From assembly GCF_003261175.1 (NCBI RefSeq), contig NZ_QLNP01000062.1:308150-372149 (forward strand): a stretch of 64,000 nt of DNA, written 5' to 3'. This document shows positions 1-64,000 of the stretch, piece after piece (position 1 is the first letter of the stretch; every line of letters begins with the position of its first letter). The notes below the pieces were generated by a model, which was not told the origin of the DNA, did not search any database, and saw nothing but the letters and a program-made list of their open reading frames with translations. The position numbers and the translations under genes were made by a program. The stretch is from Arthrobacter globiformis. GTDB taxonomy: Bacteria > Actinomycetota > Actinomycetes > Actinomycetales > Micrococcaceae.

Positions 1-1863
1 CACGTCCCACCAGGATTCGGAGCTCGGCGCGTCCAGCAGGGGGTCGGATTCGACGTGGATCACGATCGGGCCGCCGCGCTCGGGTGCGGCCTTGGCGTCG
101 CGGATGGCCTGTTCGAGTTCGGCGATGGCCTTCTCGCCGGGTTCGATCCGGATCACCTTCACGCCGAGGGACTCGGCGTTCAGGGCCAGGTCCACCGGGA
201 GGGTCTCGCCCTCGTCGAAGCTGTGCTGTTCCTCGTCCAGGACGCGGTACTGGGTGCCGAAGCGCTGCGAGCCGAGCGATTCGGACAGCGAGCCGATGGA
301 GGCGTAGCCGTGGTTCTGGATCAGGACCACGATCAGCTTGATCCGTTCGGCGACGGCGGTGACCAGTTCGGTGTGCATCATCAGGTAGGAGCCGTCCCCC
401 ACCATCACGACGACGTCGCGCTGGGTGCCGCCCTTGGCGGCCTCGGCAAGCGCTGCGCGCTTGACGCCCAGCCCGCCGGGGATTTCGTAGCCCATGCAGG
501 AGTAGGCGTACTCGACGTGGTAGCCGAACGGGTCGCGGACCCGCCACATCTTGTGCAGGTCACCGGGCAGGGAGCCTGCGGCGCAGATGACCACGTCGGA
601 GGCGTCCATGGCCCGGTTGGTGGCACCGATGATCTCGTTCTGCGCCGGCAGGGGGCTGAAGCGCGTGTCGAAGGCCGTATCCACCGTGGTGTTCCAGCGC
701 TGCTTTTCGGCGGCGATCTGCTGCTCGAGGTCGGCGCCCACGCGGTAGCCGCCCAGTGCGTGGTTGAGCTTGACCAGTGCCTTGCGGGCGTCCGCCACGA
801 TCGGCAGCGAGGTGCCGTGCTTGTACGCGTCGATCGGTGCGACGTTGATGTTGATGAACTTCAGGTCCGGGTTCTGGAACGCGGTCCGGGACGCGGTGGT
901 GAAGTCCTCGTAGCGGGTGCCGATGCCGATGATCAGGTCCGCTTCGGCTGCAAGGGCGTTGGCCGCCGTCGTGCCGGTGGAGCCGATGGCGCCGAGGGAG
1001 TACTTGTGGTCCCAGGGCAGGACGCCGACGCCGGCCTGCGTGTTGCCCACCGGGATGCCGGTCAGCTCGGCAAACTTCGCGAGTTCCTCGTTGGCGTACG
1101 CGTACAGGACGCCGCCGCCTGCGATGATCAGCGGCCGCTTCGCGGCCCGGATGGCGTCGGCGGCACGGGCGATGTCGTCGTCGTCGGCTTCCGGGCGGCG
1201 GATCCGCCACTCACGCTCGGCGAGGAATTCTTCGGGCACGTCGAAGGCCTCGGCCTGGACGTCCTGGGGCAGCGAGATGGTGACCGCGCCGGTCTCGGCC
1301 GGGTCGGTGAGGACGCGCAGGCCGTGGTGGAACGCGGAGAACAGCTGCTCCGGGCGGGTGACCCGGTCGAAGAACTTGGACAGCGGCCGGAACGCGTCGT
1401 TGACCGTGAGGTCGTAGGCGTAGGGCTGTTCGAGCTGCTGCAGCACCGGGTCCGCGGCACGCGTGGCGAACGTGTCGGACGGCAGCAGCAGGACCGGCAA
1501 CCGGTTCGTGGTGGCCAAAGCGGCACCGGTGAGCAGGTTGGACGAGCCCGGACCGATGGAGGTGCTGATCGCGAAGGTCTGGCGGCGGCGGGTGTGCCGG
1601 GCGTAGCCCACGGCTTGGTGGGACTGGGCCTGCTCGTTCCGGCCCTGGTAGTACGGCATGATCGTCGGATCGAGCTGCTGGTACTGCTTCAGGGCCTGGC
1701 CCACACCGGCCACGTTGCCGTGCCCGAAAATGCCGAACGTGCCCGGAATCAGGCGTTCGCGGAAATCGACCCCACCCACGGAATCAACGGTGTACTGCTT
1801 GGAAAGGTACTCGACCACGGCCTGCGCCATCGTCATCCGGCGGGTTCCTGTATTCGTCCCCAT
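1..1863 (-). CDS. iolD: 3D-(3,5/4)-trihydroxycyclohexane-1,2-dione hydrolase, 3' end cut off
   Basis: Thiamine-diphosphate enzyme of myo-inositol catabolism that opens the cyclohexanedione ring to 5-deoxy-glucuronate. The minus-strand reading frame starts at the ATG at 1863 and stays open through the left edge (621 codons visible), so the C-terminus is missing. It has the acetolactate-synthase-like layout: an N-terminal PYR domain (FGIFGHGNVAG, then the STSIGPGSSN stretch), a central domain, and a C-terminal PP domain with the GDGSYLMM motif near residue 488 that binds Mg-ThDP. It starts 6 bp after the stop of the aldolase gene, so it is the third gene of an iolC-aldolase-iolD run. The family call is firm; the long plus-strand frame over the same bases is a codon-bias shadow. 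Confidence 0.93.
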   Translation of the reverse strand, partial: MGTNTGTRRMTMAQAVVEYLSKQYTVDSVGGVDFRERLIPGTFGIFGHGNVAGVGQALKQYQQLDPTIMPYYQGRNEQAQSHQAVGYARHTRRRQTFAISTSIGPGSSNLLTGAALATTNRLPVLLLPSDTFATRAADPVLQQLEQPYAYDLTVNDAFRPLSKFFDRVTRPEQLFSAFHHGLRVLTDPAETGAVTISLPQDVQAEAFDVPEEFLAEREWRIRRPEADDDDIARAADAIRAAKRPLIIAGGGVLYAYANEELAKFAELTGIPVGNTQAGVGVLPWDHKYSLGAIGSTGTTAANALAAEADLIIGIGTRYEDFTTASRTAFQNPDLKFININVAPIDAYKHGTSLPIVADARKALVKLNHALGGYRVGADLEQQIAAEKQRWNTTVDTAFDTRFSPLPAQNEIIGATNRAMDASDVVICAAGSLPGDLHKMWRVRDPFGYHVEYAYSCMGYEIPGGLGVKRAALAEAAKGGTQRDVVVMVGDGSYLMMHTELVTAVAERIKLIVVLIQNHGYASIGSLSESLGSQRFGTQYRVLDEEQHSFDEGETLPVDLALNAESLGVKVIRIEPGEKAIAELEQAIRDAKAAPERGGPIVIHVESDPLLDAPSSESWWDV

Positions 1864-1869
1864 GGGAAG

Positions 1870-2805
1870 TTACTCCGATACTTCTGTGGTGTGGTGGAGG
1901 AGTGATGCGGCTGCGGCGACCGCTCCGGCAACGTCGCCGTCCTGCGGGTACAACAGGGTCCGGCCGACGGTGAGTCCCTGCACGCCGGGCAGGGCGAGGG
2001 CGGCTCCCCAGGTGGAGAACACCTCCTCCTGCGTGCCTGCCGGGTCCCCGCCCAGCAGCACGGTGGGCATGGTGGTGGCGGCCATGACGCGTTCCATCTC
2101 GGCAACGACCGGCAGCTTCATCCAGGTGTAGGCGCTGGTGGAGCCCAAGCCCTCGGCGATGGCGATGGACTTGACCACGGCGTCCGGGGTCAGGTCGTTG
2201 CGGACCCGGCCGTTCTCCCGGACGGACAGGAAGGGCTCCACCATGGCGATGAGCTTGCGTTCGGCCAGCGAGTCGATGGCCCTCGCCGTGGCCTCGAGCA
2301 ACGCAACAGTGTCCGGGTCGCCGAGGCAGATGCGGGTCAGCATCTTGCCGCCGTCCGCGCCCAGTTCCTCCAGCGCCGCGGCGGTGTGGCCGGTGAAGCG
2401 GTCGTCGAATTCGTTGACGAGGCCGGCGAGGCCGCCGCGGTTCATCGAACCGAAGACGAGCTTGCCTTCGAGGGCGCCCAGCAGCAGCAGGTCGTCCATG
2501 ATGTCCGGGGAAGCCAGGATGCCGTCGACTGCCGGGTTGGCCAGCGCGATCTGCAGCCGGTCCAGGAGCTGGCGGCGGTCGGCCATGGCCACCGGGTCGT
2601 TGCCGACTGAGAGGGCGCCGCGGGCCGGGTGGTCGGCGGCGACGATGAAGTTCTGCCGGCCGTGCTTCAGGCCGGGGTGGCGGCGGCGGGCCTTGGCGGC
2701 CCGGGCCACGGCGTCCGGGTCTTCGAGCCGGATGGTGCTCAGGTGTTCGTAGCGGCGGGGGTTGTCATCCACCGCGAGGGCAGCGGAACCGGGGTTGAGG
2801 CTCAC
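1870..2805 (-). CDS. Cgl0159-family (beta/alpha)8 aldolase-like protein of the inositol cluster
   Basis: A 311-residue protein of the family named after Corynebacterium glutamicum Cgl0159, regularly found beside iolC and iolD in actinobacteria. It is thought to be an aldolase-type TIM barrel, possibly the functional substitute for IolJ on the phosphorylated deoxyketogluconate; that substrate is inference from context. Typical stretches are FIVAADHPARGAL near the N-terminus and TVLLGGDPAGTQEEV near the C-terminus. It starts with a GTG whose GTGA overlaps the iolC stop, and ends 6 bp before iolD, so the three genes are translationally coupled. No signal peptide or membrane helix is seen. Confidence 0.85.
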   Translation of the reverse strand: MSLNPGSAALAVDDNPRRYEHLSTIRLEDPDAVARAAKARRRHPGLKHGRQNFIVAADHPARGALSVGNDPVAMADRRQLLDRLQIALANPAVDGILASPDIMDDLLLLGALEGKLVFGSMNRGGLAGLVNEFDDRFTGHTAAALEELGADGGKMLTRICLGDPDTVALLEATARAIDSLAERKLIAMVEPFLSVRENGRVRNDLTPDAVVKSIAIAEGLGSTSAYTWMKLPVVAEMERVMAATTMPTVLLGGDPAGTQEEVFSTWGAALALPGVQGLTVGRTLLYPQDGDVAGAVAAAASLLHHTTEVSE

Positions 2806-3818
2806 AGGGCCGCTCCTTCGGGAACAGAAATGGTGGGGACAGCATCGCCGGGAACCAGGCGTCCGCGTTCGGCGAGCAGCGTGGTGACCTCGGCCGGCGT
2901 GGGCATCGCATCGGCGCAGGACAGCCGGGAGGCAACGATGGCGCCGGCAGCGTTCGCGTAATCCAGGACCTGTGCCAGCGGCCAGCCGGAGAGCAGTCCG
3001 TGTACGAACGCGCCGCCGAAGGAGTCGCCGGCGCCCAGGCCGTTGACGGTCTCAACCGGAACCGGGGCGGAGACCACTCGCTCGGTGCGGGTCTTGGCCA
3101 TCACGCCTTCCGGGCCGAGCTTCACGACGGCGATTTCGACACCGGCGTCCAGCAGGCGGTCGGCCTGCTCATCCGGGGTGCCCGGGCCCACGGCCACAGA
3201 GCATTCCTGGTCGTTGCCGATGGCGACAGTGACGTGCGGCAGGATCCGGGCCACCTGCTCCCGGGCTTCCTCCTCGGAAGCCCAGAACATGGGGCGGTAG
3301 TCGAGGTCCAGGATGGTGTACTGGCCGGCCGTGAGGCCGGTGCGGGGCCGCGCTTCGTGGGCCGTGATGTGCGCTTCGCGGCTCGGCTCCTGGCACAGGC
3401 CGGTCACGGTGGACCAGAAGATCTGCGCATCGCGGATGGCGGCCGTGTCGAGCTCGTCGGCCTTGATCTGCAGGTCCGGTGCCGTGGGAAACCGGCCGTA
3501 GAAGTACAGCGGGAAATCATGCGGGGGCTGGATGGCGCAGAACGTCGCGGGTGTCTGGAGCCCTTGGACCGGGCTGACGAAAGAATCATCGACGCCGAAC
3601 TTTTCCAGTTCGCGGTGCAAGTACGTACCGAAAGGGTCATCGCCGGTGCGGGTGATAACGCCGGTCCGGCGGCCATGGCGGGCGGCGGCAACAGCAACGT
3701 TGGACGGCGAGCCACCGAGGTACTTGCCGAAGGACGTCACATCCTCCAGCCCCACCCCGATGTCGTTCGGGTAGATATCAACGCTGATTCGCCCGATCGT
3801 GAGCAGTTCGTGGGTCAC
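2802..3818 (-). CDS. iolC: 5-dehydro-2-deoxygluconokinase
   Basis: PfkB/ribokinase-family sugar kinase (338 residues) that phosphorylates 5-dehydro-2-deoxy-D-gluconate in myo-inositol catabolism. The N-terminus reads TIGRISVDIYPNDIGV, typical of IolC, with the early glycine-rich substrate loop KYLGGSPSNVAVA, and the C-terminal PfkB signature NGLGAGDSFGGAF near residue 258 carries the catalytic aspartate. The start is GTG at 3818 with AAAGG upstream. It is the first gene of the iolC-aldolase-iolD run; an operator-like inverted repeat lies about 115 bp upstream at 3932-3961. Function is firm from family and neighbours. Confidence 0.93.
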   Translation of the reverse strand: MTHELLTIGRISVDIYPNDIGVGLEDVTSFGKYLGGSPSNVAVAAARHGRRTGVITRTGDDPFGTYLHRELEKFGVDDSFVSPVQGLQTPATFCAIQPPHDFPLYFYGRFPTAPDLQIKADELDTAAIRDAQIFWSTVTGLCQEPSREAHITAHEARPRTGLTAGQYTILDLDYRPMFWASEEEAREQVARILPHVTVAIGNDQECSVAVGPGTPDEQADRLLDAGVEIAVVKLGPEGVMAKTRTERVVSAPVPVETVNGLGAGDSFGGAFVHGLLSGWPLAQVLDYANAAGAIVASRLSCADAMPTPAEVTTLLAERGRLVPGDAVPTISVPEGAAL

Positions 3819-3931
3819 GGTGATCGTGGACCTTTCTTTTGGATCTCAACCTCTAAGCAGCCGAACGGCCAAGGCTCCGGCGTTCCGCGGCCCCGTGAGC
3901 GGGACCACAAGAACTACTGTGCCCTAGATTT

Positions 3932-3966
3932 TATGTCCTGTCAAAGGTTTGTACTGACATACTTAC
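3932..3966 (-). promoter_or_regulatory. putative operator upstream of iolC
   Basis: The arms TATGTC (3932-3937) and GACATA (3956-3961) form an inverted repeat. The right part, GTTTGTACTGACATACT at 3947-3963, matches 16 of 17 bases in the tautomerase promoter at 4461-4477. This suggests one regulator, perhaps of the GntR or LacI type used for inositol genes, acts at both sites. The binding protein is not encoded in the window. Confidence 0.55.
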
Positions 3967-4039
3967 AACAAGCAGAACTGCGCACAAAAAGCAGCGACGC
4001 GGAGCTGCTGACGGGGCCTTGCGGGCGAATTTTCCCGCC

Positions 4040-4444
4040 CTACTTTTTCGGTACGGCAAGCTCTCCGGTGACGTACTGCGCGCGGCCAAACCCGAAGGAC
4101 CAGTCCCCCGCCGTGTTCTCGACGTAGCCAATGAATACGTCCTCGCCGGCGACCCCCAGAGCCCCCAGCTTGTCTGCCACCGCGGCAAACAGGCTTTGCT
4201 TTGCCCCCTGGCTGCGCCCGCCCTGCGTGAAGATCTGGATCATAACGACGTCGCGCGTGCGCTCGAAGCCAAGGCCCGCATCCTGCGCCACGATTTGGCC
4301 CGGCGCATGTTCGGTGACGATGTGGAAGTAGTCCCGTTCCGGAATTGCATATTCGGCCAGGATTGCATCATGGATCCCCCGGCTAAGGCGGGCGAGTTCG
4401 TCCTGGCTGCGTCCCGAGTGGACATCGATTCGTACGAGCGGCAC
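4040..4444 (-). CDS. tautomerase family protein (Tautomerase_2 type)
   Basis: A 134-residue member of the 4-oxalocrotonate tautomerase superfamily, long (two-motif) form. These enzymes use an N-terminal proline as the catalytic base, so the start matters. The upstream in-frame ATG at 4474 would bury the proline at residue 12; the GTG at 4444 gives M-P-L-V-R-I-D-V, and GGAGAG lies at the right distance before it. The conserved C-terminal segment ENTAGDWSFGFGRAQY is present. The gene stands alone upstream of iolC on the same strand, with a 30-bp palindrome directly before the ribosome binding site. The shared operator motif suggests a role in sugar or inositol breakdown, but the substrate cannot be read from sequence. 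Confidence 0.85.
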   Translation of the reverse strand: MPLVRIDVHSGRSQDELARLSRGIHDAILAEYAIPERDYFHIVTEHAPGQIVAQDAGLGFERTRDVVMIQIFTQGGRSQGAKQSLFAAVADKLGALGVAGEDVFIGYVENTAGDWSFGFGRAQYVTGELAVPKK

Positions 4445-4453
4445 TTGCTCTCC

Positions 4454-4483
4454 TTTGATAGTTTGTCCTGACATACTATCAAA
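4454..4483 (-). promoter_or_regulatory. 30-bp palindromic operator before the tautomerase gene
   Basis: Perfect 9-bp arms TTTGATAGT (4454-4462) and ACTATCAAA (4475-4483) enclose a core containing the smaller palindrome TGTCCTGACA. The site ends 10 bp upstream of the GTG start and abuts the ribosome binding site, so a bound repressor would block transcription or initiation. Its right half is shared with the iolC upstream region. Confidence 0.6.
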
Positions 4484-4508
4484 TAAGGAACGTCGCGAAA
4501 AGGGCCTG

Positions 4509-4572
4509 CCAAGTAGGTAGCAGCAGATGGCTTTCTGGGCATTCAGAACGCCATCTGCTGCTACCTACTTGG
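4509..4572. repeat. long hairpin with perfect 23-bp arms
   Basis: Bases 4509-4531 are the exact reverse complement of 4550-4572; after one mismatch the stem continues as TTCTG/CAGAA around a 6-base loop. The element lies between the SRPBCC gene (which has its own terminator at 4586-4632) and the tautomerase promoter. It lacks a T-tract and encodes nothing. It could be a dispersed palindromic (REP/MITE-like) element or a structured RNA. Confidence 0.7.
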
Positions 4573-4585
4573 GTGCTTAAACGGA

Positions 4586-4632
4586 CGACGGCGGCCGGTT
4601 ACCTTCGAAGTGAAGGTCACCGGCCGCCGTCG
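4586..4632. terminator. hairpin terminator after the SRPBCC gene
   Basis: Arms CGACGGCGGCCGGT (4586-4599) and ACCGGCCGCCGTCG (4619-4632), continued inside by ACCTTC/GAAGGT after one mismatch, with a 5-base loop. It lies 26 bp beyond the stop of the SRPBCC gene. There is no strong T-run, as is common in actinobacterial terminators. Confidence 0.7.
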
Positions 4633-4657
4633 GACGATTCATTTGTGGTGCCGGCCG

Positions 4658-5131
4658 CTATTTCGCGAGCAGCTCCTCGAGCCGCTCGTAGCCGTCGGAC
4701 ACGCCGCTTTCCATGCCTGATTGGGCCATCCCGTCGCGGGCTTCCATGCTGGGATAGACGGAGTGGGCGCGCAGCCGGCACCTGCCTCCGCCCAGGTCCT
4801 CGAAGCTCATGAATTCGATGCTGACGATGTCCGGGTAGCCGCTGAACTCGAAGGTCTGGATGGCGAAGTCGTTTTCACGGACGGTATGGAAGATGCCGCT
4901 GAAGGCGTATGTCACCCCATCCGGGCCGGTGTGGTTGTAGAGATAGGTGCCTCCGGAACGGAAGTCGTAGTGGTCGATATCAACGTTCGTGCCGCGCGGG
5001 CCCAGCCACTGCGTGATCAACTCAGGTTCCTTGTGCGCGCGGAACACGTCTGCGACCGGGAAGTCGAACTCCCGCTCAAAATCGATGAACGGGACGCCGT
5101 CGGGGACGGTGAGTTTAAGTGCGTTGCTCAT
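4658..5131 (-). CDS. SRPBCC / AHSA1-domain protein
   Basis: A 157-residue START-like (SRPBCC) fold protein of the Aha1-C type, with the hallmark N-terminus FEREFDFPVADVFRAHKEPE and WLGPRG, then YDFRSGGTY and YAFSGIFHTV. Such proteins bind hydrophobic ligands; the ligand is unknown. The frame can be extended upstream to 5239, but the extension is arginine-rich and overlaps the regulator gene, while the ATG at 5131 overlaps the regulator's stop as ATGA, so 5131 is chosen. An ArsR regulator plus AHSA1 protein is a widespread actinobacterial pair. A hairpin terminator follows. Confidence 0.88.
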   Translation of the reverse strand: MSNALKLTVPDGVPFIDFEREFDFPVADVFRAHKEPELITQWLGPRGTNVDIDHYDFRSGGTYLYNHTGPDGVTYAFSGIFHTVRENDFAIQTFEFSGYPDIVSIEFMSFEDLGGGRCRLRAHSVYPSMEARDGMAQSGMESGVSDGYERLEELLAK

Positions 5132-5502
5132 TTGTCGGTCCTTTTCACTGCCGCGGCCGGGGCAGCGACATTGGAACGGAGTACGGCATCGAGGCTGCGG
5201 AACTGCGCCTCGCGGACCAGGCGATACTGGTCGATCCACGCGGTGAGCGCTTCGAGCCGTGCGGGATTCAGGTGGACGGGCCGGCGCTGGGCATCGCGGC
5301 TGCGTGTGACCAGCTGTGCCTGCTCGAGGACCTGGATGTGCTTCGAGACCGCCTGCTTGGTGATCGCGAAGGGTTCAGCCAGTTCATTGACGGTGGCGGG
5401 CCCCCGGCTGAGCCGGGAAATGAGGCGGCGGCGGACCGGATCTGAAAGCGCCAGGAAGGCCGCGTTCAGAAGGTCGTCGTCGTTATCCGTGTCCACTGTC
5501 AT
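5128..5502 (-). CDS. ArsR-family winged-helix transcriptional regulator
   Basis: A 124-residue ArsR/SmtB-fold regulator. The HTH reads TVNELAEPFAITKQAVSKHIQVL, with ALSDPVRRRLISRL before it and the wing RSRDAQRRPVHLNP after it. No metal-binding CxC pair is seen, which fits the non-metal subgroup that accompanies AHSA1 proteins. The start is uncertain: the ATG at 5502 gives the usual family length; the frame runs up to 5583, where two short palindromes lie. It is coupled by ATGA to the SRPBCC gene and probably represses the pair. Confidence 0.85.
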   Translation of the reverse strand: MTVDTDNDDDLLNAAFLALSDPVRRRLISRLSRGPATVNELAEPFAITKQAVSKHIQVLEQAQLVTRSRDAQRRPVHLNPARLEALTAWIDQYRLVREAQFRSLDAVLRSNVAAPAAAVKRTDK

Positions 5503-5553
5503 TGCCCCGGAGTCATTCTCGTGTATCAGTGCACCGCCGTAGTCAACTTTCTT

Positions 5554-5581
5554 GTTGATCAACCAGCCGGTTGTTAACAAC
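5554..5581 (-). promoter_or_regulatory. paired palindromes upstream of the arsR-type gene
   Basis: GTTGATCAAC (5554-5563) and GTTGTTAACAAC (5570-5581) are perfect palindromes sharing GTTG/CAAC ends. They lie just upstream of the regulator start and are good candidates for an autoregulatory site of the ArsR protein. If translation began at the alternative start at 5583 they would be coding instead. Confidence 0.45.
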
Positions 5582-5636
5582 AATAAACCCGTGCCAGATT
5601 CCGCACAAGGGGTGGCCGGACCGGCTTAAACAAAGA

Positions 5637-5697
5637 AACGCGAGGTCACTCCGCGCCCAATCCGGGGGGTGGATTGGGCTGGGAGTGACCCCGCGTT
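5637..5697. terminator. large hairpin terminator after sucD
   Basis: A stem of AACGCG, GGTCACTCC and CCCAATCC pairs with GGATTGGG, GGAGTGACC and CGCGTT around a 7-base loop, with a symmetric 3x3 internal loop. It lies 15 bp past the sucD stop (5712) and upstream of the arsR promoter, so it separates the two units. Confidence 0.75.
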
Positions 5698-5711
5698 GCT
5701 TGCAGTGGGCC

Positions 5712-6614
5712 TTAGAGCGTTGCGAAGACTTCGCGCAGCAGCTTGGCGGTCTCGGACGGCGTCTTGCCGACCTTCACGCCTGCAGCTTCGAGGGCTTCCT
5801 TCTTGGCCTGGGCGGTACCGGCGGAACCGGAGACGATGGCGCCTGCGTGGCCCATGGTCTTGCCTTCCGGCGCGGTGAAGCCGGCCACGTAGCCGACGAC
5901 CGGCTTGGTGACGTTGGCCTTGATGAAGTCGGCCGCGCGTTCTTCGGCGTCGCCGCCGATTTCGCCGATCATCACGATGGCCTTGGTCTCCGGGTCAGCC
6001 TCGAACGCAGCCAGGGCGTCGATGTGGGTGGTGCCGATGATGGGGTCACCGCCGATGCCGATGGCCGTGGAGAAGCCGAGGTCGCGCAGTTCGTACATCA
6101 TCTGGTAGGTCAGCGTGCCGGACTTGGAGACCAGGCCGATGGGCCCCTTGCCGGTGATGTTCGCCGGGGTGATGCCCACGAGGGCCTCGCCCGGGGTGAT
6201 GATGCCGGGGCAGTTCGGTCCGATGATGCGGGTGACCTGGTTGCCGTCGGCGTCGACCTTGGACTGTGCCAGTGCCCAGAACTCGGCAGAGTCCTGGACC
6301 GGCACGCCTTCGGTGATGACGACGACCAGGCCGATGCCGGCCTCGATGGCTTCAACGACGGCGTTCTTGGTGAACGCCGGCGGAACGAAGACGATGGAGA
6401 CGTCGGCGCCGGTCTCGGCGATGGCTTCCTTGACGGTGCCGAAAACGTTGATCTCGTTTTCACCGTGCAGGACGGTGGTGCCGGCCTTGCGGGCGTTGAC
6501 GCCGCCCACGATGTTGGTGCCGGCCTTGAGCATGAGGGCGGTGTGCTTGGTGCCTTCGCCGCCCGTGATGCCCTGGACGATGACCTTGGAGTCCTTGTTC
6601 AGATAAATAGACAT
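5712..6614 (-). CDS. sucD: succinate-CoA ligase (ADP-forming) alpha subunit
   Basis: The alpha subunit (300 residues) carries the CoA-binding Rossmann domain and the phosphohistidine of succinyl-CoA synthetase in the TCA cycle. The start [20 protein letters not shown] is canonical; the active-site histidine lies in [11 protein letters not shown] near residue 254. It follows sucC by 30 bp on the same strand and ends before a strong hairpin terminator. Length and motifs fit the family; the call is firm. Confidence 0.97.
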
Positions 6615-6644
6615 GTTTTGTTTCCTAGATCTCGACAGGCTCGA

Positions 6645-7811
6645 TCAGCGGGCGTTGGCGAGCTCGGCGGCCTTGTCGGCGCCCTCGTCCATGGTGGCGG
6701 CGAGGGTAACCAGCGGGTGGTTGGCCTCTTCGAGGATGCGGCGGCCTTCTTCGACGTTGTTGCCGTCGAGGCGGACGACCAGCGGCTTGTTGGCGGAGTG
6801 GCCCAGCTCGGCCAGCGCGCCCACGATGCCCTTGGCGACAGCGTCACAGGCGGTGATGCCGCCGAAGACGTTGACGAAGACCGACTTGACCTGCTCGTCG
6901 CCCAGGATGACGTCGAGGCCTGCGGCCATGACCTCGGCGGAGGCTCCGCCGCCGATGTCCAGGAAGTTGGCGGGCTTGACGTTGCCGTGGTTCTCGCCGG
7001 CGTATGCGACTACGTCCAGGGTGGACATGACGAGGCCTGCGCCGTTACCGATGATGCCGACTTCGCCGTCCAGCTTGACGTAGTTCAGGTCCTGCGCCTT
7101 GGCCTTGGCCTCGAGCGGGTCTGCGGATTCCTTGTCCTCAAGCTGGGCGTGCTTGGGGTGGCGGAACTCGGCGTTCTCGTCCAGCGTGACCTTGCCGTCG
7201 AGGGCGACGATCTCGCCCGCGCCGGTCTTGACCAGCGGGTTGACCTCCACGAGGGTGGCGTCTTCCTTCTTGAAGACGTCCCAGAGCTTCAGAATGACGC
7301 CGGCGACTTTGCCGCGCAGTTCTTCAGCGAAGCCGGCGGCAGCGACGATTTCGTCGGCCTTGGCCTGGTCGATGCCCACGGCGGGGTCGATGGCTACCTT
7401 GGCCAGGGCCTCGGGCCGCTCAACGGCGAGCTGCTCGATCTCCATGCCGCCTTCAACCGAGCACATGGCCAGGTAGTTGCGGTTGGCCCGGTCCAGCAGG
7501 ACGGAGAAGTAGTATTCCTCGGCGATGTCGGCACCCTGGGCGATCATCACCTTGTTGACGGTGTGGCCCTTGATGTCCATGCCCAGGATGTTGGTGGAGT
7601 GCTCAAGTGCCTCGTCGGCGGACTTGGCAACCTTGACGCCGCCGGCCTTGCCGCGGCCACCGACCTTAACCTGTGCCTTGACGACAGTTACGCCGCCGAT
7701 CTTCTCGGCAGCTGCCTTTGCTTCTTCAGGAGTGTGCGCCACGATGCCGGCGAGCACGGGTACACCGTGCGCTTCGAACATATCGCGCGCCTGATATTCA
7801 AACAGGTCCAC
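6645..7811 (-). CDS. sucC: succinate-CoA ligase (ADP-forming) beta subunit
   Basis: The beta subunit (388 residues) with an N-terminal ATP-grasp domain and C-terminal ligase domain; it works with SucD as an alpha/beta heterotetramer to make ATP from succinyl-CoA. [20 protein letters not shown] at the N-terminus and [11 protein letters not shown] near the C-terminus are diagnostic. It uses a GTG start at 7811. About 220 bp without a gene lie upstream, which should hold the operon promoter. Confidence 0.97.
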
Positions 7812-8021
7812 GGTTTAGTGTCCTTCTACGTCGAAGTAGTTTCTGTACAGCCGGACTGCACCCAGGGTGCGGACCGGGCTGCGGAATTAGCGCGCCCTGC
7901 GGCAGGTCCGGAAACGAGCCACGCGGCGCAATGATCCTTTTTGAACTCTAGTCCTTTGAAGGGACCGGCCCGTTCCAGACTACCTGTTCTGTGAGTAAGG
8001 ACACTATTCTATGGACCGTAG

Positions 8022-8047
8022 AAAAACCCCGTAATTACGGGGTTTTT
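8022..8047. terminator. bidirectional rho-independent terminator
   Basis: A perfect 26-bp palindrome with 13-base arms (AAAAACCCCGTAA / TTACGGGGTTTTT), with T-runs on both strands. It overlaps the stop codon of the lipoprotein gene (8035-8037), so the last codons form part of the stem. It terminates the pcrA-lipoprotein unit. Confidence 0.85.
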
Positions 8048-8760
8048 TGGGCCTTGGCGGGCGCCGTCTGGAGGTTTTTACCCTTCGCGGAGATGAGTTC
8101 GTAATGATCCCGGCTGATAAAGAAACCGACGCCGCCAGAGACGTTTCCGCAGGCCACCCCCGAGCGGTATGCGGAGCACCGCAAACCGTTCCGTTCGAGG
8201 TTGCCGCCGTCGGGCAGGACGCGAAGCTTGGAGACGGGCCCGTTGGCAGTGCCCTTGGGCCCGTACTCGGCCTCCATCTGCGTGACCCCCGCCCGGCATT
8301 CGCCGTACCGGGCCCGGCTGGGCGTCAGGAATGCCGCACCGCCCAGATAACCCAGTCCGGTTCCCGAGCAGTCGTCACCGACGTCCCGTGCTGCCGGCGC
8401 GGGGTACGCCGCGAGCTCGCAGTGTGCCACGGGCACGGTTGCCAGTTTTTGGTTGTCGCGATCGCTGAAGTTGTTGGTTTCGTACGGCAGGTTCAGATGC
8501 GGCCCGCGGGCTGAGGTCAGCGCGCACACCACGTTCCGGTCCGCAGTGACGAACGCCAGCGCGTCCTCCCCTGCCGCAAACCCCGCGGGGTCAGTGAGCG
8601 GAGCCTGCTTCAGCTGTTCGAGGGCCGGCAACGGTGGCGGCGGGGTGTACTCCGGATCCGCGACGGTTACGGAACAGCCCGCCAGGGTCACTGCGAACAG
8701 CGCCACCCAGAACAGCGGCGCCAGGGCTGCAGCCACGCCATCCAGGCGCCGCACCGGCAC
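8035..8760 (-). CDS. predicted secreted lipoprotein of unknown function
   Basis: A 241-residue protein with an N-terminal signal peptide (VRRLDGVAAALAPLFWVALF) ending in the lipobox LAGC, so probably lipid-anchored outside the membrane. The mature part is rich in conserved cysteines and resembles, by eye only, small extracellular domains such as DUF6636. The start is the GTG at 8760 or the GTG at 8754; both follow directly on the pcrA stop at 8763. The frame can be extended far upstream, but that part is the out-of-frame shadow of pcrA. No function is proposed. Confidence 0.7.
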   Translation of the reverse strand: MPVRRLDGVAAALAPLFWVALFAVTLAGCSVTVADPEYTPPPPLPALEQLKQAPLTDPAGFAAGEDALAFVTADRNVVCALTSARGPHLNLPYETNNFSDRDNQKLATVPVAHCELAAYPAPAARDVGDDCSGTGLGYLGGAAFLTPSRARYGECRAGVTQMEAEYGPKGTANGPVSKLRVLPDGGNLERNGLRCSAYRSGVACGNVSGGVGFFISRDHYELISAKGKNLQTAPAKAQKTP

Positions 8761-8762
8761 GC

Positions 8763-11306
8763 TCAGGCGTCGATCTTGGTCAGCGGCGCGTACCGCAGAA
8801 GCAGCCGCTTCTCGCCGATGTCGAACTTCACCTTCGCCACGGTCTTGTCCCCCGCACCTTCGACGGCGAGCACGGTGCCGTTGCCGAAGCTCGTGTGGTT
8901 GACCTTGTCCCCCACGCTGACCGCGATGACTTCCTTCTGCGGCTGCACGCGGTTTTTCGCGACGGCGGCCGGGACGTCGGCGTTGAAGCCCGCCGAGGAA
9001 TCGGCACGGGTGCCGCGGGCCGTTCCGGCGCCCCAAAAGGACCCGCCGTACCGGCTCGATCCGATGTCGGCGCCGCTCCCCCACCCGCCGGACTGCCGGC
9101 TGGTTCCCTCGCGCTTCCATTCGACGAGTTCGGAGGGGATTTCCTCCAGGAACTGGCTGGCCGGGTTGTACTGGCTTTGCCCCCACATGCTGCGGACCTC
9201 GGAACGGGTGACGTAGAGGCGCTTCCGGGCGCGCGTCAGCCCCACGTAGGCGAGCCGTCGTTCTTCCGCCAGTTCCTTCGGGTCAGTGGCGGAACGCTGG
9301 TGCGGGAAGAGCCCGTGCTCCATGCCGGTCAGGAACACCACGGGGAATTCGAGGCCCTTGGCCGTGTGGAGCGTCATGAGGGTGACCACGCCCAGCCGCT
9401 TGGCCTCCGCCACCGCGGCGTCGATGTCCGCGCCGGGCGCGTCCGGGATCTGGTCGGCGTCGGCCACCAGTGACACCTGCTCCAGGAAGGCGCCCAGGGA
9501 TCCTTCGGGATTGTCGCGCTCGTATTCACGGACGACGGCGACAAGCTCGGCGAGGTTTTCCACCCGGGATTCGTCCTGCGGGTCCGTGCTGGAGCGCAGC
9601 GTGGCGAGGTAGCCGGTCTGTTCCAGCACGGCCTCGAGTGCGGCGGCGGCGCCGGAGCCCGCGGCGACCTCGGCGAGGTCGTCCAGGAGCTTCACGAAGC
9701 CAAGCACCGCGTTGACCGAGCGGGTGGCCATGCCGGGCGCCTGGTCGGCGCGGCGGGCGGCGGCGATGAAGGACGTGCGTTCCCGCTCGGCGAGGGCCGC
9801 GACGGCACCCTCGGCCCGGTCCCCGATGCCGCGCTTTGGTTCGTTGAGGACGCGGCGGAGGTTGACGTCGTCGTCCGGGTTGACCAGAACCCGGAGGTAC
9901 GCCAGCGCGTCCTTGATTTCCTTGCGTTCGTAGAACCTGGTGCCGCCCACCACTTTGTACGGCAGGCCGACGCGCACCAGGACGTCCTCGATGGAACGGG
10001 ACTGGGCGTTGGTGCGGTAGAAGATGGCGACGTCGCCGGGCCGGAGGTTGTCCTCGTCCTGGAGCCGGTCGATTTCCTTGGCGATGAACTGTGCTTCGTC
10101 GTGCTCGTTCTCGCCCACGTAGCCGATGATCTTGTGGCCCTCGCCCTCCGCGGTCCAGAGCCGTTTCTCGGGGCGGTTGGGGTTCCGGGAGATGACGGAG
10201 TTGGCCGCGCTCAGGATGTTCTGGGTGGAGCGGTAGTTCTGCTCCAGCTTGATGGTGCGGGCGTCGGGGTAGTCCTTCTCGAACTCCACGATGTTCCGGA
10301 TGTCAGCGCCGCGGAACGCGTAGATGGACTGGTCGGAGTCGCCGACGACGGTCAGTTCGGCCGAGCCCGGGCCCTCGCCGACGATTTCCCGCACCAGGGC
10401 GTACTGCGCGTGGTTGGTGTCCTGGTATTCGTCCACCAGGACGTGCCGGAACCGGCGACGGTAGGAATCTGCGAGCGCCGGGAACGCCCGGAACATGTAG
10501 ACCGTCTGCGCGATGAGGTCGTCGAAGTCCATGGCGTTGGCCTGGCGCAGCCGCTGGGTGTAGCCCTTGAAGACCTCTGCCACGGCGCTCTCGAACGGGT
10601 CACTGTGGTTCGCGGCGGACGCGAACGAGTCGTCGTCAATCAGTTCGTTCTTGAGCGCGGAGATCTTGTGCTGGATGGCCTTGGGCGCGAACTTCTTGGG
10701 GTCCAGGTCCAAGTTCTTGGCCACCAGCGTGATCAGCCGCAGGGAGTCGGCGGAGTCGTAGATGGAGAAGTTGGAGTTCAGGCCCACGTTGGCGGCCTCG
10801 CGCCGCAGGATCCGGACACAGGACGAGTGGAACGTGGAGATCCACATGGCCTTGGCCCTGCTGCCCACGAGGGCCTCGATGCGTTCACGCATTTCCGCGG
10901 CGGCCTTGTTGGTGAACGTGATGGCCAGGATCTCGCCGTGGTGGGCACGCTTGGTGGCAATCAGGTACGCGATCCGGTTACTGAGGACGCGCGTTTTTCC
11001 GGAGCCGGCTCCGGCCACGATCAGCAGTGCGCTGCCGGAGTGCTTGACCGCTTCCTCCTGCTGCGGATTCAGGCCTGCCAGCAGCGCGCCGGCGTCCGGG
11101 AGATGGTGCCGGGCCTGCTCCTCCACAGGGCCTCCCTGTGCCTTGCCGGCCGCGGGGCCAGCTGCCGGGCGGCCGGCGGGTTCGGCCGGGCCGCCGCCGA
11201 ACGCGGGCGTCATCAGCCCGCTTTCGGGGCGCGACTTGGTGATGGCGCCGGCATGGGAACCAGCCTTGAAGGGACCGTCAGCGTAGGGGTCAAACAACAT
11301 ATCCAT
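8763..11306 (-). CDS. pcrA: ATP-dependent DNA helicase PcrA/UvrD family
   Basis: Superfamily 1A 3'-5' DNA helicase (847 residues) acting in nucleotide excision repair and fork clearing. Walker A AGAGSGKT lies at residues 98-105, motif Ia ITFTNKAAAEM follows, Walker B DEYQDTNHAQY near 292, then GDSDQSIYAFRGAD and the C-terminal LMTLHTAKGLEFPVVF. An about 80-residue Gly/Pro/Ala-rich tail precedes the helicase core, as in other actinobacterial homologues. ATG at 11306 is chosen; the longer frame up to 11555 is arginine- and alanine-rich and overlaps the next gene. The C-terminal domain (VGDKVNHTSFGNGTVLAVEG) is the tudor-like RNA-polymerase-binding domain of PcrA. Confidence 0.95.
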   Translation of the reverse strand: MDMLFDPYADGPFKAGSHAGAITKSRPESGLMTPAFGGGPAEPAGRPAAGPAAGKAQGGPVEEQARHHLPDAGALLAGLNPQQEEAVKHSGSALLIVAGAGSGKTRVLSNRIAYLIATKRAHHGEILAITFTNKAAAEMRERIEALVGSRAKAMWISTFHSSCVRILRREAANVGLNSNFSIYDSADSLRLITLVAKNLDLDPKKFAPKAIQHKISALKNELIDDDSFASAANHSDPFESAVAEVFKGYTQRLRQANAMDFDDLIAQTVYMFRAFPALADSYRRRFRHVLVDEYQDTNHAQYALVREIVGEGPGSAELTVVGDSDQSIYAFRGADIRNIVEFEKDYPDARTIKLEQNYRSTQNILSAANSVISRNPNRPEKRLWTAEGEGHKIIGYVGENEHDEAQFIAKEIDRLQDEDNLRPGDVAIFYRTNAQSRSIEDVLVRVGLPYKVVGGTRFYERKEIKDALAYLRVLVNPDDDVNLRRVLNEPKRGIGDRAEGAVAALAERERTSFIAAARRADQAPGMATRSVNAVLGFVKLLDDLAEVAAGSGAAAALEAVLEQTGYLATLRSSTDPQDESRVENLAELVAVVREYERDNPEGSLGAFLEQVSLVADADQIPDAPGADIDAAVAEAKRLGVVTLMTLHTAKGLEFPVVFLTGMEHGLFPHQRSATDPKELAEERRLAYVGLTRARKRLYVTRSEVRSMWGQSQYNPASQFLEEIPSELVEWKREGTSRQSGGWGSGADIGSSRYGGSFWGAGTARGTRADSSAGFNADVPAAVAKNRVQPQKEVIAVSVGDKVNHTSFGNGTVLAVEGAGDKTVAKVKFDIGEKRLLLRYAPLTKIDA

Positions 11307-11404
11307 GGTGACTACAAGTCTAGGCGGTGGGACTGACACCGGGTTGCGCCCTGTGGACAACCCGGGCGCAAGGCCCCGCGGCGGGGACGAAACCGCCACG
11401 AGAT

Positions 11405-12253
11405 CTAGTCGACAGAGCCTGACTCCAGCGCGGCGCGCAACTGGTGCACCGCCGTCGTTCCTCCCGCCATGAACCATTCCAGGCCGTTGACGTGAACGAT
11501 GCCGGCGACGCCGCCGGCGGCCGTCACGATCGCCTTTCCGGGCAGCCAGTCCCATTCGGGGCAGCTGTGCTGGAACCAGCAGCCAAGCTGCCCGTCAGCG
11601 ACGCGCCCCAGGTCGCAGGAGCCGGACCCGAGCATACGCAGCGTTGCGGCCGACGTCGCGGCGGCGTGCCACGGCATGGCGCACATCGGATCGGCGAGCC
11701 ACCGCGGGTGGATGTAGGTGCCGGCGCCAAGGTGGGAGAGGTCGGCGGCGTTGCGGTTGGTTCCGTCCTCCTTGAAGGTGGTGACGGGTTCGCCGTTGAG
11801 GGTGGTGGCGTGTTGCTTGCCGCCGATCCAGAGCTTGTCCTCCTCGGGCTGGAAGATGGCTCCGAGCAGCACATCCGATTCGTCTTTGAGGGCGATGGCT
11901 GAGCACCAGTAGGTGGAGCCCTGCAGGAAGTTGTAGGTGCCGTCCACCGGGTCGATGACCCAGGTCCGCCCGCTGCTGCCGCGCACCGCGGCGCCTTCTT
12001 CGCCGAGGACGCCGTCGTCCGGGCGGCAGCGTTGGAGCTGCTCCAGCACATAGGCTTCGGCCGCGTGGTCCGCGGCTGTGACGACGTCGGAGATGGACGT
12101 CTTGCGCTGGGCGTCGAGGCCGCCCTGCCGCATCAGCAGCGCCAGCTGCCCGGCCTCGCGGACCAGTTCTGCCGCCAGTTCATAGTCGTCGAGCTCGGGG
12201 CTCAGGTTGGTCGCGCTGTGTTTGCCCAGTTTGTGTCTGCCCAGTTCCGTCAC
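11405..12253 (-). CDS. inositol-monophosphatase-family phosphatase
   Basis: A 282-residue Mg-dependent phosphatase of the IMPase superfamily. The metal-binding motifs are GEEGAAV, DPVDGTYNF near residue 100, and a late EWDWLPGKAIVTAAGG. In actinobacteria such proteins serve as inositol-phosphate or histidinol-phosphate (HisN) phosphatases; the sequence does not settle which. The start is GTG at 12253 (MTELGRHKLGKH); the frame extends upstream only through the 15-bp tandem repeats, which would encode an AAVPA repeat. The divergent membrane-protein gene starts 135 bp away. Confidence 0.88.
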   Translation of the reverse strand: MTELGRHKLGKHSATNLSPELDDYELAAELVREAGQLALLMRQGGLDAQRKTSISDVVTAADHAAEAYVLEQLQRCRPDDGVLGEEGAAVRGSSGRTWVIDPVDGTYNFLQGSTYWCSAIALKDESDVLLGAIFQPEEDKLWIGGKQHATTLNGEPVTTFKEDGTNRNAADLSHLGAGTYIHPRWLADPMCAMPWHAAATSAATLRMLGSGSCDLGRVADGQLGCWFQHSCPEWDWLPGKAIVTAAGGVAGIVHVNGLEWFMAGGTTAVHQLRAALESGSVD

Positions 12254-12285
12254 GGTTCCCACCCTATCGGCGCCGGGCGTGCCCT

Positions 12286-12360
12286 GCACAGCAGCAGCGG
12301 GCACAGCAGCAGCGGGCACAGCAGCAGCGGGCACAGCAGCAGCGGGCACAGCAGCAGAGG
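12286..12360. repeat. 15-bp minisatellite, five copies
   Basis: Five head-to-tail copies of GCACAGCAGCAGCGG at 12286-12300, 12301-12315, 12316-12330, 12331-12345 and 12346-12360; the first four are identical and the fifth has one change (AGG for CGG). The array fills most of the 134-bp gap between two divergent genes, so it must overlap or adjoin both promoters. No spacers are present. Confidence 0.97.
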
Positions 12361-12375
12361 CGGACAACGGCGGGC

Positions 12376-12381
12376 GATAAT
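12376..12381 (+). promoter_or_regulatory. -10-like hexamer 6 bp before an ATG
   Basis: GATAAT matches 5 of 6 bases of TATAAT and ends 6 bp before the ATG at 12388. Transcription from it would begin at or next to the start codon, giving a leaderless mRNA, which is common in actinobacteria. No good -35 is visible, and the -35 position falls inside the minisatellite. Confidence 0.4.
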
Positions 12382-12387
12382 GGACGC

Positions 12388-13032
12388 ATGGCCAAGACAC
12401 CTGCACAGCGGATCAAGAAGCACGGCGCGAAGGCCGCAGTACCCCAGCACCACCTGCCGCCGGTTATCAACCCCGGCACCGACCGTTCTCCGGCGAAGGC
12501 GCAAAACAACGCCAACCTGATCGTCATCGCCGGCGTGGTGGCCAGCCTGTTCCTGTTCTGGTACGTCCACCTGCTCACGCTGAACCAGCTCACCCAGCTG
12601 TCCGGCGGGCTGGCCATGCCCGATTCCCTGATCGGCGGCTTCGACACCGGCTACGCCGAGCAGCTGCGCCGCGCTTTGGACGGGGACGCGCGCGGTCAGC
12701 TCAACTACGTCCACAAGACGGCGGGCACCCTGTTTCCGCTGATCTTCGCCTTCACCTGGCTGCTTCTGATCGGCACCAACGTGGCAAAAAAGGCGCTGCG
12801 CTGGGCGCTCTGGGCACTGCCGCTGCTGTTCGTGGTGGTCCGGCTGTGGGGCAACGTCACCATTGACTCCATGATCGGGGCGGTAAACCTCGACGCCGGC
12901 CAGGTAGCCTTGGCGTCGGGCCTCACCGCGGCCGGCTGGGTACTGTTCGTGGCCAGCCTTCTCGCCGGCGGCGCCGCCGTGTTCCTGGGGCGCCGGCCCT
13001 CGAAGGAAGCCGCCGGTCCTCCGGCCGTCTAG
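12388..13032 (+). CDS. four-helix membrane protein, function unknown
   Basis: A 214-residue protein with a basic N-terminus (AKTPAQRIKKHGAKA) and about four hydrophobic helices: residues about 46-66 (IVIAGVVASLFLFWYVHLL), 108-128 (FPLIFAFTWLLLIGTN), 132-152 (ALWALPLLFVVVRLWG) and 175-200. No catalytic motif is recognised and no family name is assigned. The start ATG at 12388 lacks a clear ribosome binding site but has a -10-like box just upstream, suggesting a leaderless transcript. It converges with the DUF998 gene. Confidence 0.75.
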   Translation: MAKTPAQRIKKHGAKAAVPQHHLPPVINPGTDRSPAKAQNNANLIVIAGVVASLFLFWYVHLLTLNQLTQLSGGLAMPDSLIGGFDTGYAEQLRRALDGDARGQLNYVHKTAGTLFPLIFAFTWLLLIGTNVAKKALRWALWALPLLFVVVRLWGNVTIDSMIGAVNLDAGQVALASGLTAAGWVLFVASLLAGGAAVFLGRRPSKEAAGPPAV

Positions 13033-13055
13033 GCGCTCGGGCGGCCCAAGGGAGC

Positions 13056-13838
13056 CTAGGCGTTCCGGGCCGCTTGCGCCCGGGCGAAGGCCTTGCGCAC
13101 CTGCCGTTCCTGCCGGACGCGCTGGGCGATGACCAGGCCGGCGGCCGCGAGGCCAATCGTGATGGGGTAGCCCATCAGCCGTTCCAGGGTTCCGGGCTCG
13201 GGAACGTCCAGGCCGGTGACGCCCGCCGTGACGAGGGCGGCCGCGGACACTCCGCCGGCGGCCAGAATGAACCAGCCCAGCGGCGTTTGCCGGAGCCACA
13301 GGGCGCCGAGCAGCAGCAGCGCCAGGGAGCCAGCGATGAAGTACATGACGGCGCCTGCGTAGTGCCAGCCGGACTCCAGGTCCTCAGGGACCAGCCCCAC
13401 GACGATCGTGCCGGCGCCTGCGGTCCCGGTCAGGATCCGCGCCGCCACGGCCGAGTACCACGGCACCTCCCCGGAATGGCTGGCCATGACCTGAACGCGG
13501 GCCCGGGCGGCCACCCGCAGCAGTGCCGAGCTGAGAAGCAGCGCGCCAAGCAGCATCCCCAGCCCCTGAACCACGAAGGAGGCGTTCATCAGCACGTGCA
13601 GCGGCGAACAGATGCTGCGGCCGCCGTAGAGCCCGCAGGTGACGGCACCGAGGTCGCTGATGAGACCGGTCCGCCTGCTGTAGGGCTCGGGTCCGGCCCA
13701 GGCGCCGATGACCGCGGCCTCCGCCATGAAATATTGGACGACGCTGAGCACCGCCCACGCCCCGATGTATTGCCGCGTGGAGGCGGTGTCTGGCAGGAAC
13801 GTTGCCCGGGCGGTGGGGACTTCAGCTGCGGCGGCCAT
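13056..13838 (-). CDS. DUF998 family membrane protein
   Basis: A 260-residue integral membrane protein with about six helices. The pattern YSRRTGLISDLGAVTCG near the N-terminus, followed by SPLHVLMNASFVVQGLGML, matches the DUF998 family, whose function is unknown. It starts at an ATG at 13838, about 85 bp upstream of the tRNA-Arg gene on the other strand, and its stop is 24 bp from that of the convergent membrane-protein gene. Confidence 0.8.
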   Translation of the reverse strand: MAAAAEVPTARATFLPDTASTRQYIGAWAVLSVVQYFMAEAAVIGAWAGPEPYSRRTGLISDLGAVTCGLYGGRSICSPLHVLMNASFVVQGLGMLLGALLLSSALLRVAARARVQVMASHSGEVPWYSAVAARILTGTAGAGTIVVGLVPEDLESGWHYAGAVMYFIAGSLALLLLGALWLRQTPLGWFILAAGGVSAAALVTAGVTGLDVPEPGTLERLMGYPITIGLAAAGLVIAQRVRQERQVRKAFARAQAARNA

Positions 13839-13924
13839 GCCAAGAGCGTAGTACGCGCGCTCACCTTGTATGCTTGTAAGCGTGCCCGAACGGGCCGGTC
13901 AAAAACCGGCCGCGGCGGGCACCC

Positions 13925-13997
13925 GCCCTCGTAGCTCAGTGGATAGAGCACGGCTCTCCTAAAGCCGGTGTCGTTGGTTCGATTCCAATCGAGGGCA
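13925..13997 (+). tRNA. tRNA-Arg (anticodon CCU)
   Basis: A 73-nt cloverleaf: acceptor GCCCTCG (13925-13931) pairs with CGAGGGC (13990-13996), discriminator A at 13997. The anticodon stem CGGCT/AGCCG encloses loop CTCCTAA with anticodon CCT at 13958-13960, reading AGG codons. GTTCGATTC forms the T loop. CCA is not encoded. The next coding frame begins within a few bases, so the tRNA may be cotranscribed with it. No integrase or att duplication is seen nearby. Confidence 0.96.
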
Positions 13998-13998
13998 C

Positions 13999-14535
13999 TT
14001 GAATCTGCAGCACCCGTCCGGGCTCCGCGACTATTTGCTGGGCAAAATGCCAGCTGACCCCTCATCCCCCGACCTCCCGCCGGCAGGCCGGTGGGCCGTG
14101 GAGCGGACCATGCTGGACCGGGCCGCGGGCACCCGCGGCACCTTTACCGGCGTCGTGATCTTTTCCCCCGACGGCGACGGCGGGCTCCGCTTCCACGAGG
14201 AGGGGACCGTGGTCTGGCCTGCTGCCGACGGCGGCACCTTCACCGGGCCGGCCACCCGCGATTACCTGCTCAGGCCCGCGGACACGCCAGACGCTCTGGA
14301 CATGCTGTTTCCCGACGGCCGGCCGTTCCACCGGATGAGCTTCTCCCCGGAGGCCAGCCAGGACCGGCACTGGTGCGATCCTGACACTTACCGCGTCACG
14401 TACGTCCGTCATGGCGAGGACCGGTTCAGTTACGTCTGGGATGTGACTGGCCCGCGCAAGGACCTGCTGCTGGAGTCCGTGCTGCGCCGGCTGCCGGCAA
14501 CGGTGGCAGCGGACGGGCTAGGCTCGAAACCGTGA
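13999..14535 (+). CDS. DUF6314 family protein
   Basis: Up to 178 residues. The pattern WAVERTMLDR, then GTFTGVVIFSP, RFHEEGTVVW, ATRDYLLRP, FPDGRPFHRM, CDPDTYRVTY and a final GPRKDLL fits DUF6314, a small protein of unknown function. The start is unsure: a TTG at 13999 lies right after the tRNA and keeps a family-like GLRDYLLGK segment; the ATG at 14047 gives 162 residues. The stop overlaps the Nudix gene start (GTGA), so the two are coupled. Confidence 0.75.
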   Translation: MNLQHPSGLRDYLLGKMPADPSSPDLPPAGRWAVERTMLDRAAGTRGTFTGVVIFSPDGDGGLRFHEEGTVVWPAADGGTFTGPATRDYLLRPADTPDALDMLFPDGRPFHRMSFSPEASQDRHWCDPDTYRVTYVRHGEDRFSYVWDVTGPRKDLLLESVLRRLPATVAADGLGSKP

Positions 14536-14942
14536 ATCCGCGCATCATCGTTTCCGCCGTGTGTGTCTACGACGCCGCGGGCCGACTCCTGACCGTGCGC
14601 AAGCGCGGCACGGACAAGTTCATGCACCCCGGCGGCAAGCCCGAACCCGGCGAGACCGCGGTGCAGGCCGCAGCCCGGGAGCTGCAAGAAGAAGTCGGCA
14701 TCATTGTCGATCCCCGCGAACTGACCCTGATGGGCGTGTGGCTGGCCGATGCCGCCAACGAGGCAGCCACGGAGATCGAAGCCACCGTCTTCACGGCGCC
14801 GGGCACCTGGGTGGCCCACCCCTCCGCTGAGATCGCCGAGATCCGGTGGCTGGACCTCGCGGCGGAGTGGCCCGGCGACCTCGCACCCCTGCTCAAGGAC
14901 CACATACTGCCGGCGCTGGCGGAAGCCGGCCCCTCGGACTGA
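14532..14942 (+). CDS. Nudix hydrolase
   Basis: A 136-residue Nudix-fold pyrophosphohydrolase. The Nudix box G-x5-E-x7-REL-x-EE-x-G is complete, beginning at GGKPEPGETAVQAAARELQE and ending EVGI, at about residues 34-56. The GTG start at 14532 overlaps the DUF6314 stop. Substrates of such short Nudix proteins range from 8-oxo-dGTP to NADH and cannot be told from sequence. It is convergent with the ABC exporter gene, which ends 1 bp away. Confidence 0.92.
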   Translation: MNPRIIVSAVCVYDAAGRLLTVRKRGTDKFMHPGGKPEPGETAVQAAARELQEEVGIIVDPRELTLMGVWLADAANEAATEIEATVFTAPGTWVAHPSAEIAEIRWLDLAAEWPGDLAPLLKDHILPALAEAGPSD

Positions 14943-14943
14943 C

Positions 14944-16857
14944 TCAGTACTTCGGAACCGCATCCTCCGCCACGGCCGTGGCCTCGGCGAACTGGGTCCG
15001 GTACAGCTCGGCGTAGCGCCCGTCCGCGGCCAGCAGCTCGGTGTGGGTTCCGCGTTCCACAATGTGGCCGTCCTCCACCACCAGGATGGCGTCAGCCGCG
15101 CGGATCGTCGAGAGCCGGTGGGCAATGACGACGGCGGTGCGGCCTTCCAGCGCCGCGCCCAGCGCCGCCTGCACGGCGGCTTCGTTCGTGGAGTCCAGCG
15201 CCGCGGTGGCTTCGTCGAGGATGACCACCCGGGGCTGGGCGATCAGCAGCCGGGCGATCGTGAGCCGCTGCCGTTCCCCGCCGGAGAGCCGGTAGCCGCG
15301 CTCCCCCACCACGGTTTCCAGGCCGTCGGGAAGGGAACGGATCATGGCTTCGAGCCGGGCCTGGCGCAGCACCGCCCACATGTCCTCGTCGGTGGCTTCC
15401 GGGCGGGCCAGCCTGAGGTTGGAGGCGATGGTTTCGTGGAACAGGTGCCCGTCCTGGGTGACCATGCCCAGGGTGGCGCGGATGGAATCGAAGGTCAGGT
15501 CGCGCACGTCCAGGCCGGAGGCCGGGCCGGTGCCGCCGAGGCGCACGGCGCCGGAGTCGACGTCGTACAGGCGGGACAGCAGCTGGGCCACTGTGGACTT
15601 GCCGGCGCCGGAGGACCCCACGAGCGCAACTGTCTGCCCGGGTTCCACCCGGAAGCTGATGCCGTGCAGCACTTCCTCGCCGCCGCGGGTGTCCAGCGTG
15701 GACACCTCCTCCAGCGAGGCCAGCGAGACCTTGTCCGCGGAGGGGTAGGAGAAGCGCACGTCGTCGAACTCCACGGCCACGGGGCCAGGCGGGACTGCCA
15801 GCGCACCCGGCTTTTCCTGGATGAGGGGCTCGAGGTCCAGGATTTCGAAGACCCGTTCAAAGCTGACCAGGGCACTCATGATCTCCACGCGGGCGTTGGA
15901 CAGCGCGGTGAGCGGCGCATAGAGGCGGGTGAGCAGCAGCGCCAGCACCACGACGTCGCCCGGCGCGAGCTGGCCGCCGATCGCGAGCCAGCCGCCCAGG
16001 CCGTAGACCAGGGCCAGGGCCAGCGCGGAGACGAGCGTCAGCGCGGTCACGAACGTGAACTGAAGCATGGCGGTCCGCACGCCGATGTCGCGGACCCGGC
16101 CGGCGCGAAGCGCGAACTCACGGGATTCCTCATCGGGCCGGCCAAAGAGCTTAACCAGGGTGGCGCCGGGGGCGGAGAAGCGCTCGGTCATCTGGGTGCC
16201 CATAGCGGCGTTGTGCTCGGCCGCCTCGCGCCGTAGGTCCGCCAGCCGGGACCCCATCCGCCGGGCGGGGATGAGGAAGATCGGCAGCAGGATCATGGCC
16301 AGCACGGTGACCAGCCAGGAGGTATTGAGCATCACCACGAGGGTGAGGATGAGGGCCACCACGTTGCTGACCACGCCGGACAGGGTTCCGGCGAACGCGG
16401 ACTGCGCGCCGATGACGTCGTTGTTCAGGCGGCTGACCAGCGCGCCGGTGCGGGTCCTGGTGAAGAACGCGATGGGCATTCTCTGGACGTGGTCGAACAC
16501 CTTGGTGCGGAGGTCCACGATGACGCCCTCGCCGATGGTGGAGGACAGCCAGCGGCTCACCATGCCCAGGGCTGCCTCAGCCACCGCCACACCGGCGATG
16601 AGGGCCGCCAGTCGGATCACCTCGCCGGCATCGGCGCGGGCAACAATCGTGTTCACCACCTGGCCGGCGAGGACCGGGGTGGCAACGGCCAGGAAGGCCA
16701 TGGCGACGGAGACGGCCACGAACGCGATCAGCCGTCCCCGGTGCGGCCGGGCGAAGCCCATGACGCGCTTCAGGGTCTCCTTGGAGAACGGCCGGGACCC
16801 GCTTTTGGCACGGGTGATGTTGTATAGCGAGCGCCAGGCGACGCCGTCCATGCTCAT
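14944..16857 (-). CDS. ABC-type exporter, fused permease and ATPase (MdlB/MsbA-like)
   Basis: A 637-residue half-transporter: an N-terminal six-helix domain and a C-terminal nucleotide-binding domain with Walker A GSSGAGKST near 414, signature LSGGERQR near 526, Walker B VVILDEATAAL near 545 and the H-loop AHRLST. Such proteins form dimers exporting lipids, peptides or drugs. It starts with ATG at 16857, overlapping the ABC-F stop by ATGA, so the exporter is translated with the ABC-F protein. Substrate unknown. Confidence 0.92.
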   Translation of the reverse strand: MSMDGVAWRSLYNITRAKSGSRPFSKETLKRVMGFARPHRGRLIAFVAVSVAMAFLAVATPVLAGQVVNTIVARADAGEVIRLAALIAGVAVAEAALGMVSRWLSSTIGEGVIVDLRTKVFDHVQRMPIAFFTRTRTGALVSRLNNDVIGAQSAFAGTLSGVVSNVVALILTLVVMLNTSWLVTVLAMILLPIFLIPARRMGSRLADLRREAAEHNAAMGTQMTERFSAPGATLVKLFGRPDEESREFALRAGRVRDIGVRTAMLQFTFVTALTLVSALALALVYGLGGWLAIGGQLAPGDVVVLALLLTRLYAPLTALSNARVEIMSALVSFERVFEILDLEPLIQEKPGALAVPPGPVAVEFDDVRFSYPSADKVSLASLEEVSTLDTRGGEEVLHGISFRVEPGQTVALVGSSGAGKSTVAQLLSRLYDVDSGAVRLGGTGPASGLDVRDLTFDSIRATLGMVTQDGHLFHETIASNLRLARPEATDEDMWAVLRQARLEAMIRSLPDGLETVVGERGYRLSGGERQRLTIARLLIAQPRVVILDEATAALDSTNEAAVQAALGAALEGRTAVVIAHRLSTIRAADAILVVEDGHIVERGTHTELLAADGRYAELYRTQFAEATAVAEDAVPKY

Positions 16858-18518
16858 TTGTTTTGCTCCATCTTGCCTGCCGCCAGTTCGGTGACGACGC
16901 CGTTGTCCACATTCCAGCGCACGTCCAGGCGGACGTTTTCCAGCAGCCGCCGGTCGTGGGTGACCAGCAGCAGGGCGCCGTCGTAGCTTTCCAGCGCTTC
17001 TTCAAGCTGCTCGATCGCCGGGAGGTCCAGGTGGTTGGTGGGCTCGTCCAGGACCAGCAGGTTCACGCCGCGGGCCTGCAGCAGGGCCAGGGCTGCGCGG
17101 GTCCGCTCCCCCGGCGACAGCGAGTCCACCGGCCGCGCGGTGTGGTCCGCCTTGAGGCCGAACTTCGCCAGCAGGGTCCGGACCTCGGCGGAGGTGTAGT
17201 CGGTCAGAACGGCTTCGACGGCGTCGGCCAGTTTGAGGTGGCCGGCCAGCAGCCCGCGGGCCTGGTCGATCTCGCCGATGGCCACGGAGACACCGCGAGA
17301 AGCGTCGCCGGAGTCCGGTTCCTGGGTTCCCAAAAGCAGCCGCAGCAGGGTCGATTTACCGGCGCCGTTGGGTCCGGTGATGCCGATCCGTTCACCGGCG
17401 TTGAGCTGCAGGTTCACCGGCCCCAGGGTGAAGCTGCCCTGCCGCGCTACGGCGTCGCGCAGCGTCGCCACCACGGAGCTGGAGCGGGGTGCCTGGCCGA
17501 TGCTGAACTGCAGCTGCCACTCCTTGCGCGGTTCCTCCACCACGTCCAGGCGGGCGATGCGCGATTCCATTTGCCGGACCTTCTGCGCCTGCTTTTCGGA
17601 TGACTCGGAGCTGGCGGCGCGGCGAATCTTGTCGTTGTCCGGGTTTTTCTTCATCGCGTTCCGGACGCCCTGGGAGCTCCATTCCCGCTGGGTGCGGGCG
17701 CGGGACACGAGGTCCGCCTTGGTCGCGGCAAATTCCTCGAACCGTTCGCGGGCGTGCCGGCGGGCCACTGCGCGTTCCTCCAGGAAGGCCTCGTAGCCGC
17801 CGTCGTACACGGCCACGGAGTTCTGGGCCAGGTCCAGCTCCACGATGGAGGTCACGCAGCGGGCCAGGAACTCGCGGTCGTGGGAGACCAGGACCGCGCC
17901 GCCGCGAAGCCCCTGCACGAAGGCTTCCAGCTTGGCCAGGCCGTCCAGGTCAAGATCGTTGGTGGGCTCGTCCAGAAGCACGACGTCGAAGCGGCTCAGC
18001 AGCAGGGCGGCGAGCGCCACCCGGGCAGCCTGGCCACCGGACAGCCCCGTCATTTCGGCGTCGGGGCCGACGTCCAGGCCCAAGTCCGCCAGGACGGGGG
18101 CAATCCGTTCGTCAAGGTCCGCGGCGCCGGAGGCCATCCACCGGTCAAAGGCCATCGAGTAGGCATCGTCCGCTCCGGCTGCTCCCGAGCCAAGGGCCTC
18201 GGCCGTGGATTCCATCTCTGCGGTGGCTTTGGCACAGCCAGTGCGGCGGGCGATGTAGGCGGCCACCGTCTCGCCGGTGAGCCGTTCGTGTTCCTGCGGC
18301 AGCCAGCCCACAAAGGCGTCGGCCGGCGCCAGGCTGACTGTGCCGTCCTGGGCCTGGTCCACGCGGGCAAGGAGCCGCAGCAGTGTGGACTTGCCTGCAC
18401 CGTTGGCGCCGACCACGCCAACAACGTCCCCGGGGGCCACTGTAAGGGACAGCCCGGAGAAGAGGGTGCGGTGATCATGACCGCCTGAAAGGTCCTTCGC
18501 AACAAGGGTTGCAGTCAT
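16854..18518 (-). CDS. ABC-F family ATPase
   Basis: A 554-residue soluble protein with two ABC domains and no membrane helices, the mark of ABC-F translation factors. Walker A motifs GANGAGKST (about residue 38) and GPNGAGKST (about 383), signatures LSGGQAAR and LSPGERTR, and Walker B LLDEPTNDLD and LVLDEPTNHLD are present, with a charged inter-domain linker. ABC-F members rescue stalled ribosomes or protect them from antibiotics; which applies is not settled. The ATG at 18518 is chosen (a TTG precedes it). Its leader holds a strong hairpin at 18574-18618, reminiscent of attenuation of resistance-type ABC-F genes. Confidence 0.92.
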   Translation of the reverse strand: MTATLVAKDLSGGHDHRTLFSGLSLTVAPGDVVGVVGANGAGKSTLLRLLARVDQAQDGTVSLAPADAFVGWLPQEHERLTGETVAAYIARRTGCAKATAEMESTAEALGSGAAGADDAYSMAFDRWMASGAADLDERIAPVLADLGLDVGPDAEMTGLSGGQAARVALAALLLSRFDVVLLDEPTNDLDLDGLAKLEAFVQGLRGGAVLVSHDREFLARCVTSIVELDLAQNSVAVYDGGYEAFLEERAVARRHARERFEEFAATKADLVSRARTQREWSSQGVRNAMKKNPDNDKIRRAASSESSEKQAQKVRQMESRIARLDVVEEPRKEWQLQFSIGQAPRSSSVVATLRDAVARQGSFTLGPVNLQLNAGERIGITGPNGAGKSTLLRLLLGTQEPDSGDASRGVSVAIGEIDQARGLLAGHLKLADAVEAVLTDYTSAEVRTLLAKFGLKADHTARPVDSLSPGERTRAALALLQARGVNLLVLDEPTNHLDLPAIEQLEEALESYDGALLLVTHDRRLLENVRLDVRWNVDNGVVTELAAGKMEQNK

Positions 18519-18573
18519 CAATCCATCCTCTCACCGCTGCCCGTTTTCACCCGAAAATCAGGCGGGCATGAAA

Positions 18574-18618
18574 GAACCCGCTGGTCCGGACTTGGGGGGT
18601 GTACGGACCAGCGGGTTC
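18574..18618 (-). promoter_or_regulatory. candidate attenuator hairpin in the ABC-F leader
   Basis: Perfect 15-bp arms (18574-18588 and 18604-18618) around a 15-base loop, followed on the minus strand by a short TTTC run. It starts only a few bases after the predicted transcription start and ends about 55 bp before the ABC-F ATG. This is the arrangement expected for a 5' attenuator or stabilising stem. Confidence 0.55.
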
Positions 18619-18626
18619 GACCACTT

Positions 18627-18655
18627 AGCATAGTTGAAGCGGCGCGCTACGTAAA
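18627..18655 (-). promoter_or_regulatory. predicted promoter of the ABC-F/exporter operon
   Basis: On the minus strand a -35 TTTACG (18650-18655) and a -10 TATGCT (18627-18632) are separated by 17 bp, each matching 4 of 6 consensus bases. The region also contains TAAAAT on the plus strand at 18652-18657, a possible -10 for the divergent HTH gene, so the two promoters may overlap. Confidence 0.45.
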
Positions 18656-18712
18656 ATCCAGGCCGGCGGGCCGCCACCTCGCACCGCCCCGCCCGTCACC
18701 AGAGAGCGTTCC

Positions 18713-19450
18713 ATGCCCCTACCCGCCAAGGCCTTCCAGCGCTGGCTGCACGGCGTCGCGCCGGACGCCAGCGTGGCTGATGTGGCCAGGGCGTCAGGGG
18801 TCAAGCGCACCACCCTGGCCCAGCAGCTGGTCCGCGGCAAGGTGGCCGAGGCAACCGTGGTGGGGATCAGCAGGGCTTTCAACATCAATCCCGTGGCAGC
18901 GCTGGGCTCCTTTGAGCCTTACCGGGATCTGGGAAAACCGCCGATCCCGCCCACGCTGCAGGAACTGGTCAGCCAGATCGCTACCGCGGATCTGCTGCAC
19001 GCCATCATCTCCCGCACCGAGCCGGACGCTGGCACAGGTAAAGGCACAGGGCCGCCCGGACTCAGCGCGCCTCCGCATGCCACCTCGGTGAAAAACTGGG
19101 TTGACGCGATCGACGACGGCGAGCTCCGGCACCGCGTCTCCACCGCCACCGGCGTCGCTCCCCAAAACTATTCAGCGCAACTGACCGCCAACCGGCTGGC
19201 CCCGGAACTGGCCGTCGCCACGTCCCGGGCTGCCGGCGTCGGACTTGCCAGCGGACTGGTGGCCGCCGGACTGGTGACGGAAGCCGAAGCCGGCTGGCCG
19301 CCAGGTGCCCGGCAGGCTGCCCTGGACAGCATGACCGACGGCGAACTGACCGTTCTGGCCGGCGAACGCCTCCAGGCGCTCGGCAAGACCTTGCGGCGGC
19401 AAGAACACGACCAACGACAAACCGAAACGATCTGGGAGAACCTCGGATGA
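18713..19450 (+). CDS. double helix-turn-helix protein, cassette copy 1
   Basis: A 245-residue protein of no family I can name. It contains two XRE-like HTH modules that align to each other without gaps: module 1 begins at W11 (RWLHG...ASGVKRTTLAQQL...SRAFNIN) and module 2 in the second half (NWVDA...ATGVAPQNYSAQL...SRAAGVG), sharing W, GV, QL and SRA at equal spacing. A variable linker of about 50 residues separates them. The C-terminus is charged and probably helical (QALGKTLRRQEHDQRQTE). The ATG follows AGAGAGCG. The stop overlaps the next gene by ATGA. A second copy lies at 20218-20964. DNA binding is inferred. Confidence 0.85.
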   Translation: MPLPAKAFQRWLHGVAPDASVADVARASGVKRTTLAQQLVRGKVAEATVVGISRAFNINPVAALGSFEPYRDLGKPPIPPTLQELVSQIATADLLHAIISRTEPDAGTGKGTGPPGLSAPPHATSVKNWVDAIDDGELRHRVSTATGVAPQNYSAQLTANRLAPELAVATSRAAGVGLASGLVAAGLVTEAEAGWPPGARQAALDSMTDGELTVLAGERLQALGKTLRRQEHDQRQTETIWENLG

Positions 19451-20181
19451 TTGAAATGCTGCAGTGGACCACCCTGATCGCGTCCGGGGCGGCCGCGCTG
19501 AGCAGAATCCCGAACCTGGTCCGCCGGAAGAACAGGTCCATTTTCTACGCTCTGGCGCTACTGACACTGGCCATCCTCCTCAGCATCGACGGTCCCTATC
19601 TGGCGATCGATGCCCTGCTCGGCGGTGCCAACGTGGCCAACCTGCTGCTGCGCTTCATCATCTTCGGGGCCATCTTTTTCCTTGCCCTTCGGATTGCCGC
19701 CGGGTTCGGGGACAGCCGCGGAATTCAGCTGATCCGGGGCCGCACCGGCATGCTTGCACTGGGACTGATTTCTACCGTGCTGGTGGTCTGCTTTGTCCTG
19801 ATGGACACGTCGGGATCGTCGGCGGGGCTCGTACACGTTGCGGCCAAGAATCAGCAGAACGCCCTCCTCGTGGAGTACTACGGCGCCGCCGGGCGTGCCT
19901 ATCCGGCATACGTGTGTCTCGCGATCCTGCCCGGGATGCTGCGGGCCATCCGGAGCCCGCTGCCCGCGCTGCTCCGGATGAGCGCGGCGCTTCTGGCAGT
20001 GGGCAGCATCGCGATCCCCCTTTCGCTGCTGTTCCCCCTCGTCCCGCCGGGGCTGGGGTTCCTGCGCTTCATCGTCAACTACACAGCGATCCTGTGCTTC
20101 GTCGTCGGCCTGGCACTCATCTGGGTGGCCAGCGGCCGGGCCGGCCGGAAGCACCGGCCGCTGCCCGCCGAACGCCACTAG
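19447..20181 (+). CDS. seven-helix membrane protein, cassette copy 1
   Basis: A 244-residue hydrophobic protein with about seven transmembrane helices (roughly residues 5-24, 31-55, 62-86, 99-120, 147-165, 172-196, 202-226) and a loop of about 26 residues between helices 4 and 5. It has no signal peptide and no catalytic motif. The pattern LAIDALLGGANVANLLLRF recalls the N-terminal membrane domain of MAB_1171c/DUF6545 proteins, which also accompany XRE-type regulators; this is by memory only. It is coupled to the HTH gene by ATGA. Its paralogue at 20961-21698 is about 40% identical by eye. Confidence 0.8.
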   Translation: MIEMLQWTTLIASGAAALSRIPNLVRRKNRSIFYALALLTLAILLSIDGPYLAIDALLGGANVANLLLRFIIFGAIFFLALRIAAGFGDSRGIQLIRGRTGMLALGLISTVLVVCFVLMDTSGSSAGLVHVAAKNQQNALLVEYYGAAGRAYPAYVCLAILPGMLRAIRSPLPALLRMSAALLAVGSIAIPLSLLFPLVPPGLGFLRFIVNYTAILCFVVGLALIWVASGRAGRKHRPLPAERH

Positions 20182-20217
20182 TATCGTTCCAATCAATCGT
20201 TCAGCAGAGAGCGTTTC

Positions 20218-20964
20218 ATGCCCCTCCCCGCCAAAGCATTCCAGCGCTGGCTAAATGGCGTGGCACCGGATACCAGCACGGCCGACATCTGCAGGGTCTC
20301 CGGGGTCAAGCGCACCACCCTCGCCCAGCAACTGGTGCGGGGAAAGGTTGCCGAGACTACAGTCGTGAGCATCAGCCGGGCCTACAACATCAATCCGGTC
20401 GCCGCACTGGCCACCTTTGACACGTACAGCGACCTCGCCAGCTCCTCCCTCCCTCCTTCAGACAAGGAACTGGTAAGCCAAATCGCCACCGTCGACCTGC
20501 TGCGGGCCGTCATCGTCCGCACCGCACCCACGGGCTCCACCGGCACGGAATCCATGGACCCGTGCCAGCCGGAACTGAGCCCGCCGCCGCATGCCACCTC
20601 GGTGAAGAACTGGGTTGACGCGATCGACGACGGCGAGCTCCGGCACCGCGTCTCCACCGCCACCGGCGTCGCCCCGCAGAACTACTCAGCACAGTTGACG
20701 GCCAACCGGCTCGCCCCGGAACTGGCCGTCGCCACCTCCCGGGCTGCCGGCGTCGGACTGGCCGGCGGACTGGTGGCTACGGGGCTGGTGACGGAAGCGG
20801 AAGCAGGCTGGCCGCGGGGCGCACGGCAGGCCGCCCTGGACCGGCTCAGCGACGGCGACCTGGCCGCCCTGTCCGGCGAACGCCTCCAGGCGCTGGGCAA
20901 GACCCTGCGGCGGCAGGAGCAGGACCAGGAGCAGACCGAAAGAATCTGGGAGAACCTGGTATGA
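20218..20964 (+). CDS. double helix-turn-helix protein, cassette copy 2
   Basis: Paralogue (248 residues) of the protein at 18713-19450. The first HTH half is about 80% identical, the linker is different in sequence and slightly longer, and a stretch of 60 residues from PPHATSVKNW to AAGVGLA is identical between the copies. The upstream 15 bases (AGAGAGCGTTTC then ATG) match those of copy 1. It starts 36 bp after the first membrane gene, so the four genes probably form one transcript. It overlaps the next gene by ATGA. Confidence 0.85.
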   Translation: MPLPAKAFQRWLNGVAPDTSTADICRVSGVKRTTLAQQLVRGKVAETTVVSISRAYNINPVAALATFDTYSDLASSSLPPSDKELVSQIATVDLLRAVIVRTAPTGSTGTESMDPCQPELSPPPHATSVKNWVDAIDDGELRHRVSTATGVAPQNYSAQLTANRLAPELAVATSRAAGVGLAGGLVATGLVTEAEAGWPRGARQAALDRLSDGDLAALSGERLQALGKTLRRQEQDQEQTERIWENLV

Positions 20965-21698
20965 GCGAGATTCTCCCGTGGATAACGCTGGTTGTTTGCG
21001 CCGGTGCCGCACTGGCCCGGCTTCCCAGCGCAGTGCGCGGCGTGAACCCCACCCTGTTTTTCATCTTCCTGCTAGCGACGGCCGCCGGGATCCTGAGCAT
21101 CGAACAGTTCTACGTGGCCATCGACGGTGCCCTCGGCGGCATCAACATTGCCCACGTTGTGCTGCGCCTGATTGTTTTCGCCACGATCTACCTCATCGCG
21201 GTCCGCGTCACGAAGGGGTTTGGCGCCCCTGACGCCCACCGCATGATCGCCGGACGTCCGGGGCTCGCCATGCTCGGGATTTTTTCGGCGGCCCTCGTGA
21301 CGGTCTTCCTCCTGATGGAACCGGCCGCCTCGTCGGTGCGCTTCAGGGACGCCGGCGCGGCCAGCGCCCGGAATGAAGCCCTGCTGCCGTACTACTGGGC
21401 TGCCGCGCGAGGCTACCTGGCGTACGTCTCCCTCGCACTGCTGCCTGCCCTGCTCCGCAGCGTCAAGGAAAGCCTGCCCCCGCTCGTCAGGACCGGGGCG
21501 GCCCTGATGGCGGCCGGAGCGGTGGCCACCGTGGCCGGCCTCTGCCTGGAATTCGCGCCTCCCCAGATCCTCGTGGTCGCGCCGGCGGTGAACAACGGGG
21601 CGGTGGTTTTCTACATTGCGGGCCTTGTTCTGGTCTGGCTGGCGCGCGTCAAGGCCGCCAGCCGCGGGGGTCACGGAACGTCATCTACCGAACGGTAG
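20961..21698 (+). CDS. seven-helix membrane protein, cassette copy 2
   Basis: A 245-residue paralogue of the protein at 19447-20181 with the same helix layout and the aligned landmarks AIDGALGGINIAHVVLRL, RPGLAMLG and YLAYVSLALLPALLRSV. Identity to copy 1 is only about 40% by eye, far lower than between the paired HTH proteins. The C-terminus is a short polar tail. The four-gene unit ends at a strong terminator at 21809-21852. Function unknown; a membrane sensor or partner of the HTH protein is the natural guess from the coupling. Confidence 0.8.
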   Translation: MSEILPWITLVVCAGAALARLPSAVRGVNPTLFFIFLLATAAGILSIEQFYVAIDGALGGINIAHVVLRLIVFATIYLIAVRVTKGFGAPDAHRMIAGRPGLAMLGIFSAALVTVFLLMEPAASSVRFRDAGAASARNEALLPYYWAAARGYLAYVSLALLPALLRSVKESLPPLVRTGAALMAAGAVATVAGLCLEFAPPQILVVAPAVNNGAVVFYIAGLVLVWLARVKAASRGGHGTSSTER

Positions 21699-21709
21699 CG
21701 GAGCGGGAT

Positions 21710-21738
21710 TCACAAAATCATTAGACCGTGAGAGAATC
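21710..21738 (+). promoter_or_regulatory. predicted promoter before the 21809-21852 terminator
   Basis: TTCACA (21710-21715, 5 of 6) and GAGAAT (21733-21738, 4 of 6) are 17 bp apart. A transcript from here would run about 110 nt to the terminator, as a small RNA or as the leader of the downstream transporter operon. Confidence 0.4.
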
Positions 21739-21808
21739 ATGAATGTGTGAAAGCAGTTGCTGCCTAGCTCACAAGCTGTGGCGCCTGCCGGATCGCACAT
21801 TGGGGGGA

Positions 21809-21852
21809 TGAGTGGTGGCGGCCGTTGGGGACCGCCCCCACTCAGCCTTTTT
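21809..21852 (+). terminator. rho-independent terminator
   Basis: TGAGTGG and GGCGG (21809-21821) pair with CCGCC and CCACTCA (21832-21844), with one mismatch, followed by GCCTTTTTT. It closes the HTH/membrane cassette array or attenuates the transporter leader. Confidence 0.8.
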
Positions 21853-21917
21853 AAGGGCCAGTTTCAGCCCCCGTATGATGGCGAAATAAACGTCTTTGCC
21901 AATGCGTTGCAGGCACT

Positions 21918-21953
21918 GGCACCGCGGGAGCCGGATCCGGCCGCCGCGGTGCC
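21918..21953 (+). promoter_or_regulatory. leader hairpin upstream of the cystine-type transporter
   Basis: Perfect 10-bp arms GGCACCGCGG (21918-21927) and CCGCGGTGCC (21944-21953) with the inner palindrome GCCGGATCCGGC at 21930-21941. It lies 33 bp upstream of the ATG at 21987 and just before the ribosome binding site GAAGAAGG, so it may modulate translation or stabilise the mRNA. Confidence 0.5.
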
Positions 21954-21986
21954 TGCCGCCGCAGCCTGAAGAAGAAGGTACCTGCC

Positions 21987-22820
21987 ATGAACCGTATCCA
22001 TTCCCGCCGCTCCGCCCTTGCAGCCACCCTCGCCGGACTGGCACTGGCTCTGACGGCCTGCGGCGGTGGCAGCGGCGGCGGAGGTTCCCAGGCTCCGGCT
22101 GCCAGCAGCTCGGACACCTCGCTCAGCGATGTGAAGTCCAAGGGCGAGATTGTCATCGCCACCGAGGGCACCTACAAGCCGTTCAGCTTCCACGCGGAGG
22201 GAGCGGGCGACCTGACCGGCTACGACGTCGAGATCGCGCGGGCCGTGGCCGACAAGCTGGGCGTGAAGGCCAACTTCCAGGAAACCCAGTTCGACGGGAT
22301 CTTCGCCGGCCTCGACGCCAAACGGTTCGACACCATCGCCAACCAGATTTCCATCAACGCGGAGCGCAAGGCCAAGTACGACTTCTCCAAGCCGTACACC
22401 ATCTCCACCGGCGTGATCGTGACCAAGGCGGACAACAACAGCATCACCAGCTTCGAGAGCCTCAAGGGCAAGACCACCGCCCAGTCGCTCACCAGCAACT
22501 TCTACAAACTGGCAGTGGACGCGGGAGCCAATGTGCAGTCTGTGGAAGGCTGGGCCCAGGGCGTGACACTGGTCCGGCAGGGACGCGTGGACGCCATCGT
22601 CAATGACAAGCTCACCTACCTCGACTACGTGAAGACCAATCCGGACGCCGGGCTGAAGATCGCCGCCGAAACCACCGAGAAGTCCGAAAGCGCCTTCGTG
22701 TTCCGCAAGGGCTCCACGGAGCTCACGAAGGCGGTAGACAAGGCGCTGGACGAGCTCCGCGCTGACGGAACGCTTGCCAAGATCTCGGAAAAGTACTTCG
22801 GCACTGACGTGTCCAAGTAG
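21987..22820 (+). CDS. amino-acid ABC transporter substrate-binding lipoprotein (cystine type)
   Basis: A 277-residue family-3 solute-binding protein. The signal peptide ends at the lipobox LTAC with Cys25, followed by a Gly/Ser linker. The stretches IATEGTYKPFSFH, LTGYDVEIARAVADKLG and TQFDGIFAGLDAKRFDTIAN are typical of L-cystine binding proteins (TcyA-like). It captures substrate outside the membrane and hands it to the permease encoded directly downstream. GAAGAAGG precedes the ATG. A structured leader of nearly 290 bp separates it from the preceding gene. Cystine specificity is inferred from resemblance. Confidence 0.88.
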   Translation: MNRIHSRRSALAATLAGLALALTACGGGSGGGGSQAPAASSSDTSLSDVKSKGEIVIATEGTYKPFSFHAEGAGDLTGYDVEIARAVADKLGVKANFQETQFDGIFAGLDAKRFDTIANQISINAERKAKYDFSKPYTISTGVIVTKADNNSITSFESLKGKTTAQSLTSNFYKLAVDAGANVQSVEGWAQGVTLVRQGRVDAIVNDKLTYLDYVKTNPDAGLKIAAETTEKSESAFVFRKGSTELTKAVDKALDELRADGTLAKISEKYFGTDVSK

Positions 22821-23486
22821 ATGCCGTTGAACTGGGACCTCATCTGGAGTTCCTTCGGCCCTATTGTCACGGGCGCAGTCACCGGCACCATCCCGCTGAC
22901 GCTCGCTTCATTCGCCATCGGCCTCGCGCTGGCGCTGCTGGTGGCACTGATGCGGTTGAGCCGGAACGCCGTCGTGTCGGGTCTGGCGCGGTTCTATGTT
23001 TCGGTGATCCGCGGCACCCCGCTGCTGGTGCAGCTTTTCGTGATCTTCTACGGCCTTCCGAGCCTGGGCGTGAAGCTCGATCCATGGCCTAGCGCCATCA
23101 TCGCCTTCTCGCTGAACATCGGCGGCTACGCCGCGGAGGTCATCAGGGCTGCCATCCTGTCGGTGCCCAAGGGCCAGTGGGAAGCCGGCCACACCATCGG
23201 CATGTCCCGTGCCCAGTCGCTGCGCCGCATCATCCTGCCGCAGGCCGCGAGGGTGTCTGTGCCGCCGCTGTCCAACACCTTCATTTCGCTGGTGAAGGAC
23301 ACATCGCTGGCCTCACTCATCCTGGTCACCGAGCTGTTCCGCAACGCCCAGCAGATCGCGGCGTTCAGCCAGGAGTTCATGGTGCTGTATCTCGAGGCGG
23401 CCCTGGTCTACTGGATCATCTGCCTGGCGCTGTCCTCCGGGCAGTCCGTGCTTGAAAGGAGACTGGACCGCTATGTCGCCCACTGA
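22821..23486 (+). CDS. amino-acid ABC transporter permease (cystine type)
   Basis: A 221-residue polar amino-acid permease of the His/Glu/Gln/Arg type with about five membrane helices. The conserved Y-V-x-x-I-R-G-T-P-L-L-V-Q motif (SVIRGTPLLVQLFVIFYGLP) and the EAA loop (EAGHTIGMSRAQSLRRIILPQA), which docks on the ATPase, are present. The ATG follows directly on the stop of the binding protein, and its 3' end overlaps the ATPase gene by 14 bp. It forms the membrane pore of the importer. Confidence 0.92.
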   Translation: MPLNWDLIWSSFGPIVTGAVTGTIPLTLASFAIGLALALLVALMRLSRNAVVSGLARFYVSVIRGTPLLVQLFVIFYGLPSLGVKLDPWPSAIIAFSLNIGGYAAEVIRAAILSVPKGQWEAGHTIGMSRAQSLRRIILPQAARVSVPPLSNTFISLVKDTSLASLILVTELFRNAQQIAAFSQEFMVLYLEAALVYWIICLALSSGQSVLERRLDRYVAH

Positions 23487-24303
23487 CGGAGCAGCACAGG
23501 CGGCACCCCACGGTGCCGCATCACAGGGCAGGCCGGTGCTGTCAGTCCGCAACCTCGCGAAGGCGTTCGGCAGCAACGTGGTGCTGCGGGACATCGACCT
23601 CGACGTGCGCCGCGGCAACGTCGTGGCCCTGATCGGCCCGTCGGGTTCGGGCAAGACCACCGTGCTGCGCTCACTGAACGGGCTGGAAACGCCCGACGCC
23701 GGTATAGTCACCTTTGCGGGTCCCGGCACCTCGGCGGGAACCGAGCTCGCGCTGGATTTCTCCGCCCGAGTCTCCAAGAAGGAGATTTCGGACCTGCGGG
23801 ACCGCAGCGCCATGGTGTTCCAGCACTACAACCTGTTCCCGCACATGACCGTCCTGCAGAACGTCATCGAGGGGCCGGTCCAGGTCCAGAAGCGCAAGCG
23901 GGCCGAGGCCGTGGCCGACGCCGAAAAGCTCCTGGCCCGGGTGGGGCTGGCGGACAAGCGCGACGCCTATCCGTTCGAGCTCTCCGGCGGCCAGCAGCAG
24001 CGCGTGGGCATCGTGCGTGCCCTGGCACTGAAGCCCCAGCTGCTGCTGTTCGATGAGCCCACGTCGGCGCTGGACCCGGAACTTGTCGGCGACGTTTTGG
24101 GCGTCATCCAGGAACTTGCCGAAGAGGGGTGGACCATGGTCATCGTCACCCACGAGCTTGCCTTCGCCCGCCAGGTGGCGGACGAGGTCATCTTCATGGA
24201 CGGCGGCCTGGTGGTGGAGCGCGGGCCGGCCGCCGAGGTCCTGCGGGCGCCGCGGCAGGAGCGGACCCGGCAGTTCGTCCGGCGGCTGCTGCACGAGTTC
24301 TGA
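23473..24303 (+). CDS. amino-acid ABC transporter ATP-binding protein (cystine type)
   Basis: A 276-residue ABC ATPase. Walker A GPSGSGKT at 55-62, Q-loop in MVFQHYNLFPHMTV, signature LSGGQQQRVGIVRAL near 172 and Walker B LLLFDEPTSALDPE identify the polar-amino-acid importer class (TcyC/GlnQ-like). The ATG at 23473 has GGAG upstream and overlaps the permease gene; the longer frame from 23452 lies wholly inside it. It has a short low-complexity N-terminal extension. It completes a three-gene importer and is convergent with the mannosidase gene. Confidence 0.93.
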   Translation: MSPTDGAAQAAPHGAASQGRPVLSVRNLAKAFGSNVVLRDIDLDVRRGNVVALIGPSGSGKTTVLRSLNGLETPDAGIVTFAGPGTSAGTELALDFSARVSKKEISDLRDRSAMVFQHYNLFPHMTVLQNVIEGPVQVQKRKRAEAVADAEKLLARVGLADKRDAYPFELSGGQQQRVGIVRALALKPQLLLFDEPTSALDPELVGDVLGVIQELAEEGWTMVIVTHELAFARQVADEVIFMDGGLVVERGPAAEVLRAPRQERTRQFVRRLLHEF

Positions 24304-24344
24304 CCGCCTTCTCACGGCCCCGGCCTGCTGTCGCCGGAAGGCCG

Positions 24345-27300
24345 TCAGCCGCGGGCGAGCCTCAGGGTCACCAGCTGGAACGGCCGCAGCGTGAGCTCCG
24401 CGGAGTCCACCCCGGTTACCACGCCCGTCGACTCGGCCGGACGCTCGAGCAGGTCCACGGCCTGGATGCCCGTCGCCGGGAAGTTGGCGGTCAGGCGTCC
24501 GGCCGATCGCTGGCCCAGTGATTCGTACAGCCGGATGATGACGTCTCCCGAGCCGTCTTCGGCCAGCTTGACGGCTTCGACCACCAGGGCCGGGTTGTCC
24601 ACCGTAACCAGCGCCTCGGCCGGGTGCGCGCCGAGCACCGTCCTCGGCGCGAGGTTGGCGCGGTAGCCCTCCTCGACGGCCTCGGCGATTCCCGCTGCCG
24701 GCCGGACCCAGACATCAAGCACGTGCCTGCCGCGGTCGGCCTGGGGGTCGGGGAACTTGGCCGCCCGCAGCAGCGAGAGCCGGACGGTGGTGGTGGTCCC
24801 GCCGTCGTCCCGGACGGTGCGGGCGACGTCGTGCCCGTACGTGGAGGCGTTGGCGATGGCCACGCCGTACCCGGGTTCTGAAACGTGAATCCAGCGGTGC
24901 GCGCAGATCTCGAACTTGGCAGCCTCCCACGACGTGTTCACATGGGTCGGCCGGAAGACGTGGCCGAACTGGGTTTCCGCCGCCGACCGGTCCGCCCTCA
25001 GGTCCAGCGGGAATCCCAGCTTGAGCAGCTTCTCGCGCTCCTGCCAGTCAACCTCGGTGGAGATCCCCAAGGACGGGCTGCCCGCCGCCAGGGTGATGCG
25101 TTGGGTGATGCGGGACGAACCGGTGAGCCGTTCCACCACGACGACGGCGTCCCCGCCGTTCCGCTCCAGCCTCACCTCCGCGGCGTCGGTAAGGCTGGTG
25201 ACGTTTCGCCGGTAGAACTCGTCGATGTCCCAGGCGTCCCATTCGTTGGGGGTGTCCCGGTGCAGCTCCAGGTGGTTTCCGAACTGGCCGGGTGCGATGG
25301 CTTCGCGGCCTGTCCCGTGGTCCCGCAGGGAGGTCAGCAGCCCGTTGTCATCCAATACGGCACGGATGATTCCGTTGTCCAGGACAAAGCCGCCGTCCAG
25401 CGGTGTGGCCTGCACCTCATCCTGGCTTGGCGCGGCGTCCTGGGCTGGCGATGACACGGCGGCCGTGAGCGCTGGAACTCCAAGGCGCGCGTGCGGGCTC
25501 GCGTTGAGCAGGAACTCCTGCGTCCCCTCCCCCAGGACGGCTGCGGCCGCCTCGCTGATGAGGGCTTCCAGCCCTTTGGCGACGGCCGCGTAGTTGCGTT
25601 CGGCGTCCTGGTGCACCCAGGCGATGGCGCTGCCGGGCAGGATGTCGTGGAACTGCTGCAGCAGGACCAGCTGCCACAGCCGCTTCAGCTCGGCCGCGGG
25701 GTACGTGTACTTCCCGCCGGAGCGGACGGCGGCCGTGGCGCACCACAGCTCCGCCTCGCGGAGGAGGTGCTCGGACCGGCGGTTGCCCTGCTTGGTCCTG
25801 GCCTGGCTGGTGTAGGTGCCGCGGTGCAGCTCAAGGTACATCTCACCCACCCAGACCGGCAGCGCTTTGTACTCTGCTTCGGCCTGCTCAAAGAAGCTGC
25901 GCGGCGTTCCGATCCGGACTTTCGGCGACCCTTCGAGGTCGGCCGCGCGGTGCGCGGCGGCGACCATCTCCCGCGTCGGTCCGCCACCGCCGTCGCCATA
26001 GCCGAAGGGGACGAGCGAGATGGTGCCGTGTCCGTGGTCCCGGTAATTGCGCTCGGCGTGCGCCAGATCCCGGCCGCTGAGCTCGGAGTTGTACGTGTCC
26101 ACCGGCGGGAAGTGCGTGAAGACGCGGGTGCCGTCAATGCCTTCCCAGTTGAAGGTGTGGTGCGGCATCCGGTTGATCTGGTTCCAGGAGATCTTCTGCG
26201 TCAGGAACCAGCGGCTCCCGGCGGCCTTGACGATCTGCGGCAGGGCTGCGGAGTACCCGAAAGAGTCCGGTAGCCAGGCTTCCCTGCACTCGACGTCGAA
26301 TTCCTTGAGGAAGAAGTTCTTGCCTTCGACGAACTGCCGGGCCATGGCCTCACCGCCGGGCATGTTGGTGTCCGACTCCACCCACATGCCGCCCACGGGA
26401 ATGAACTGGCCGGATTTCACCTTCTCCCGGATGCGGGCGAAGAGCTCCGGGTAGTATTCCTTGATCCAGGCCAGCTGCTGCGCGGAGGAACAGGAGAACA
26501 CGAAGTCCGGGTCCTCGTCCATGAGGGCAACCACATTGGAAAAGGTCCGGGCACACTTGCGCATGGTTTCCCGGACAGGCCACAGCCAGGCCGAATCGAT
26601 GTGCGCGTGTCCGGTGGCCAGCAGCCGGTGGGCCGAGGCGTAGGCAGGCCTGGCCAGCACCTCCGCCAGCGCCTCGCGCCCGGCGGGCGCTGTGCCGGCG
26701 ACGTCGTCCGGGTCCATGAGGTCCATCATCCGTTCCAGGGCACGGATGATTTCGTGCCGGCGCGGCAGTTCGGTGGGCAGCTCATGCATGAGACCGCTGA
26801 GTGTCAGCACGTCCTGCTGGAGTTCCCACACTGCCCGGTTCAGCTCCGCGATGGCGATGCTGCCCAGACGGTACTGCGGTTCGGTGCCCGCGGTGGCCTT
26901 GTCTCCGTACGGAGTCGGCGCGAAGCTCCAGCCCTGGGCAACATCGGGGTTGGCTGCTGCCTCCACATAGAAATCGACGGCGAGCCCGCTGCCCAGGAGC
27001 TTCAGCGGGATGTGCTGGTTGCGGGGCGAGATGGCCTTGATGATGCTGCCGTCCGGGCGCCAGGCGATTCCTTCGCACTGGAAGCCGGGAATCTCCGTGG
27101 TGAACCCGAGGTCCACGACGATTTCCACCTCGGTGTCCGGTGCTGTTCCCCAGGCATCCGGCACCTCTCCCTGAAGGCGCAGCCACTTTGTGCTCCAAGG
27201 GCGCCCCCACGCGGCACCTTGTTCCTGCGGCAGGAAGTCCTGGCGAAGGGCCTCCAGAACCGGGACGGGTTCGTCCGGAACGTCCCAGCTGGTCAGCTCC

Positions 27301-27392
27301 AGGGGCACGCTGCGCCCGTAAATGGCGGGGGTGATCCGTTCGCGGAGAAAGCGGTCCAGTCGGACTTCCGTGATCCGGCGGTCGTCGTGCAA
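24345..27392 (-). CDS. alpha-mannosidase, glycoside hydrolase family 38
   Basis: A 1015-residue cytoplasmic GH38 enzyme that removes alpha-linked mannose, using Zn and a retaining mechanism. The catalytic domain holds HIDSAWLWPVRE near residue 262 (zinc ligands) and the WLPDSFGYSAALPQI segment near 377 with the nucleophile aspartate; a helical domain and the long beta-sandwich domains follow. No signal peptide is present, so it probably acts on imported oligosaccharides. It begins with TTG at 27392, preceded by AAAGAGG inside a palindrome. It stands alone between the cystine transporter and fdhD. Confidence 0.93.
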   Translation of the reverse strand: MHDDRRITEVRLDRFLRERITPAIYGRSVPLELTSWDVPDEPVPVLEALRQDFLPQEQGAAWGRPWSTKWLRLQGEVPDAWGTAPDTEVEIVVDLGFTTEIPGFQCEGIAWRPDGSIIKAISPRNQHIPLKLLGSGLAVDFYVEAAANPDVAQGWSFAPTPYGDKATAGTEPQYRLGSIAIAELNRAVWELQQDVLTLSGLMHELPTELPRRHEIIRALERMMDLMDPDDVAGTAPAGREALAEVLARPAYASAHRLLATGHAHIDSAWLWPVRETMRKCARTFSNVVALMDEDPDFVFSCSSAQQLAWIKEYYPELFARIREKVKSGQFIPVGGMWVESDTNMPGGEAMARQFVEGKNFFLKEFDVECREAWLPDSFGYSAALPQIVKAAGSRWFLTQKISWNQINRMPHHTFNWEGIDGTRVFTHFPPVDTYNSELSGRDLAHAERNYRDHGHGTISLVPFGYGDGGGGPTREMVAAAHRAADLEGSPKVRIGTPRSFFEQAEAEYKALPVWVGEMYLELHRGTYTSQARTKQGNRRSEHLLREAELWCATAAVRSGGKYTYPAAELKRLWQLVLLQQFHDILPGSAIAWVHQDAERNYAAVAKGLEALISEAAAAVLGEGTQEFLLNASPHARLGVPALTAAVSSPAQDAAPSQDEVQATPLDGGFVLDNGIIRAVLDDNGLLTSLRDHGTGREAIAPGQFGNHLELHRDTPNEWDAWDIDEFYRRNVTSLTDAAEVRLERNGGDAVVVVERLTGSSRITQRITLAAGSPSLGISTEVDWQEREKLLKLGFPLDLRADRSAAETQFGHVFRPTHVNTSWEAAKFEICAHRWIHVSEPGYGVAIANASTYGHDVARTVRDDGGTTTTVRLSLLRAAKFPDPQADRGRHVLDVWVRPAAGIAEAVEEGYRANLAPRTVLGAHPAEALVTVDNPALVVEAVKLAEDGSGDVIIRLYESLGQRSAGRLTANFPATGIQAVDLLERPAESTGVVTGVDSAELTLRPFQLVTLRLARG

Positions 27393-27394
27393 TG

Positions 27395-27411
27395 TGTACC
27401 TCTTTAGTACA
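27395..27411 (-). promoter_or_regulatory. palindrome overlapping the mannosidase ribosome binding site
   Basis: TGTAC-CTCTTTA-GTACA is an inverted repeat with perfect 5-bp arms directly upstream of the TTG start. The ribosome binding site AAAGAGG (minus strand) lies in its centre, so either a repressor or RNA folding could control initiation here. Confidence 0.35.
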
Positions 27412-27571
27412 TGAAAGCTGCAGCGGGCTGTGCTGGCTTTCGTGCGGGCATGGGCGTCGCGGTCAGCTTGGGGGGTTCCGGGCAGTTCAGCTGCCTCATG
27501 AGCGGATCAACGTTTCCATTCGATGGATAAAATCTACTGCGCGGGCGTCCGGCAGCCAAGGGGCCACGCCC

Positions 27572-28444
27572 CTATTGCGGCACCGGCGAAGGCGTGGAGA
27601 TGCGGCCCGCACCTGCGTAGACGTTCAGGCTGGTTCCCCGGCTGAACCCTGCCAGCGTGACGCCGGTGGACTCGGCCAGCTCCACGGCAAGGCTGGACGG
27701 AGCGCTGACGGCGGCGAGCACCGGAATGCCGGCCAGCGCGGCCTTCTGGACCAGCTCGAAAGAGGCCCGCCCCGACACCTGGAGCACGGTGTTCGTGAGC
27801 GGCAGCCGCCGTTCGCGCAGAGCCCAGCCCACCACCTTGTCCACCGCGTTGTGCCTCCCCACGTCCTCCCGGAGGCACAGCAGCTCCGCACCGCCGTCGT
27901 CGTCAATCCTGAACAGTCCGGCAGCGTGCACTCCCCCGGTCACCTCGAAGACGGCCTGAGCCTCCCGCAGCCGGTCCGGCAGGGAGGCAAGCGTCTCGAC
28001 CGGAACGGTGAGCCGGTCGGCGGCGGGGTTGAAGTGTGATGACTTGGTGACCGATTCAATGGAGTCCGTGCCGCAGATCCCGCACGAGCTGGACGTGTAG
28101 ACGTGCCGTCCGGTGTCCGGCAGTGGCACATCCGGCCGCAGCTGGGCTTCGACCACGTTGAATGTCTGGATCCCGTTTTCGTCCTCGCCGGCACAGAACC
28201 TGAGCGAGATCAGCTGATCGGCGTCCCAGATGACGCCCTCGGAGACGAGGAACCCTGCCACCAGGTCGAAGTCGTCCCCGGGCGTCCGCATGGTGACGGA
28301 GTACGAAAGGTGGCCCAGCCGGATCTCGAGCGGTTCCTCCACGGCGAGCACGTCCTCGCGGTGCCGGACCGGGAACTCCAATGCCGCGGCCGAGCCGTCC
28401 AGGACGTAGCGGTACACCTTGCGTCGTTGCGTTACACGGCCCAT
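27572..28444 (-). CDS. fdhD: formate dehydrogenase accessory sulfurtransferase FdhD
   Basis: A 290-residue FdhD protein, which passes sulfur from a cysteine desulfurase to the molybdenum cofactor so that formate dehydrogenases become active. The conserved CxxC persulfide motif lies in SSSCGICGTDS near residue 120, and RASFELVQKAALAGIPVLAAVSAPSSLAV is the typical C-terminal segment. It is the last gene of mobA-DUF6457-moeA-fdhD, 46 bp after moeA. No formate dehydrogenase gene is in the window. Confidence 0.95.
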   Translation of the reverse strand: MGRVTQRRKVYRYVLDGSAAALEFPVRHREDVLAVEEPLEIRLGHLSYSVTMRTPGDDFDLVAGFLVSEGVIWDADQLISLRFCAGEDENGIQTFNVVEAQLRPDVPLPDTGRHVYTSSSCGICGTDSIESVTKSSHFNPAADRLTVPVETLASLPDRLREAQAVFEVTGGVHAAGLFRIDDDGGAELLCLREDVGRHNAVDKVVGWALRERRLPLTNTVLQVSGRASFELVQKAALAGIPVLAAVSAPSSLAVELAESTGVTLAGFSRGTSLNVYAGAGRISTPSPVPQ

Positions 28445-28490
28445 GCGAGACTCCGCGCTGAGTGGCTGTTCATGCCTCCATCATTGCACC

Positions 28491-30020
28491 TCAGTCGAGC
28501 AGTGCACTCCAGTCCACCGGCCCGCTCTGGGCTCCCTGTTTGGCCGACGCCCGGGACGCAGGCTTCCGCGCCGGCGTCTTGGGTTTGGGTTCGGCGGTCT
28601 TGGGCTCAGGGATGGCCGGACCCCAGGGCAGTGCGAAAGCCGGCACCATCTCGCCGAGCTGCACGCCGTGCGGCGGCACCACCAGGACGCCGTCGGCCGA
28701 CGCCAGTCCGCGCATCATGCCCGGGCCAGTGTGCTGCGCGGGCGAGGCCATGCCGTAGAGGAGGCGGAAGGGCATGAGCCGCGTGCGGCCGGGGTCGGGC
28801 TCGAGCATGGTGCCGGAGGGGACTTCCCGGACAGGCGGCAGCTGGCCATGTCCGAGGGCAGCCAGCAGCGGCGCGCCCACCGTGGACAAGGCCATCATGG
28901 CCGCCAGCGGGTTGCCCGGCAGCCCCAGCACGAAGCGCCCGTCCGGAAGTTCTGCGAGGACGGCGGGGTGTCCGGGCCGCATTGCCACGCCGTCAATGAT
29001 CAGCCGTCCGCCCAGTTCAGCCACGGCACGCCTGAAGTGGTCGGTGCCGGAACGGCCGGTGCCGCCGGTGGTGATGACGACGTCGGCTGGCAGGTTCAGT
29101 GCCTCAGGCAGGCCTGAATCCTCGAGGCCCTCCAGCCATTCCGCGTAGCTGTCCCCGATGCGGACCTGTTCGCGGCACAGGCCGCCCAGCATCTCCACCA
29201 CTGTGGCCAGCTGTGGCCCGAACGTGTCACGCACCCGCCCGGGCTCGGGCAATCCCTGCTCCACCACTTCGGAGCCCGTCAGCACCAGCTTCACCACCGG
29301 CTTGCCGAGCACCTCCACCTCGTCGTACCCGGCCAGGGCGGCGAGGGCCACATGAGCGGGATTCAGCACAACGCCGGCCCTGACCAGCACGTCCCCGGCA
29401 GCCGCTTCCTCTGCGGCCTTCCGGATGTGCTGGCCGTTCCTCGGTTCGCCGGGCCGGGCGGCGCCTCCCAGCGTCAGGACAGGCAGTCCGTCATCGTCCG
29501 TGGACATCGCACCGCTCTCGGTGCGCAGCACTGCCTTGGCACCCGGCGGAATCAGTCCGCCCGTCACAATGACGCTCGCCTGGTGCGGGGCGAGACGCTG
29601 CCCCGGCTCGGCCAGGATCCACGGACCGGTTCCGTTAACAGCCCAGCCGTCCATGGCCGACGACGCATAGTGCGGCATGTCCTGGTGGGCGGTGATGTCC
29701 GCGGCCAGAGTCCGGCCCACGGCGTCCCGCAGGGGCACGGGTGCCGCGGGTATCGGCGCGGCACAGTCGAAGGCGGCCTGCCGGGACTCCGCCCAGGTAT
29801 GGGCCAGGTGCTTCGCCGGCACGTCCGGCTCCCCCTGTGCGTTGGCACCGGGTTCGACGACGGCACCGGGTTCGACGACGGGCGCTGGTTCGACGACGGA
29901 TGCTGCAGCAGGTGCGTCGTCGTCAGCGGGCGCATCCCCGGTGGGGGCTACGTCCCCGGTGGACGCTGCGTCCCCGGTGGAGTAGGGGTCGGTAGAGCGG
30001 TGCTCGGGCGCGGCTGTCAT
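28491..30020 (-). CDS. moeA: molybdopterin molybdotransferase MoeA with a repetitive N-terminal extension
   Basis: A 509-residue MoeA, inserting molybdate into adenylylated molybdopterin. The core starts near residue 72 (HTWAESRQAAFDCA) and has HQDMPHYASSAMDGWAV, TGSEV, TTGGTGRSGTDHF and the LPGNPLAAMMAL segment. The first 70 residues are a disordered-looking tail made of TGDA and VVEPGA repeats, encoded by two sets of three 18-bp tandem repeats, not typical for MoeA. ATG at 30020 overlaps the DUF6457 stop by ATGA. Translation could instead start nearer the core, but no better start was seen. Confidence 0.92.
   Translation of the reverse strand: MTAAPEHRSTDPYSTGDAASTGDVAPTGDAPADDDAPAAASVVEPAPVVEPGAVVEPGANAQGEPDVPAKHLAHTWAESRQAAFDCAAPIPAAPVPLRDAVGRTLAADITAHQDMPHYASSAMDGWAVNGTGPWILAEPGQRLAPHQASVIVTGGLIPPGAKAVLRTESGAMSTDDDGLPVLTLGGAARPGEPRNGQHIRKAAEEAAAGDVLVRAGVVLNPAHVALAALAGYDEVEVLGKPVVKLVLTGSEVVEQGLPEPGRVRDTFGPQLATVVEMLGGLCREQVRIGDSYAEWLEGLEDSGLPEALNLPADVVITTGGTGRSGTDHFRRAVAELGGRLIIDGVAMRPGHPAVLAELPDGRFVLGLPGNPLAAMMALSTVGAPLLAALGHGQLPPVREVPSGTMLEPDPGRTRLMPFRLLYGMASPAQHTGPGMMRGLASADGVLVVPPHGVQLGEMVPAFALPWGPAIPEPKTAEPKPKTPARKPASRASAKQGAQSGPVDWSALLD
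29844..29979. repeat. two 18-bp tandem repeat arrays inside moeA
   Basis: Array 1 has three units of GGCACCGGGTTCGACGAC type at 29844-29861, 29862-29879 (identical) and 29880-29897 (changed at its 5' end). Array 2 has three units ending CATCCCCGGTG/CGTCCCCGGTG at 29926-29943, 29944-29961 and 29962-29979. The unit length keeps the reading frame, so copy number can vary without frameshift. Confidence 0.85.
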
Positions 30021-30364
30021 TCCCCCGGGGTCCCGGTGGGGCCCGACGTTCCGGCGGTGCCTGCGGCCGGGGTGCCCGCAGCAGCCTGCACCTCATCGGC
30101 GGCGTAGGCCTTGGCAACGGCGCGGGCCACGTCCATTGCACCCTGCATGGCGTGACCGTCCGGGGCCTGGCCCGCGGCACACTTGAGGCCGGTGGCGAGC
30201 CCTGCTATGAAGGTGGTCAGCGGGGCGGCGGGACGCACCACGGAGTGCGCGGCAACTCCCGCAACGGACAACACCTCGTTGATGTCCACGTCCACATCCT
30301 CGAGCTCGAAGGCCCGCAGCAGCAGACGGCACCACTCCTCAAGCGTTTCGTCCTGGCTTTTCAT
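30017..30364 (-). CDS. DUF6457 domain protein of the molybdenum cofactor operon
   Basis: A 115-residue acidic protein. The core LEEWCRLLLRAFELEDVDVDINEVLSV and the following HSVVRPAAPLTTFIAGLATG match DUF6457, a small actinobacterial family found with moeA and mobA and of unknown biochemical role. The ATG at 30364 is chosen over the one 12 bp upstream because the conserved segment starts there. Its stop overlaps moeA by ATGA. Context suggests a helper in Mo-cofactor handling; this is inference. Confidence 0.8.
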   Translation of the reverse strand: MKSQDETLEEWCRLLLRAFELEDVDVDINEVLSVAGVAAHSVVRPAAPLTTFIAGLATGLKCAAGQAPDGHAMQGAMDVARAVAKAYAADEVQAAAGTPAAGTAGTSGPTGTPGE

Positions 30365-30400
30365 GCCTGCCTCCAAATTTACGGCGGTCCGGAATGCGGG

Positions 30401-30994
30401 TCATTGCTCCCGGACAGCTACTCCCAACGCAGCCGCATCGTCCCAGGTGTCCACATCGTCGGTGGAGCCGGCAGGGACAACCACAGCCTGCACGTCAAGA
30501 CTAGCAAGGAGGGCGAAGACTGACCCGTGCACCAGGGCGTTGCGTGCGGCGGCAGCCTGCACGGCGCGTTCCAGCCCAGCTGTGCCATAAAAACCCGCCA
30601 GCGGCTGCAGCCGCCCGTCGGCGGACGCGGCCATGACGCCGTCAGCGCCCCCGCCGGGAAGAGCGCCCAGGAGTACGCGGACGGCATCGCCCACGCGGGG
30701 CATGTCGCACGCGAGAACCAGGACCATGCCCGCGGGGTCCGTACCCTGCAGGGCGGCCAGGCCGGCGGCGATTGCCGCCGCAGGACCCGCAAAAGGAGGG
30801 TCCTCTCGCGCGGTGAGGACTTCACCGGGAAGGCCTGCCGCCTCAGGTCCCACCACAACAATGTGCCGGGCACCCGCGGCAGCCGCGAGGGAGCGCTCAA
30901 GGAGGGTGGCGCCGCCATACATCAGGGCAGACTTGGGTGAGCCGCCCAGTCGCGAGGAGCGGCCGCCGGCCAGGATTATTGCGTCAAAGTCCAC
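30401..30994 (-). CDS. mobA: molybdenum cofactor guanylyltransferase-like protein
   Basis: A 197-residue nucleotidyltransferase with the motif ILAGGRSSRLGGSPKSAL at the N-terminus, CDMPRVGDAV near the metal-binding aspartate, and FYGTAGLERAV near the C-terminus. It attaches GMP (or CMP in MocA-type proteins) to molybdopterin. It is the first gene of the mobA-DUF6457-moeA-fdhD run. The usual MobA lysine-rich GxDK is here GGSPK, so MobA versus MocA specificity is not certain. Confidence 0.85.
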   Translation of the reverse strand: MDFDAIILAGGRSSRLGGSPKSALMYGGATLLERSLAAAAGARHIVVVGPEAAGLPGEVLTAREDPPFAGPAAAIAAGLAALQGTDPAGMVLVLACDMPRVGDAVRVLLGALPGGGADGVMAASADGRLQPLAGFYGTAGLERAVQAAAARNALVHGSVFALLASLDVQAVVVPAGSTDDVDTWDDAAALGVAVREQ

Positions 30995-31029
30995 CCAACC
31001 AGACTAAGCCTCGAAGGCCCAGGCAAGAG

Positions 31030-31530
31030 TCAGGCTGCTCTTTCCGGAAGCAGGAACGGATCCCACGCCGGTGTGGGCTTTTCCAGCTCCTTGATCTGCC
31101 ACATGGTACCCACGGGTGGCGCCGGATCGAACCGGAGCTTCCAGCCCATTTCGCTGGGCGTGTGGTCACCCTTGACGTTGTTGCAGCGAAGGCAGGCTGC
31201 GACGAGGTTCTCCCAGGAGTCCGCACCGCCCCGCGATTTCGGCTGGACATGGTCTATGGTGTGGGCTGCCTTGCCGCAGTAGGCGCACCGGTGGCCGTCG
31301 CGGCGAAGCACACCGCGTCTGCTCACCGCGGTGATCATGTTGTACCGGGGGCGGATGTAGCGGTTGAGGAGAATCACGGACGGACGGCCCATGATGTCCT
31401 GCGGCCCGACGACAGGATCGTCGCCTTCGGCCACCACGCTAGCCTTTCCGGTTAGCACAAGGACCAGCGCCCGGCGGAAGGTCACTACCGCCAGCGGTTC
31501 ATATCCAGCATTCAGAACGAGAGTGCGCAT
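31030..31530 (-). CDS. HNH endonuclease family protein
   Basis: A 166-residue HNH nuclease of the widespread actinobacterial type that begins MRTLVLNAGYEPL. The HNH core is CAYCGKAAHTIDHVQPKSRG followed by WENLVAACLRCNNVKGD, with two CxxC zinc pairs and the catalytic DH. An upstream ATG at 31536 exists, but AAGAGG sits one base before it and seven before the ATG at 31530, so the latter is chosen. Its biological role is unknown; it does not lie next to a phage or restriction gene. Confidence 0.9.
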   Translation of the reverse strand: MRTLVLNAGYEPLAVVTFRRALVLVLTGKASVVAEGDDPVVGPQDIMGRPSVILLNRYIRPRYNMITAVSRRGVLRRDGHRCAYCGKAAHTIDHVQPKSRGGADSWENLVAACLRCNNVKGDHTPSEMGWKLRFDPAPPVGTMWQIKELEKPTPAWDPFLLPERAA

Positions 31531-31703
31531 GCACATACCTCTTCACGGCCGCACCCGGCAGAGGCGCGAGGGCCGGCTGCCCTCTGCATGTCCGGGCTAT
31601 GGATCGACACCATAAGAGTAAACACTCACTAGGCAGATGAGCGAATCGAACACAAGCATCACCTTGGCGTGTCGCCAAAAATTCACGCGTGCGCAAGACA
31701 AAA

Positions 31704-31734
31704 AAGGACCCCCGCCATGCTGGCGGGGGTCCTT
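31704..31734 (-). terminator. rho-independent terminator after the C40 peptidase gene
   Basis: Perfect 14-bp arms AAGGACCCCCGCCA (31704-31717) and TGGCGGGGGTCCTT (31721-31734), 3-base loop, followed on the minus strand by a TTTT run. It lies 19 bp after the stop of the NlpC/P60 gene at 31753. Confidence 0.9.
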
Positions 31735-31752
31735 CCGTAACTCTTGGGTGTC

Positions 31753-32541
31753 TTAGCCGCCGACGCGAATGAAGACCGGGCCGGAGCCGACGTTCACGCT
31801 GAACAGTGCGGTGGTTCCGCCGTTCCAGCCGCCGTGTACGGCCTGGCCGTTGCCGACGTAGACAGCAATGTGGGCCAGGCCCATGCCGCCGTTCTGGTAG
31901 TAGGCGAGGTCGCCCGGCTGAGCCTCAGCAGCGCTGACGGTGCGGCCGAGGGACAGGTAGCCTGCCGGCCAGCCGTGGTAGTGGACGCCCACAGCTGCAA
32001 GCGCGTTGGTGGCCAGGGCGGTGCAGTCCTGGGACACGCCCAGCTGCGCGTAGGCGGCAGCAGCGATTGCAGCGCCCTTGCCGCTGGCGGCAGTGGTCTT
32101 CGGCGCTGCCGGGGCAGCGGTTTCGACGGCGGCCGCGGCCTGGACTGCCGGGGCGGCTTCAGCAACCGGAGCAGCCTCAACGGCGGGGGCCGCTTCCTGG
32201 ACCTTGACGACAGGCTTGGGGGCCTCGACGACGGGAGCCGGGGCGGTGGAGACAGCAGGCTTCTCGTAGGAGATCGCGATGCTGGATGCAGCGGAGATGG
32301 TGGCCGGCGCAGCGGACTGTACTTCCAGGGTGGAAGCCGGAACGGATTCGCGCTGAACGTTGGTCTCGGCAGCGTTGGCGGCGATGCCGCTGGTCAGGAC
32401 AAGACCGGAAGCAGCAGCGATAACTGCGGCCTGGCGGCCCACACCACCGGCGTTGTCGCCGACGGCCTTGGCAATGACAGCCAGCGAGTTGGTCTTGGTG
32501 ACCTCGGCGCGGTGCCGTGCAATGGTCGCACGTGTAGTCAT
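31753..32541 (-). CDS. secreted NlpC/P60 (C40) peptidoglycan endopeptidase
   Basis: A 262-residue protein: a long basic N-region, a hydrophobic core (AAVIAAASGLVLTSGIAANA) with cleavage after ANA, an Ala/Pro/Val-rich linker, and a C-terminal C40 domain. The catalytic cysteine is in QDCTALATNAL and the histidine in LAHIAVYVGNGQ. The DCT variant of the usual DCS is slightly unusual. The signal segment VGRQAAVIAAASGL is shared with the neighbouring C40 protein. No riboswitch is visible in its own 100-bp upstream gap, but it may be read from the upstream gene. Confidence 0.9.
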   Translation of the reverse strand: MTTRATIARHRAEVTKTNSLAVIAKAVGDNAGGVGRQAAVIAAASGLVLTSGIAANAAETNVQRESVPASTLEVQSAAPATISAASSIAISYEKPAVSTAPAPVVEAPKPVVKVQEAAPAVEAAPVAEAAPAVQAAAAVETAAPAAPKTTAASGKGAAIAAAAYAQLGVSQDCTALATNALAAVGVHYHGWPAGYLSLGRTVSAAEAQPGDLAYYQNGGMGLAHIAVYVGNGQAVHGGWNGGTTALFSVNVGSGPVFIRVGG

Positions 32542-32642
32542 GAAATGTCTCTCTTTCGTGTTCCACGGACCGCGGTAGCGAGACGTGGGTTATCGACGCG
32601 CCGGCATCTTGGGGGTAAGCCGGCCCGCCTCGAATCGGATTT

Positions 32643-33401
32643 TTAGCGAAGGGTGTAAAAAGCGGACGTGCCCGTTGCGGACACCGCGTGCAACAGAGTG
32701 CCGTCCGAGGGGTTCAGCGCGCTGATCATCATGCCGTTGCCGACGTAGATGCCCACGTGGGCGCCGCCGTTCTGCATGACCAGGTCGCCGGGAGCAGGCG
32801 TGGAGGTGGGCTTCATGGCGTTCCATGCGTTGACGCGGGGAATGCTGATGCCTGCCTGAGCGTAAACCCACTGGGTGAAGCCGGAGCAGTCCCAGCCGCT
32901 GGGGGTGGTGCCGCCCCAGACGTAGGGGTTGCCGATGCCGGTGTACGCGATTGCAGCCAGTCCGGACGCTGCGGCGGAAGCCGCACCATCGGTGGACTTG
33001 GCGGTGACGGCCTGGGCCGCACCGGTGCTCTCGTCGCTGGCCTGGCCTGCGTCGCCCGTCTGGCCCTCATCGCTCGCCTGCGGAGCAATGGTTTCGGCGA
33101 CCGGGGCTGCCACCGTGGTGACTTCAGGACGCTCGAAGGAGACAGTGGCGGTTGGCGCGGCGGTCACAGCAAGCTGCGCGGCCTGGGATCCGGTCTCCGA
33201 GGAGGCGGAAACACCAATGTTGGCGTCGGCTGCGTTGGCAGGCATGCCAACGCTCAGGATGAGACCTGAAGCAGCTGCGATAACAGCTGCCTGGCGACCT
33301 ACTGTGCCGGCATTGGCGCTAACCGCCTTGGACACGGAGTCCAATGGGTTCATACGAACCGTTTGCGCGCGGTGGCGCGCGGCATTATGGCGTGAAGACA
33401 C
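32643..33401 (-). CDS. secreted NlpC/P60 (C40) peptidoglycan endopeptidase under riboswitch control
   Basis: A 252-residue C40 hydrolase with an N-terminal signal (AAVIAAASGLILSVGMPANA), a Ser/Thr/Ala/Glu linker, and the catalytic WDCSGFTQWVY and AHVGIYVGNGM segments. It cleaves D-Glu-mDAP type or equivalent bonds in peptidoglycan stems. The GTG at 33401 is chosen because GAGAGG precedes it by 7 bases and the longer frame up to 33503 runs through the riboswitch. An ATG further in (MNPLDSV) is possible. Confidence 0.9.
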   Translation of the reverse strand: MSSRHNAARHRAQTVRMNPLDSVSKAVSANAGTVGRQAAVIAAASGLILSVGMPANAADANIGVSASSETGSQAAQLAVTAAPTATVSFERPEVTTVAAPVAETIAPQASDEGQTGDAGQASDESTGAAQAVTAKSTDGAASAAASGLAAIAYTGIGNPYVWGGTTPSGWDCSGFTQWVYAQAGISIPRVNAWNAMKPTSTPAPGDLVMQNGGAHVGIYVGNGMMISALNPSDGTLLHAVSATGTSAFYTLR

Positions 33402-33414
33402 GAAGGTAGCCTCT

Positions 33415-33555
33415 CCCAATGCCTGCGAGGTGAGCTGTCGGATTCGGATGGGAGTGCACCCGGCCGCTCGGCTTCCTGGGAAGCTTTTGCGACTTAACCC
33501 CAAGGCCTTCTTGCGAAGACCAAAATTGGTTCCCCCGCCCCTGCCAGACGATGTA
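33415..33555 (-). ncRNA. c-di-AMP riboswitch (ydaO/yuaA type)
   Basis: On the minus strand the leader contains GGGGCGGGGGAACCAA near its 5' end, then TTGGGGTTAAGTCGC, and near the 3' end CATCCGAATCCGACAGCTCA followed by CCTCGCAGGC. These blocks match the ydaO consensus in order and spacing. In actinobacteria this riboswitch binds c-di-AMP and turns off cell-wall hydrolase genes, which is exactly the gene that follows. Confidence 0.9.
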
Positions 33556-33713
33556 ATGCGAACGGACCTTGAGCGGTGGCAGAGCTAGGCAATCCACTCA
33601 AGAGCGTCAACTTCGGAAAAGTTGACGCGGTTTAGACGGTACAGCAGTTCGGAGCGAATGTCACATTCAGGTCACGGCATGTCACAGGAATGAGAGTGCT
33701 CACTCGGTTTGGC

Positions 33714-34538
33714 CTAAAGCCAACCGGCGGGATCAACGACTTCCCCGTTGACCATCACCTCGAAGTGGAGGTGGCAGCCGGTGGAGGCGCCGGTGGTCCC
33801 GCTCAGGGCAATCGCCTCACCGCGGGTGACCTTTTGGCCAACCTCGACGCTGGAGGACGACAGGTGGTTGTACGTGGTCTCCAAGCCGTTGCCGTGGTCG
33901 ATGACCACGCGGTTGCCTCCCCCGTACGGATGCCATCCCGAGAACGTGACTTTGCCGCTGGCCGCAGCAAGCACTTGCGTGCCGCACTGGGCGGCGAAGT
34001 CCTGGCCGCGGTGGAACTCGCCGGCGCCGCCGGTGATCGGGCTGACCCGGTAACCGAAGGGCGAGGACTTGACCAGCGTGGTCAGCGGCCCGCCCAGGGT
34101 GCCCACAGAGGCCGCACGGCTGATGCTGCCGGCCGACTGGGCACTCAGGAGCTGCTTGAGCTTTCCGTCCGGGTCACCGGTGGTGGAGACGGACGTGCGG
34201 CTGAAGTCGATCTTTGCTGCCGCTTCCGCCGAGACCTTCGGCTGGGCCGGCGAGGCGGCGGACACCGATGCCGCTCCCTGCTGCTCTCCGGCAGCCAGGA
34301 CGGGACTCGTGGCGGGGACAGTAACAGTCAGCAGCAGGCCGGTGGCGGCAAGGGCCACTCCAGCCTTTTGCCCAACACCACTGGCCGAAGCGAAGTCCGT
34401 AACCTGCCGGAACGGACCCCGACGGCGGCGGCGCGCTTCGCGCTGGGCATCCCTGGGACGGTCCGCGGCAATGGCCTCCGCGAGGCGCGGCTCAGGAGCG
34501 GGACCGGACGCGCGGCGGCGGCCCCGGGCATTCTGCAT
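33714..34538 (-). CDS. secreted M23 family metallopeptidase (LytM-like)
   Basis: A 274-residue peptidoglycan hydrolase. A basic Arg-rich N-region precedes a hydrophobic export signal (AGVALAATGLLLTVTVPATS), then a Ser/Ala-rich linker, and the C-terminal LytM domain with zinc ligands in FHRGQDFAA and GCHLHFEVMVNG. The ATG at 34538 is chosen; a TTG at 34544 has the better ribosome binding site distance (GAGAGGAAG). The upstream frame to 34694 runs through a second c-di-AMP riboswitch. It adjoins two C40 hydrolases in the same orientation. Confidence 0.92.
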   Translation of the reverse strand: MQNARGRRRASGPAPEPRLAEAIAADRPRDAQREARRRRRGPFRQVTDFASASGVGQKAGVALAATGLLLTVTVPATSPVLAAGEQQGAASVSAASPAQPKVSAEAAAKIDFSRTSVSTTGDPDGKLKQLLSAQSAGSISRAASVGTLGGPLTTLVKSSPFGYRVSPITGGAGEFHRGQDFAAQCGTQVLAAASGKVTFSGWHPYGGGNRVVIDHGNGLETTYNHLSSSSVEVGQKVTRGEAIALSGTTGASTGCHLHFEVMVNGEVVDPAGWL

Positions 34539-34564
34539 GGACAAGTACTGCTTCCTCTCTGGAT

Positions 34565-34745
34565 AGCCTGCGAAGTTAGCTGTCGGATTCGGGTCAGAGA
34601 GTTCGGACCCGGTCCGCCATAACAAGCCATTCCGGCACAGGGGTATCCCGGGAGGATTCCTTCTGCGGAAGAGACTTGCTGCTGCGGACTTCACCCCAAG
34701 GCTGTAGAAACAGCCGGTTGTGGTTCCCCCGCCCCTGCCAGTGAG
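34565..34745 (-). ncRNA. second c-di-AMP riboswitch (ydaO/yuaA type)
   Basis: The minus strand reads GGGGCGGGGGAACCACA, later CTTGGGGTGAAGTCCGC, an insertion loop of variable sequence, then GACCCGAATCCGACAGCTAA and CTTCGCAGGCT. All conserved ydaO blocks are present in order. It is longer than the first copy because the peripheral stem is extended. It directly precedes the M23 peptidase gene. Confidence 0.9.
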
Positions 34746-34942
34746 TGACTCGTGCTACTGATCTGCTGGCAAGGCTCGGCTCCAGATCAGGTAACGCTTT
34801 TGCATCGGCGTTGCTGTTTAACTATAGGCGATTAAGAAGCGCAGTAATAATTTCGTTATATCCGCTGTGCACAAGTGGTAGGTCATCCTGCCTGCAGATG
34901 TCAGACAGAACACAGCATCCGGCGGGTCGGCGCTTTTCGGAC

Positions 34943-35638
34943 CTAAGCCACCCGGACGAACACGTGCGCAGCGACTTCCGGCGGCAGCTCAAGGGCGCCC
35001 TCGAACCCGGGCACGCGGACAGAAATGTACTCCCCCACACGTTCGAGCGAGACAGCGGCACCGGGCCGGATCCCGCCTTCGTCCAACTGCACCAGCAACT
35101 CCGGCTCCACCTGGATGGGCTCTGCCAGGCGGCTGACGGTGACCTTGGATTCCGGACCGTAGCCGGTCATGGCATCGAGCAGGTTCACCACGCCGTCCGA
35201 GAACGCGCGGGCGGGCTGGCCGCCGAGCGCGGCCAGGCCGGGGATGGGGTTGCCGTACGGCGACTCGGTGGGATGGTCGAGCAATTCGTAAATCCTGCGC
35301 TCCACCCGTTCACTCATCACGTGCTCCCACCGGCAGGCCTCGTCATGAACGTAGGCCCAGTCGAGTCCGATGACGTCGGCGAGGAGGCGCTCGGCGAGCC
35401 GGTGCTTGCGCATCACCTCGGTGGCGCGTTTCCGGCCCACTTCGGTCAGCTCGAGGTGGCGGTCACCGGAGACGACGACGAGGCCGTCGCGCTCCATCCT
35501 GCCGATGGTCTGCGAAACGGTGGGGCCCGAGTGGCGGAGACGTTCGGCGATGCGTGCCCGAAGCGCCACGATGTTCTCTTCCTCCAGCTCCAGAATGGTG
35601 CGAAGGTACATCTCCGTGGTGTCGATCAGATCCGTCAT
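34943..35638 (-). CDS. ideR: DtxR/IdeR-family iron-dependent repressor
   Basis: A 231-residue regulator with all three DtxR domains: winged HTH (ARIAERLRHSGPTVSQTIGRM), metal-binding dimerisation domain and a C-terminal SH3-like domain. Metal-site residues are visible as Met10, the His of MRKHRLAERLL, and EACRWEHVM with the DtxR-type cysteine, Glu and His near residues 100-107. The Cys favours an iron-sensing IdeR/DtxR over a manganese-sensing MntR. A matching iron box lies at 52332-52350 before a siderophore-interacting protein gene. The gene is divergent from serC. Confidence 0.92.
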   Translation of the reverse strand: MTDLIDTTEMYLRTILELEEENIVALRARIAERLRHSGPTVSQTIGRMERDGLVVVSGDRHLELTEVGRKRATEVMRKHRLAERLLADVIGLDWAYVHDEACRWEHVMSERVERRIYELLDHPTESPYGNPIPGLAALGGQPARAFSDGVVNLLDAMTGYGPESKVTVSRLAEPIQVEPELLVQLDEGGIRPGAAVSLERVGEYISVRVPGFEGALELPPEVAAHVFVRVA

Positions 35639-37115
<1,477 letters not shown>

Positions 37116-37146
37116 CCAGCGGGGTTGGGACTTTTCACTTAAGTTC

Positions 37147-37184
37147 GACGGCGCCGTCCGGGCTTGCGTCCGGACGGCGCCGTC
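37147..37184. terminator. bidirectional hairpin between serC and the DUF3027 gene
   Basis: Perfect 15-bp arms (37147-37161 and 37170-37184) around an 8-base loop, lying between two convergent stops. It has no T-run, but it is the only strong stem in the gap. Confidence 0.75.
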
Positions 37185-37212
37185 AGTGGTTGTGAACCAT
37201 GAGTCGTTGTGA

Positions 37213-37749
37213 TTAGTCGCGTTCCTGGGCGCCGGGTGCTGCTTCGACGTCGGACTCTGCTTCAGCGTCAGCCGCTGTCTCGGCGCCGGGCTCTGTTTCA
37301 GAGCCAGCGGACGCCTCCCCCGGCGCTTCCTGCTGGTCCTGCTCTTGTACGTCCTGCTCCTGCGCGTCCTCAGGGCGTACGCGCTCTGCCCACGGCACCC
37401 ACTCCGGGGCGAGGATCGAGTCTTCGGACGGGAGCAGGCCAAGCTCGTTGACAGTGATCACTTTGGAGCGGGAGTTGCGCGTCAGGACGGCGTACCACTG
37501 CCAGCCGAGGTACCCCGGCAGCCGTGACTCGAATAAGTGTGTCACCACGCGGTCGCCCTCGGTCCGGGCGGCCAGGTGGTCCCCGATTTCGGATGCCTTC
37601 GCGATGCCTTCGATGGCAGTCCGGGCCGCGTCCACGGCAGCGGCCAGCACGGCGTCAGGCTTTCCCGTCCGCCACACCGGGACGCCGGTGCGGCGCTGGG
37701 GTGCCTTGGGTTCCGCCTTGGGTTCCGCCTGTTCAGGTTCCGGGTTCAT
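37213..37749 (-). CDS. DUF3027 domain protein
   Basis: A 178-residue protein. The core AARTAIEGIAKASEIGDHLAAR and HLFESRLPGYLGWQWYAVLTR, then ILAPEWVPWAERV, matches DUF3027, an actinobacterial family of unknown function. The last 45 residues are a Glu/Ala-rich acidic tail. It starts 8 bp after the stop of the cold-shock gene and is cotranscribed with it, a common actinobacterial neighbourhood. Confidence 0.85.
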   Translation of the reverse strand: MNPEPEQAEPKAEPKAPQRRTGVPVWRTGKPDAVLAAAVDAARTAIEGIAKASEIGDHLAARTEGDRVVTHLFESRLPGYLGWQWYAVLTRNSRSKVITVNELGLLPSEDSILAPEWVPWAERVRPEDAQEQDVQEQDQQEAPGEASAGSETEPGAETAADAEAESDVEAAPGAQERD

Positions 37750-37757
37750 CGGGAGGC

Positions 37758-38141
37758 CTAGGCGTCCAGCTCGTCGGCAACCTTACGCAGGGCAGTGGCG
37801 ATTGCCTTGCCCTTGTTGCCATCCGGGTACTTGCCGGACGACAGCGTGCCGGACAGGTTGTCCAGGACCGTCACCAGGTCCTGCACCAGCGGGGCAAGAT
37901 CCCTCGCGCTGGGGCGCTTGGCCTTTGCGATGGACGGTGTCTTGTCGAGGACTCGCAGGCCGAGGGCCTGGGCGCCCTTGCGTCCGTCTGCGACGCCGAA
38001 CTCAACACGGGTGCCGGCCTTCAGTTCGGTGACTCCGGCGGGGAGCGCCGACTTGGGAAGGAACACTTCCTGTCCGTCCTCGCCCGCGAGGAATCCGAAA
38101 CCTTTATCCTTGTCGTACCACTTGACCTTGCCGGTAGGCAC
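37758..38141 (-). CDS. cold-shock domain protein with C-terminal extension
   Basis: A 127-residue protein with an N-terminal CSD nucleic-acid-binding domain (GKVKWYDKDKGFGFLAGEDG, VFLPKSAL) of about 65 residues, where RNP1 is KGFGFL. The C-terminal half is an added helical domain (DLAPLVQDLVTVLDNLSG) not found in classical CspA. GTG at 38141 is preceded by GAAGG. This longer type is typically next to DUF3027 in actinobacteria; a role in RNA chaperoning is inferred. Confidence 0.88.
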   Translation of the reverse strand: MPTGKVKWYDKDKGFGFLAGEDGQEVFLPKSALPAGVTELKAGTRVEFGVADGRKGAQALGLRVLDKTPSIAKAKRPSARDLAPLVQDLVTVLDNLSGTLSSGKYPDGNKGKAIATALRKVADELDA

Positions 38142-38325
38142 CTAATCAACCTTCTTCGTTCTGACGTTCTGGGACACGGCCGGCCGTCACCGCATCCGCA
38201 CTGATGTGCGGGTTCAGGGTATGACTGCCTGGTCCGTGTTGGTCTGTTCCTTCAAGGTTATCCTGACTGGCAGGCTAATCCCGCTTTTGAGGCGCGGCCT
38301 CGGCACTGCTGTTAGCGTTACGTCC

Positions 38326-38559
38326 ATGACATCCGCGCGTATCCGGCGGCCACTGATGGCCGCCGCAGTGCTCCTTGCAGTTTTGTCCCTCGCAGCGGTC
38401 GGGGCGGTCATAGCCCTTGCCGCTGCGGGCCAGGCGGCGCCGCAGTGGATCACGTCAACGGCACTCTATGGCCTTCCGGCGGCCTTCCTGCTGATGCTCG
38501 TGCTGGTGGCAGACGGCGTTGCCGCCCGCCGCCGGGCAGGAAGCCCCGCCGGGCGGTAA
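38326..38559 (+). CDS. small two-helix membrane protein
   Basis: A 77-residue protein with two hydrophobic helices (AAAVLLAVLSLAAVGAVIAL and ALYGLPAAFLLMLVLVA) and short basic ends. ATG at 38326 is chosen; the longer frame upstream has no coding character. It ends 10 bp before the helicase-associated protein gene and is probably cotranscribed. No family recognised. Confidence 0.6.
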   Translation: MTSARIRRPLMAAAVLLAVLSLAAVGAVIALAAAGQAAPQWITSTALYGLPAAFLLMLVLVADGVAARRRAGSPAGR

Positions 38560-38569
38560 CGTTGGACTG

Positions 38570-41062
38570 ATGTCCCTCATTCGAGCGCTCAGCAAGGAAC
38601 TGGAGGCACGCAGCGACGAGTCGCTGCGGGCTTTGTTCGCTGCGCGGCCGGACCTGATCTCCCCCGGCGTTCCCGACTTCCCCGCCCTGGCCGCCCGCGC
38701 CAGCGCGCGGGTGAGCGTGCAGCGGGCCCTGGAGCGCCTGAACCGTCCGCAAATGCAGGTGCTGGAGACCCTGCACCTGTGCACCAACACGGACACCGGG
38801 CACAGCGCATCGGCGGCCGTGCTGAAGAAGGCCATCGCAGGTTCAACTGTGGCGGCCATCGAACAGCTCCTGCAGTCACTGCACGATCTCGCCCTGGTGC
38901 AGCGGGCGGAGCCGCCGCATGGGGCGGGCCCCGGCGCCCAGAGGCAGCGCTTCTATCTTCCGGTGAGCAGTCTGAAGGACGTCGTCGGGATCTACCCGGC
39001 AGGGCTGGGGCGCAGCTACACCGAACTGGTCAGGCTGCAGCCGGCCTTCGCCCAGCGCGTCGTCCAGCTGGTGGCGGAACTGCGCCGCAGCGGCGCCGCC
39101 GTGCAGGCGGCCACCACGCCTATGGACGCAGCCCTGGCGCTCCAGCACTGGACCTCTTCTCCCGAGGGACTGCAGGCACTCCTCGCCGGCGCCCCGGAGC
39201 GAACCACCGCGCTGCTGGCCCGGTTCAGCAACTGGGCGATGGGTGCCGTACCCCAGGCCCAGCGGAAGGCTTCCGTCACCACTGAAGGTCACGACGTCGG
39301 GCCGGTCGACTGGCTGCTGGCCCGTGGCCTGCTGGTGCCGCTGGATGCTGCACATGTGGAACTGCCGCACAGCGTGGGCATTTCCCTGCGCGGCGGCGCC
39401 ATCATCAACAACTTCTCCCTGACTCCGCCCGCCCCGATGCTCGGCGTCACCACGGCCGCGCTCCGCCGCAATGCCGCGCTCGGGGCCATCGCCGAAACTC
39501 TGCGCCTCACCGGCGAATTGCTGCACGCGGTCAGGGACCAGCCCCTGGCCACCCTGCGGAGCGGCGGGGTGGGCATCCGCGAGATGCGCCGGCTCGCCGA
39601 GGCGCTCCGCGTGGACCACCACACTACTGCGGTGCTGCTGGAGCTCTGTGCCCTGGCGGGCCTGATCCGGCTGGACGTGGACAGCTCGTGCTGGGTGCAG
39701 CCGCCCCAGCTGGAATGGCTCGGGCTGCCGCGGCAGGAACAGTGGCTGTGGCTCGTGAACGCCTGGCTGGCCAGCGAGCGCGCCCCGTCACTCGTGGGGC
39801 AGCCCATGAATGGCCAGCCTGTTGGGCCCGCCAACCACCGGCCCGCCCCGGCGGCCACCGTCAACGCCCTGTCTGCCGAGGCGCAGCGGTCCGACGCGCC
39901 CGTCATCCGGAAGAGGATCCTGGAGATCTTGCGGGAGCTGACGCTCGAGGCGAAGGTGCCGGACGGGGCAGCGCCAGTGCTCAATGCGGAGGCCGTGCTG
40001 CTGCGTGCCGAGTGGTCGCAGCCCCGCATGGCGCGGCGGTTCAGTTCCTTGATCAGCGGAGTGCTTGCCGAGGCGGAGCTGCTGGGGCTGATCGGGTCCG
40101 GCGCGCTCAGCCAGCTGGGTGCCGCCATCGCCGCGGACGCGCCTGACGACGCCATGGACCTCCTCGGCGAACACCTCCCGGCGGCCCTCAACCATGTGCT
40201 CCTGCAAGCCGATCTGACCGCGGTGGCGCCCGGCTACCTCGCCCCAGACCTGGCCGAGCAGCTCCAGCAGATGGCCGACGCCGAGGGGCAGGGCCCGGCC
40301 ACGACGTACCGGTTCTCCGCGGAGTCCATCCGGCGGGCCCTGGACTCCGGCCAGGACGCTGCAGCCATCCTTGATTTCCTCCGCCGGTACTCGGCCACCG
40401 CCGTGCCGCAGCCGCTGCAGTACCTGGTGGAGGACACAGCCGCCAGGCACGGCAAGCTGCGGGTCGGAGCGGCCGCGAGTTTCATCCAGAGCGACGACGA
40501 AGCTGCGCTCAGTGAGCTCTGCCGGGAGGCCGCGGCCTCGTCCCTGGGCCTGGTCCGGATCGCCCCCACCGTCCTGGTCTCCATGGCCTCACCCCGGCAG
40601 ACGGCCCTCGTGCTGCGCGGGCTGGGACTGTCACCTGCCGTTGAAGAGGCCGGCTCCGCCGTCGTCCGCCTCAACCGCACCGCCCCCCTTCCTGGCACCG
40701 GGCGCCCCGTCTACAGCGCGCCGCGCACCGCCCTTCCCGACGCCGACGTCGCCGCCCAGCTCGCCATTCTCCGCAGCCGTGCGGAGCACGGCACCAGCCC
40801 CAACGGCTCCCGTCCGGCTGCCGCCGGCGCCGAGGAGGCAACCCAGCTGGGACTGGAGACCCTGCACAAGGCCATCAGGCTCCGGCAAAAGGTAGTGATG
40901 AACGTCGTGGACAGCCTGGGGAATGCGAAACTGGAAACGGTGGTTCCGGTATCCGTGGCGGGCGGACGCGTCCGTGTCTTCGACCCCGCGAAGGACACGG
41001 AGCGGGTGCTCTCCATCCACCGGATCATCGATATCGAGGCAGCAGAGGAAATGCAGCAGTGA
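38570..41062 (+). CDS. helicase-associated domain protein paired with XPB
   Basis: An 830-residue protein of the XPB/Ssl2-like helicase-associated family (Helicase_C_3 at the C-terminus). No Walker motifs are seen, so it is not itself a helicase. The N-terminal part (SLIRALSKELEARSDESLRALFAARPDL) contains winged-helix-like segments; the C-terminal part KAIRLRQKVVMNVVDSLGN resembles a WYL-like module. ATG at 38570 is chosen. The XPB helicase gene follows after 13 bp, and the pair is conserved in actinobacteria; a shared role in DNA repair is inferred. Confidence 0.85.
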   Translation: MSLIRALSKELEARSDESLRALFAARPDLISPGVPDFPALAARASARVSVQRALERLNRPQMQVLETLHLCTNTDTGHSASAAVLKKAIAGSTVAAIEQLLQSLHDLALVQRAEPPHGAGPGAQRQRFYLPVSSLKDVVGIYPAGLGRSYTELVRLQPAFAQRVVQLVAELRRSGAAVQAATTPMDAALALQHWTSSPEGLQALLAGAPERTTALLARFSNWAMGAVPQAQRKASVTTEGHDVGPVDWLLARGLLVPLDAAHVELPHSVGISLRGGAIINNFSLTPPAPMLGVTTAALRRNAALGAIAETLRLTGELLHAVRDQPLATLRSGGVGIREMRRLAEALRVDHHTTAVLLELCALAGLIRLDVDSSCWVQPPQLEWLGLPRQEQWLWLVNAWLASERAPSLVGQPMNGQPVGPANHRPAPAATVNALSAEAQRSDAPVIRKRILEILRELTLEAKVPDGAAPVLNAEAVLLRAEWSQPRMARRFSSLISGVLAEAELLGLIGSGALSQLGAAIAADAPDDAMDLLGEHLPAALNHVLLQADLTAVAPGYLAPDLAEQLQQMADAEGQGPATTYRFSAESIRRALDSGQDAAAILDFLRRYSATAVPQPLQYLVEDTAARHGKLRVGAAASFIQSDDEAALSELCREAAASSLGLVRIAPTVLVSMASPRQTALVLRGLGLSPAVEEAGSAVVRLNRTAPLPGTGRPVYSAPRTALPDADVAAQLAILRSRAEHGTSPNGSRPAAAGAEEATQLGLETLHKAIRLRQKVVMNVVDSLGNAKLETVVPVSVAGGRVRVFDPAKDTERVLSIHRIIDIEAAEEMQQ

Positions 41063-41075
41063 AGGTTTTACCTGC

Positions 41076-42719
41076 GTGAATGACGGCCCCCTGATTGTCC
41101 AGAGCGACAAGACCATCCTCCTGGAAGTGGACCACGAGCAGGCGACGGAGGCCCGGCACGCCATCGCGGCCTTCGCCGAACTGGAGCGCGCACCCGAGCA
41201 CATGCACAGCTACCGGCTCACGCCCCTGGGGCTCTGGAACGCCCGGGCCGCAGGGCTCGACGCCGAAAAGGTGCTGGATACGCTGCTCACCTATTCCCGG
41301 TTCCCCGTGCCGCACTCGCTGCTGATCGACGTCGAGGAAACCATGTCCCGGTACGGCCGGCTCCGGCTGGAGAAGGACCCCCAGCACGGGCTGGTCATGC
41401 GCACCAGCGACTACCCGGTGCTGGAGGAGGTCAGCAGGGCCAAGAAGATCCAGCCGCTGCTGGGCCCGCGCATCGACGCCGAGACGGTGGTGGTCCATTC
41501 CTCCCAGCGCGGCCAGCTGAAGCAGCTGCTGCTGAAGATCGGCTGGCCGGCGGAGGACCTGGCCGGTTACGTCGACGGCACGCCGCACCCCATCATGCTC
41601 GACGAGTCGGGTTGGACGCTGCGCCCGTACCAGCGGCTGGCCACGGAGAACTTCTGGGCCGGCGGCAGCGGCGTCGTCGTGCTTCCCTGCGGCGCCGGCA
41701 AGACACTGGTCGGGGCGGCCGCCATGGCCACCAGCTCCACCACCACGCTGATCCTCGTCACCAACACGGTGGCCGCGCGGCAGTGGAAGGACGAGCTGCT
41801 CAGGCGGACGTCACTGACGGAGGAGGAGATCGGCGAGTACTCGGGCGCCGTCAAGGAAGTGCGCCCGGTGACGATCGCCACCTACCAGGTTCTCACCACC
41901 AAGCGCGGCGGACTGTACCCGCACCTTGAGCTCGTCGACGGCCACGACTGGGGCCTGATCATCTACGACGAGGTGCACCTGCTGCCCGCCCCGATCTTCC
42001 GGATGACGGCGGACCTGCAGGCCCGGCGTCGGCTCGGCCTGACGGCGACTCTGGTGCGTGAAGACGGGCGGGAGGGGGAGGTTTTCAGCCTCATCGGCCC
42101 CAAGCGCTATGACGCGCCATGGAAGGACATCGAGGCCCAGGGCTACATCGCCCCCGCGGACTGTGTGGAGGTCCGTGTGGATCTTCCCAAGGACGAGCGC
42201 GTGGCGTATGCCATGGCCGAGGATGCGGACAAGTACCGGTTGTGCGCCACGTCCGAGACAAAGACCGTCGTGGCCGAACAGCTGGTGGCGCACCACCGGG
42301 GCGAGCAGGTCCTGGTGATCGGGCAGTACATTGACCAGCTCGACGAGCTCGGCGAGCGGCTGGACGCCCCGGTTATCAAGGGCGAAACCTCGGTCAAGGT
42401 CCGCCAGAAGCTCTTTGACGCTTTCCGCGCCGGGGAGGTCCAGACTCTTGTGGTGTCCAAGGTGGCCAACTTTTCCATCGACCTGCCCGAGGCCTCGGTG
42501 GCCATCCAGGTCTCCGGCTCCTTCGGTTCGCGCCAGGAGGAGGCCCAGCGGCTCGGGCGGCTGCTGCGGCCTAAGCAGGACGGGCGCGCGGCACGGTTCT
42601 ACTCCCTCGTTGCCCGGGACACCCTGGACCAGGATTTCGCGGCCAAGCGCCAGCGTTTCCTGGCCGAGCAAGGCTACGCCTACCGCATCATGGACGCCAA
42701 GGACGTCGAATCCTGCTGA
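41076..42719 (+). CDS. XPB-type DNA repair helicase
   Basis: A 547-residue superfamily-2 helicase homologous to eukaryotic and archaeal XPB. It has an N-terminal damage-recognition-like region (PLIVQSDKTILLEV), Walker A LPCGAGKTLVG near residue 205, the DExH box IYDEVHLLPAP near 298, LTATLVREDGRE, and a C-terminal helicase domain ending in QRLGRLLRPKQDG. The GTG at 41076 is chosen, with GAAGG upstream. It is coupled to the helicase-associated protein upstream. The call is firm; the in vivo role in actinobacteria is not fully known. Confidence 0.93.
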   Translation: MNDGPLIVQSDKTILLEVDHEQATEARHAIAAFAELERAPEHMHSYRLTPLGLWNARAAGLDAEKVLDTLLTYSRFPVPHSLLIDVEETMSRYGRLRLEKDPQHGLVMRTSDYPVLEEVSRAKKIQPLLGPRIDAETVVVHSSQRGQLKQLLLKIGWPAEDLAGYVDGTPHPIMLDESGWTLRPYQRLATENFWAGGSGVVVLPCGAGKTLVGAAAMATSSTTTLILVTNTVAARQWKDELLRRTSLTEEEIGEYSGAVKEVRPVTIATYQVLTTKRGGLYPHLELVDGHDWGLIIYDEVHLLPAPIFRMTADLQARRRLGLTATLVREDGREGEVFSLIGPKRYDAPWKDIEAQGYIAPADCVEVRVDLPKDERVAYAMAEDADKYRLCATSETKTVVAEQLVAHHRGEQVLVIGQYIDQLDELGERLDAPVIKGETSVKVRQKLFDAFRAGEVQTLVVSKVANFSIDLPEASVAIQVSGSFGSRQEEAQRLGRLLRPKQDGRAARFYSLVARDTLDQDFAAKRQRFLAEQGYAYRIMDAKDVESC

Positions 42720-42750
42720 CCCAACCAACACACAACTTTTATCCAGAAAA

Positions 42751-42767
42751 CTCCCAGATTCTGGGAG
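42751..42767 (+). promoter_or_regulatory. palindrome upstream of the response regulator gene
   Basis: CTCCCAGA-T-TCTGGGAG is a perfect inverted repeat with 8-bp arms, 12 bp before the ATG at 42780. There is no T-run, so an operator, for example an autoregulatory site, is more likely than a terminator for the XPB gene. Confidence 0.4.
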
Positions 42768-42779
42768 CATCATGGGAAT

Positions 42780-43493
42780 ATGAAAAAGAACAGCGCCGAA
42801 GCGAAGCTCCTCGTGGTTGATGATGAACCGAACATCCGCGAGCTGCTTTCCACGTCATTGCGCTTCGCTGGCTTTGAAGTGGTGTCCGCGGGGAACGGGC
42901 GGGAGGCGCTGGCTGCCGTTGAGGCGCACGCTCCCGACCTTGCGGTGCTGGACGTCATGCTTCCGGACATGGACGGCTTCACCGTCACCCGCCGGCTGCG
43001 TGCGGCAGGCAAGCATTTCCCTGTCCTGTTCCTGACCGCCAAGGACGACACCGAAGACAAGGTCACCGGGCTGACGGTGGGCGGGGACGACTACGTCACC
43101 AAGCCCTTCAGCCTTGATGAGGTGGTGGCCCGCATCCGAGCCGTGCTCCGCAGGACGCAGCCGATGCTGGAGGATGACGAGGCCGTCATCCGGGTGGATG
43201 ACCTGGAGCTCGACGACGATGCCCACGAGGTGCGCCGCGGCGGCAAGGTGATCGAGCTGTCCCCCACGGAATTCAAGCTGCTCCGGTACCTGATGCTCAA
43301 CCCGAACCGCGTCCTGTCCAAGGCGCAGATCCTGGACCACGTCTGGGAATACGACTTCAACGGTGACGCCTCCATCGTCGAGTCCTACATTTCCTACCTG
43401 CGGCGCAAGGTGGACATCGATCCCGACGCCCCGGCCCTCATCCAGACCAAGCGCGGTGTGGGCTACGTGCTGCGGACAGCAGAAAAGCGCTAA
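42780..43493 (+). CDS. OmpR-family response regulator
   Basis: A 237-residue two-component regulator. The receiver domain has the acidic pair in VVDDEPNIREL, phospho-acceptor Asp58 in LAVLDVMLPDMDGF and Lys near 108 in TKPFSLDE. The C-terminal winged-helix domain holds LSPTEFKLLRYLMLNPNRVL and ends SYLRRKVDIDPDAPALIQTK with GVGYVLR. It is 2 bp upstream of its histidine kinase. It resembles the TcrX/PrrA group of actinobacteria, but no orthologue is claimed. Confidence 0.93.
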   Translation: MKKNSAEAKLLVVDDEPNIRELLSTSLRFAGFEVVSAGNGREALAAVEAHAPDLAVLDVMLPDMDGFTVTRRLRAAGKHFPVLFLTAKDDTEDKVTGLTVGGDDYVTKPFSLDEVVARIRAVLRRTQPMLEDDEAVIRVDDLELDDDAHEVRRGGKVIELSPTEFKLLRYLMLNPNRVLSKAQILDHVWEYDFNGDASIVESYISYLRRKVDIDPDAPALIQTKRGVGYVLRTAEKR

Positions 43494-43495
43494 CC

Positions 43496-45061
43496 TTGCT
43501 GGCACGATGGAAGTCTGGGCTGGAGCGCTGGAAGTCCGCCAACCTCCGGTCCCAGCTGGTGGCCATCATGATGGCCCTCCTGCTGGTGGCCCTGGCGGTG
43601 ACCGGGGCCGGCACCCTGACGCTGCTGCGCACATACCTTGAGGGCCAGGTGGACGACAAGCTCGGGGCCGCCGTCGAATCCATCCAGGAACAACGGTCCT
43701 TCAGCCAGCTCCTCGTGCCAAACCCCGTCGTTCCCACGGATTACTCCGTGGTGGTGTACTACCCGGGCGGCCAGGGCCGGCGGCTCGGCGGCACGGAGAT
43801 TCACCGTCCCGCCATCGATACCATTTCCGTGGAGGAGGCCCGCGATCGCGGGCTGGAGCCGTACCAGGTCCGCGGCAAGGACGGGGCGAACTGGCGCGTG
43901 GTAGCCGTCAGCATCGTGGACAGCAACCAGCAGAGGTCAGTGCTGGTCATCGGGCTGCCGCTGTCGTCAGTGGATGAGGTACTGCGCCATGCCACCCTGG
44001 TTGTGGTGGGCGCGGGGCTGTTGGCCCTCATCCTGGCTTTCTTCATCGCCAACTGGACAGTGACCCGGTCCTTCCGGCCGCTGGCCAGGGTGGAAAAGAC
44101 CGCCGCGGCCATCGCCGCCGGCGACCTCTCCCGCCGCGTCGACGTAGAGAATCCGACGACGGAGGTCGGCCGCTTGGGCCAGTCATTGAACGCCATGCTC
44201 GCCCACATCGAGGCAGCGTTCGCGGCACGGATGGCCTCCGAGGACCGGATGCGCCGGTTTGCCGCAGACGCCTCGCACGAGCTGCGCACCCCGCTGGTGA
44301 CGATCCGGGGTTACTCGGAGCTGTACCGGCACGGCGCGCTGCAGTCGCAAGAGGATGTGGCCAACGCCATGGGCCGGATCGAGAGTGAAGCCAAACGGAT
44401 GGGGTCCATGGTGGAGGACCTGCTGCTGCTGGCACGCCTCGATGAGCAGCGTCCGCTGCAGCGCAAGCCCATCGACCTGCAGCTGCTCGCACACGACGCC
44501 GTGGTTGACACGCAGGCCAGTGCAAGGACGCGGGTTATCACCCTGACCGGCCTTCACGGCGGAAGCGCCGGGCCGGCACCGGTGCTGGGCGATGAAGCAA
44601 AGCTCCGCCAGGTCATCGGCAATCTGGTGGGCAACGCGCTGCGCTACACGCCGGAGGGAACACCCATCGAAATCGCGGTGGGCGTCCGGCAGCGCGACGC
44701 CGGTTCAGCAGAGGCGGTCCTCGAGGTCCGGGACCACGGGCCCGGAATCTCCGACACCGAAGCCACCAAGGTCTTCGAGCGCTTCTACCGGGCCGATACC
44801 TCCCGTACCCGGGATACGGGCGGCAGTGGCCTCGGCCTGGCGATCGTGGCCGCCATTATCGGCTCGCACGGCGGCTCCGTCCGGGTGGAGGGTACCGACG
44901 GAGGCGGCGCAACACTCGTGGTCAGCCTCCCCCTCCGGGAGGACTCCCCCGACGAGGAAGGCATCGAAGCGGACAGCATCGGGACGTTCTCGGACAGTAC
45001 GGCCGGAGACGGTGCTGCCGCCGGGAAACGGGTCGCCGGCGGGAACCGTTTATCCACATAG
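43496..45061 (+). CDS. membrane sensor histidine kinase
   Basis: A 521-residue kinase: first membrane helix at about residues 20-42, an extracytoplasmic sensor domain of about 115 residues, second helix (VVVGAGLLALILAFFIANWT), HAMP, the H-box ASHELRTPLVTIRGYSELY with phospho-His near 261, N-box GNLVGNALRYTPEG, and G-boxes DHGPGI and GGSGLGLAIVAA. It starts at TTG 43496, two bases after the regulator stop. The C-terminal 40 residues are a Glu/Gly-rich tail. It is followed 127 bp later by a WXG100 gene. The signal is unknown. Confidence 0.93.
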   Translation: MLARWKSGLERWKSANLRSQLVAIMMALLLVALAVTGAGTLTLLRTYLEGQVDDKLGAAVESIQEQRSFSQLLVPNPVVPTDYSVVVYYPGGQGRRLGGTEIHRPAIDTISVEEARDRGLEPYQVRGKDGANWRVVAVSIVDSNQQRSVLVIGLPLSSVDEVLRHATLVVVGAGLLALILAFFIANWTVTRSFRPLARVEKTAAAIAAGDLSRRVDVENPTTEVGRLGQSLNAMLAHIEAAFAARMASEDRMRRFAADASHELRTPLVTIRGYSELYRHGALQSQEDVANAMGRIESEAKRMGSMVEDLLLLARLDEQRPLQRKPIDLQLLAHDAVVDTQASARTRVITLTGLHGGSAGPAPVLGDEAKLRQVIGNLVGNALRYTPEGTPIEIAVGVRQRDAGSAEAVLEVRDHGPGISDTEATKVFERFYRADTSRTRDTGGSGLGLAIVAAIIGSHGGSVRVEGTDGGGATLVVSLPLREDSPDEEGIEADSIGTFSDSTAGDGAAAGKRVAGGNRLST

Positions 45062-45110
45062 CGGAGCCCGCTGTGGCAGCGCCTGCCGGCGGGTTCATAG
45101 GCTCGACCTA

Positions 45111-45133
45111 GCGGACCGGAATGGCCGGTCCGC
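45111..45133. terminator. hairpin after the histidine kinase gene
   Basis: Perfect 9-bp arms GCGGACCGG (45111-45119) and CCGGTCCGC (45125-45133), 5-base loop. It lies between the kinase stop and the WXG100 gene; it has no T-run and could be a terminator or part of the WXG100 leader. Confidence 0.45.
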
Positions 45134-45188
45134 CAACCATTGCGACTGTCCTTCCGGGGCAGTCCCCAAAGATGTCGAGAGGCCCGTC

Positions 45189-45476
45189 ATGAGCATCATT
45201 TCCGTCGATACCGACCTACTGCAGGTGAAATCCGCCAACGTCAAGGCGACCGTTGACCGGATCAGCGCCGACGTCCAGGCGATGAAGCACGGGCTGGATG
45301 AACTGCAGGCCACGTGGCGCGGCTCGGCTGCCACCAACTTCCAGGCGCTTGTTGCCGAGTGGACGCTGACGCAGGGCAAGGTCGAGGCCTCCCTCGCCTC
45401 CATCAATCTGGCCTTGTCGTCGGCTGCGGACACTTATGCGCAAGCGGAACAGGGCAACGCGCAACGCTTCAGCTGA
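45189..45476 (+). CDS. WXG100 family protein (ESAT-6-like), orphan
   Basis: A 95-residue helical-hairpin protein with the W-x-G motif TWRG at residues 43-45, at the centre as usual, and predicted helices on both sides (LLQVKSANVKATVDRISADV and LVAEWTLTQGKVEASLASIN). Such proteins are exported by the ESX/type VII system as dimers. No EccC-type ATPase or partner WXG100 gene is in the window. No clear C-terminal YxxxD/E signal is seen. It lies directly downstream of the two-component system. Confidence 0.88.
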   Translation: MSIISVDTDLLQVKSANVKATVDRISADVQAMKHGLDELQATWRGSAATNFQALVAEWTLTQGKVEASLASINLALSSAADTYAQAEQGNAQRFS

Positions 45477-45504
45477 CGCCTACGGCCAGTCACCCGCGGC
45501 CGGG

Positions 45505-45583
45505 CTCAGGCTTCGGCGGCAGCTTAGGTTTGGGGCACCTCAGGCTTGCGGGCAGCTCAGCTTGGGGCAACTCAGGCTTCAGG
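45505..45583. repeat. imperfect 32-34-bp tandem repeat
   Basis: CTCAGGCTT recurs at 45505, 45539 and 45571, each followed by a related GGCAGCT-AG--TTGGGGCA- sequence in the first two copies. The third copy runs into the 3' end of the RNase H gene and supplies its stop codon. Confidence 0.6.
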
Positions 45584-46648
45584 TGTGCCCTGGTGGAACC
45601 GCAGGCGCCACTGTTCGCCGTCCAGGACCCACAGTGAGCTCCGCAGGGCTGAGCCGGCGCGGGAGTAGCTGCGGTACGTCAGCAGGACTGTGTCCGTGCC
45701 GATCCGGTCGGCGCTGAGCACGTCCAGATCGACTGGACCGGCCGGGCTTTCCTCGAGGGACATCATCATGGCGTCGCGCGTCCAGAGGCGTCCGGCTGTC
45801 CCGATTTCCATGAAGTCAGGGTGCAGCAGCTGACCCGTCCGCCCGATGTCGCTGCGGACATCCGGTCGGAGGAGCTCGCGTTCCAGGGCCTCAACCATTT
45901 CTTCCGGCGTTGTGGCCTCCGGCGCTTCTGCGAACGCATCGGCGCCCAGTTCGTCGGCGCCCAGTTCGCTGAAGAGATCAGGCTCGTCGGATTCGAAGAG
46001 CGCCGGGGCTTCGGACTCCGGGCGGACTCTGGTGCCGGCCTCTGCGCGGGCGGGAGCGCCGGCCCCTGCCCGAGCCGTTGTGCCGGCCGCGCGGCGGGCA
46101 GGTGTTTCGGATTCAAACAGCGAAGGGATGCCGCCCTCGCCGCGGCCCTCCTTGACGGCCCGCCGGCCGGCTGCCGGTTCGGCGTCGGGGAACCCCGGAC
46201 CCGAGCGGGCGGCAACGCCCTGCTGGTAGGCAATTGCCACGGCCCTGGCGCGCTCGTCGGCGGCTTCGTTCAGCTCGTGCCCCGCGTGGCCCTTGACCCA
46301 TTCGAACCTGTACTTCCGCCCGGCGAGCTCCCGGTCGATGTCCTTGAGGATGTCCACGTTCAGCACGGGTTTGCCGTCCGCCTTGCGCCACCCTTTGCGC
46401 TTCCATCCCGGCATCCACTTCGTCACGGAGTTGATGACGTACTGGCTGTCACAAAGTATGTGCAGGTCCTCGTCCGGGAGGTGTGCGGTGGAGCGGAAGA
46501 GGTCCAGGACGGCCATCAGCTCACCCTGGTTATTGGTGCCGTGCGGCCAGCCGCCGGCCCGCCAGCAGTCGTCGTTCACGTACCAGGCCCACCCCGCGGG
46601 ACCCGGGTTTCCCAATGCCGAACCGTCGGCTGCTGCAGTAATCGTCAC
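45572..46648 (-). CDS. RNase HI fused to a C-terminal NTF2-like domain
   Basis: A 358-residue two-domain protein. Residues 1-140 are a complete RNase HI with the catalytic residues Asp8 (AADGSALGNP), Glu43 (NNQGELMAV), Asp67 (CDSQYVIN) and Asp131 (ELNEAADERA). A disordered Ala/Glu/Arg linker (about 141-247) holds three similar short motifs, SLFES, ALFES and DLFSE. Residues 248-358 form a DUF4440/SnoaL-like domain (HPDFMEIGTAGRLWTRD). RNase HI removes RNA from RNA:DNA hybrids; the extra domain's role is unknown. The start is GTG at 46648. Confidence 0.87.
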   Translation of the reverse strand: MTITAAADGSALGNPGPAGWAWYVNDDCWRAGGWPHGTNNQGELMAVLDLFRSTAHLPDEDLHILCDSQYVINSVTKWMPGWKRKGWRKADGKPVLNVDILKDIDRELAGRKYRFEWVKGHAGHELNEAADERARAVAIAYQQGVAARSGPGFPDAEPAAGRRAVKEGRGEGGIPSLFESETPARRAAGTTARAGAGAPARAEAGTRVRPESEAPALFESDEPDLFSELGADELGADAFAEAPEATTPEEMVEALERELLRPDVRSDIGRTGQLLHPDFMEIGTAGRLWTRDAMMMSLEESPAGPVDLDVLSADRIGTDTVLLTYRSYSRAGSALRSSLWVLDGEQWRLRFHQGTPEA

Positions 46649-46694
46649 CGAACCATCCTGCCAGACTGCACGGACAAAAATGCGCAGACAAAAA

Positions 46695-46724
46695 GTGCGG
46701 CCCCCTCCGTGGAGGGGGCCGCAC
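46695..46724 (-). terminator. rho-independent terminator of groEL
   Basis: Perfect 14-bp arms GTGCGGCCCCCTCC (46695-46708) and GGAGGGGGCCGCAC (46711-46724) with a two-base loop, followed on the minus strand by TTTTTG. It lies 28 bp after the groEL stop at 46753. Confidence 0.9.
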
Positions 46725-46752
46725 TCGTTAGCCAGCTGGGAGCAGCGGGAGG

Positions 46753-48522
<1,770 letters not shown>

Positions 48523-48576
48523 CTACCGGGGTAGTGCCGGCCTGAACCGGTAGACCCTTTAGCAGTCGGCACGATG

Positions 48577-48619
48577 GAGTGCTAATCAATAATTAGCACT
48601 CCCCCGGGGAGAGTGCAAG
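48577..48619 (-). promoter_or_regulatory. CIRCE (HrcA operator) with an extra half-site
   Basis: TTAGCACTC (48593-48601), 9-bp spacer, then GAGTGCAAG (48611-48619) form a CIRCE element with two mismatches in the second arm. A third, perfect half-site GAGTGCTAA lies at 48577-48585, giving a second inverted repeat with a 7-bp spacer. On the minus strand a -35 TTGCAC falls in the outer arm, so HrcA binding would block the groEL promoter. Confidence 0.85.
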
Positions 48620-48669
48620 CAGATGTGCTTGTTAATCCCGCGAACGGGGAGAGTATTCGCTCCCAGCGA

Positions 48670-49956
48670 TCAGCCGGCGGACCTGCCAGCGGCCTCGCTT
48701 CCCGTGAGCTTGGCTTTGTTGTCGGCTCCGTAGGTGAACACCATGTACCTTGCGGCAGTGACGTCTCCGTTCGCATCGAAGCGGACGGGGCCAGACTCGC
48801 CGTCGTAGTCAATGGCCTTCCCGTCCCGGATGGCGGCAAGGCAGTCCTTGTATGTCGAGCAGACAGCCGGCTGGCCGGACGGCGAGGCGGACGCCCGCCT
48901 GCCGGAAGTGCCGCCGGAGACGGAGATCAGCGTACCGGCGATGGAGGACCCGGCGTCGTCCTCCGCCGCAGCGGCGGCCAGTGCCGCCAGATTCACGGCG
49001 TCGTAGCTCTCGGCCGCGAACGTCGTGTCCTTGAGGCCCGCATCGATGGCCACGAGTTCAGCCTGGAAGTGCGCCGAGGGGAAGACTCCGGGCACCAGGG
49101 CGCGCGCCCCCTCCAGCGACTTTGATCCGAGGGCGGACCCGTACTGCCTGAAGGCGGCGTCGCCCAGGATAAGTTTGTTGCCCGGCAGTCCGGCGTTGGT
49201 GAGCTCGGCGATGGCGCCCTGCGCGCCGTCCCGGGCTAGAACGACGACGGCGTCCGGCGCCGCGTCGCGGGCGGCGGCAGCAGACTTCTGTGCCTCGCCC
49301 GCCTTGAAGCCGGAGACGGTGACCGAGTCCAGCCCGCTGGCCTTGGCGGAGGCGGACACTGCCGCAGACACGGCCTGGCCGTAGGTGCCGTCCTCGTAGA
49401 CCACCGCCAGGCGCTCTGCTCCGGCGTCCCTGGCGAGTTTCACCATGACGGGAGCCTGTGCGATGTCAGCCGCCGCCGTGCGGAAGTAGTAGCCCCCGCT
49501 CTTGTAACTGCTGAGTTCCGGAGCCGTGTTGGCGGGAGAGATGAGTGTGATCCTGGCCTTGGACAGCACATCGATGGCGGCGGGGGCCCGGCTGGAGTCG
49601 GTGGGACCGATCACAACGTCCGCTTTCGCATCGACGAGTTTTCGGGCCTGCGCAGCGGTGTCGCCCCCGGTGGTTGCGGGCAGCAGCTCCACGGGCCGGC
49701 CCTTGTGCCCGCCAGCTGCGTTGATCTCCTGGATGGCGAGCTTGGCGGCGGCCAGCTGGGCGGCGTTCAGGAAGGACTGCGGTCCGGTGTTGTCGAGGAT
49801 CAGCCCGATCCGCAGGGTCCCGTCGCCGCTCGCTTCAACCGAAGCCGTCCGGGCGTTGTCCCCGGACCCGGAGCAGGCGCTGAGTGCGAGCGCAGCGGCG
49901 GCACACCAGACGGCGGTGCCCCAGACGGCACAAACCCCGAGACCTGGGCGTGCCAC
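48670..49956 (-). CDS. substrate-binding lipoprotein of the LivK/branched-chain amino acid type
   Basis: A 428-residue family-6 periplasmic-binding protein. The N-terminus is a signal peptide with lipobox LSAC, then a short linker and the fold start LRIGLILDNTGPQSFLNAAQ, with VDAKADVVIGPTDSS and RITLISPANTAPELS. A Ser/Ala-rich insertion lies before the last segment. No permease or ATPase genes adjoin it, so it is an orphan receptor or partner of a distant transporter. The start is GTG at 49956, sharing one base with the stop of the cold-shock gene (TAGTG). Confidence 0.85.
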   Translation of the reverse strand: MARPGLGVCAVWGTAVWCAAAALALSACSGSGDNARTASVEASGDGTLRIGLILDNTGPQSFLNAAQLAAAKLAIQEINAAGGHKGRPVELLPATTGGDTAAQARKLVDAKADVVIGPTDSSRAPAAIDVLSKARITLISPANTAPELSSYKSGGYYFRTAAADIAQAPVMVKLARDAGAERLAVVYEDGTYGQAVSAAVSASAKASGLDSVTVSGFKAGEAQKSAAAARDAAPDAVVVLARDGAQGAIAELTNAGLPGNKLILGDAAFRQYGSALGSKSLEGARALVPGVFPSAHFQAELVAIDAGLKDTTFAAESYDAVNLAALAAAAAEDDAGSSIAGTLISVSGGTSGRRASASPSGQPAVCSTYKDCLAAIRDGKAIDYDGESGPVRFDANGDVTAARYMVFTYGADNKAKLTGSEAAGRSAG

Positions 49957-50159
49957 TAGACGGGCCGGACCTTTTCGGCCTGCGGACCCTTTTCGCCTTC
50001 GCCCACTTCCAGCTCCACGCGCTGACCCTCATCCAGCGCGCGGAATCCGTCGGTCTGGATGGCCGACCAGTGCACGAAAACGTCGTCGCCGGAATCGTCA
50101 ACGGTGATGAAGCCGTAGCCCTTTTCCGCGTTGAACCACTTCACGGTTCCCAATGCCAT
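49956..50159 (-). CDS. cold-shock protein, CspA family
   Basis: A 67-residue single-domain cold-shock protein ([20 protein letters not shown]) with RNP1 KGYGFI and RNP2 VFVHW. ATG at 50159 is chosen, giving the standard length. It is an RNA chaperone. Its stop shares a base with the lipoprotein gene start, and the upstream leader is about 155 bp, with no gene. Confidence 0.95.
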
Positions 50160-50317
50160 GATCCCCACACTTTCAGCCTGCTTCCGTAAGGCCCACGTCG
50201 ATGTGTGCCGTGAATTACGCCTTGAAGCCTGCCATCACTCTATCGAGTCATGCCCGAGGAGGCGCAGGCCAGCGGCCCGGCGCGGAGGCAATAGTTATTC
50301 AGGCGTAACCGGAATGG

Positions 50318-50956
50318 CTACTCGTAGCCGGGGCCCAGCACCACTGCAACTGGCGTGGGGAAGTCCGCACTCTCCACCAGCGCAGGAATGTTCAGCAACT
50401 CACCGAGCGCTTCGGCGCTGGCGCGGTGGGCAGCGTCCGAGTAGAAGATCACCGACTGCTGCTGCGGGGCGCCCTGCCAGTTCGCCACCTCACCGAGCAC
50501 CCAGCCATCGGACTTGACCGTGGCACCTACCCGTCCGGCCAGTCCGGAGGTCAGCGTTCCGTTGAAAATGGCGACCGGCTGCGACTTGTCCACAGCTGCG
50601 GGGGCAATGGTTTCCGAGGTGGCGGGCTCCAGTGCGGAGGGCGACGCCGGTTCGGAGGCGGACGCCGAGGCCGAGGGGGTGGCGCTGGGCGTCGCACTTG
50701 CGGAGGGCGTCGCCGTGGGGCTGGCCGGCGCCGTTGACGTGTCGGCCGCGGCGGCGGGCGGCGGCGTGAGGGCGGGCTGGAACCCCAGCTGCGGCAGCAG
50801 GAGGAAAGCAACCAGGCCGACGGCGAGCGCCGCGATTCCCGCGGAAAGAATCGGCCACAACTTCGGGCGCGACGGCGCGGACGCAGCGCGGTGTACGCCC
50901 TGCCGGGAGGAGACCTCAGGCACCCTGTCGAATTCGTCCCGAGCAAAATTAGTCAT
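50318..50956 (-). CDS. LytR C-terminal-domain membrane protein
   Basis: A 212-residue protein: a cytoplasmic N-terminus, one membrane helix (ILSAGIAALAVGLVAFLLLP), a long Pro/Ala/Ser/Thr-rich linker with SATPSATPSAS repeats, and a C-terminal LytR_C domain (PVAIFNGTLTSGLAGRVGATV, ALVESADFPTPVAVVLGPGY). The domain family includes Mycobacterium tuberculosis VirR (Rv0431). It follows the DUF3263 gene by 49 bp, the same order as Rv0430-Rv0431. It probably acts at the cell envelope. Confidence 0.88.
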   Translation of the reverse strand: MTNFARDEFDRVPEVSSRQGVHRAASAPSRPKLWPILSAGIAALAVGLVAFLLLPQLGFQPALTPPPAAAADTSTAPASPTATPSASATPSATPSASASASEPASPSALEPATSETIAPAAVDKSQPVAIFNGTLTSGLAGRVGATVKSDGWVLGEVANWQGAPQQQSVIFYSDAAHRASAEALGELLNIPALVESADFPTPVAVVLGPGYE

Positions 50957-51005
50957 GGTGAAGAGGCGTCCTTGTTGGTTTTCGCCGGCAGTCCGGCACT
51001 AGCAG

Positions 51006-51392
51006 TTACGCGTCAGATCCAAGGCGGCGTGCAGTGCGGGCCCGCTGACGTGACGTACGTAGTCTACGCAATCTCTTCACGAGCATGGGGTCGTGGGCCA
51101 GCGCGTGCTCTGTATCGATCAGTGCGTTGAGGATCTGATAGTAGTGCGTCGCGGACAGGTTAAAGAGCTCCCGGATGGCCTGTTCCTTGGCGCCGGCGTA
51201 CTTCCACCACTGCCGTTCCAGGGCGAGAATCTGCTGCTCCCGCTCGCTCAGCGGCGAGTCCTTGAGCTTGAAGTCTTCCAGCAGTGAGCCGCTCCGTAGC
51301 CCGTGCCCCATCATTGAGTCCTGCTCAGAATCCGGCCCTGAACCCTGCCCCGAATCCCACTCCCTGAGACGGTCCTGCAACGGCTCGGCCAC
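51006..51392 (-). CDS. DUF3263 domain protein
   Basis: A 128-residue small protein. The segment [20 protein letters not shown] followed by [24 protein letters not shown] matches DUF3263, whose fold resembles a sigma-factor HTH region; DNA binding is a guess. The first 45 residues are a variable Gly/Ser/Asp-rich extension. GTG at 51392 has AGGAGAG upstream. It precedes the LytR_C gene, as in mycobacteria. Confidence 0.88.
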
Positions 51393-51531
51393 GGCGCTCT
51401 CCTTAGCTGAATCCGGTCAAAGTACCTCCCCTATGTTACGGAGGAATAACAGCGTTGTCATTTGCGCCCCGGCAGCACGGACCGCCCGTTCTACGGACAG
51501 GGCGGCAGGCTTCGGACAGCGATGCGGGAGA

Positions 51532-52335
51532 ATGGGCACCGTGACGGAACCTGAACCGCTCTTCGACCTGGAACCTGCAATGGCGGCCGGCCCGGACTTT
51601 GCGGAGCTTGCCAGACTCCCCTTCGGCGAACTGCTGGCAACCGACTGGGCCGAGGCCCTTGCCGGGGTGGAGGCCGAGTTGAGGTCCGTGCTGACTTTCC
51701 TCGCGGCCGAGGAGGCGGCCGGGGTGCGGGTGCTGCCGTCGGCGTCGAACGTCCTCCGGGCATTCCGGCAGCCGTTGAACGGGGTGCGAGTCCTGATTGT
51801 GGGACAGGACCCCTACCCCACCCCCGGACACGCTGTGGGGCTCGCCTTTTCCGTGGACGCCCGTACCCGGCCCATCCCGCGCAGCCTGGCCAACATCTAC
51901 AAGGAGCTTGCGTCGGACCTGGGCCTGCCGCCGCGGATCCACGGTGACCTCGGCGCCTGGGCGGACCAGGGCGTACTGCTGCTGAACCGGGTGCTGAGCG
52001 TGCGTGAGGGGGCTGCCGGGTCCCACCGCGGCAAGGGCTGGGAAACGATCACGACGGCGGCAGTGACCGCCGTCGTCGGCCGCCGGACACCGGAGGGAAC
52101 CGCCGCGCCGCTCGTAGCTGTGCTTTGGGGCAAGGACGCCGAGGGGGTCCGACAACTCCTGGGCGGCACCCCCGTGGTGGCCAGCGTCCACCCCAGCCCT
52201 CTGTCCGCCTCGCGCGGGTTCTTCGGCTCCCGGCCGTTCAGCCGCGCCAACGCGCTGCTGACAGAACAGGGCGCCGACCCCGTGGACTGGGAACTCCCCG
52301 CCGTCCCGCTCCTCAGTTCACGCGAGGGAGCTTAG
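51532..52335 (+). CDS. ung: uracil-DNA glycosylase
   Basis: A 267-residue family-1 UNG that removes uracil from DNA. The catalytic motif [13 protein letters not shown] holds the activating Asp93, and the DNA-intercalating loop [14 protein letters not shown] is near residue 219. The N-terminus is about 30 residues longer than usual and has an LFDLEP peptide. Both ATG 51532 and GTG 51541 are possible; GGGAG fits the GTG better in distance. The stop codon lies inside the iron box of the next gene. Confidence 0.95.
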
Positions 52336-52350
52336 GCTAGGCTTACCCGC
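52332..52350 (+). promoter_or_regulatory. IdeR/DtxR iron box
   Basis: The 19 bp just before the ATG at 52351 match the IdeR consensus TTAGGTTAGGCTAACCTAA at 14 of 19 positions, with the first five and the central TAGGCT conserved. It overlaps the ung stop codon. It implies iron repression of the siderophore-interacting protein gene by the DtxR-type protein at 34943-35638. Confidence 0.7.
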
Positions 52351-53190
52351 ATGACTTCCCTCCCGGCCGACACCACCGCCACCAAAAAATCCCGCCCACA
52401 GGTCACCCTGACTGTGCTTCGGCGGGAACAGCTTTCTGCTCACATGGTGCGGATCGTCGCGGGCGGCGCGGGGTTTGCTGATTACGTCAACAACGACTTC
52501 GTGGACCGGTACGTCAAGATCGTGTTTCCGCAGCCCGGGGTGGACTACCCCCAGCCCCTGGACCTTTGGGCCATCCGGGAGACCATGCCCCGGGAGCAGT
52601 GGCCGCACACCCGGACCTACACGGTCCGGTGGGTGGATACAGCCGCCGGCGAACTGGCCGTAGATTTCGTCGTCCACGGCGACGAAGGCCTGGCAGGCCC
52701 CTGGGCGGCCGCTTCCGAACCGGGCGACAGCCTCATCTTCACCGGCCCCGGAGGCGGTTACAACCCGGACCCGGCCGCAGACTGGTACCTGCTGGCCGCG
52801 GACGAGGCCGCTTTGCCGGCCGTGGCCGCCGTCATCGAGTCCCTTCCGGCGCACGCCAAGGGCCTGGCCTTTCTCGAGGTGGACTCCGACGCTGACGTCC
52901 AGCCGATCAACGCCCCGGCCGGTCTTGAGCTGGTCTGGCTGCAGCGCGGCGGCATCCCGGCCGGCGAGAGCAGCCAACTGGTGGACGCCGTGCGCACCGC
53001 CGCCTGGCCCCCCGGCCGGGTGGATGTTTTTGCGCACGGCGAGCGCGGCTACATGAAGGGCCTGCGGGAGGTGCTGTTCCGCGAGCGCGGCCTGGACCGC
53101 AGCCAGGTTTCACTGTCCGGCTACTGGGCCAAGGGCCGCGTCGAGGACGTCTTCCAGGCCGAGAAGAAGCTCCCGATCGGCAAGGTCTAA
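52351..53190 (+). CDS. siderophore-interacting FAD-dependent protein
   Basis: A 279-residue SIP-family ferric-siderophore reductase. The N-terminal FAD domain has the R-x-Y-T motif in HTRTYTVRW, and FTGPGGGYNPDPAADWYLLA precedes the NAD(P)H-binding domain, which ends SLSGYWAKGRVED. It releases iron from imported siderophores in the cytoplasm. The ATG directly follows an IdeR box, so its mRNA has little or no leader. Iron control links it to the regulator at 35 kb. Confidence 0.92.
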   Translation: MTSLPADTTATKKSRPQVTLTVLRREQLSAHMVRIVAGGAGFADYVNNDFVDRYVKIVFPQPGVDYPQPLDLWAIRETMPREQWPHTRTYTVRWVDTAAGELAVDFVVHGDEGLAGPWAAASEPGDSLIFTGPGGGYNPDPAADWYLLAADEAALPAVAAVIESLPAHAKGLAFLEVDSDADVQPINAPAGLELVWLQRGGIPAGESSQLVDAVRTAAWPPGRVDVFAHGERGYMKGLREVLFRERGLDRSQVSLSGYWAKGRVEDVFQAEKKLPIGKV

Positions 53191-53211
53191 CGCCCGGAAG
53201 ATCCATCAGGC

Positions 53212-54708
53212 CTAGCGGCGGCGGGACCGCCGCCGCTCGTTGCTGGCCAGGCTGCGCGTGAGCGGCCGGGCCAGCGTGTCACCAAGCACAATGCCGCCGG
53301 CAACGCCGAACACAATCGCCCCGGCGCTGAGCATCCCGCCGGCCCCGAGCAGGATCTCGGATTCCTCGATGGTCAGGACGTACATCGACCGGAAAATGGT
53401 GAGACCGGGCAGGAGTATCAGGCCGGCCGGCACTGCGACCACCAGCTGCGGTGCGCCCATCTTCAGTGCCACCACGCGGGCCAGCAGGCCGATCACGACG
53501 GCGGCAAGCGCCGGCGAGAACCGCGGGCCAATGCCCATCGCCTCGCCGCCGATCAGGGCCAGGTGCCCCACCACACCGACGGCCGCCGTCGGAAGCAGCA
53601 GCTTCCAGTCCGTCTGTTCCGTGACGCCGATTGCCACAACCGCGATGGCCACCAGGATCACCTGAACCCAGAGCGGGTAGGCGGGCGGGAAGGTCTCCGT
53701 GACGCTGATCGGCTCCATGCCGATCCTGTCCCCCACCACGAACGCGACGGCGATCCCGGCCACCACCGCGCCGAACGTCAGCAGGGTGGACAGGAAGCGG
53801 CCCGCCGCCGTGACGGGGAAGCCGTTGATGGCGTCCTGGACCGAGGACACGAGCCGCCCGGTGGGAAGCAGCAGCAGGATTCCGCCCACCACCACAATGG
53901 CGGGCGCCAGCCGGATCCCCACAGGACTGCCGAATCTCCACATCAGCAGTGCGATGACCGTCACCACGAAGGAACAGGCCGCCGTGATGAAGAAGTCAGG
54001 GGTCCGCCAGCGGCCCAGCTTCCTGGCCACGAGGCTGATGAGCAGGTTGGAGGCGAACGCGACGGCCGAGGCGCCGAGGCCGCCGCCAATGACGGCGACG
54101 AACACGGCCGCAAACACCGCGAACGCCACCGTCACCATCCAGCGCGGGAACGGCTTGGGGCGGCGGACGATCTCGTCGAGCCGGCGGACGGCCTCGTCCC
54201 GGCCGACGCCTCCGGCCACGATATCGGTGACCAGCTGGTGGACCTGGGCAAGCCCGGCGTAATTGTTCGTCCAGGAACGGACCACCCGCAGGAGGGTGAT
54301 GGGCGTCTGGTCCTTGGCTGCGTAATTGATGCCCACGGACTGGTTGGTGATGTCCACCTCGATGTTTTTCAGCCCCAGCGCTGCCGTCACGGCAATGATG
54401 CTTGTTTCGACCTCGAGGGCGCCGGCACCGTACCGGAACATGGACTCGGCAAGATGCAGCGCGAAGTCCATCGTCTTGCGTGCGGACTCATCGATCCCGC
54501 TCACCTGGATCATGGGATTGGCATAGGGGCTTCCGGCCAGCCGGTCCACGATGCTCAGTGGTGCCGTCGGCGGATTTTCCCCTTGCACCAGGCGTCGCAG
54601 CATGCGCTTGGCCGCCGCGTTCTGGTGCATCTGCGAGGCAGTGAGCGGCTCCGTCTTGGGCAGCCCGTCGGTGGGCGGCCGGTTGGCGCCGCGGGGTTGT
54701 TTGGTCAT
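53212..54708 (-). CDS. threonine/serine exporter family protein (ThrE type)
   Basis: A 498-residue membrane protein that joins the ThrE N-terminal soluble/hydrophobic domain (FALHLAESMFRYGAGALEVETS) with about ten membrane helices from about residue 185 on. In C. glutamicum ThrE exports threonine and serine; here the substrate is inferred. A basic C-terminus (ASNERRRSRRR) follows the last helix. It lies between SIP (convergent) and a FemX-type gene. Confidence 0.87.
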   Translation of the reverse strand: MTKQPRGANRPPTDGLPKTEPLTASQMHQNAAAKRMLRRLVQGENPPTAPLSIVDRLAGSPYANPMIQVSGIDESARKTMDFALHLAESMFRYGAGALEVETSIIAVTAALGLKNIEVDITNQSVGINYAAKDQTPITLLRVVRSWTNNYAGLAQVHQLVTDIVAGGVGRDEAVRRLDEIVRRPKPFPRWMVTVAFAVFAAVFVAVIGGGLGASAVAFASNLLISLVARKLGRWRTPDFFITAACSFVVTVIALLMWRFGSPVGIRLAPAIVVVGGILLLLPTGRLVSSVQDAINGFPVTAAGRFLSTLLTFGAVVAGIAVAFVVGDRIGMEPISVTETFPPAYPLWVQVILVAIAVVAIGVTEQTDWKLLLPTAAVGVVGHLALIGGEAMGIGPRFSPALAAVVIGLLARVVALKMGAPQLVVAVPAGLILLPGLTIFRSMYVLTIEESEILLGAGGMLSAGAIVFGVAGGIVLGDTLARPLTRSLASNERRRSRRR

Positions 54709-54725
54709 CAGGGCTCCCCCTTCTG

Positions 54726-54773
54726 TCAGTGCCTTAGGAGTTCAGTGCCTTAGCCATTCAGTGGCTCAGCTCA
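54726..54773. repeat. 16-bp imperfect tandem repeat, three copies
   Basis: TCAGTGCCTTAGGAGT, TCAGTGCCTTAGCCAT and TCAGTGGCTCAGCTCA at 54726, 54742 and 54758. It fills the 70-bp gap between the FemX-type gene and the ThrE-type gene; the CAG/CTCAG core recurs once more up to the FemX stop. Confidence 0.7.
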
Positions 54774-54778
54774 ATGGC

Positions 54779-55867
54779 TCAGTAGAACTGCTTCCCGGTG
54801 CGGCGCGTGTACAGCTGCCGGGCGACGCGTTCGCCGGCTGCCATCCATGCCTTGTACTTCAGCGGGCTGATGACCTGGTCGTAGCAGCCCACGAAGTCCG
54901 TGACGGTCTTGCTGAAGCTCGTCTTGAAAAGCCCCAGCCCGTGGAAGGGGTTCGACGTGTCCTTGAGCTTGTCGCTGGGCGGGGTTCCGCAGAAGTCGTA
55001 TTCCGTGCAGCCCAGCTCCTTGAGCTGGGTAATCGCGGTCCATTGCACCAGGTGCGAATCGCCGTACTGGTTGCGTTTCTGCAGGGACCCGCCGTCCTTG
55101 TACGTGCCCTTGCGGCCGTAGTTGATCACGAAGGCGCCCACCGACGGAACGCCGTTTTCGTACACAAACATGAGCCTGCCCTGGCTGCGCTTGATGAAGT
55201 TCGTCCAGAACTGGCGGTAGTAGTCGTATTCGCGGACGCGGACCTGCGACTTCGCTTGGACCGTGTCGGTCATCAGGGCGTACATGGCCTTGAAGTTTTC
55301 CTCGCTGGGCTCCACGTTGTGCACCTCGACGCCCTCGCGGATGGCGCGGCGGACGGCGTTCCGCCCCCGCGAGTGGAGGTTGCGGAGCAGCTGGTTCTCC
55401 TCGGGGGAAATATCCAGCAGGGCCGTGGAGTCGTTGGGCTGCAGATTGTGCGTCTTGACCAGCCCGGCCCCCTCGATGACCCCGCGGGCGGCGTCGCTGA
55501 GGACGATGTCCGGCTCGATCTTGATGGCGAAGACGCCCAGCCGTGCGCGCTTGACGAACTCTGCGTTTGCCGCGGCAATGCCGGGGATGTCCTCGACGCC
55601 GGCCACGTCCGGACCCTTGATGAGGTACCAGAGCTTGCCGAGCAGCGGGAAGCTCTTTTCCAGCACCAGGTTGTAGCTCGTGTAGTCGGCTGTTTCGTAG
55701 ACGAGGTGCAGGGTCTTCCAGCCGAAGTGCTGCTTGACCTCGGCGAAGGCTTCCGACTGCAGCAGGTTTCCGCCGTTCGGATTCGCGGTGACGTGGGAGT
55801 CCCAGTTTGCGACCTCCTCGGAGGTGGCAAAGCGGGCAGTGAATTCTCGCAAGTGTGCCGTGTCCAA
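54779..55867 (-). CDS. FemX/FemAB-type peptidoglycan bridge aminoacyltransferase
   Basis: A 362-residue protein of the FemABX family, which uses aminoacyl-tRNA to build the interpeptide bridge on lipid II. It has the two GNAT-like folds: LQSEAFAEVKQHFGWKT and a second one from about residue 200 with RLMFVYENGVPSVGAFVINYG and LKELGCTEYDFCGTPPSD. Arthrobacter walls have A3-type bridges, so the role fits. The start is TTG at 55867. The amino acid added cannot be told. Confidence 0.9.
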   Translation of the reverse strand: MDTAHLREFTARFATSEEVANWDSHVTANPNGGNLLQSEAFAEVKQHFGWKTLHLVYETADYTSYNLVLEKSFPLLGKLWYLIKGPDVAGVEDIPGIAAANAEFVKRARLGVFAIKIEPDIVLSDAARGVIEGAGLVKTHNLQPNDSTALLDISPEENQLLRNLHSRGRNAVRRAIREGVEVHNVEPSEENFKAMYALMTDTVQAKSQVRVREYDYYRQFWTNFIKRSQGRLMFVYENGVPSVGAFVINYGRKGTYKDGGSLQKRNQYGDSHLVQWTAITQLKELGCTEYDFCGTPPSDKLKDTSNPFHGLGLFKTSFSKTVTDFVGCYDQVISPLKYKAWMAAGERVARQLYTRRTGKQFY

Positions 55868-55960
55868 TCTTCGCTTACGTTTCGTGCAGGTGCCGGAGAG
55901 GCAGCCTCAAGTCTATCCGTCCGGCCTCCCACGCCGCTTGCCGCGGGGACGTGATCCTGG

Positions 55961-56791
55961 TCAGAGCCGCACCTGCCGAAGATCCGTGAGGGGCAGGACC
56001 GCCCCTCCCGGAGTGCCCTCCGGAAGGCCGGTTGTGAACCGGTCGGCGTCGGCCAGGCGCGTCAGCGCTATCCGGGTCAGCCCGGCAATCTGCGGGATGG
56101 GGACCTGGAAGGTCCGGTACGGCCCCAGCGGCGGTGGTTCGTCTGCCAGCAGGCGTTCCCTGATGATCCTCGCCAGTTCCTCCGGGCCCAGCAGCGGGGA
56201 CTGGTCCAGGAGGAAGCCGGCTGCGGCCAGCCGGCCATCCATGGTCCAGGCCGCGATCTTCCAGAATTTCCGCGGTATCTGGATGCCCCGGTACGGCAGG
56301 TCGCCGGCGTCGAGGACGGGTCCGGTAAAGACGCTGATCCTGGCGTCGAATTGGCTGGCGTGGCGGAGAACGTGGTCTTCCAGGCCGGCCCAGAGTTCCT
56401 TCCCCTGGTTAAAGGCTGCTGCCTGCGGCGCCGCGTTGGGGTATGAGAACGTGTCCTGGTTTGCGGCCAGCGCGGTGCTGTCATCGCCCCAGACCGGGTC
56501 CAAGCGGCGGACAAGATGGCCCCGGTCCAGGTCGTTGTGCTGGTACACATCCGGGCCCGTCTGGAGCCCCTGCGGCACCCGGGGGTCGTAGTGCCAGGTT
56601 CCCTCGCGCCCCAGCGGCACCAGTGCTTCTCCGTCGATGTTGACGCCGGTCACGGCTGCGAGCCTGCGCGCCGGCAACAGCCGGACCGAGAAGTGCGTGT
56701 AGTTCAGGAGGACCGTGGGCGCGTCCGGGCCCGGCAGGTCAACGGCCTCGCGCAGGAAGCCAGGATCATAGCCTTCGCCCATGGTTCCCAT
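55961..56791 (-). CDS. DNA/RNA non-specific endonuclease
   Basis: A 276-residue beta-beta-alpha-Me nuclease with the catalytic motif DLDRGHLVRR near residue 93 (DRGH), and a downstream asparagine/metal segment FSYPNAAPQAAAFNQ. No signal peptide is seen, unlike secreted homologues. The ATG at 56791 is chosen; another Met three residues later is possible. It is divergent from the TspO gene. Whether it acts inside the cell is open. Confidence 0.87.
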   Translation of the reverse strand: MGTMGEGYDPGFLREAVDLPGPDAPTVLLNYTHFSVRLLPARRLAAVTGVNIDGEALVPLGREGTWHYDPRVPQGLQTGPDVYQHNDLDRGHLVRRLDPVWGDDSTALAANQDTFSYPNAAPQAAAFNQGKELWAGLEDHVLRHASQFDARISVFTGPVLDAGDLPYRGIQIPRKFWKIAAWTMDGRLAAAGFLLDQSPLLGPEELARIIRERLLADEPPPLGPYRTFQVPIPQIAGLTRIALTRLADADRFTTGLPEGTPGGAVLPLTDLRQVRL

Positions 56792-56879
56792 GGTGGCACG
56801 CCAGCCTGACAACCAGCTCGGGCGCCTGCGGTTACTTGGCCGCCTTGACTGCGGCCGCGCCCTTGGCAACTGTAGAGCA

Positions 56880-57461
56880 ATGGAAAGCACGGACCGCGTG
56901 CCGGCGGCGGGAGCCGGAAGAGACGCTGGCAGCAGGGACACCAGCCGTGACGGCGCGCAGCACAAGCCGCGCCGCACCGTCGTCGAACTGGCAGCACTCC
57001 TTGCCTTCCTGGCCGCCAGCGCCTTGGTAGCCTGGCTGGGATCGCAGGCAACCATCAGCAACGTCACGGGCTGGTACGCGGCGGCCAACAAGGCGCCCTG
57101 GTCCCCACCCAACTGGGTGTTCGGGCCCGTCTGGACCGCACTTTACACGGCCATGGCAGTGGCGCCCTGGCTCGTGTGGCGAAGCCGCGGCCCCAACCGC
57201 AGGGCTGCGCTCACCGTCTATGGCGTACAGCTGGCCCTGAACCTGGCGTGGACGCCCGTGTTCTTCGGGCTGTATCCGGCGTGGGGTTCGGCCGCGCTCT
57301 GGCTGGCGCTGGGCATCATCATCGCGCTGGCGCTGGCTGTGGCCGCCACCGTGCTCCTGTTCGGGCCGATCCGCCGCGCCGCCGGCCTGCTGATGCTGCC
57401 GTACCTGTCGTGGGTGGTCTTCGCGTCGAGCCTGAACTTCTGGGCGGCCGCCAACAACTAG
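56880..57461 (+). CDS. TspO/MBR family tryptophan-rich sensory protein
   Basis: A 193-residue five-helix membrane protein. The TspO hallmark PPNWVFGPVWTALYTAMAVA and the later QLALNLAWTPVFFG and SSLNFWAAANN are present. TspO binds tetrapyrroles and other ligands. The first 30 residues are a charged extension not seen in short homologues. It converges with sdaA, whose stop is 21 bp away. Confidence 0.93.
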   Translation: MESTDRVPAAGAGRDAGSRDTSRDGAQHKPRRTVVELAALLAFLAASALVAWLGSQATISNVTGWYAAANKAPWSPPNWVFGPVWTALYTAMAVAPWLVWRSRGPNRRAALTVYGVQLALNLAWTPVFFGLYPAWGSAALWLALGIIIALALAVAATVLLFGPIRRAAGLLMLPYLSWVVFASSLNFWAAANN

Positions 57462-57482
57462 CCCCTGGCGGTGGTCCAGGAA

Positions 57483-58895
57483 TCAGCACTCGACGACGTT
57501 GACCGCCAGTCCACCCATCGCGGTTTCCTTGTACTTCGAGCTCATGTCCTTGCCCGTTTCCCGCATGGTGACGATGACCTCGTCCAGCGAGACCCGGTGC
57601 GAGCCGTCGCCCCACAGGGCCATCTTGGCTGCGTTGATGGCCTTCGCGGCGGCGATCGCGTTCCGCTCGATGCAGGGCACCTGGACCAGCCCGCCGATCG
57701 GGTCGCACGTCAGGCCCAGGTTGTGTTCCATCGCGATTTCGGCGGCGTTCTCCACCTGCGCGGGCGTGCCTCCCATGACCTCGGCGAGCCCGGCGGCGGC
57801 CATCGACGACGCCGACCCCACCTCGCCCTGGCAGCCCACCTCCGCACCCGAGATGGAGGCCTGTTCCTTGTACAGCACCCCGACGGCACCGGCCGTCAGC
57901 AGGAACTTCACCACGACGTCGTCGCGGTCTTCCTGGGTCGCCTGGTCCATCCCGGGAGCAAAGTGCAGCGCGTAGTACAGCACGGCCGGGATGATGCCGG
58001 CGGCACCGTTCGTCGGGGCGGTGACGACGCGACCGCCCGACGCGTTCTCCTCGTTGACCGCCAGGGCGATGAGGTTCACCCATTCCTGCCAGTACTTGGG
58101 GTCCCGGTAGTCCGAACCGTGGTCACGGCCTTCCTTCAGAAGCCGTTCGTGCCAGTCGGGAGCACGACGGCGGACCTTCAGTCCGCCGGGCAGCAGCCCC
58201 TCGCGCTTCAGGCTGACCTCGACGCAGCCCTCCATCACCGAATAGATGTGGAGCAGGCCCTTCCGGATGTCCTCCTCGGACCGGGAGGCGCGCTCGTTGA
58301 CCAGCATGATGTCCGCGATGGACAGGCCCTTGGATTGGCAGCGTCCCAGCAGCTCCGCGGCAGTCCGGAACGGCAGCGGCAGCTCCTTCTTGGACTCCTC
58401 CAGTTCCTGCTGCGCCGCATCCTCCTCGCCCTCGCGGACAATGAACCCGCCGCCGACGGAGAAGAAGGTGGCGCTGTGCAGGACCTCGCCCTCAGCGTCG
58501 GTGACCGTGAAGGTCATGCCGTTGGTGTGCCGCGGCAGGATCGTCAGCGGCCGCAGCACCATGTCATTGACCCCGTACGGCAGCGGAACCGACCCGGCCA
58601 GCTGCAACGTCCCGGTCTCCGCGATCGAGGCCAGCCGTTCCTCGACCTCATCGGGAAGGATGAGGTCGGGGTGGTACCCCTCCAGGCCCAGCAGAACCGC
58701 CGTCATGGTGCCGTGTCCGTGCCCGGTTGCGGCGAGCGAGCCATACAGGTCCACCCGCAGCGAGGCCACGCTCTCCAGCTTCCCGGAGGATTTGAGCTCC
58801 CCGGCAAAGACGGCAGCGGCACGCATCGGCCCCACAGTGTGCGACGACGAAGGGCCAATGCCGATCGAAAAGAGGTCAAAGACTCCAACGGCCAT
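57483..58895 (-). CDS. sdaA: L-serine ammonia-lyase (iron-sulfur dependent)
   Basis: A 470-residue single-chain L-serine dehydratase turning serine into pyruvate and ammonia. It holds [20 protein letters not shown] at the N-terminus (beta-domain), [36 protein letters not shown] with the Fe-S cysteines, and ends [10 protein letters not shown]. It is the last gene of gcvP-gcvT-gcvH-glyA-sdaA, after a 200-bp gap containing a structured repeat. It removes serine made by GlyA from glycine. Confidence 0.95.
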
Positions 58896-58987
58896 GATTA
58901 ATCCTAACTAGACATGTGGTCGGGGTGGATTGGTGGCTGACGGGATGGACCGCAAGAGATGGCCGGGGATGTGGCCCCTTCGGGTGG

Positions 58988-59066
58988 GGACTCCGGCAGC
59001 ATGCGTCTAAGGGAGCGACACGTCCGCTCAGCGGGCGTCTTCGCGACCGAGCATGCAGAGGAGTCC
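58988..59066 (+). repeat. 79-bp structured palindromic element, copy 1
   Basis: Outer arms GGACTCC (58988-58994) and GGAGTCC (59060-59066), inner arms GCATGC (58999-59004) and GCATGC (59051-59056), and a central CGTCCGCTCAGCGGGCG hairpin. The inner 46 bases closely match copy 2 (60878-60956, opposite strand). The whole lies in the glyA-sdaA gap. Confidence 0.8.
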
Positions 59067-59096
59067 GCACCCGACGGGCCTCAGCAAGCCACGGGG

Positions 59097-60431
59097 TCAG
59101 CTGAGCGGGGCTACTGACGGGTAGAGCGGGTGGGCGGCGGCCAGGGCCTCCACGCGGGTGCGCAGGCCGGACAGGTCCGCGCCGGCGTCGGCGGTCAGTG
59201 CCTCGGCGATGATGTCCGCAACCTCGGCGAAGGCTGCTTCGCCGAAGCCGCGGGTGGCCAGCGCCGGGGTGCCGATGCGCAGCCCGGAGGTGACCATCGG
59301 CGGACGCGGATCGAACGGCACCGCGTTGCGGTTCACCGTGATGTCGATCGCGGCGAGGCGGTCTTCGGCCTGCTGTCCGTCGAGCTCGCAGTTCCGCAGG
59401 TCCACCAGCACCAGGTGCACGTCGGTGCCGCCGGACACTACGGAGATGCCCTTGGCCGTGACGTCTGGCTGGACCAGGCGCTCGGCCAGGATCCGGGCAC
59501 CGGCGAGCACGCGCTCCTGGCGTTCCTTGAACTCCTCGGACGCGGCAATTTTGAAGGCCACGGCCTTGCCCGCGATCACGTGCTCCAGCGGACCGCCCTG
59601 CTGGCCGGGGAACACCGCGGAGTTGATCTTCTTGGCGACGTCGGCGTCGTTGCTCAGGATGATGCCGCCGCGCGGACCGGCGAGGGTCTTGTGCGTCGTG
59701 GACGTGGTGACGTGCGCGTGCGGGACCGGGGACGGGTGCAGGCCCGCGGCCACGAGGCCGGCGAAGTGCGCCATGTCCACCATCAGGTAGGCGCCCACCG
59801 AATCGGCAATCCGGCGGAACTCGGCGAAGTCGAGCTGGCGCGCGTAGGCGGACCAGCCGGCCACGATCAGCTGCGGCTTGTGCTCCTGGGCCAGGCGCTC
59901 CACCTCGGCCATGTCGATCCGGTGGTCCTCTTCGCGGACCTGGTACGGAATCACGTTGTAGAGGCGGCCGGAGAAGTTGATCCGCATGCCGTGCGTCAGG
60001 TGCCCGCCGTGGGCCAGGTTCAGGCCCATGATGGTGTCGCCCGGCTTGATCAGGGCGTGCATCACAGAGGCGTTCGCCTGGGCGCCGGAGTGCGGCTGCA
60101 CGTTCGCGTACTCGGCACCGAACAGCGACTTGACCCGGTCGATGGCCAGCTGTTCGATCACGTCAACGTGCTCGCAACCGCCGTAGTAGCGCTTGCCCGG
60201 GTAGCCTTCGGCGTATTTGTTGGTCAGCACCGAACCCTGCGCCTGCATCACTGCCGCGGCGGTGTGGTTCTCCGACGCGATCATTTCCAGGCCCTCGCGC
60301 TGGCGGCCGAGCTCGTCGTCGATCTTTGCCGCGATCTCCGGGTCCAGCTCCGCGAGGTCCGCGTTCAGGCTCGGGGAAACTACCTGCTCGAAAGCCACTG
60401 TCTCTGTGCCTGCGGCACCTGCCGCGCTCAC
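59097..60431 (-). CDS. glyA: serine hydroxymethyltransferase
   Basis: A 444-residue PLP enzyme interconverting glycine and serine with 5,10-methylene-THF. It has [20 protein letters not shown], the PLP lysine in [15 protein letters not shown] near residue 247, and [13 protein letters not shown]-like [13 protein letters not shown]. The GTG start at 60431 overlaps the gcvH stop as GTGA; a second GTG at 60398 is possible. It uses the methylene-THF produced by the glycine cleavage genes beside it. Confidence 0.95.
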
Positions 60432-60811
60432 AGCTCGCCACCGTTCTTGGAAGCGTATTCTTCGGCCGACAGCAGCGGGCCCTCGGAGTCGGCGGCCACC
60501 TTGAACAGCCAGCCTGCACCGTACGGATCGCTGTTGATCAGGGCCGGGTCCTCGACGACGACCGGGTTGATCTCCGTGACCTCGCCCGTCACCGGGGAGT
60601 ACAGGTCCGAGACCGACTTGGTGGACTCCACCTCGCCGCAGGTCTCCCCCGCGGTCACGGCCGAGCCGACCTCGGGCAGGTCCACGTAAACAATATCGCC
60701 GAGGGCGTCTGTGGCCACGGCGGAAATGCCGATCGAGACCAGGTTCCCGTCTTCGCGGAGAACCCACTCGTGCTCGTCGGAATACTGCAGTTCAGCGGCG
60801 ACTTTTGCCAT
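60428..60811 (-). CDS. gcvH: glycine cleavage system H protein
   Basis: A 127-residue lipoyl carrier. The lipoylated lysine lies in [20 protein letters not shown] near residue 62. It shuttles the aminomethyl group between the P and T proteins. AAAGG lies ahead of the ATG at 60811. It is coupled to glyA by a 4-base overlap but is separated from gcvT by 538 bp of non-coding DNA, unusual inside this operon. Confidence 0.96.
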
Positions 60812-60877
60812 TTATTTTTCCTTTGTTCGTGAAACTCGCGGACAAAACAGTTGTGGCTGGGTTACGCAGCGGGACGC

Positions 60878-60956
60878 GGCATCCTCCGCGTGCTCGGTCG
60901 CGTAGGCGCCCGCTGAGCGGACGCGACGCTCCCTTAGACGCACGCTTCCGGATACC
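60878..60956 (-). repeat. 79-bp structured palindromic element, copy 2
   Basis: Outer arms GGCATCC (60878-60884) and GGATACC (60950-60956), inner arms GCGTGC (60888-60893) and GCACGC (60940-60945). Read on the minus strand it matches copy 1 over the central 46 bases with few changes. Both stem layers differ in sequence between copies yet still pair. Confidence 0.8.
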
Positions 60957-61216
60957 GCGCTCCCGCCGCTTGTGCCAGTGTTCAGTTGTGTAGAACGTCA
61001 GCAGGTAAAAAACGACGACGATTGGCCGTTCTCGAGTATGGGCCGGCAAGCTCAACCCCCAATGATTGAACTTGCTCCGCCACCTGTCTTAGTTCCGAGA
61101 AGCCCAACCAGCGGTTCGCGGCCCCTCCCCAGCACCTTTGGCTTTCGAAGGCGCAGGTTCTGGCGATGGTTGTGTCCCATTGCCACCCAAAAGTGAGCTG
61201 CCCTCAGGGGCGGGCT

Positions 61217-61290
61217 GGCCCCGGTTTTCGAAAGCGTGCGTCAAAGCGACGAAGGAGCAGCACGCGTGAAAACTGGGGCTTGCCGGCCCC
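61217..61290. repeat. imperfect hairpin related to the 79-bp elements
   Basis: CCCCGGTTTTC (61219-61229) pairs with GAAAACTGGGG (61268-61278) with one wobble, and inside it GCGTGC (61234-61239) pairs with GCACGC (61260-61265). The left arm begins AAGCGTGCGTC, as in copy 2 of the 79-bp element, but the centre differs. Confidence 0.55.
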
Positions 61291-61349
61291 GGAGTCGGGG
61301 ACGACGTGCCTGCCGGCCACGCCCTGGGGAAACAGGACAGGACCCCGGG

Positions 61350-62510
61350 CTACTTGGAGCGCTTGTAGAAAGGCAGTGCGACGACTTCGAACGGCTCCGC
61401 TTTCCCTCGCAGGTCGATGTCCAGCGCCGTGCCGGGTCCGGCGTAGGCGACGTCGACATAGGCCATCGCAACCGGGTAGCCGAGCGTGGGGCTGGGCTGT
61501 CCGGAGGTGACTTCGCCGACGACGTTGCCGTCCTTGAGGACCGGGTAGTGCCCGCGGCCGGCACGGCGGCCCAGGCCCTTGAGGCCCACGAGCTTGCGGC
61601 CCGTGGTGGAGCCGGCTCCGGCTTCCTTCTTGGCGGCCAGCGCGGCCTTGCCCACGAAGTCGCCTTCCTTGGACAGCGCGACGACGGGGCCCAGGCCGGC
61701 GGCGAACGGGTCACCGTCGAGCGAGAGCTCGTTGCCGTACAGCGGCATCCCGGCCTCGAGGCGGAGCGAATCGCGGGAGGCGAGGCCGGACGGCGTCAGC
61801 TCCCCCTCGTCCGCGATGGCGACGATGGACTGCCAGAGGGCGGCGGCGTCCCCGTTCTCTACGAAAATCTCGAAGCCGTCCTCACCGGTGTACCCGGTGC
61901 GGGCCAGCAGCAGGTCCTGGCTGGCCCCGCCCACCAGGAAGGAAACCTCGACGGCGGCGTAGTACTTCAGCCCGGTCACCAGCTCGTGCTGGGCTGCCGG
62001 GACCAGGCGCAGGAGAATCTCCTCGGCCTTGGGGCCCTGCACGGCGATCAGCGATGTCTCGGCGGAGGCGTCCTCGACGGCGACATCGAAGTTCGCTGCC
62101 CGCTGCACCAGGGCCTCGGCCACCGCCTTGGCGTTGCCGGCGTTCGGGACCACCAGGAACCTGTCGATGCTGTTTCCTGCGCCCTCAGTCGCCGACGGGC
62201 GGCGGTAAACGATGAGGTCGTCGATAATGCCGCCGTCCTCGTTGCAGATCAGGGAGTACTTGGCCTTGCCGACGGCCATCGCGGAAATCTTGCCGGCCAG
62301 GGCGTAGTCGAGGAAGGCGCCGGCGTCCGGGCCGGTGACCCAGACTTCCCCCATGTGGGAGAGGTCGAAGATGCCGGCCGAGTTGCGGACGGCGTGGTGC
62401 TCGGCCAGTTCGGAGCCGTACTTGAGCGGCATCTGCCAGCCGCCGAAGTCGGTGAACGAGGCGCCCAGCTTCTTGTGCTCCTCGTAAAGGGCAGTGTAGT
62501 TCTCAGTCAT
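61350..62510 (-). CDS. gcvT: glycine cleavage system aminomethyltransferase (T protein)
   Basis: A 386-residue GcvT that transfers the methylene group from the H protein to THF and releases ammonia. It has HKKLGASFTDFGGWQMPL, FDLSHMGEVWVTGPDA, TGYTGEDGFEIFVEN and the C-terminal TSGQPSPTLGYPVAMAYVD. It starts 12 bp after the gcvP stop on the same strand. The call is firm. Confidence 0.97.
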   Translation of the reverse strand: MTENYTALYEEHKKLGASFTDFGGWQMPLKYGSELAEHHAVRNSAGIFDLSHMGEVWVTGPDAGAFLDYALAGKISAMAVGKAKYSLICNEDGGIIDDLIVYRRPSATEGAGNSIDRFLVVPNAGNAKAVAEALVQRAANFDVAVEDASAETSLIAVQGPKAEEILLRLVPAAQHELVTGLKYYAAVEVSFLVGGASQDLLLARTGYTGEDGFEIFVENGDAAALWQSIVAIADEGELTPSGLASRDSLRLEAGMPLYGNELSLDGDPFAAGLGPVVALSKEGDFVGKAALAAKKEAGAGSTTGRKLVGLKGLGRRAGRGHYPVLKDGNVVGEVTSGQPSPTLGYPVAMAYVDVAYAGPGTALDIDLRGKAEPFEVVALPFYKRSK

Positions 62511-62522
62511 TGAGCCGAATCC

Positions 62523-64000
62523 TCAGTTCTCGAAGGCTGCTGTGTTGTCCTCGAACGCTTCGAGAGGCGGGCAGGAGCAGACCAGGTTCCGGTCGCCTGC
62601 GGCGCCGTCGATGCGGCCCACCGGCGGGAAATACTTGTCCTGCCTGAGCGTGTGAACGGGGAAAACGGCCTGCTCGCGCGGGTAGGCGCGGTCCCAGTCG
62701 GAGCTGATGGCAGCGGCCGCGGTGTGCGGTGCGTTGCGCAGCGGGGAGTTCTCCACGGTGAAGTCGCCGTTGGCGACCTGGTCAATCTCGGCGCGGATGG
62801 AGATCATGGCCTTGATGAACCGGTCGATCTCGCCCAGGTCCTCGGACTCGGTGGGCTCCACCATCAGGGTGCCGGCGACCGGGAACGCCAGCGTGGGCGC
62901 GTGGAAGCCGTAGTCGATCAGGCGCTTGGCCACGTCCTCGGCGGTCACACCGGTCTTGGCGGTGAGTTCGCGCAGGTCAAGGATGCACTCGTGTGCCACG
63001 AGCCCGCCTTCGCCCGTGTAGAGCACGGGGAAGAAGTCGTTGAGGCTGGCTGCAACATAGTTCGCGGCGAGCAGCGCCGACTTGGTGGCCTCGGTCAGGC
63101 CGCTGCCGCCCATGAGCTTCACGTAGGCCCAGGAGATGGGCAGCACGCCGGCGGAGCCGAAGCGCGAGGCGGAGATCGGAACGTCGTTGCCTTCGGTCCA
63201 GGTGGCCGCATCGCCCGGCATGAACGGTGCCAGGTGCGCCTTGGCCGCAACGGGACCGACGCCGGGGCCGCCGCCGCCGTGCGGGATGCAGAAGGTTTTG
63301 TGCAGGTTCAGGTGCGAGACATCCCCGCCGAACTTGCCCGGCTGCGCCAGGCCAACGAGCGCGTTGAGGTTGGCGCCGTCGATGTAGACCTGGCCGCCGG
63401 CCGCGTGGATGGCGTCGCAGACCTCGCGGACGTCGGCGTCGTATACCCCGTGGGTGGACGGGTAGGTGATCATGATGCAGGACAGGGCGTCCTTGTTGGC
63501 CTCGATCTTGGCGTAAAGGTCCGTGTGGTCGATGGTGCCGTCGGCGGCGGTGGCCACGACGACGACCTTCATGCCGGCCAGCACGGCCGAGGCGGCGTTG
63601 GTGCCGTGCGCCGAGGCCGGGATCAGGCAGATGTTGCGCTGGTCATCGCCGCGGGACAGGTGGTAGCCGCGGATCGCCAGCAGCCCGGCGAGCTCACCCT
63701 GCGAGCCGGCGTTCGGCTGGATGGACACCTGGTCGTACCCGGTGATCTCGGCGAGGTCGGCTTCCAGACCATCGATCAGTTCGCGCCAGCCCTCGGTCTG
63801 CGAGTCCGGGGCGAACGGGTGGATCGAGGCGAATTCGGGCCAGGAAATGGCTTCCATCTCGGCCGTGGCGTTCAGCTTCATGGTGCAGGAGCCCAGCGGG
63901 ATCATGGTGCGGTCCAGCGCCAGGTCACGGTCCGAGAGCTTGCGGATGTAACGCAGCAGCTGGGTTTCGGACCGGTGCGTGTTGAACACCGGGTGCTGCA
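62523..64000 (-). CDS. gcvP: glycine dehydrogenase (P protein), 5' end cut off
   Basis: The C-terminal half of the large PLP-dependent P protein that decarboxylates glycine. The frame continues past the right edge, so the start is not visible; about 490 residues are seen. PLP-binding lysine lies in [20 protein letters not shown], and [20 protein letters not shown] and [19 protein letters not shown] are diagnostic. It is the first visible gene of gcvP-gcvT-gcvH-glyA-sdaA. Confidence 0.97.

Follow-up and report, generated by a model that had tools for sequence, protein, structure and literature searches.

Two H-M cassettes in the window

The window, the whole 64,000-nucleotide stretch of Arthrobacter globiformis DNA analyzed here, contains two cassettes lying head to tail, each with a gene for a double-helix-turn-helix (HTH) protein, H, followed by a gene for a polytopic membrane protein, M. 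An earlier sequence-only reading had proposed this layout, and the open reading frames (ORFs) of H1-M1 and H2-M2 were found where it had placed them, all on the + strand, with ATGA overlaps at both H/M joints and 36 bp between the cassettes. The divergent ABC-F and ABC exporter genes that it had reported alongside were also present as ORFs. The features, in window positions, are as follows.

14944..16857, - strand: ABC exporter gene, context (ORF)
16854..18521, - strand: divergent ABC-F gene, context, outside the system (ORF)
18574..18618, - strand: conserved hairpin with a C6 loop (read on the - strand), predicted small-RNA body; 18-nt arms, 94% complementary, 9 nt between them
18627..18632, - strand: TATGCT, a -10-like element for the predicted hairpin RNA, separated from the stem by 8 nt (TANNNT conservation)
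18651..18658, - strand: conserved block GATTTTAC, putatively -35-like for the - strand, 18-nt spacer to the -10
18713..19450, + strand: H1, double-HTH DNA-binding protein, copy 1, 245 aa (ORF; 79% identical to H2; PHROG 16278)
19447..20181, + strand: M1, polytopic membrane protein with an MAB_1171c-like transmembrane region and no DUF6545, 244 aa (ORF; ATGA; profile match)
20182..20217, no strand: 36-bp spacer between the cassettes (sequence)
20218..20964, + strand: H2, double-HTH protein, copy 2, 248 aa (ORF; PHROG 16278; AlphaFold2 model)
20230..20409, + strand: first five-helix HTH domain of H2, residues 5-64 (model helices 5-15, 21-28, 32-41, 46-55, 60-64)
20599..20781, + strand: second five-helix HTH domain of H2, residues 128-188 (model helices 128-136, 141-149, 153-161, 167-177, 182-188)
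20851..20958, + strand: long C-terminal helix of H2, residues 212-247 (model)
20961..21698, + strand: M2, polytopic membrane protein, copy 2, 245 aa (ORF; ATGA with H2; 40% identical to M1)
21806..21847, no strand: possible terminator 3' of M2, an inverted repeat with 16-nt arms (88%) followed by TTTTT (repeat search)

The "strong terminator" claimed after M2 held only in part. The inverted repeat and its T run are present, but the terminator scan called no terminator at 21806-21847, and the region 21770-21860 on the + strand folded with an unexceptional energy (z, -0.85).

Homologies of the H and M proteins

Scans of the window proteins by themselves against Pfam, NCBIfam, and PADLOC returned nothing useful, and profiles and other family members gave matches where these proteins alone did not. 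The Pfam scan found no HTH family match for H1 or H2 of the window, and PADLOC gave DpdE alone, for H2, at an E value of 0.013 over 61 residues. PHROG 16278, annotated as "HTH DNA binding protein," matched H1 (E value, 4.8e-13; residues 8-64) and H2 (E value, 6.9e-16). At E values of ≤1, weak Pfam matches among 37 H members were to HTH_26 (10 members), Phage_CI_repr (9 members), and HTH_3 (9 members). An AlphaFold2 model of H2 (pLDDT, 91.3; pTM, 0.85) consists of two five-helix domains and a 36-residue C-terminal helix, which in light of the model is a candidate dimerization or M-contact element. The two domains are homologous to each other (second versus first; E value, 9.7e-11). tblastn searches of phage records detected no relative of H2 or M2 at an E value of ≤0.01 and none of a plasmid H at ≤1.

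The sequence-only reading had named a family for neither product, which for M no longer holds: M shares homology with the membrane portion of MAB_1171c proteins, and the comparison with MAB_1171c/XRE pairs that it had suggested revealed this relationship. An M profile aligned by hhalign with 21 MAB_1171c relatives over 218 columns at 98.4% probability (E value, 8.9e-15), and 14 other membrane families used as decoys (2 to 12 sequences each) reached at most 0.7% with M. This profile was built without L033 (M cut by a contig end), L068, L070, and L071 (fragmented H), and L069, L101, and L136 (mis-scored H/M joints). The M alignment retrieved the source genome's own MAB_1171c gene (E value, 2.7e-15) and MAB_1171c loci in five further genomes. 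NCBIfam model NF042915 was matched by 22 of 36 M proteins at an E value of ≤1 (best, 1e-12); M1 and M2 had no match to it at ≤10, and the curated cutoff of 100 bits was not reached. A hydropathy scan gave five segments in M1 and seven, some overlapping, in M2, so that seven helices are a putative count.

H-M nevertheless differs from MAB_1171c systems in composition. Neither M1 nor M2 matched PF20182 (DUF6545), which occupies residues 238-368 of the 398-aa MAB_1171c protein at locus L162, and both M proteins stop where this domain starts. The partner in the window is the double-HTH protein H, and inspection of H1, M1, H2, and M2 revealed no HExxH motif, whereas 16 of the 25 MAB_1171c loci that were scored, of 31 tried, have an HExxH ORF close by on the same strand. 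At L162, the single locus examined for HTH neighbors, MAB_1171c lies in a row with XRE/HTH_3, ImmA-like, and PAP2-like genes. The H profile gave 15% probability with the XRE protein of this locus, so that homology was not found, and no match with its ImmA-like protein. PAP2-like neighbors occurred near H in 8 of 131 stretches and near MAB_1171c in 5 of 35 stretches (31 distinct places); these proteins are homologous to each other, and the linkage is a minority feature in both. The view of the earlier reading that a cytoplasmic DNA-binding protein works with a membrane partner is supported by the two-domain HTH model, the coupled genes, and the HTH_3 gene beside an M-family gene at L162.

Two described systems offer analogies. 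In ICEBs1, as presented in PMC6540685, the HTH regulator ImmR holds transfer genes off until the metalloprotease ImmA inactivates ImmR. H-M may likewise combine an HTH regulator with an inactivating partner, which is an analogy rather than membership, as ImmA is a metalloprotease and M is a membrane protein lacking HExxH. COG2856-Xre modules, as outlined in PMC2701414, also couple an HTH gene to a partner gene, but that partner is a predicted Zn protease instead of a membrane protein.

Conservation, neighbors, and the upstream hairpin

H was present in 211 of 395 genomes of the family, including 77 of the same genus, which indicates that the H and M ORFs are real genes. Among the 20 genomes listed of the 184 family genomes without an H match, the first ones belong to other genera. 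M lay directly 3' of H in all 67 Arthrobacter-type loci and in 43 of 52 loci of other genera and plasmids, but the remaining 9 of these 52 had no credible M beside H, so that the pairing, previously described as fixed, is constant in the Arthrobacter set and frequent beyond it. M started at -4 in 88 of 107 joints scored, three of them mis-scored (L069, L101, and L136).

Of 67 Arthrobacter-type loci, 65 had an ABC-F gene called next to H in divergent orientation; the two others were L024, which has no upstream DNA, and L046, which has an overlapping frame. In the other genera examined, ABC-F was not beside H. The exporter is the divergent neighbor of H in g7 loci, and the pair has other neighbors in g31, g32, g25, and g24 loci and on plasmids. 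Because of these other neighbors, the special tie to the ABC-F/exporter operon drawn by the earlier reading is unsupported, and service to the ABC-F operon only is ruled out for the pair.

Of 39 plasmid-type loci, 30 had conjugation- or pilus-operon genes close to H and 9 had none; these are raw counts, several of the loci nearly duplicate one another, and transfer genes make up a large share of plasmids of this kind. These genes were upstream of H and divergent in 24 of the 39. The marker genes were taken from 7 of the 39 loci themselves, and 23 of the other 32 matched; three of the 30 positive loci (L150, L154, and L251) were scored by hydrolase- or ParA-like genes alone. L138, a copy of L072 and L160 in which no H was found, was omitted from the type IV secretion count. 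The marker search covered plasmid-type loci; chromosomal copies, including those of the window, have neighbors of other kinds. Upstream of plasmid H genes, conserved blocks were seen and no operator was identified.

A covarying C-loop hairpin precedes H in 82 of 119 loci (L024 being without upstream DNA), with compensatory changes in all 14 modeled pairs. In the window, its folding energy had z scores of -5.49 on the - strand and -3.61 on the + strand. The hairpin model found one convincing copy in the source genome (E value, 8.9e-22; next match, 1.07) and matched 194 of 395 family genomes, with some weaker matches being other hairpins. TANNNT occurred at 4 to 9 nt from the hairpin in 82/82 loci on the - strand and 2/82 on the + strand (shuffled rate, 0.104), and a T-rich tail occurred in 36/82 on the - strand and 1/82 on the + strand, with 46/82 having no tail; these 82 loci are related by descent and do not count as independent trials. 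A generic promoter scan called no promoter at the hairpin. The block at 18651..18658, read as GTAAAATC on the + strand, may alternatively be a -10-like element for H1. The hairpin is a well-supported structured element and probably a small RNA. It may instead act as a DNA operator, and transcription from the + strand is less likely.

Two other identities for the hairpin were rejected. It is not a mere ABC-F leader, since it is also upstream of H in loci without a divergent ABC gene. It is also not the known 6C RNA (Rfam RF01066), as no match was found in window positions 13000-28000 at an E value of ≤5, and two subthreshold 6C matches in the source genome lie away from it. 6C RNA is described in PMC4046766 as actinobacterial with C-rich loops on stems, which resembles the hairpin, but its model has two C-rich stem-loops rather than one.

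A possible transmembrane switch and its alternatives

We consider it somewhat better than an even bet that H and M form a two-gene transmembrane switch, with a membrane receptor, M, controlling a DNA-binding repressor, H. We infer repression, H-M contact, orientation, ligand, and targets from the gene structure, linkage, homologies, H model, and plasmid context. H would be a DNA-binding regulator, most likely a repressor, with two tandem Cro/CI-like HTH domains and a long helix, and M its membrane partner, most likely receptor-like and sharing its origin with the MAB_1171c transmembrane region. Residues Y51, D55, and N62 (M2 numbering), conserved in M, are candidates for marking a sensing site. 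A membrane signal might be relayed through direct H-M contact by which H is captured or released, lifting or imposing repression of the neighboring operon. As the neighboring operon on plasmids comprises type IV secretion or pilus genes, the switch there probably gates conjugation, judging from gene position. In related soil bacteria, plasmids carry the same pair next to genes for DNA transfer, which suggests that the pair is probably a simple envelope-to-gene switch. One H-M lineage would have become a fixed part of the chromosomes in Arthrobacter and its relatives. More tentatively, and in our view doubtfully, this could be minimal one-step signaling in which a receptor-like seven-transmembrane protein directly controls a double-HTH repressor, with Micrococcales plasmids gating conjugation by an envelope or intercellular signal and with chromosomes having taken over the pair and gained the adjacent covarying C-loop small RNA as an extra control.

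Other readings appear unlikely. The pair might sense signals locally, such as membrane-active antibiotics, on behalf of the divergent ABC-F/ABC exporter operon, as the near-constant ABC-F neighbor in Arthrobacter-type loci and the exporter in g7 loci would suggest. We regard this as unlikely given the other neighbors of H in four groups and on plasmids; furthermore, two g19 genomes examined have no H match and retain an exporter of like sequence. We give a little less credence to an addiction or defense module, with M as a membrane-damaging toxin and H as its repressor or antitoxin. Two-gene units of an HTH and a membrane protein do occur on plasmids, H resembles phage HTH proteins (PHROG 16278), and 1 of 36 M proteins weakly matched Phage_holin_3_6 (E value, 6.2e-4), but the relationship of M to a larger family of membrane proteins extends along its length, H is kept in 77 same-genus genomes, and PADLOC pointed to no known defense family beyond the DpdE match of H2.

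Least probable to us is an accessory role of M in the conjugation apparatus, such as entry exclusion or envelope anchoring, with H merely the autorepressor of M. Transfer genes adjoining H in 30 of 39 plasmid-type loci would fit such a role, but chromosomal copies persist with other neighbors and the MAB_1171c relatives sit with HExxH genes in most loci scored.

For the transmembrane switch, the frequent link to conjugation operons makes H-M a candidate for controlling the conjugation of actinobacterial plasmids. Of 148 genomes of the class, 26 encode MAB_1171c-type membrane proteins (19 above the cutoff); in the literature searched, a single paper mentioned MAB_1171c and none mentioned DUF6545. 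A compact DUF6545-free form tied to one DNA-binding partner suggests a testable role for the family.

Third-position identity between the two H copies of the window was 0.33 to 0.60 in the first half and 0.70 to 0.93 in columns ~121-210 of a sliding profile, and from these sequences the HTH2-coding half of H seems to have been homogenized by gene conversion in Arthrobacter chromosomes. After a duplication in the window's lineage, M1 and M2 would have diverged while H1 and H2 remained similar in their HTH2-coding halves; two inputs may therefore feed one DNA specificity.

Coupled H and M genes in the window and among relatives

Two head-to-tail cassettes had been claimed in the window, and we found all four open reading frames in place, with an ATGA shared by H and M in both cassettes and a gap of 36 bp between them.

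18713-19450, ORF: H1, double-HTH protein
19447-20181, ORF: M1, polytopic membrane protein
20218-20964, ORF: H2, double-HTH protein
20961-21698, ORF: M2, polytopic membrane protein

H1 and H2 are 79% identical and M1 and M2 are 40% identical, and genome-wide searches with H2 and M2 as queries returned two copies of each, those of the window, and no more. The strong terminator proposed after M2 held up only in part, as an inverted repeat is present but the terminator scan and folding energy were unconvincing. A tRNA gene (window 13925-13997) lies outside the locus, on the side of the ABC exporter.

A structure model of H2 built from a 41-sequence alignment (mean pLDDT of 91.3) places five helices in residues 5-64 and another five in residues 128-188, and has a 36-residue helix at the C-terminus. 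The two HTH domains of H are homologous to each other (E 9.7e-11), members match Cro/CI-type models weakly, and the first of the two domains has a match in a phage family whose annotation reads HTH DNA-binding protein. A search for homology of H to two proteins encoded at L162, a MAB_1171c locus, one XRE and one ImmA-like, found none.

The sequence-only reading asked how often the pair is adjacent. Using H as query, we retrieved 67 Arthrobacter-type loci, which come from Arthrobacter, Pseudarthrobacter, and one further Micrococcaceae genome. M was immediately 3' of H in all 67, some fragmented; ABC-F was called on the opposite flank in 65, and tandem cassettes occurred in six (L005-L008, L010, and L069). 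H was present in 211 of 395 family genomes and 15 of 32 genera, with matches in 77 same-genus genomes; the 20 listed of the 184 non-matching genomes start with other genera. Order-wide, 13 of 198 genomes had an H match, 11 from the same family and two with a single HTH domain. Relatives were also found on 30 plasmid records that bear the names Arthrobacter, Clavibacter, Paenarthrobacter, Curtobacterium, Pseudarthrobacter, and Frondihabitans; one of these records, at 1.35 Mb and 72% identity, belongs to the chromosomal type.

Outside the Arthrobacter set, a credible M followed H in 43 of the 52 loci with H found, and none followed it in L099, L100, L101, L153, L155-L158, and L161. L138 and L072 represent one plasmid. 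In L155-L158 (genus g3), a very long one-helix protein comes after the H relative, and in three of the four a further one-helix protein with no Pfam match follows; these are perhaps surface-protein loci. L099, L100, and L101 (genus g24) hold extra H copies with a small cysteine-containing protein in the place of M. In the tandem locus L007, the first H is open only partway from 6485 and then stops, which suggests that copy 1 of H can decay.

Relationship of M to the MAB_1171c family

M1 and M2 matched no library model. When a profile built from 106 M sequences was compared with one built from 21 MAB_1171c relatives, 218 columns aligned at a probability of 98.4 (E 8.9e-15, the value for that one comparison), while 14 further membrane families encoded at these loci, whose alignments were smaller (2-12 sequences), reached at most 0.7. 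Searched in 246 genomes, the M alignment found matches in 10, recovering the MAB_1171c gene of the window genome itself (E 2.7e-15) and, in G416, G496, G517, G533, and G596, their MAB_1171c loci. Scanned one by one with an E limit of 1, 22 of 36 M proteins matched the family model NF042915, the strongest at 1e-12; the second-best family accounted for one member, and a Pfam scan of M proteins gave scattered weak matches only, with no more than two members per family. Among the (near-)invariant positions of M are R20, Y51, D55, and N62, and a similar run, VPAVYYGIDSLLGGQN, occurs in the MAB_1171c protein of the window genome. MAB_1171c of L162 continues into DUF6545 after the membrane region, whereas M ends at that point. 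H-M is a real, conserved regulatory pair and a variant of the MAB_1171c/HTH type.

We also observed an HExxH ORF on the same strand near MAB_1171c in 16 of 25 scored loci. In 8 of 131 H stretches, M overlaps at its end with a PAP2-like membrane gene on the opposite strand, and 5 of the 35 MAB_1171c stretches, which represent 31 distinct places, have a homologous gene nearby; the record of one H locus, L255, itself annotates the neighbor as PAP2-like. In the window genome, a MAB_1171c-like gene is preceded by an ImmA-like (HExxH) gene (L199, 4893-5897 and 5897-6409); it falls below the family cut-off, matches DUF6545 weakly, and is close to transposition-like genes.

Plasmid context, the proposed switch, and history of the copies

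For the neighbor test we used 39 plasmid-type loci, comprising named plasmids and contigs with plasmid-type H, several of which are near-copies of one another. In 30 of the 39, by raw count, the fetched stretch contained genes related to those of transfer or pilus operons (VirB2-like, SCO6880, Tad ATPase, CHAP/M23 hydrolase, AAA ATPase, and others); L150, L154, and L251 were counted for hydrolase- or ParA-like markers only. Of the 39 loci, 7 had supplied the marker queries, and 23 of the remaining 32 matched. The transfer- or pilus-operon relatives were upstream of H on the opposite strand, adjoining or one small HTH gene away, in 24 loci and on the other side of H in L148, L150, L151, L154, L254, and L153. 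No such markers were found in nine (L152, L155-L159, L161, L250, and L255), and M was missing in six of the 39. On a Clavibacter plasmid, a gene annotated as an HBL/NHE enterotoxin family protein follows the pair (L074, 9842-11005).

We lean modestly toward H-M acting as a switch between a membrane receptor and a DNA-binding regulator. H would repress the adjacent operon and itself, and M would sense an envelope signal and control H through contact. On plasmids the output may be conjugation, a plausible role. ICEBs1 employs a repressor and a metalloprotease comparably (PMC6540685). Confidence in this reading is slightly reduced because the T4SS count partly rests on unspecific markers. In a published study, a MAB_1171c knock-out of M. 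abscessus produced about half the biofilm mass (PMC8707978), which fits an envelope role and says little on mechanism.

A tree built from 62 H proteins has one branch, with support 89/90 and present in 87% of bootstrap trees, that separates the 39 rows labelled chromosomal from the 23 labelled plasmid-type, the label being inferred for some contigs and some divergent rows being long-branched. Third-position identity between window H1 and H2 was 0.33-0.60 for sliding windows with starts at columns 1-106, rose to 0.70-0.93 for starts at 121-181, and was 0.60-0.70 beyond. In this middle part of H, copy 1 of the tandem locus L006 was closer to copy 2 (0.84-0.90) than to its window orthologue (0.70-0.80). 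The copy-1 orthologues of L006 and the window dipped there from 0.78-0.97 elsewhere in the first half, and the copy-2 orthologues showed no dip (0.83-0.93). Protein constraint by itself would not account for third positions; the comparisons point to putative gene conversion of the HTH2-coding half, mainly from copy 2, while the M copies diverged.

A C-loop hairpin upstream of H

18556-18628, minus strand: covarying C-loop hairpin, -10-like motif just ahead

Of 119 loci examined, 82 carry, upstream of H, a hairpin whose loop reads C5-6 on the minus strand. These are the window, every one of the 66 Arthrobacter-type loci that have upstream DNA, and 15 of the 52 others, and the genes upstream of the hairpin differ widely among carriers. 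We found no such hairpin ahead of H in plasmid-type loci or in g24 loci L097-L103 and L137, where the covariance model gave a best E of 0.0079. All 14 modelled pairs showed compensatory changes, and 97.7% of cells paired, compared to 79.7% when shuffled and at most 51.2% when slid. TANNNT occurred 4-9 nt before the stem in 82/82 on the minus strand (shuffled 0.104) versus 2/82 on the plus strand, and a T-rich tail followed the stem in 36/82 versus 1/82. By these sequence features, the hairpin is probably a short, undescribed small RNA; it is similar in style to 6C RNA but has a single stem-loop.

The model had a single convincing match in the window genome (E 8.9e-22; next 1.07) and, with an E limit of 0.001, had matches in 194 of the 395 genomes searched within the family, some of the inspected weaker matches lacking the C loop and being other hairpins. 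The hairpin can occur apart from H-M, because it adjoins an exporter-like gene in two g19 genomes that lack an H match. A second TTGGGGGG run at window 21800-21812, 3' of M2, had no hairpin-model match. Matches away from H in L219, L221, and L222 (g22) and L230 (g7) consist of two adjacent C-rich stem-loops resembling the 6C RNA architecture, and in g22 genomes (L243 and L244) the two-stem-loop site adjoins ribosomal-protein genes.
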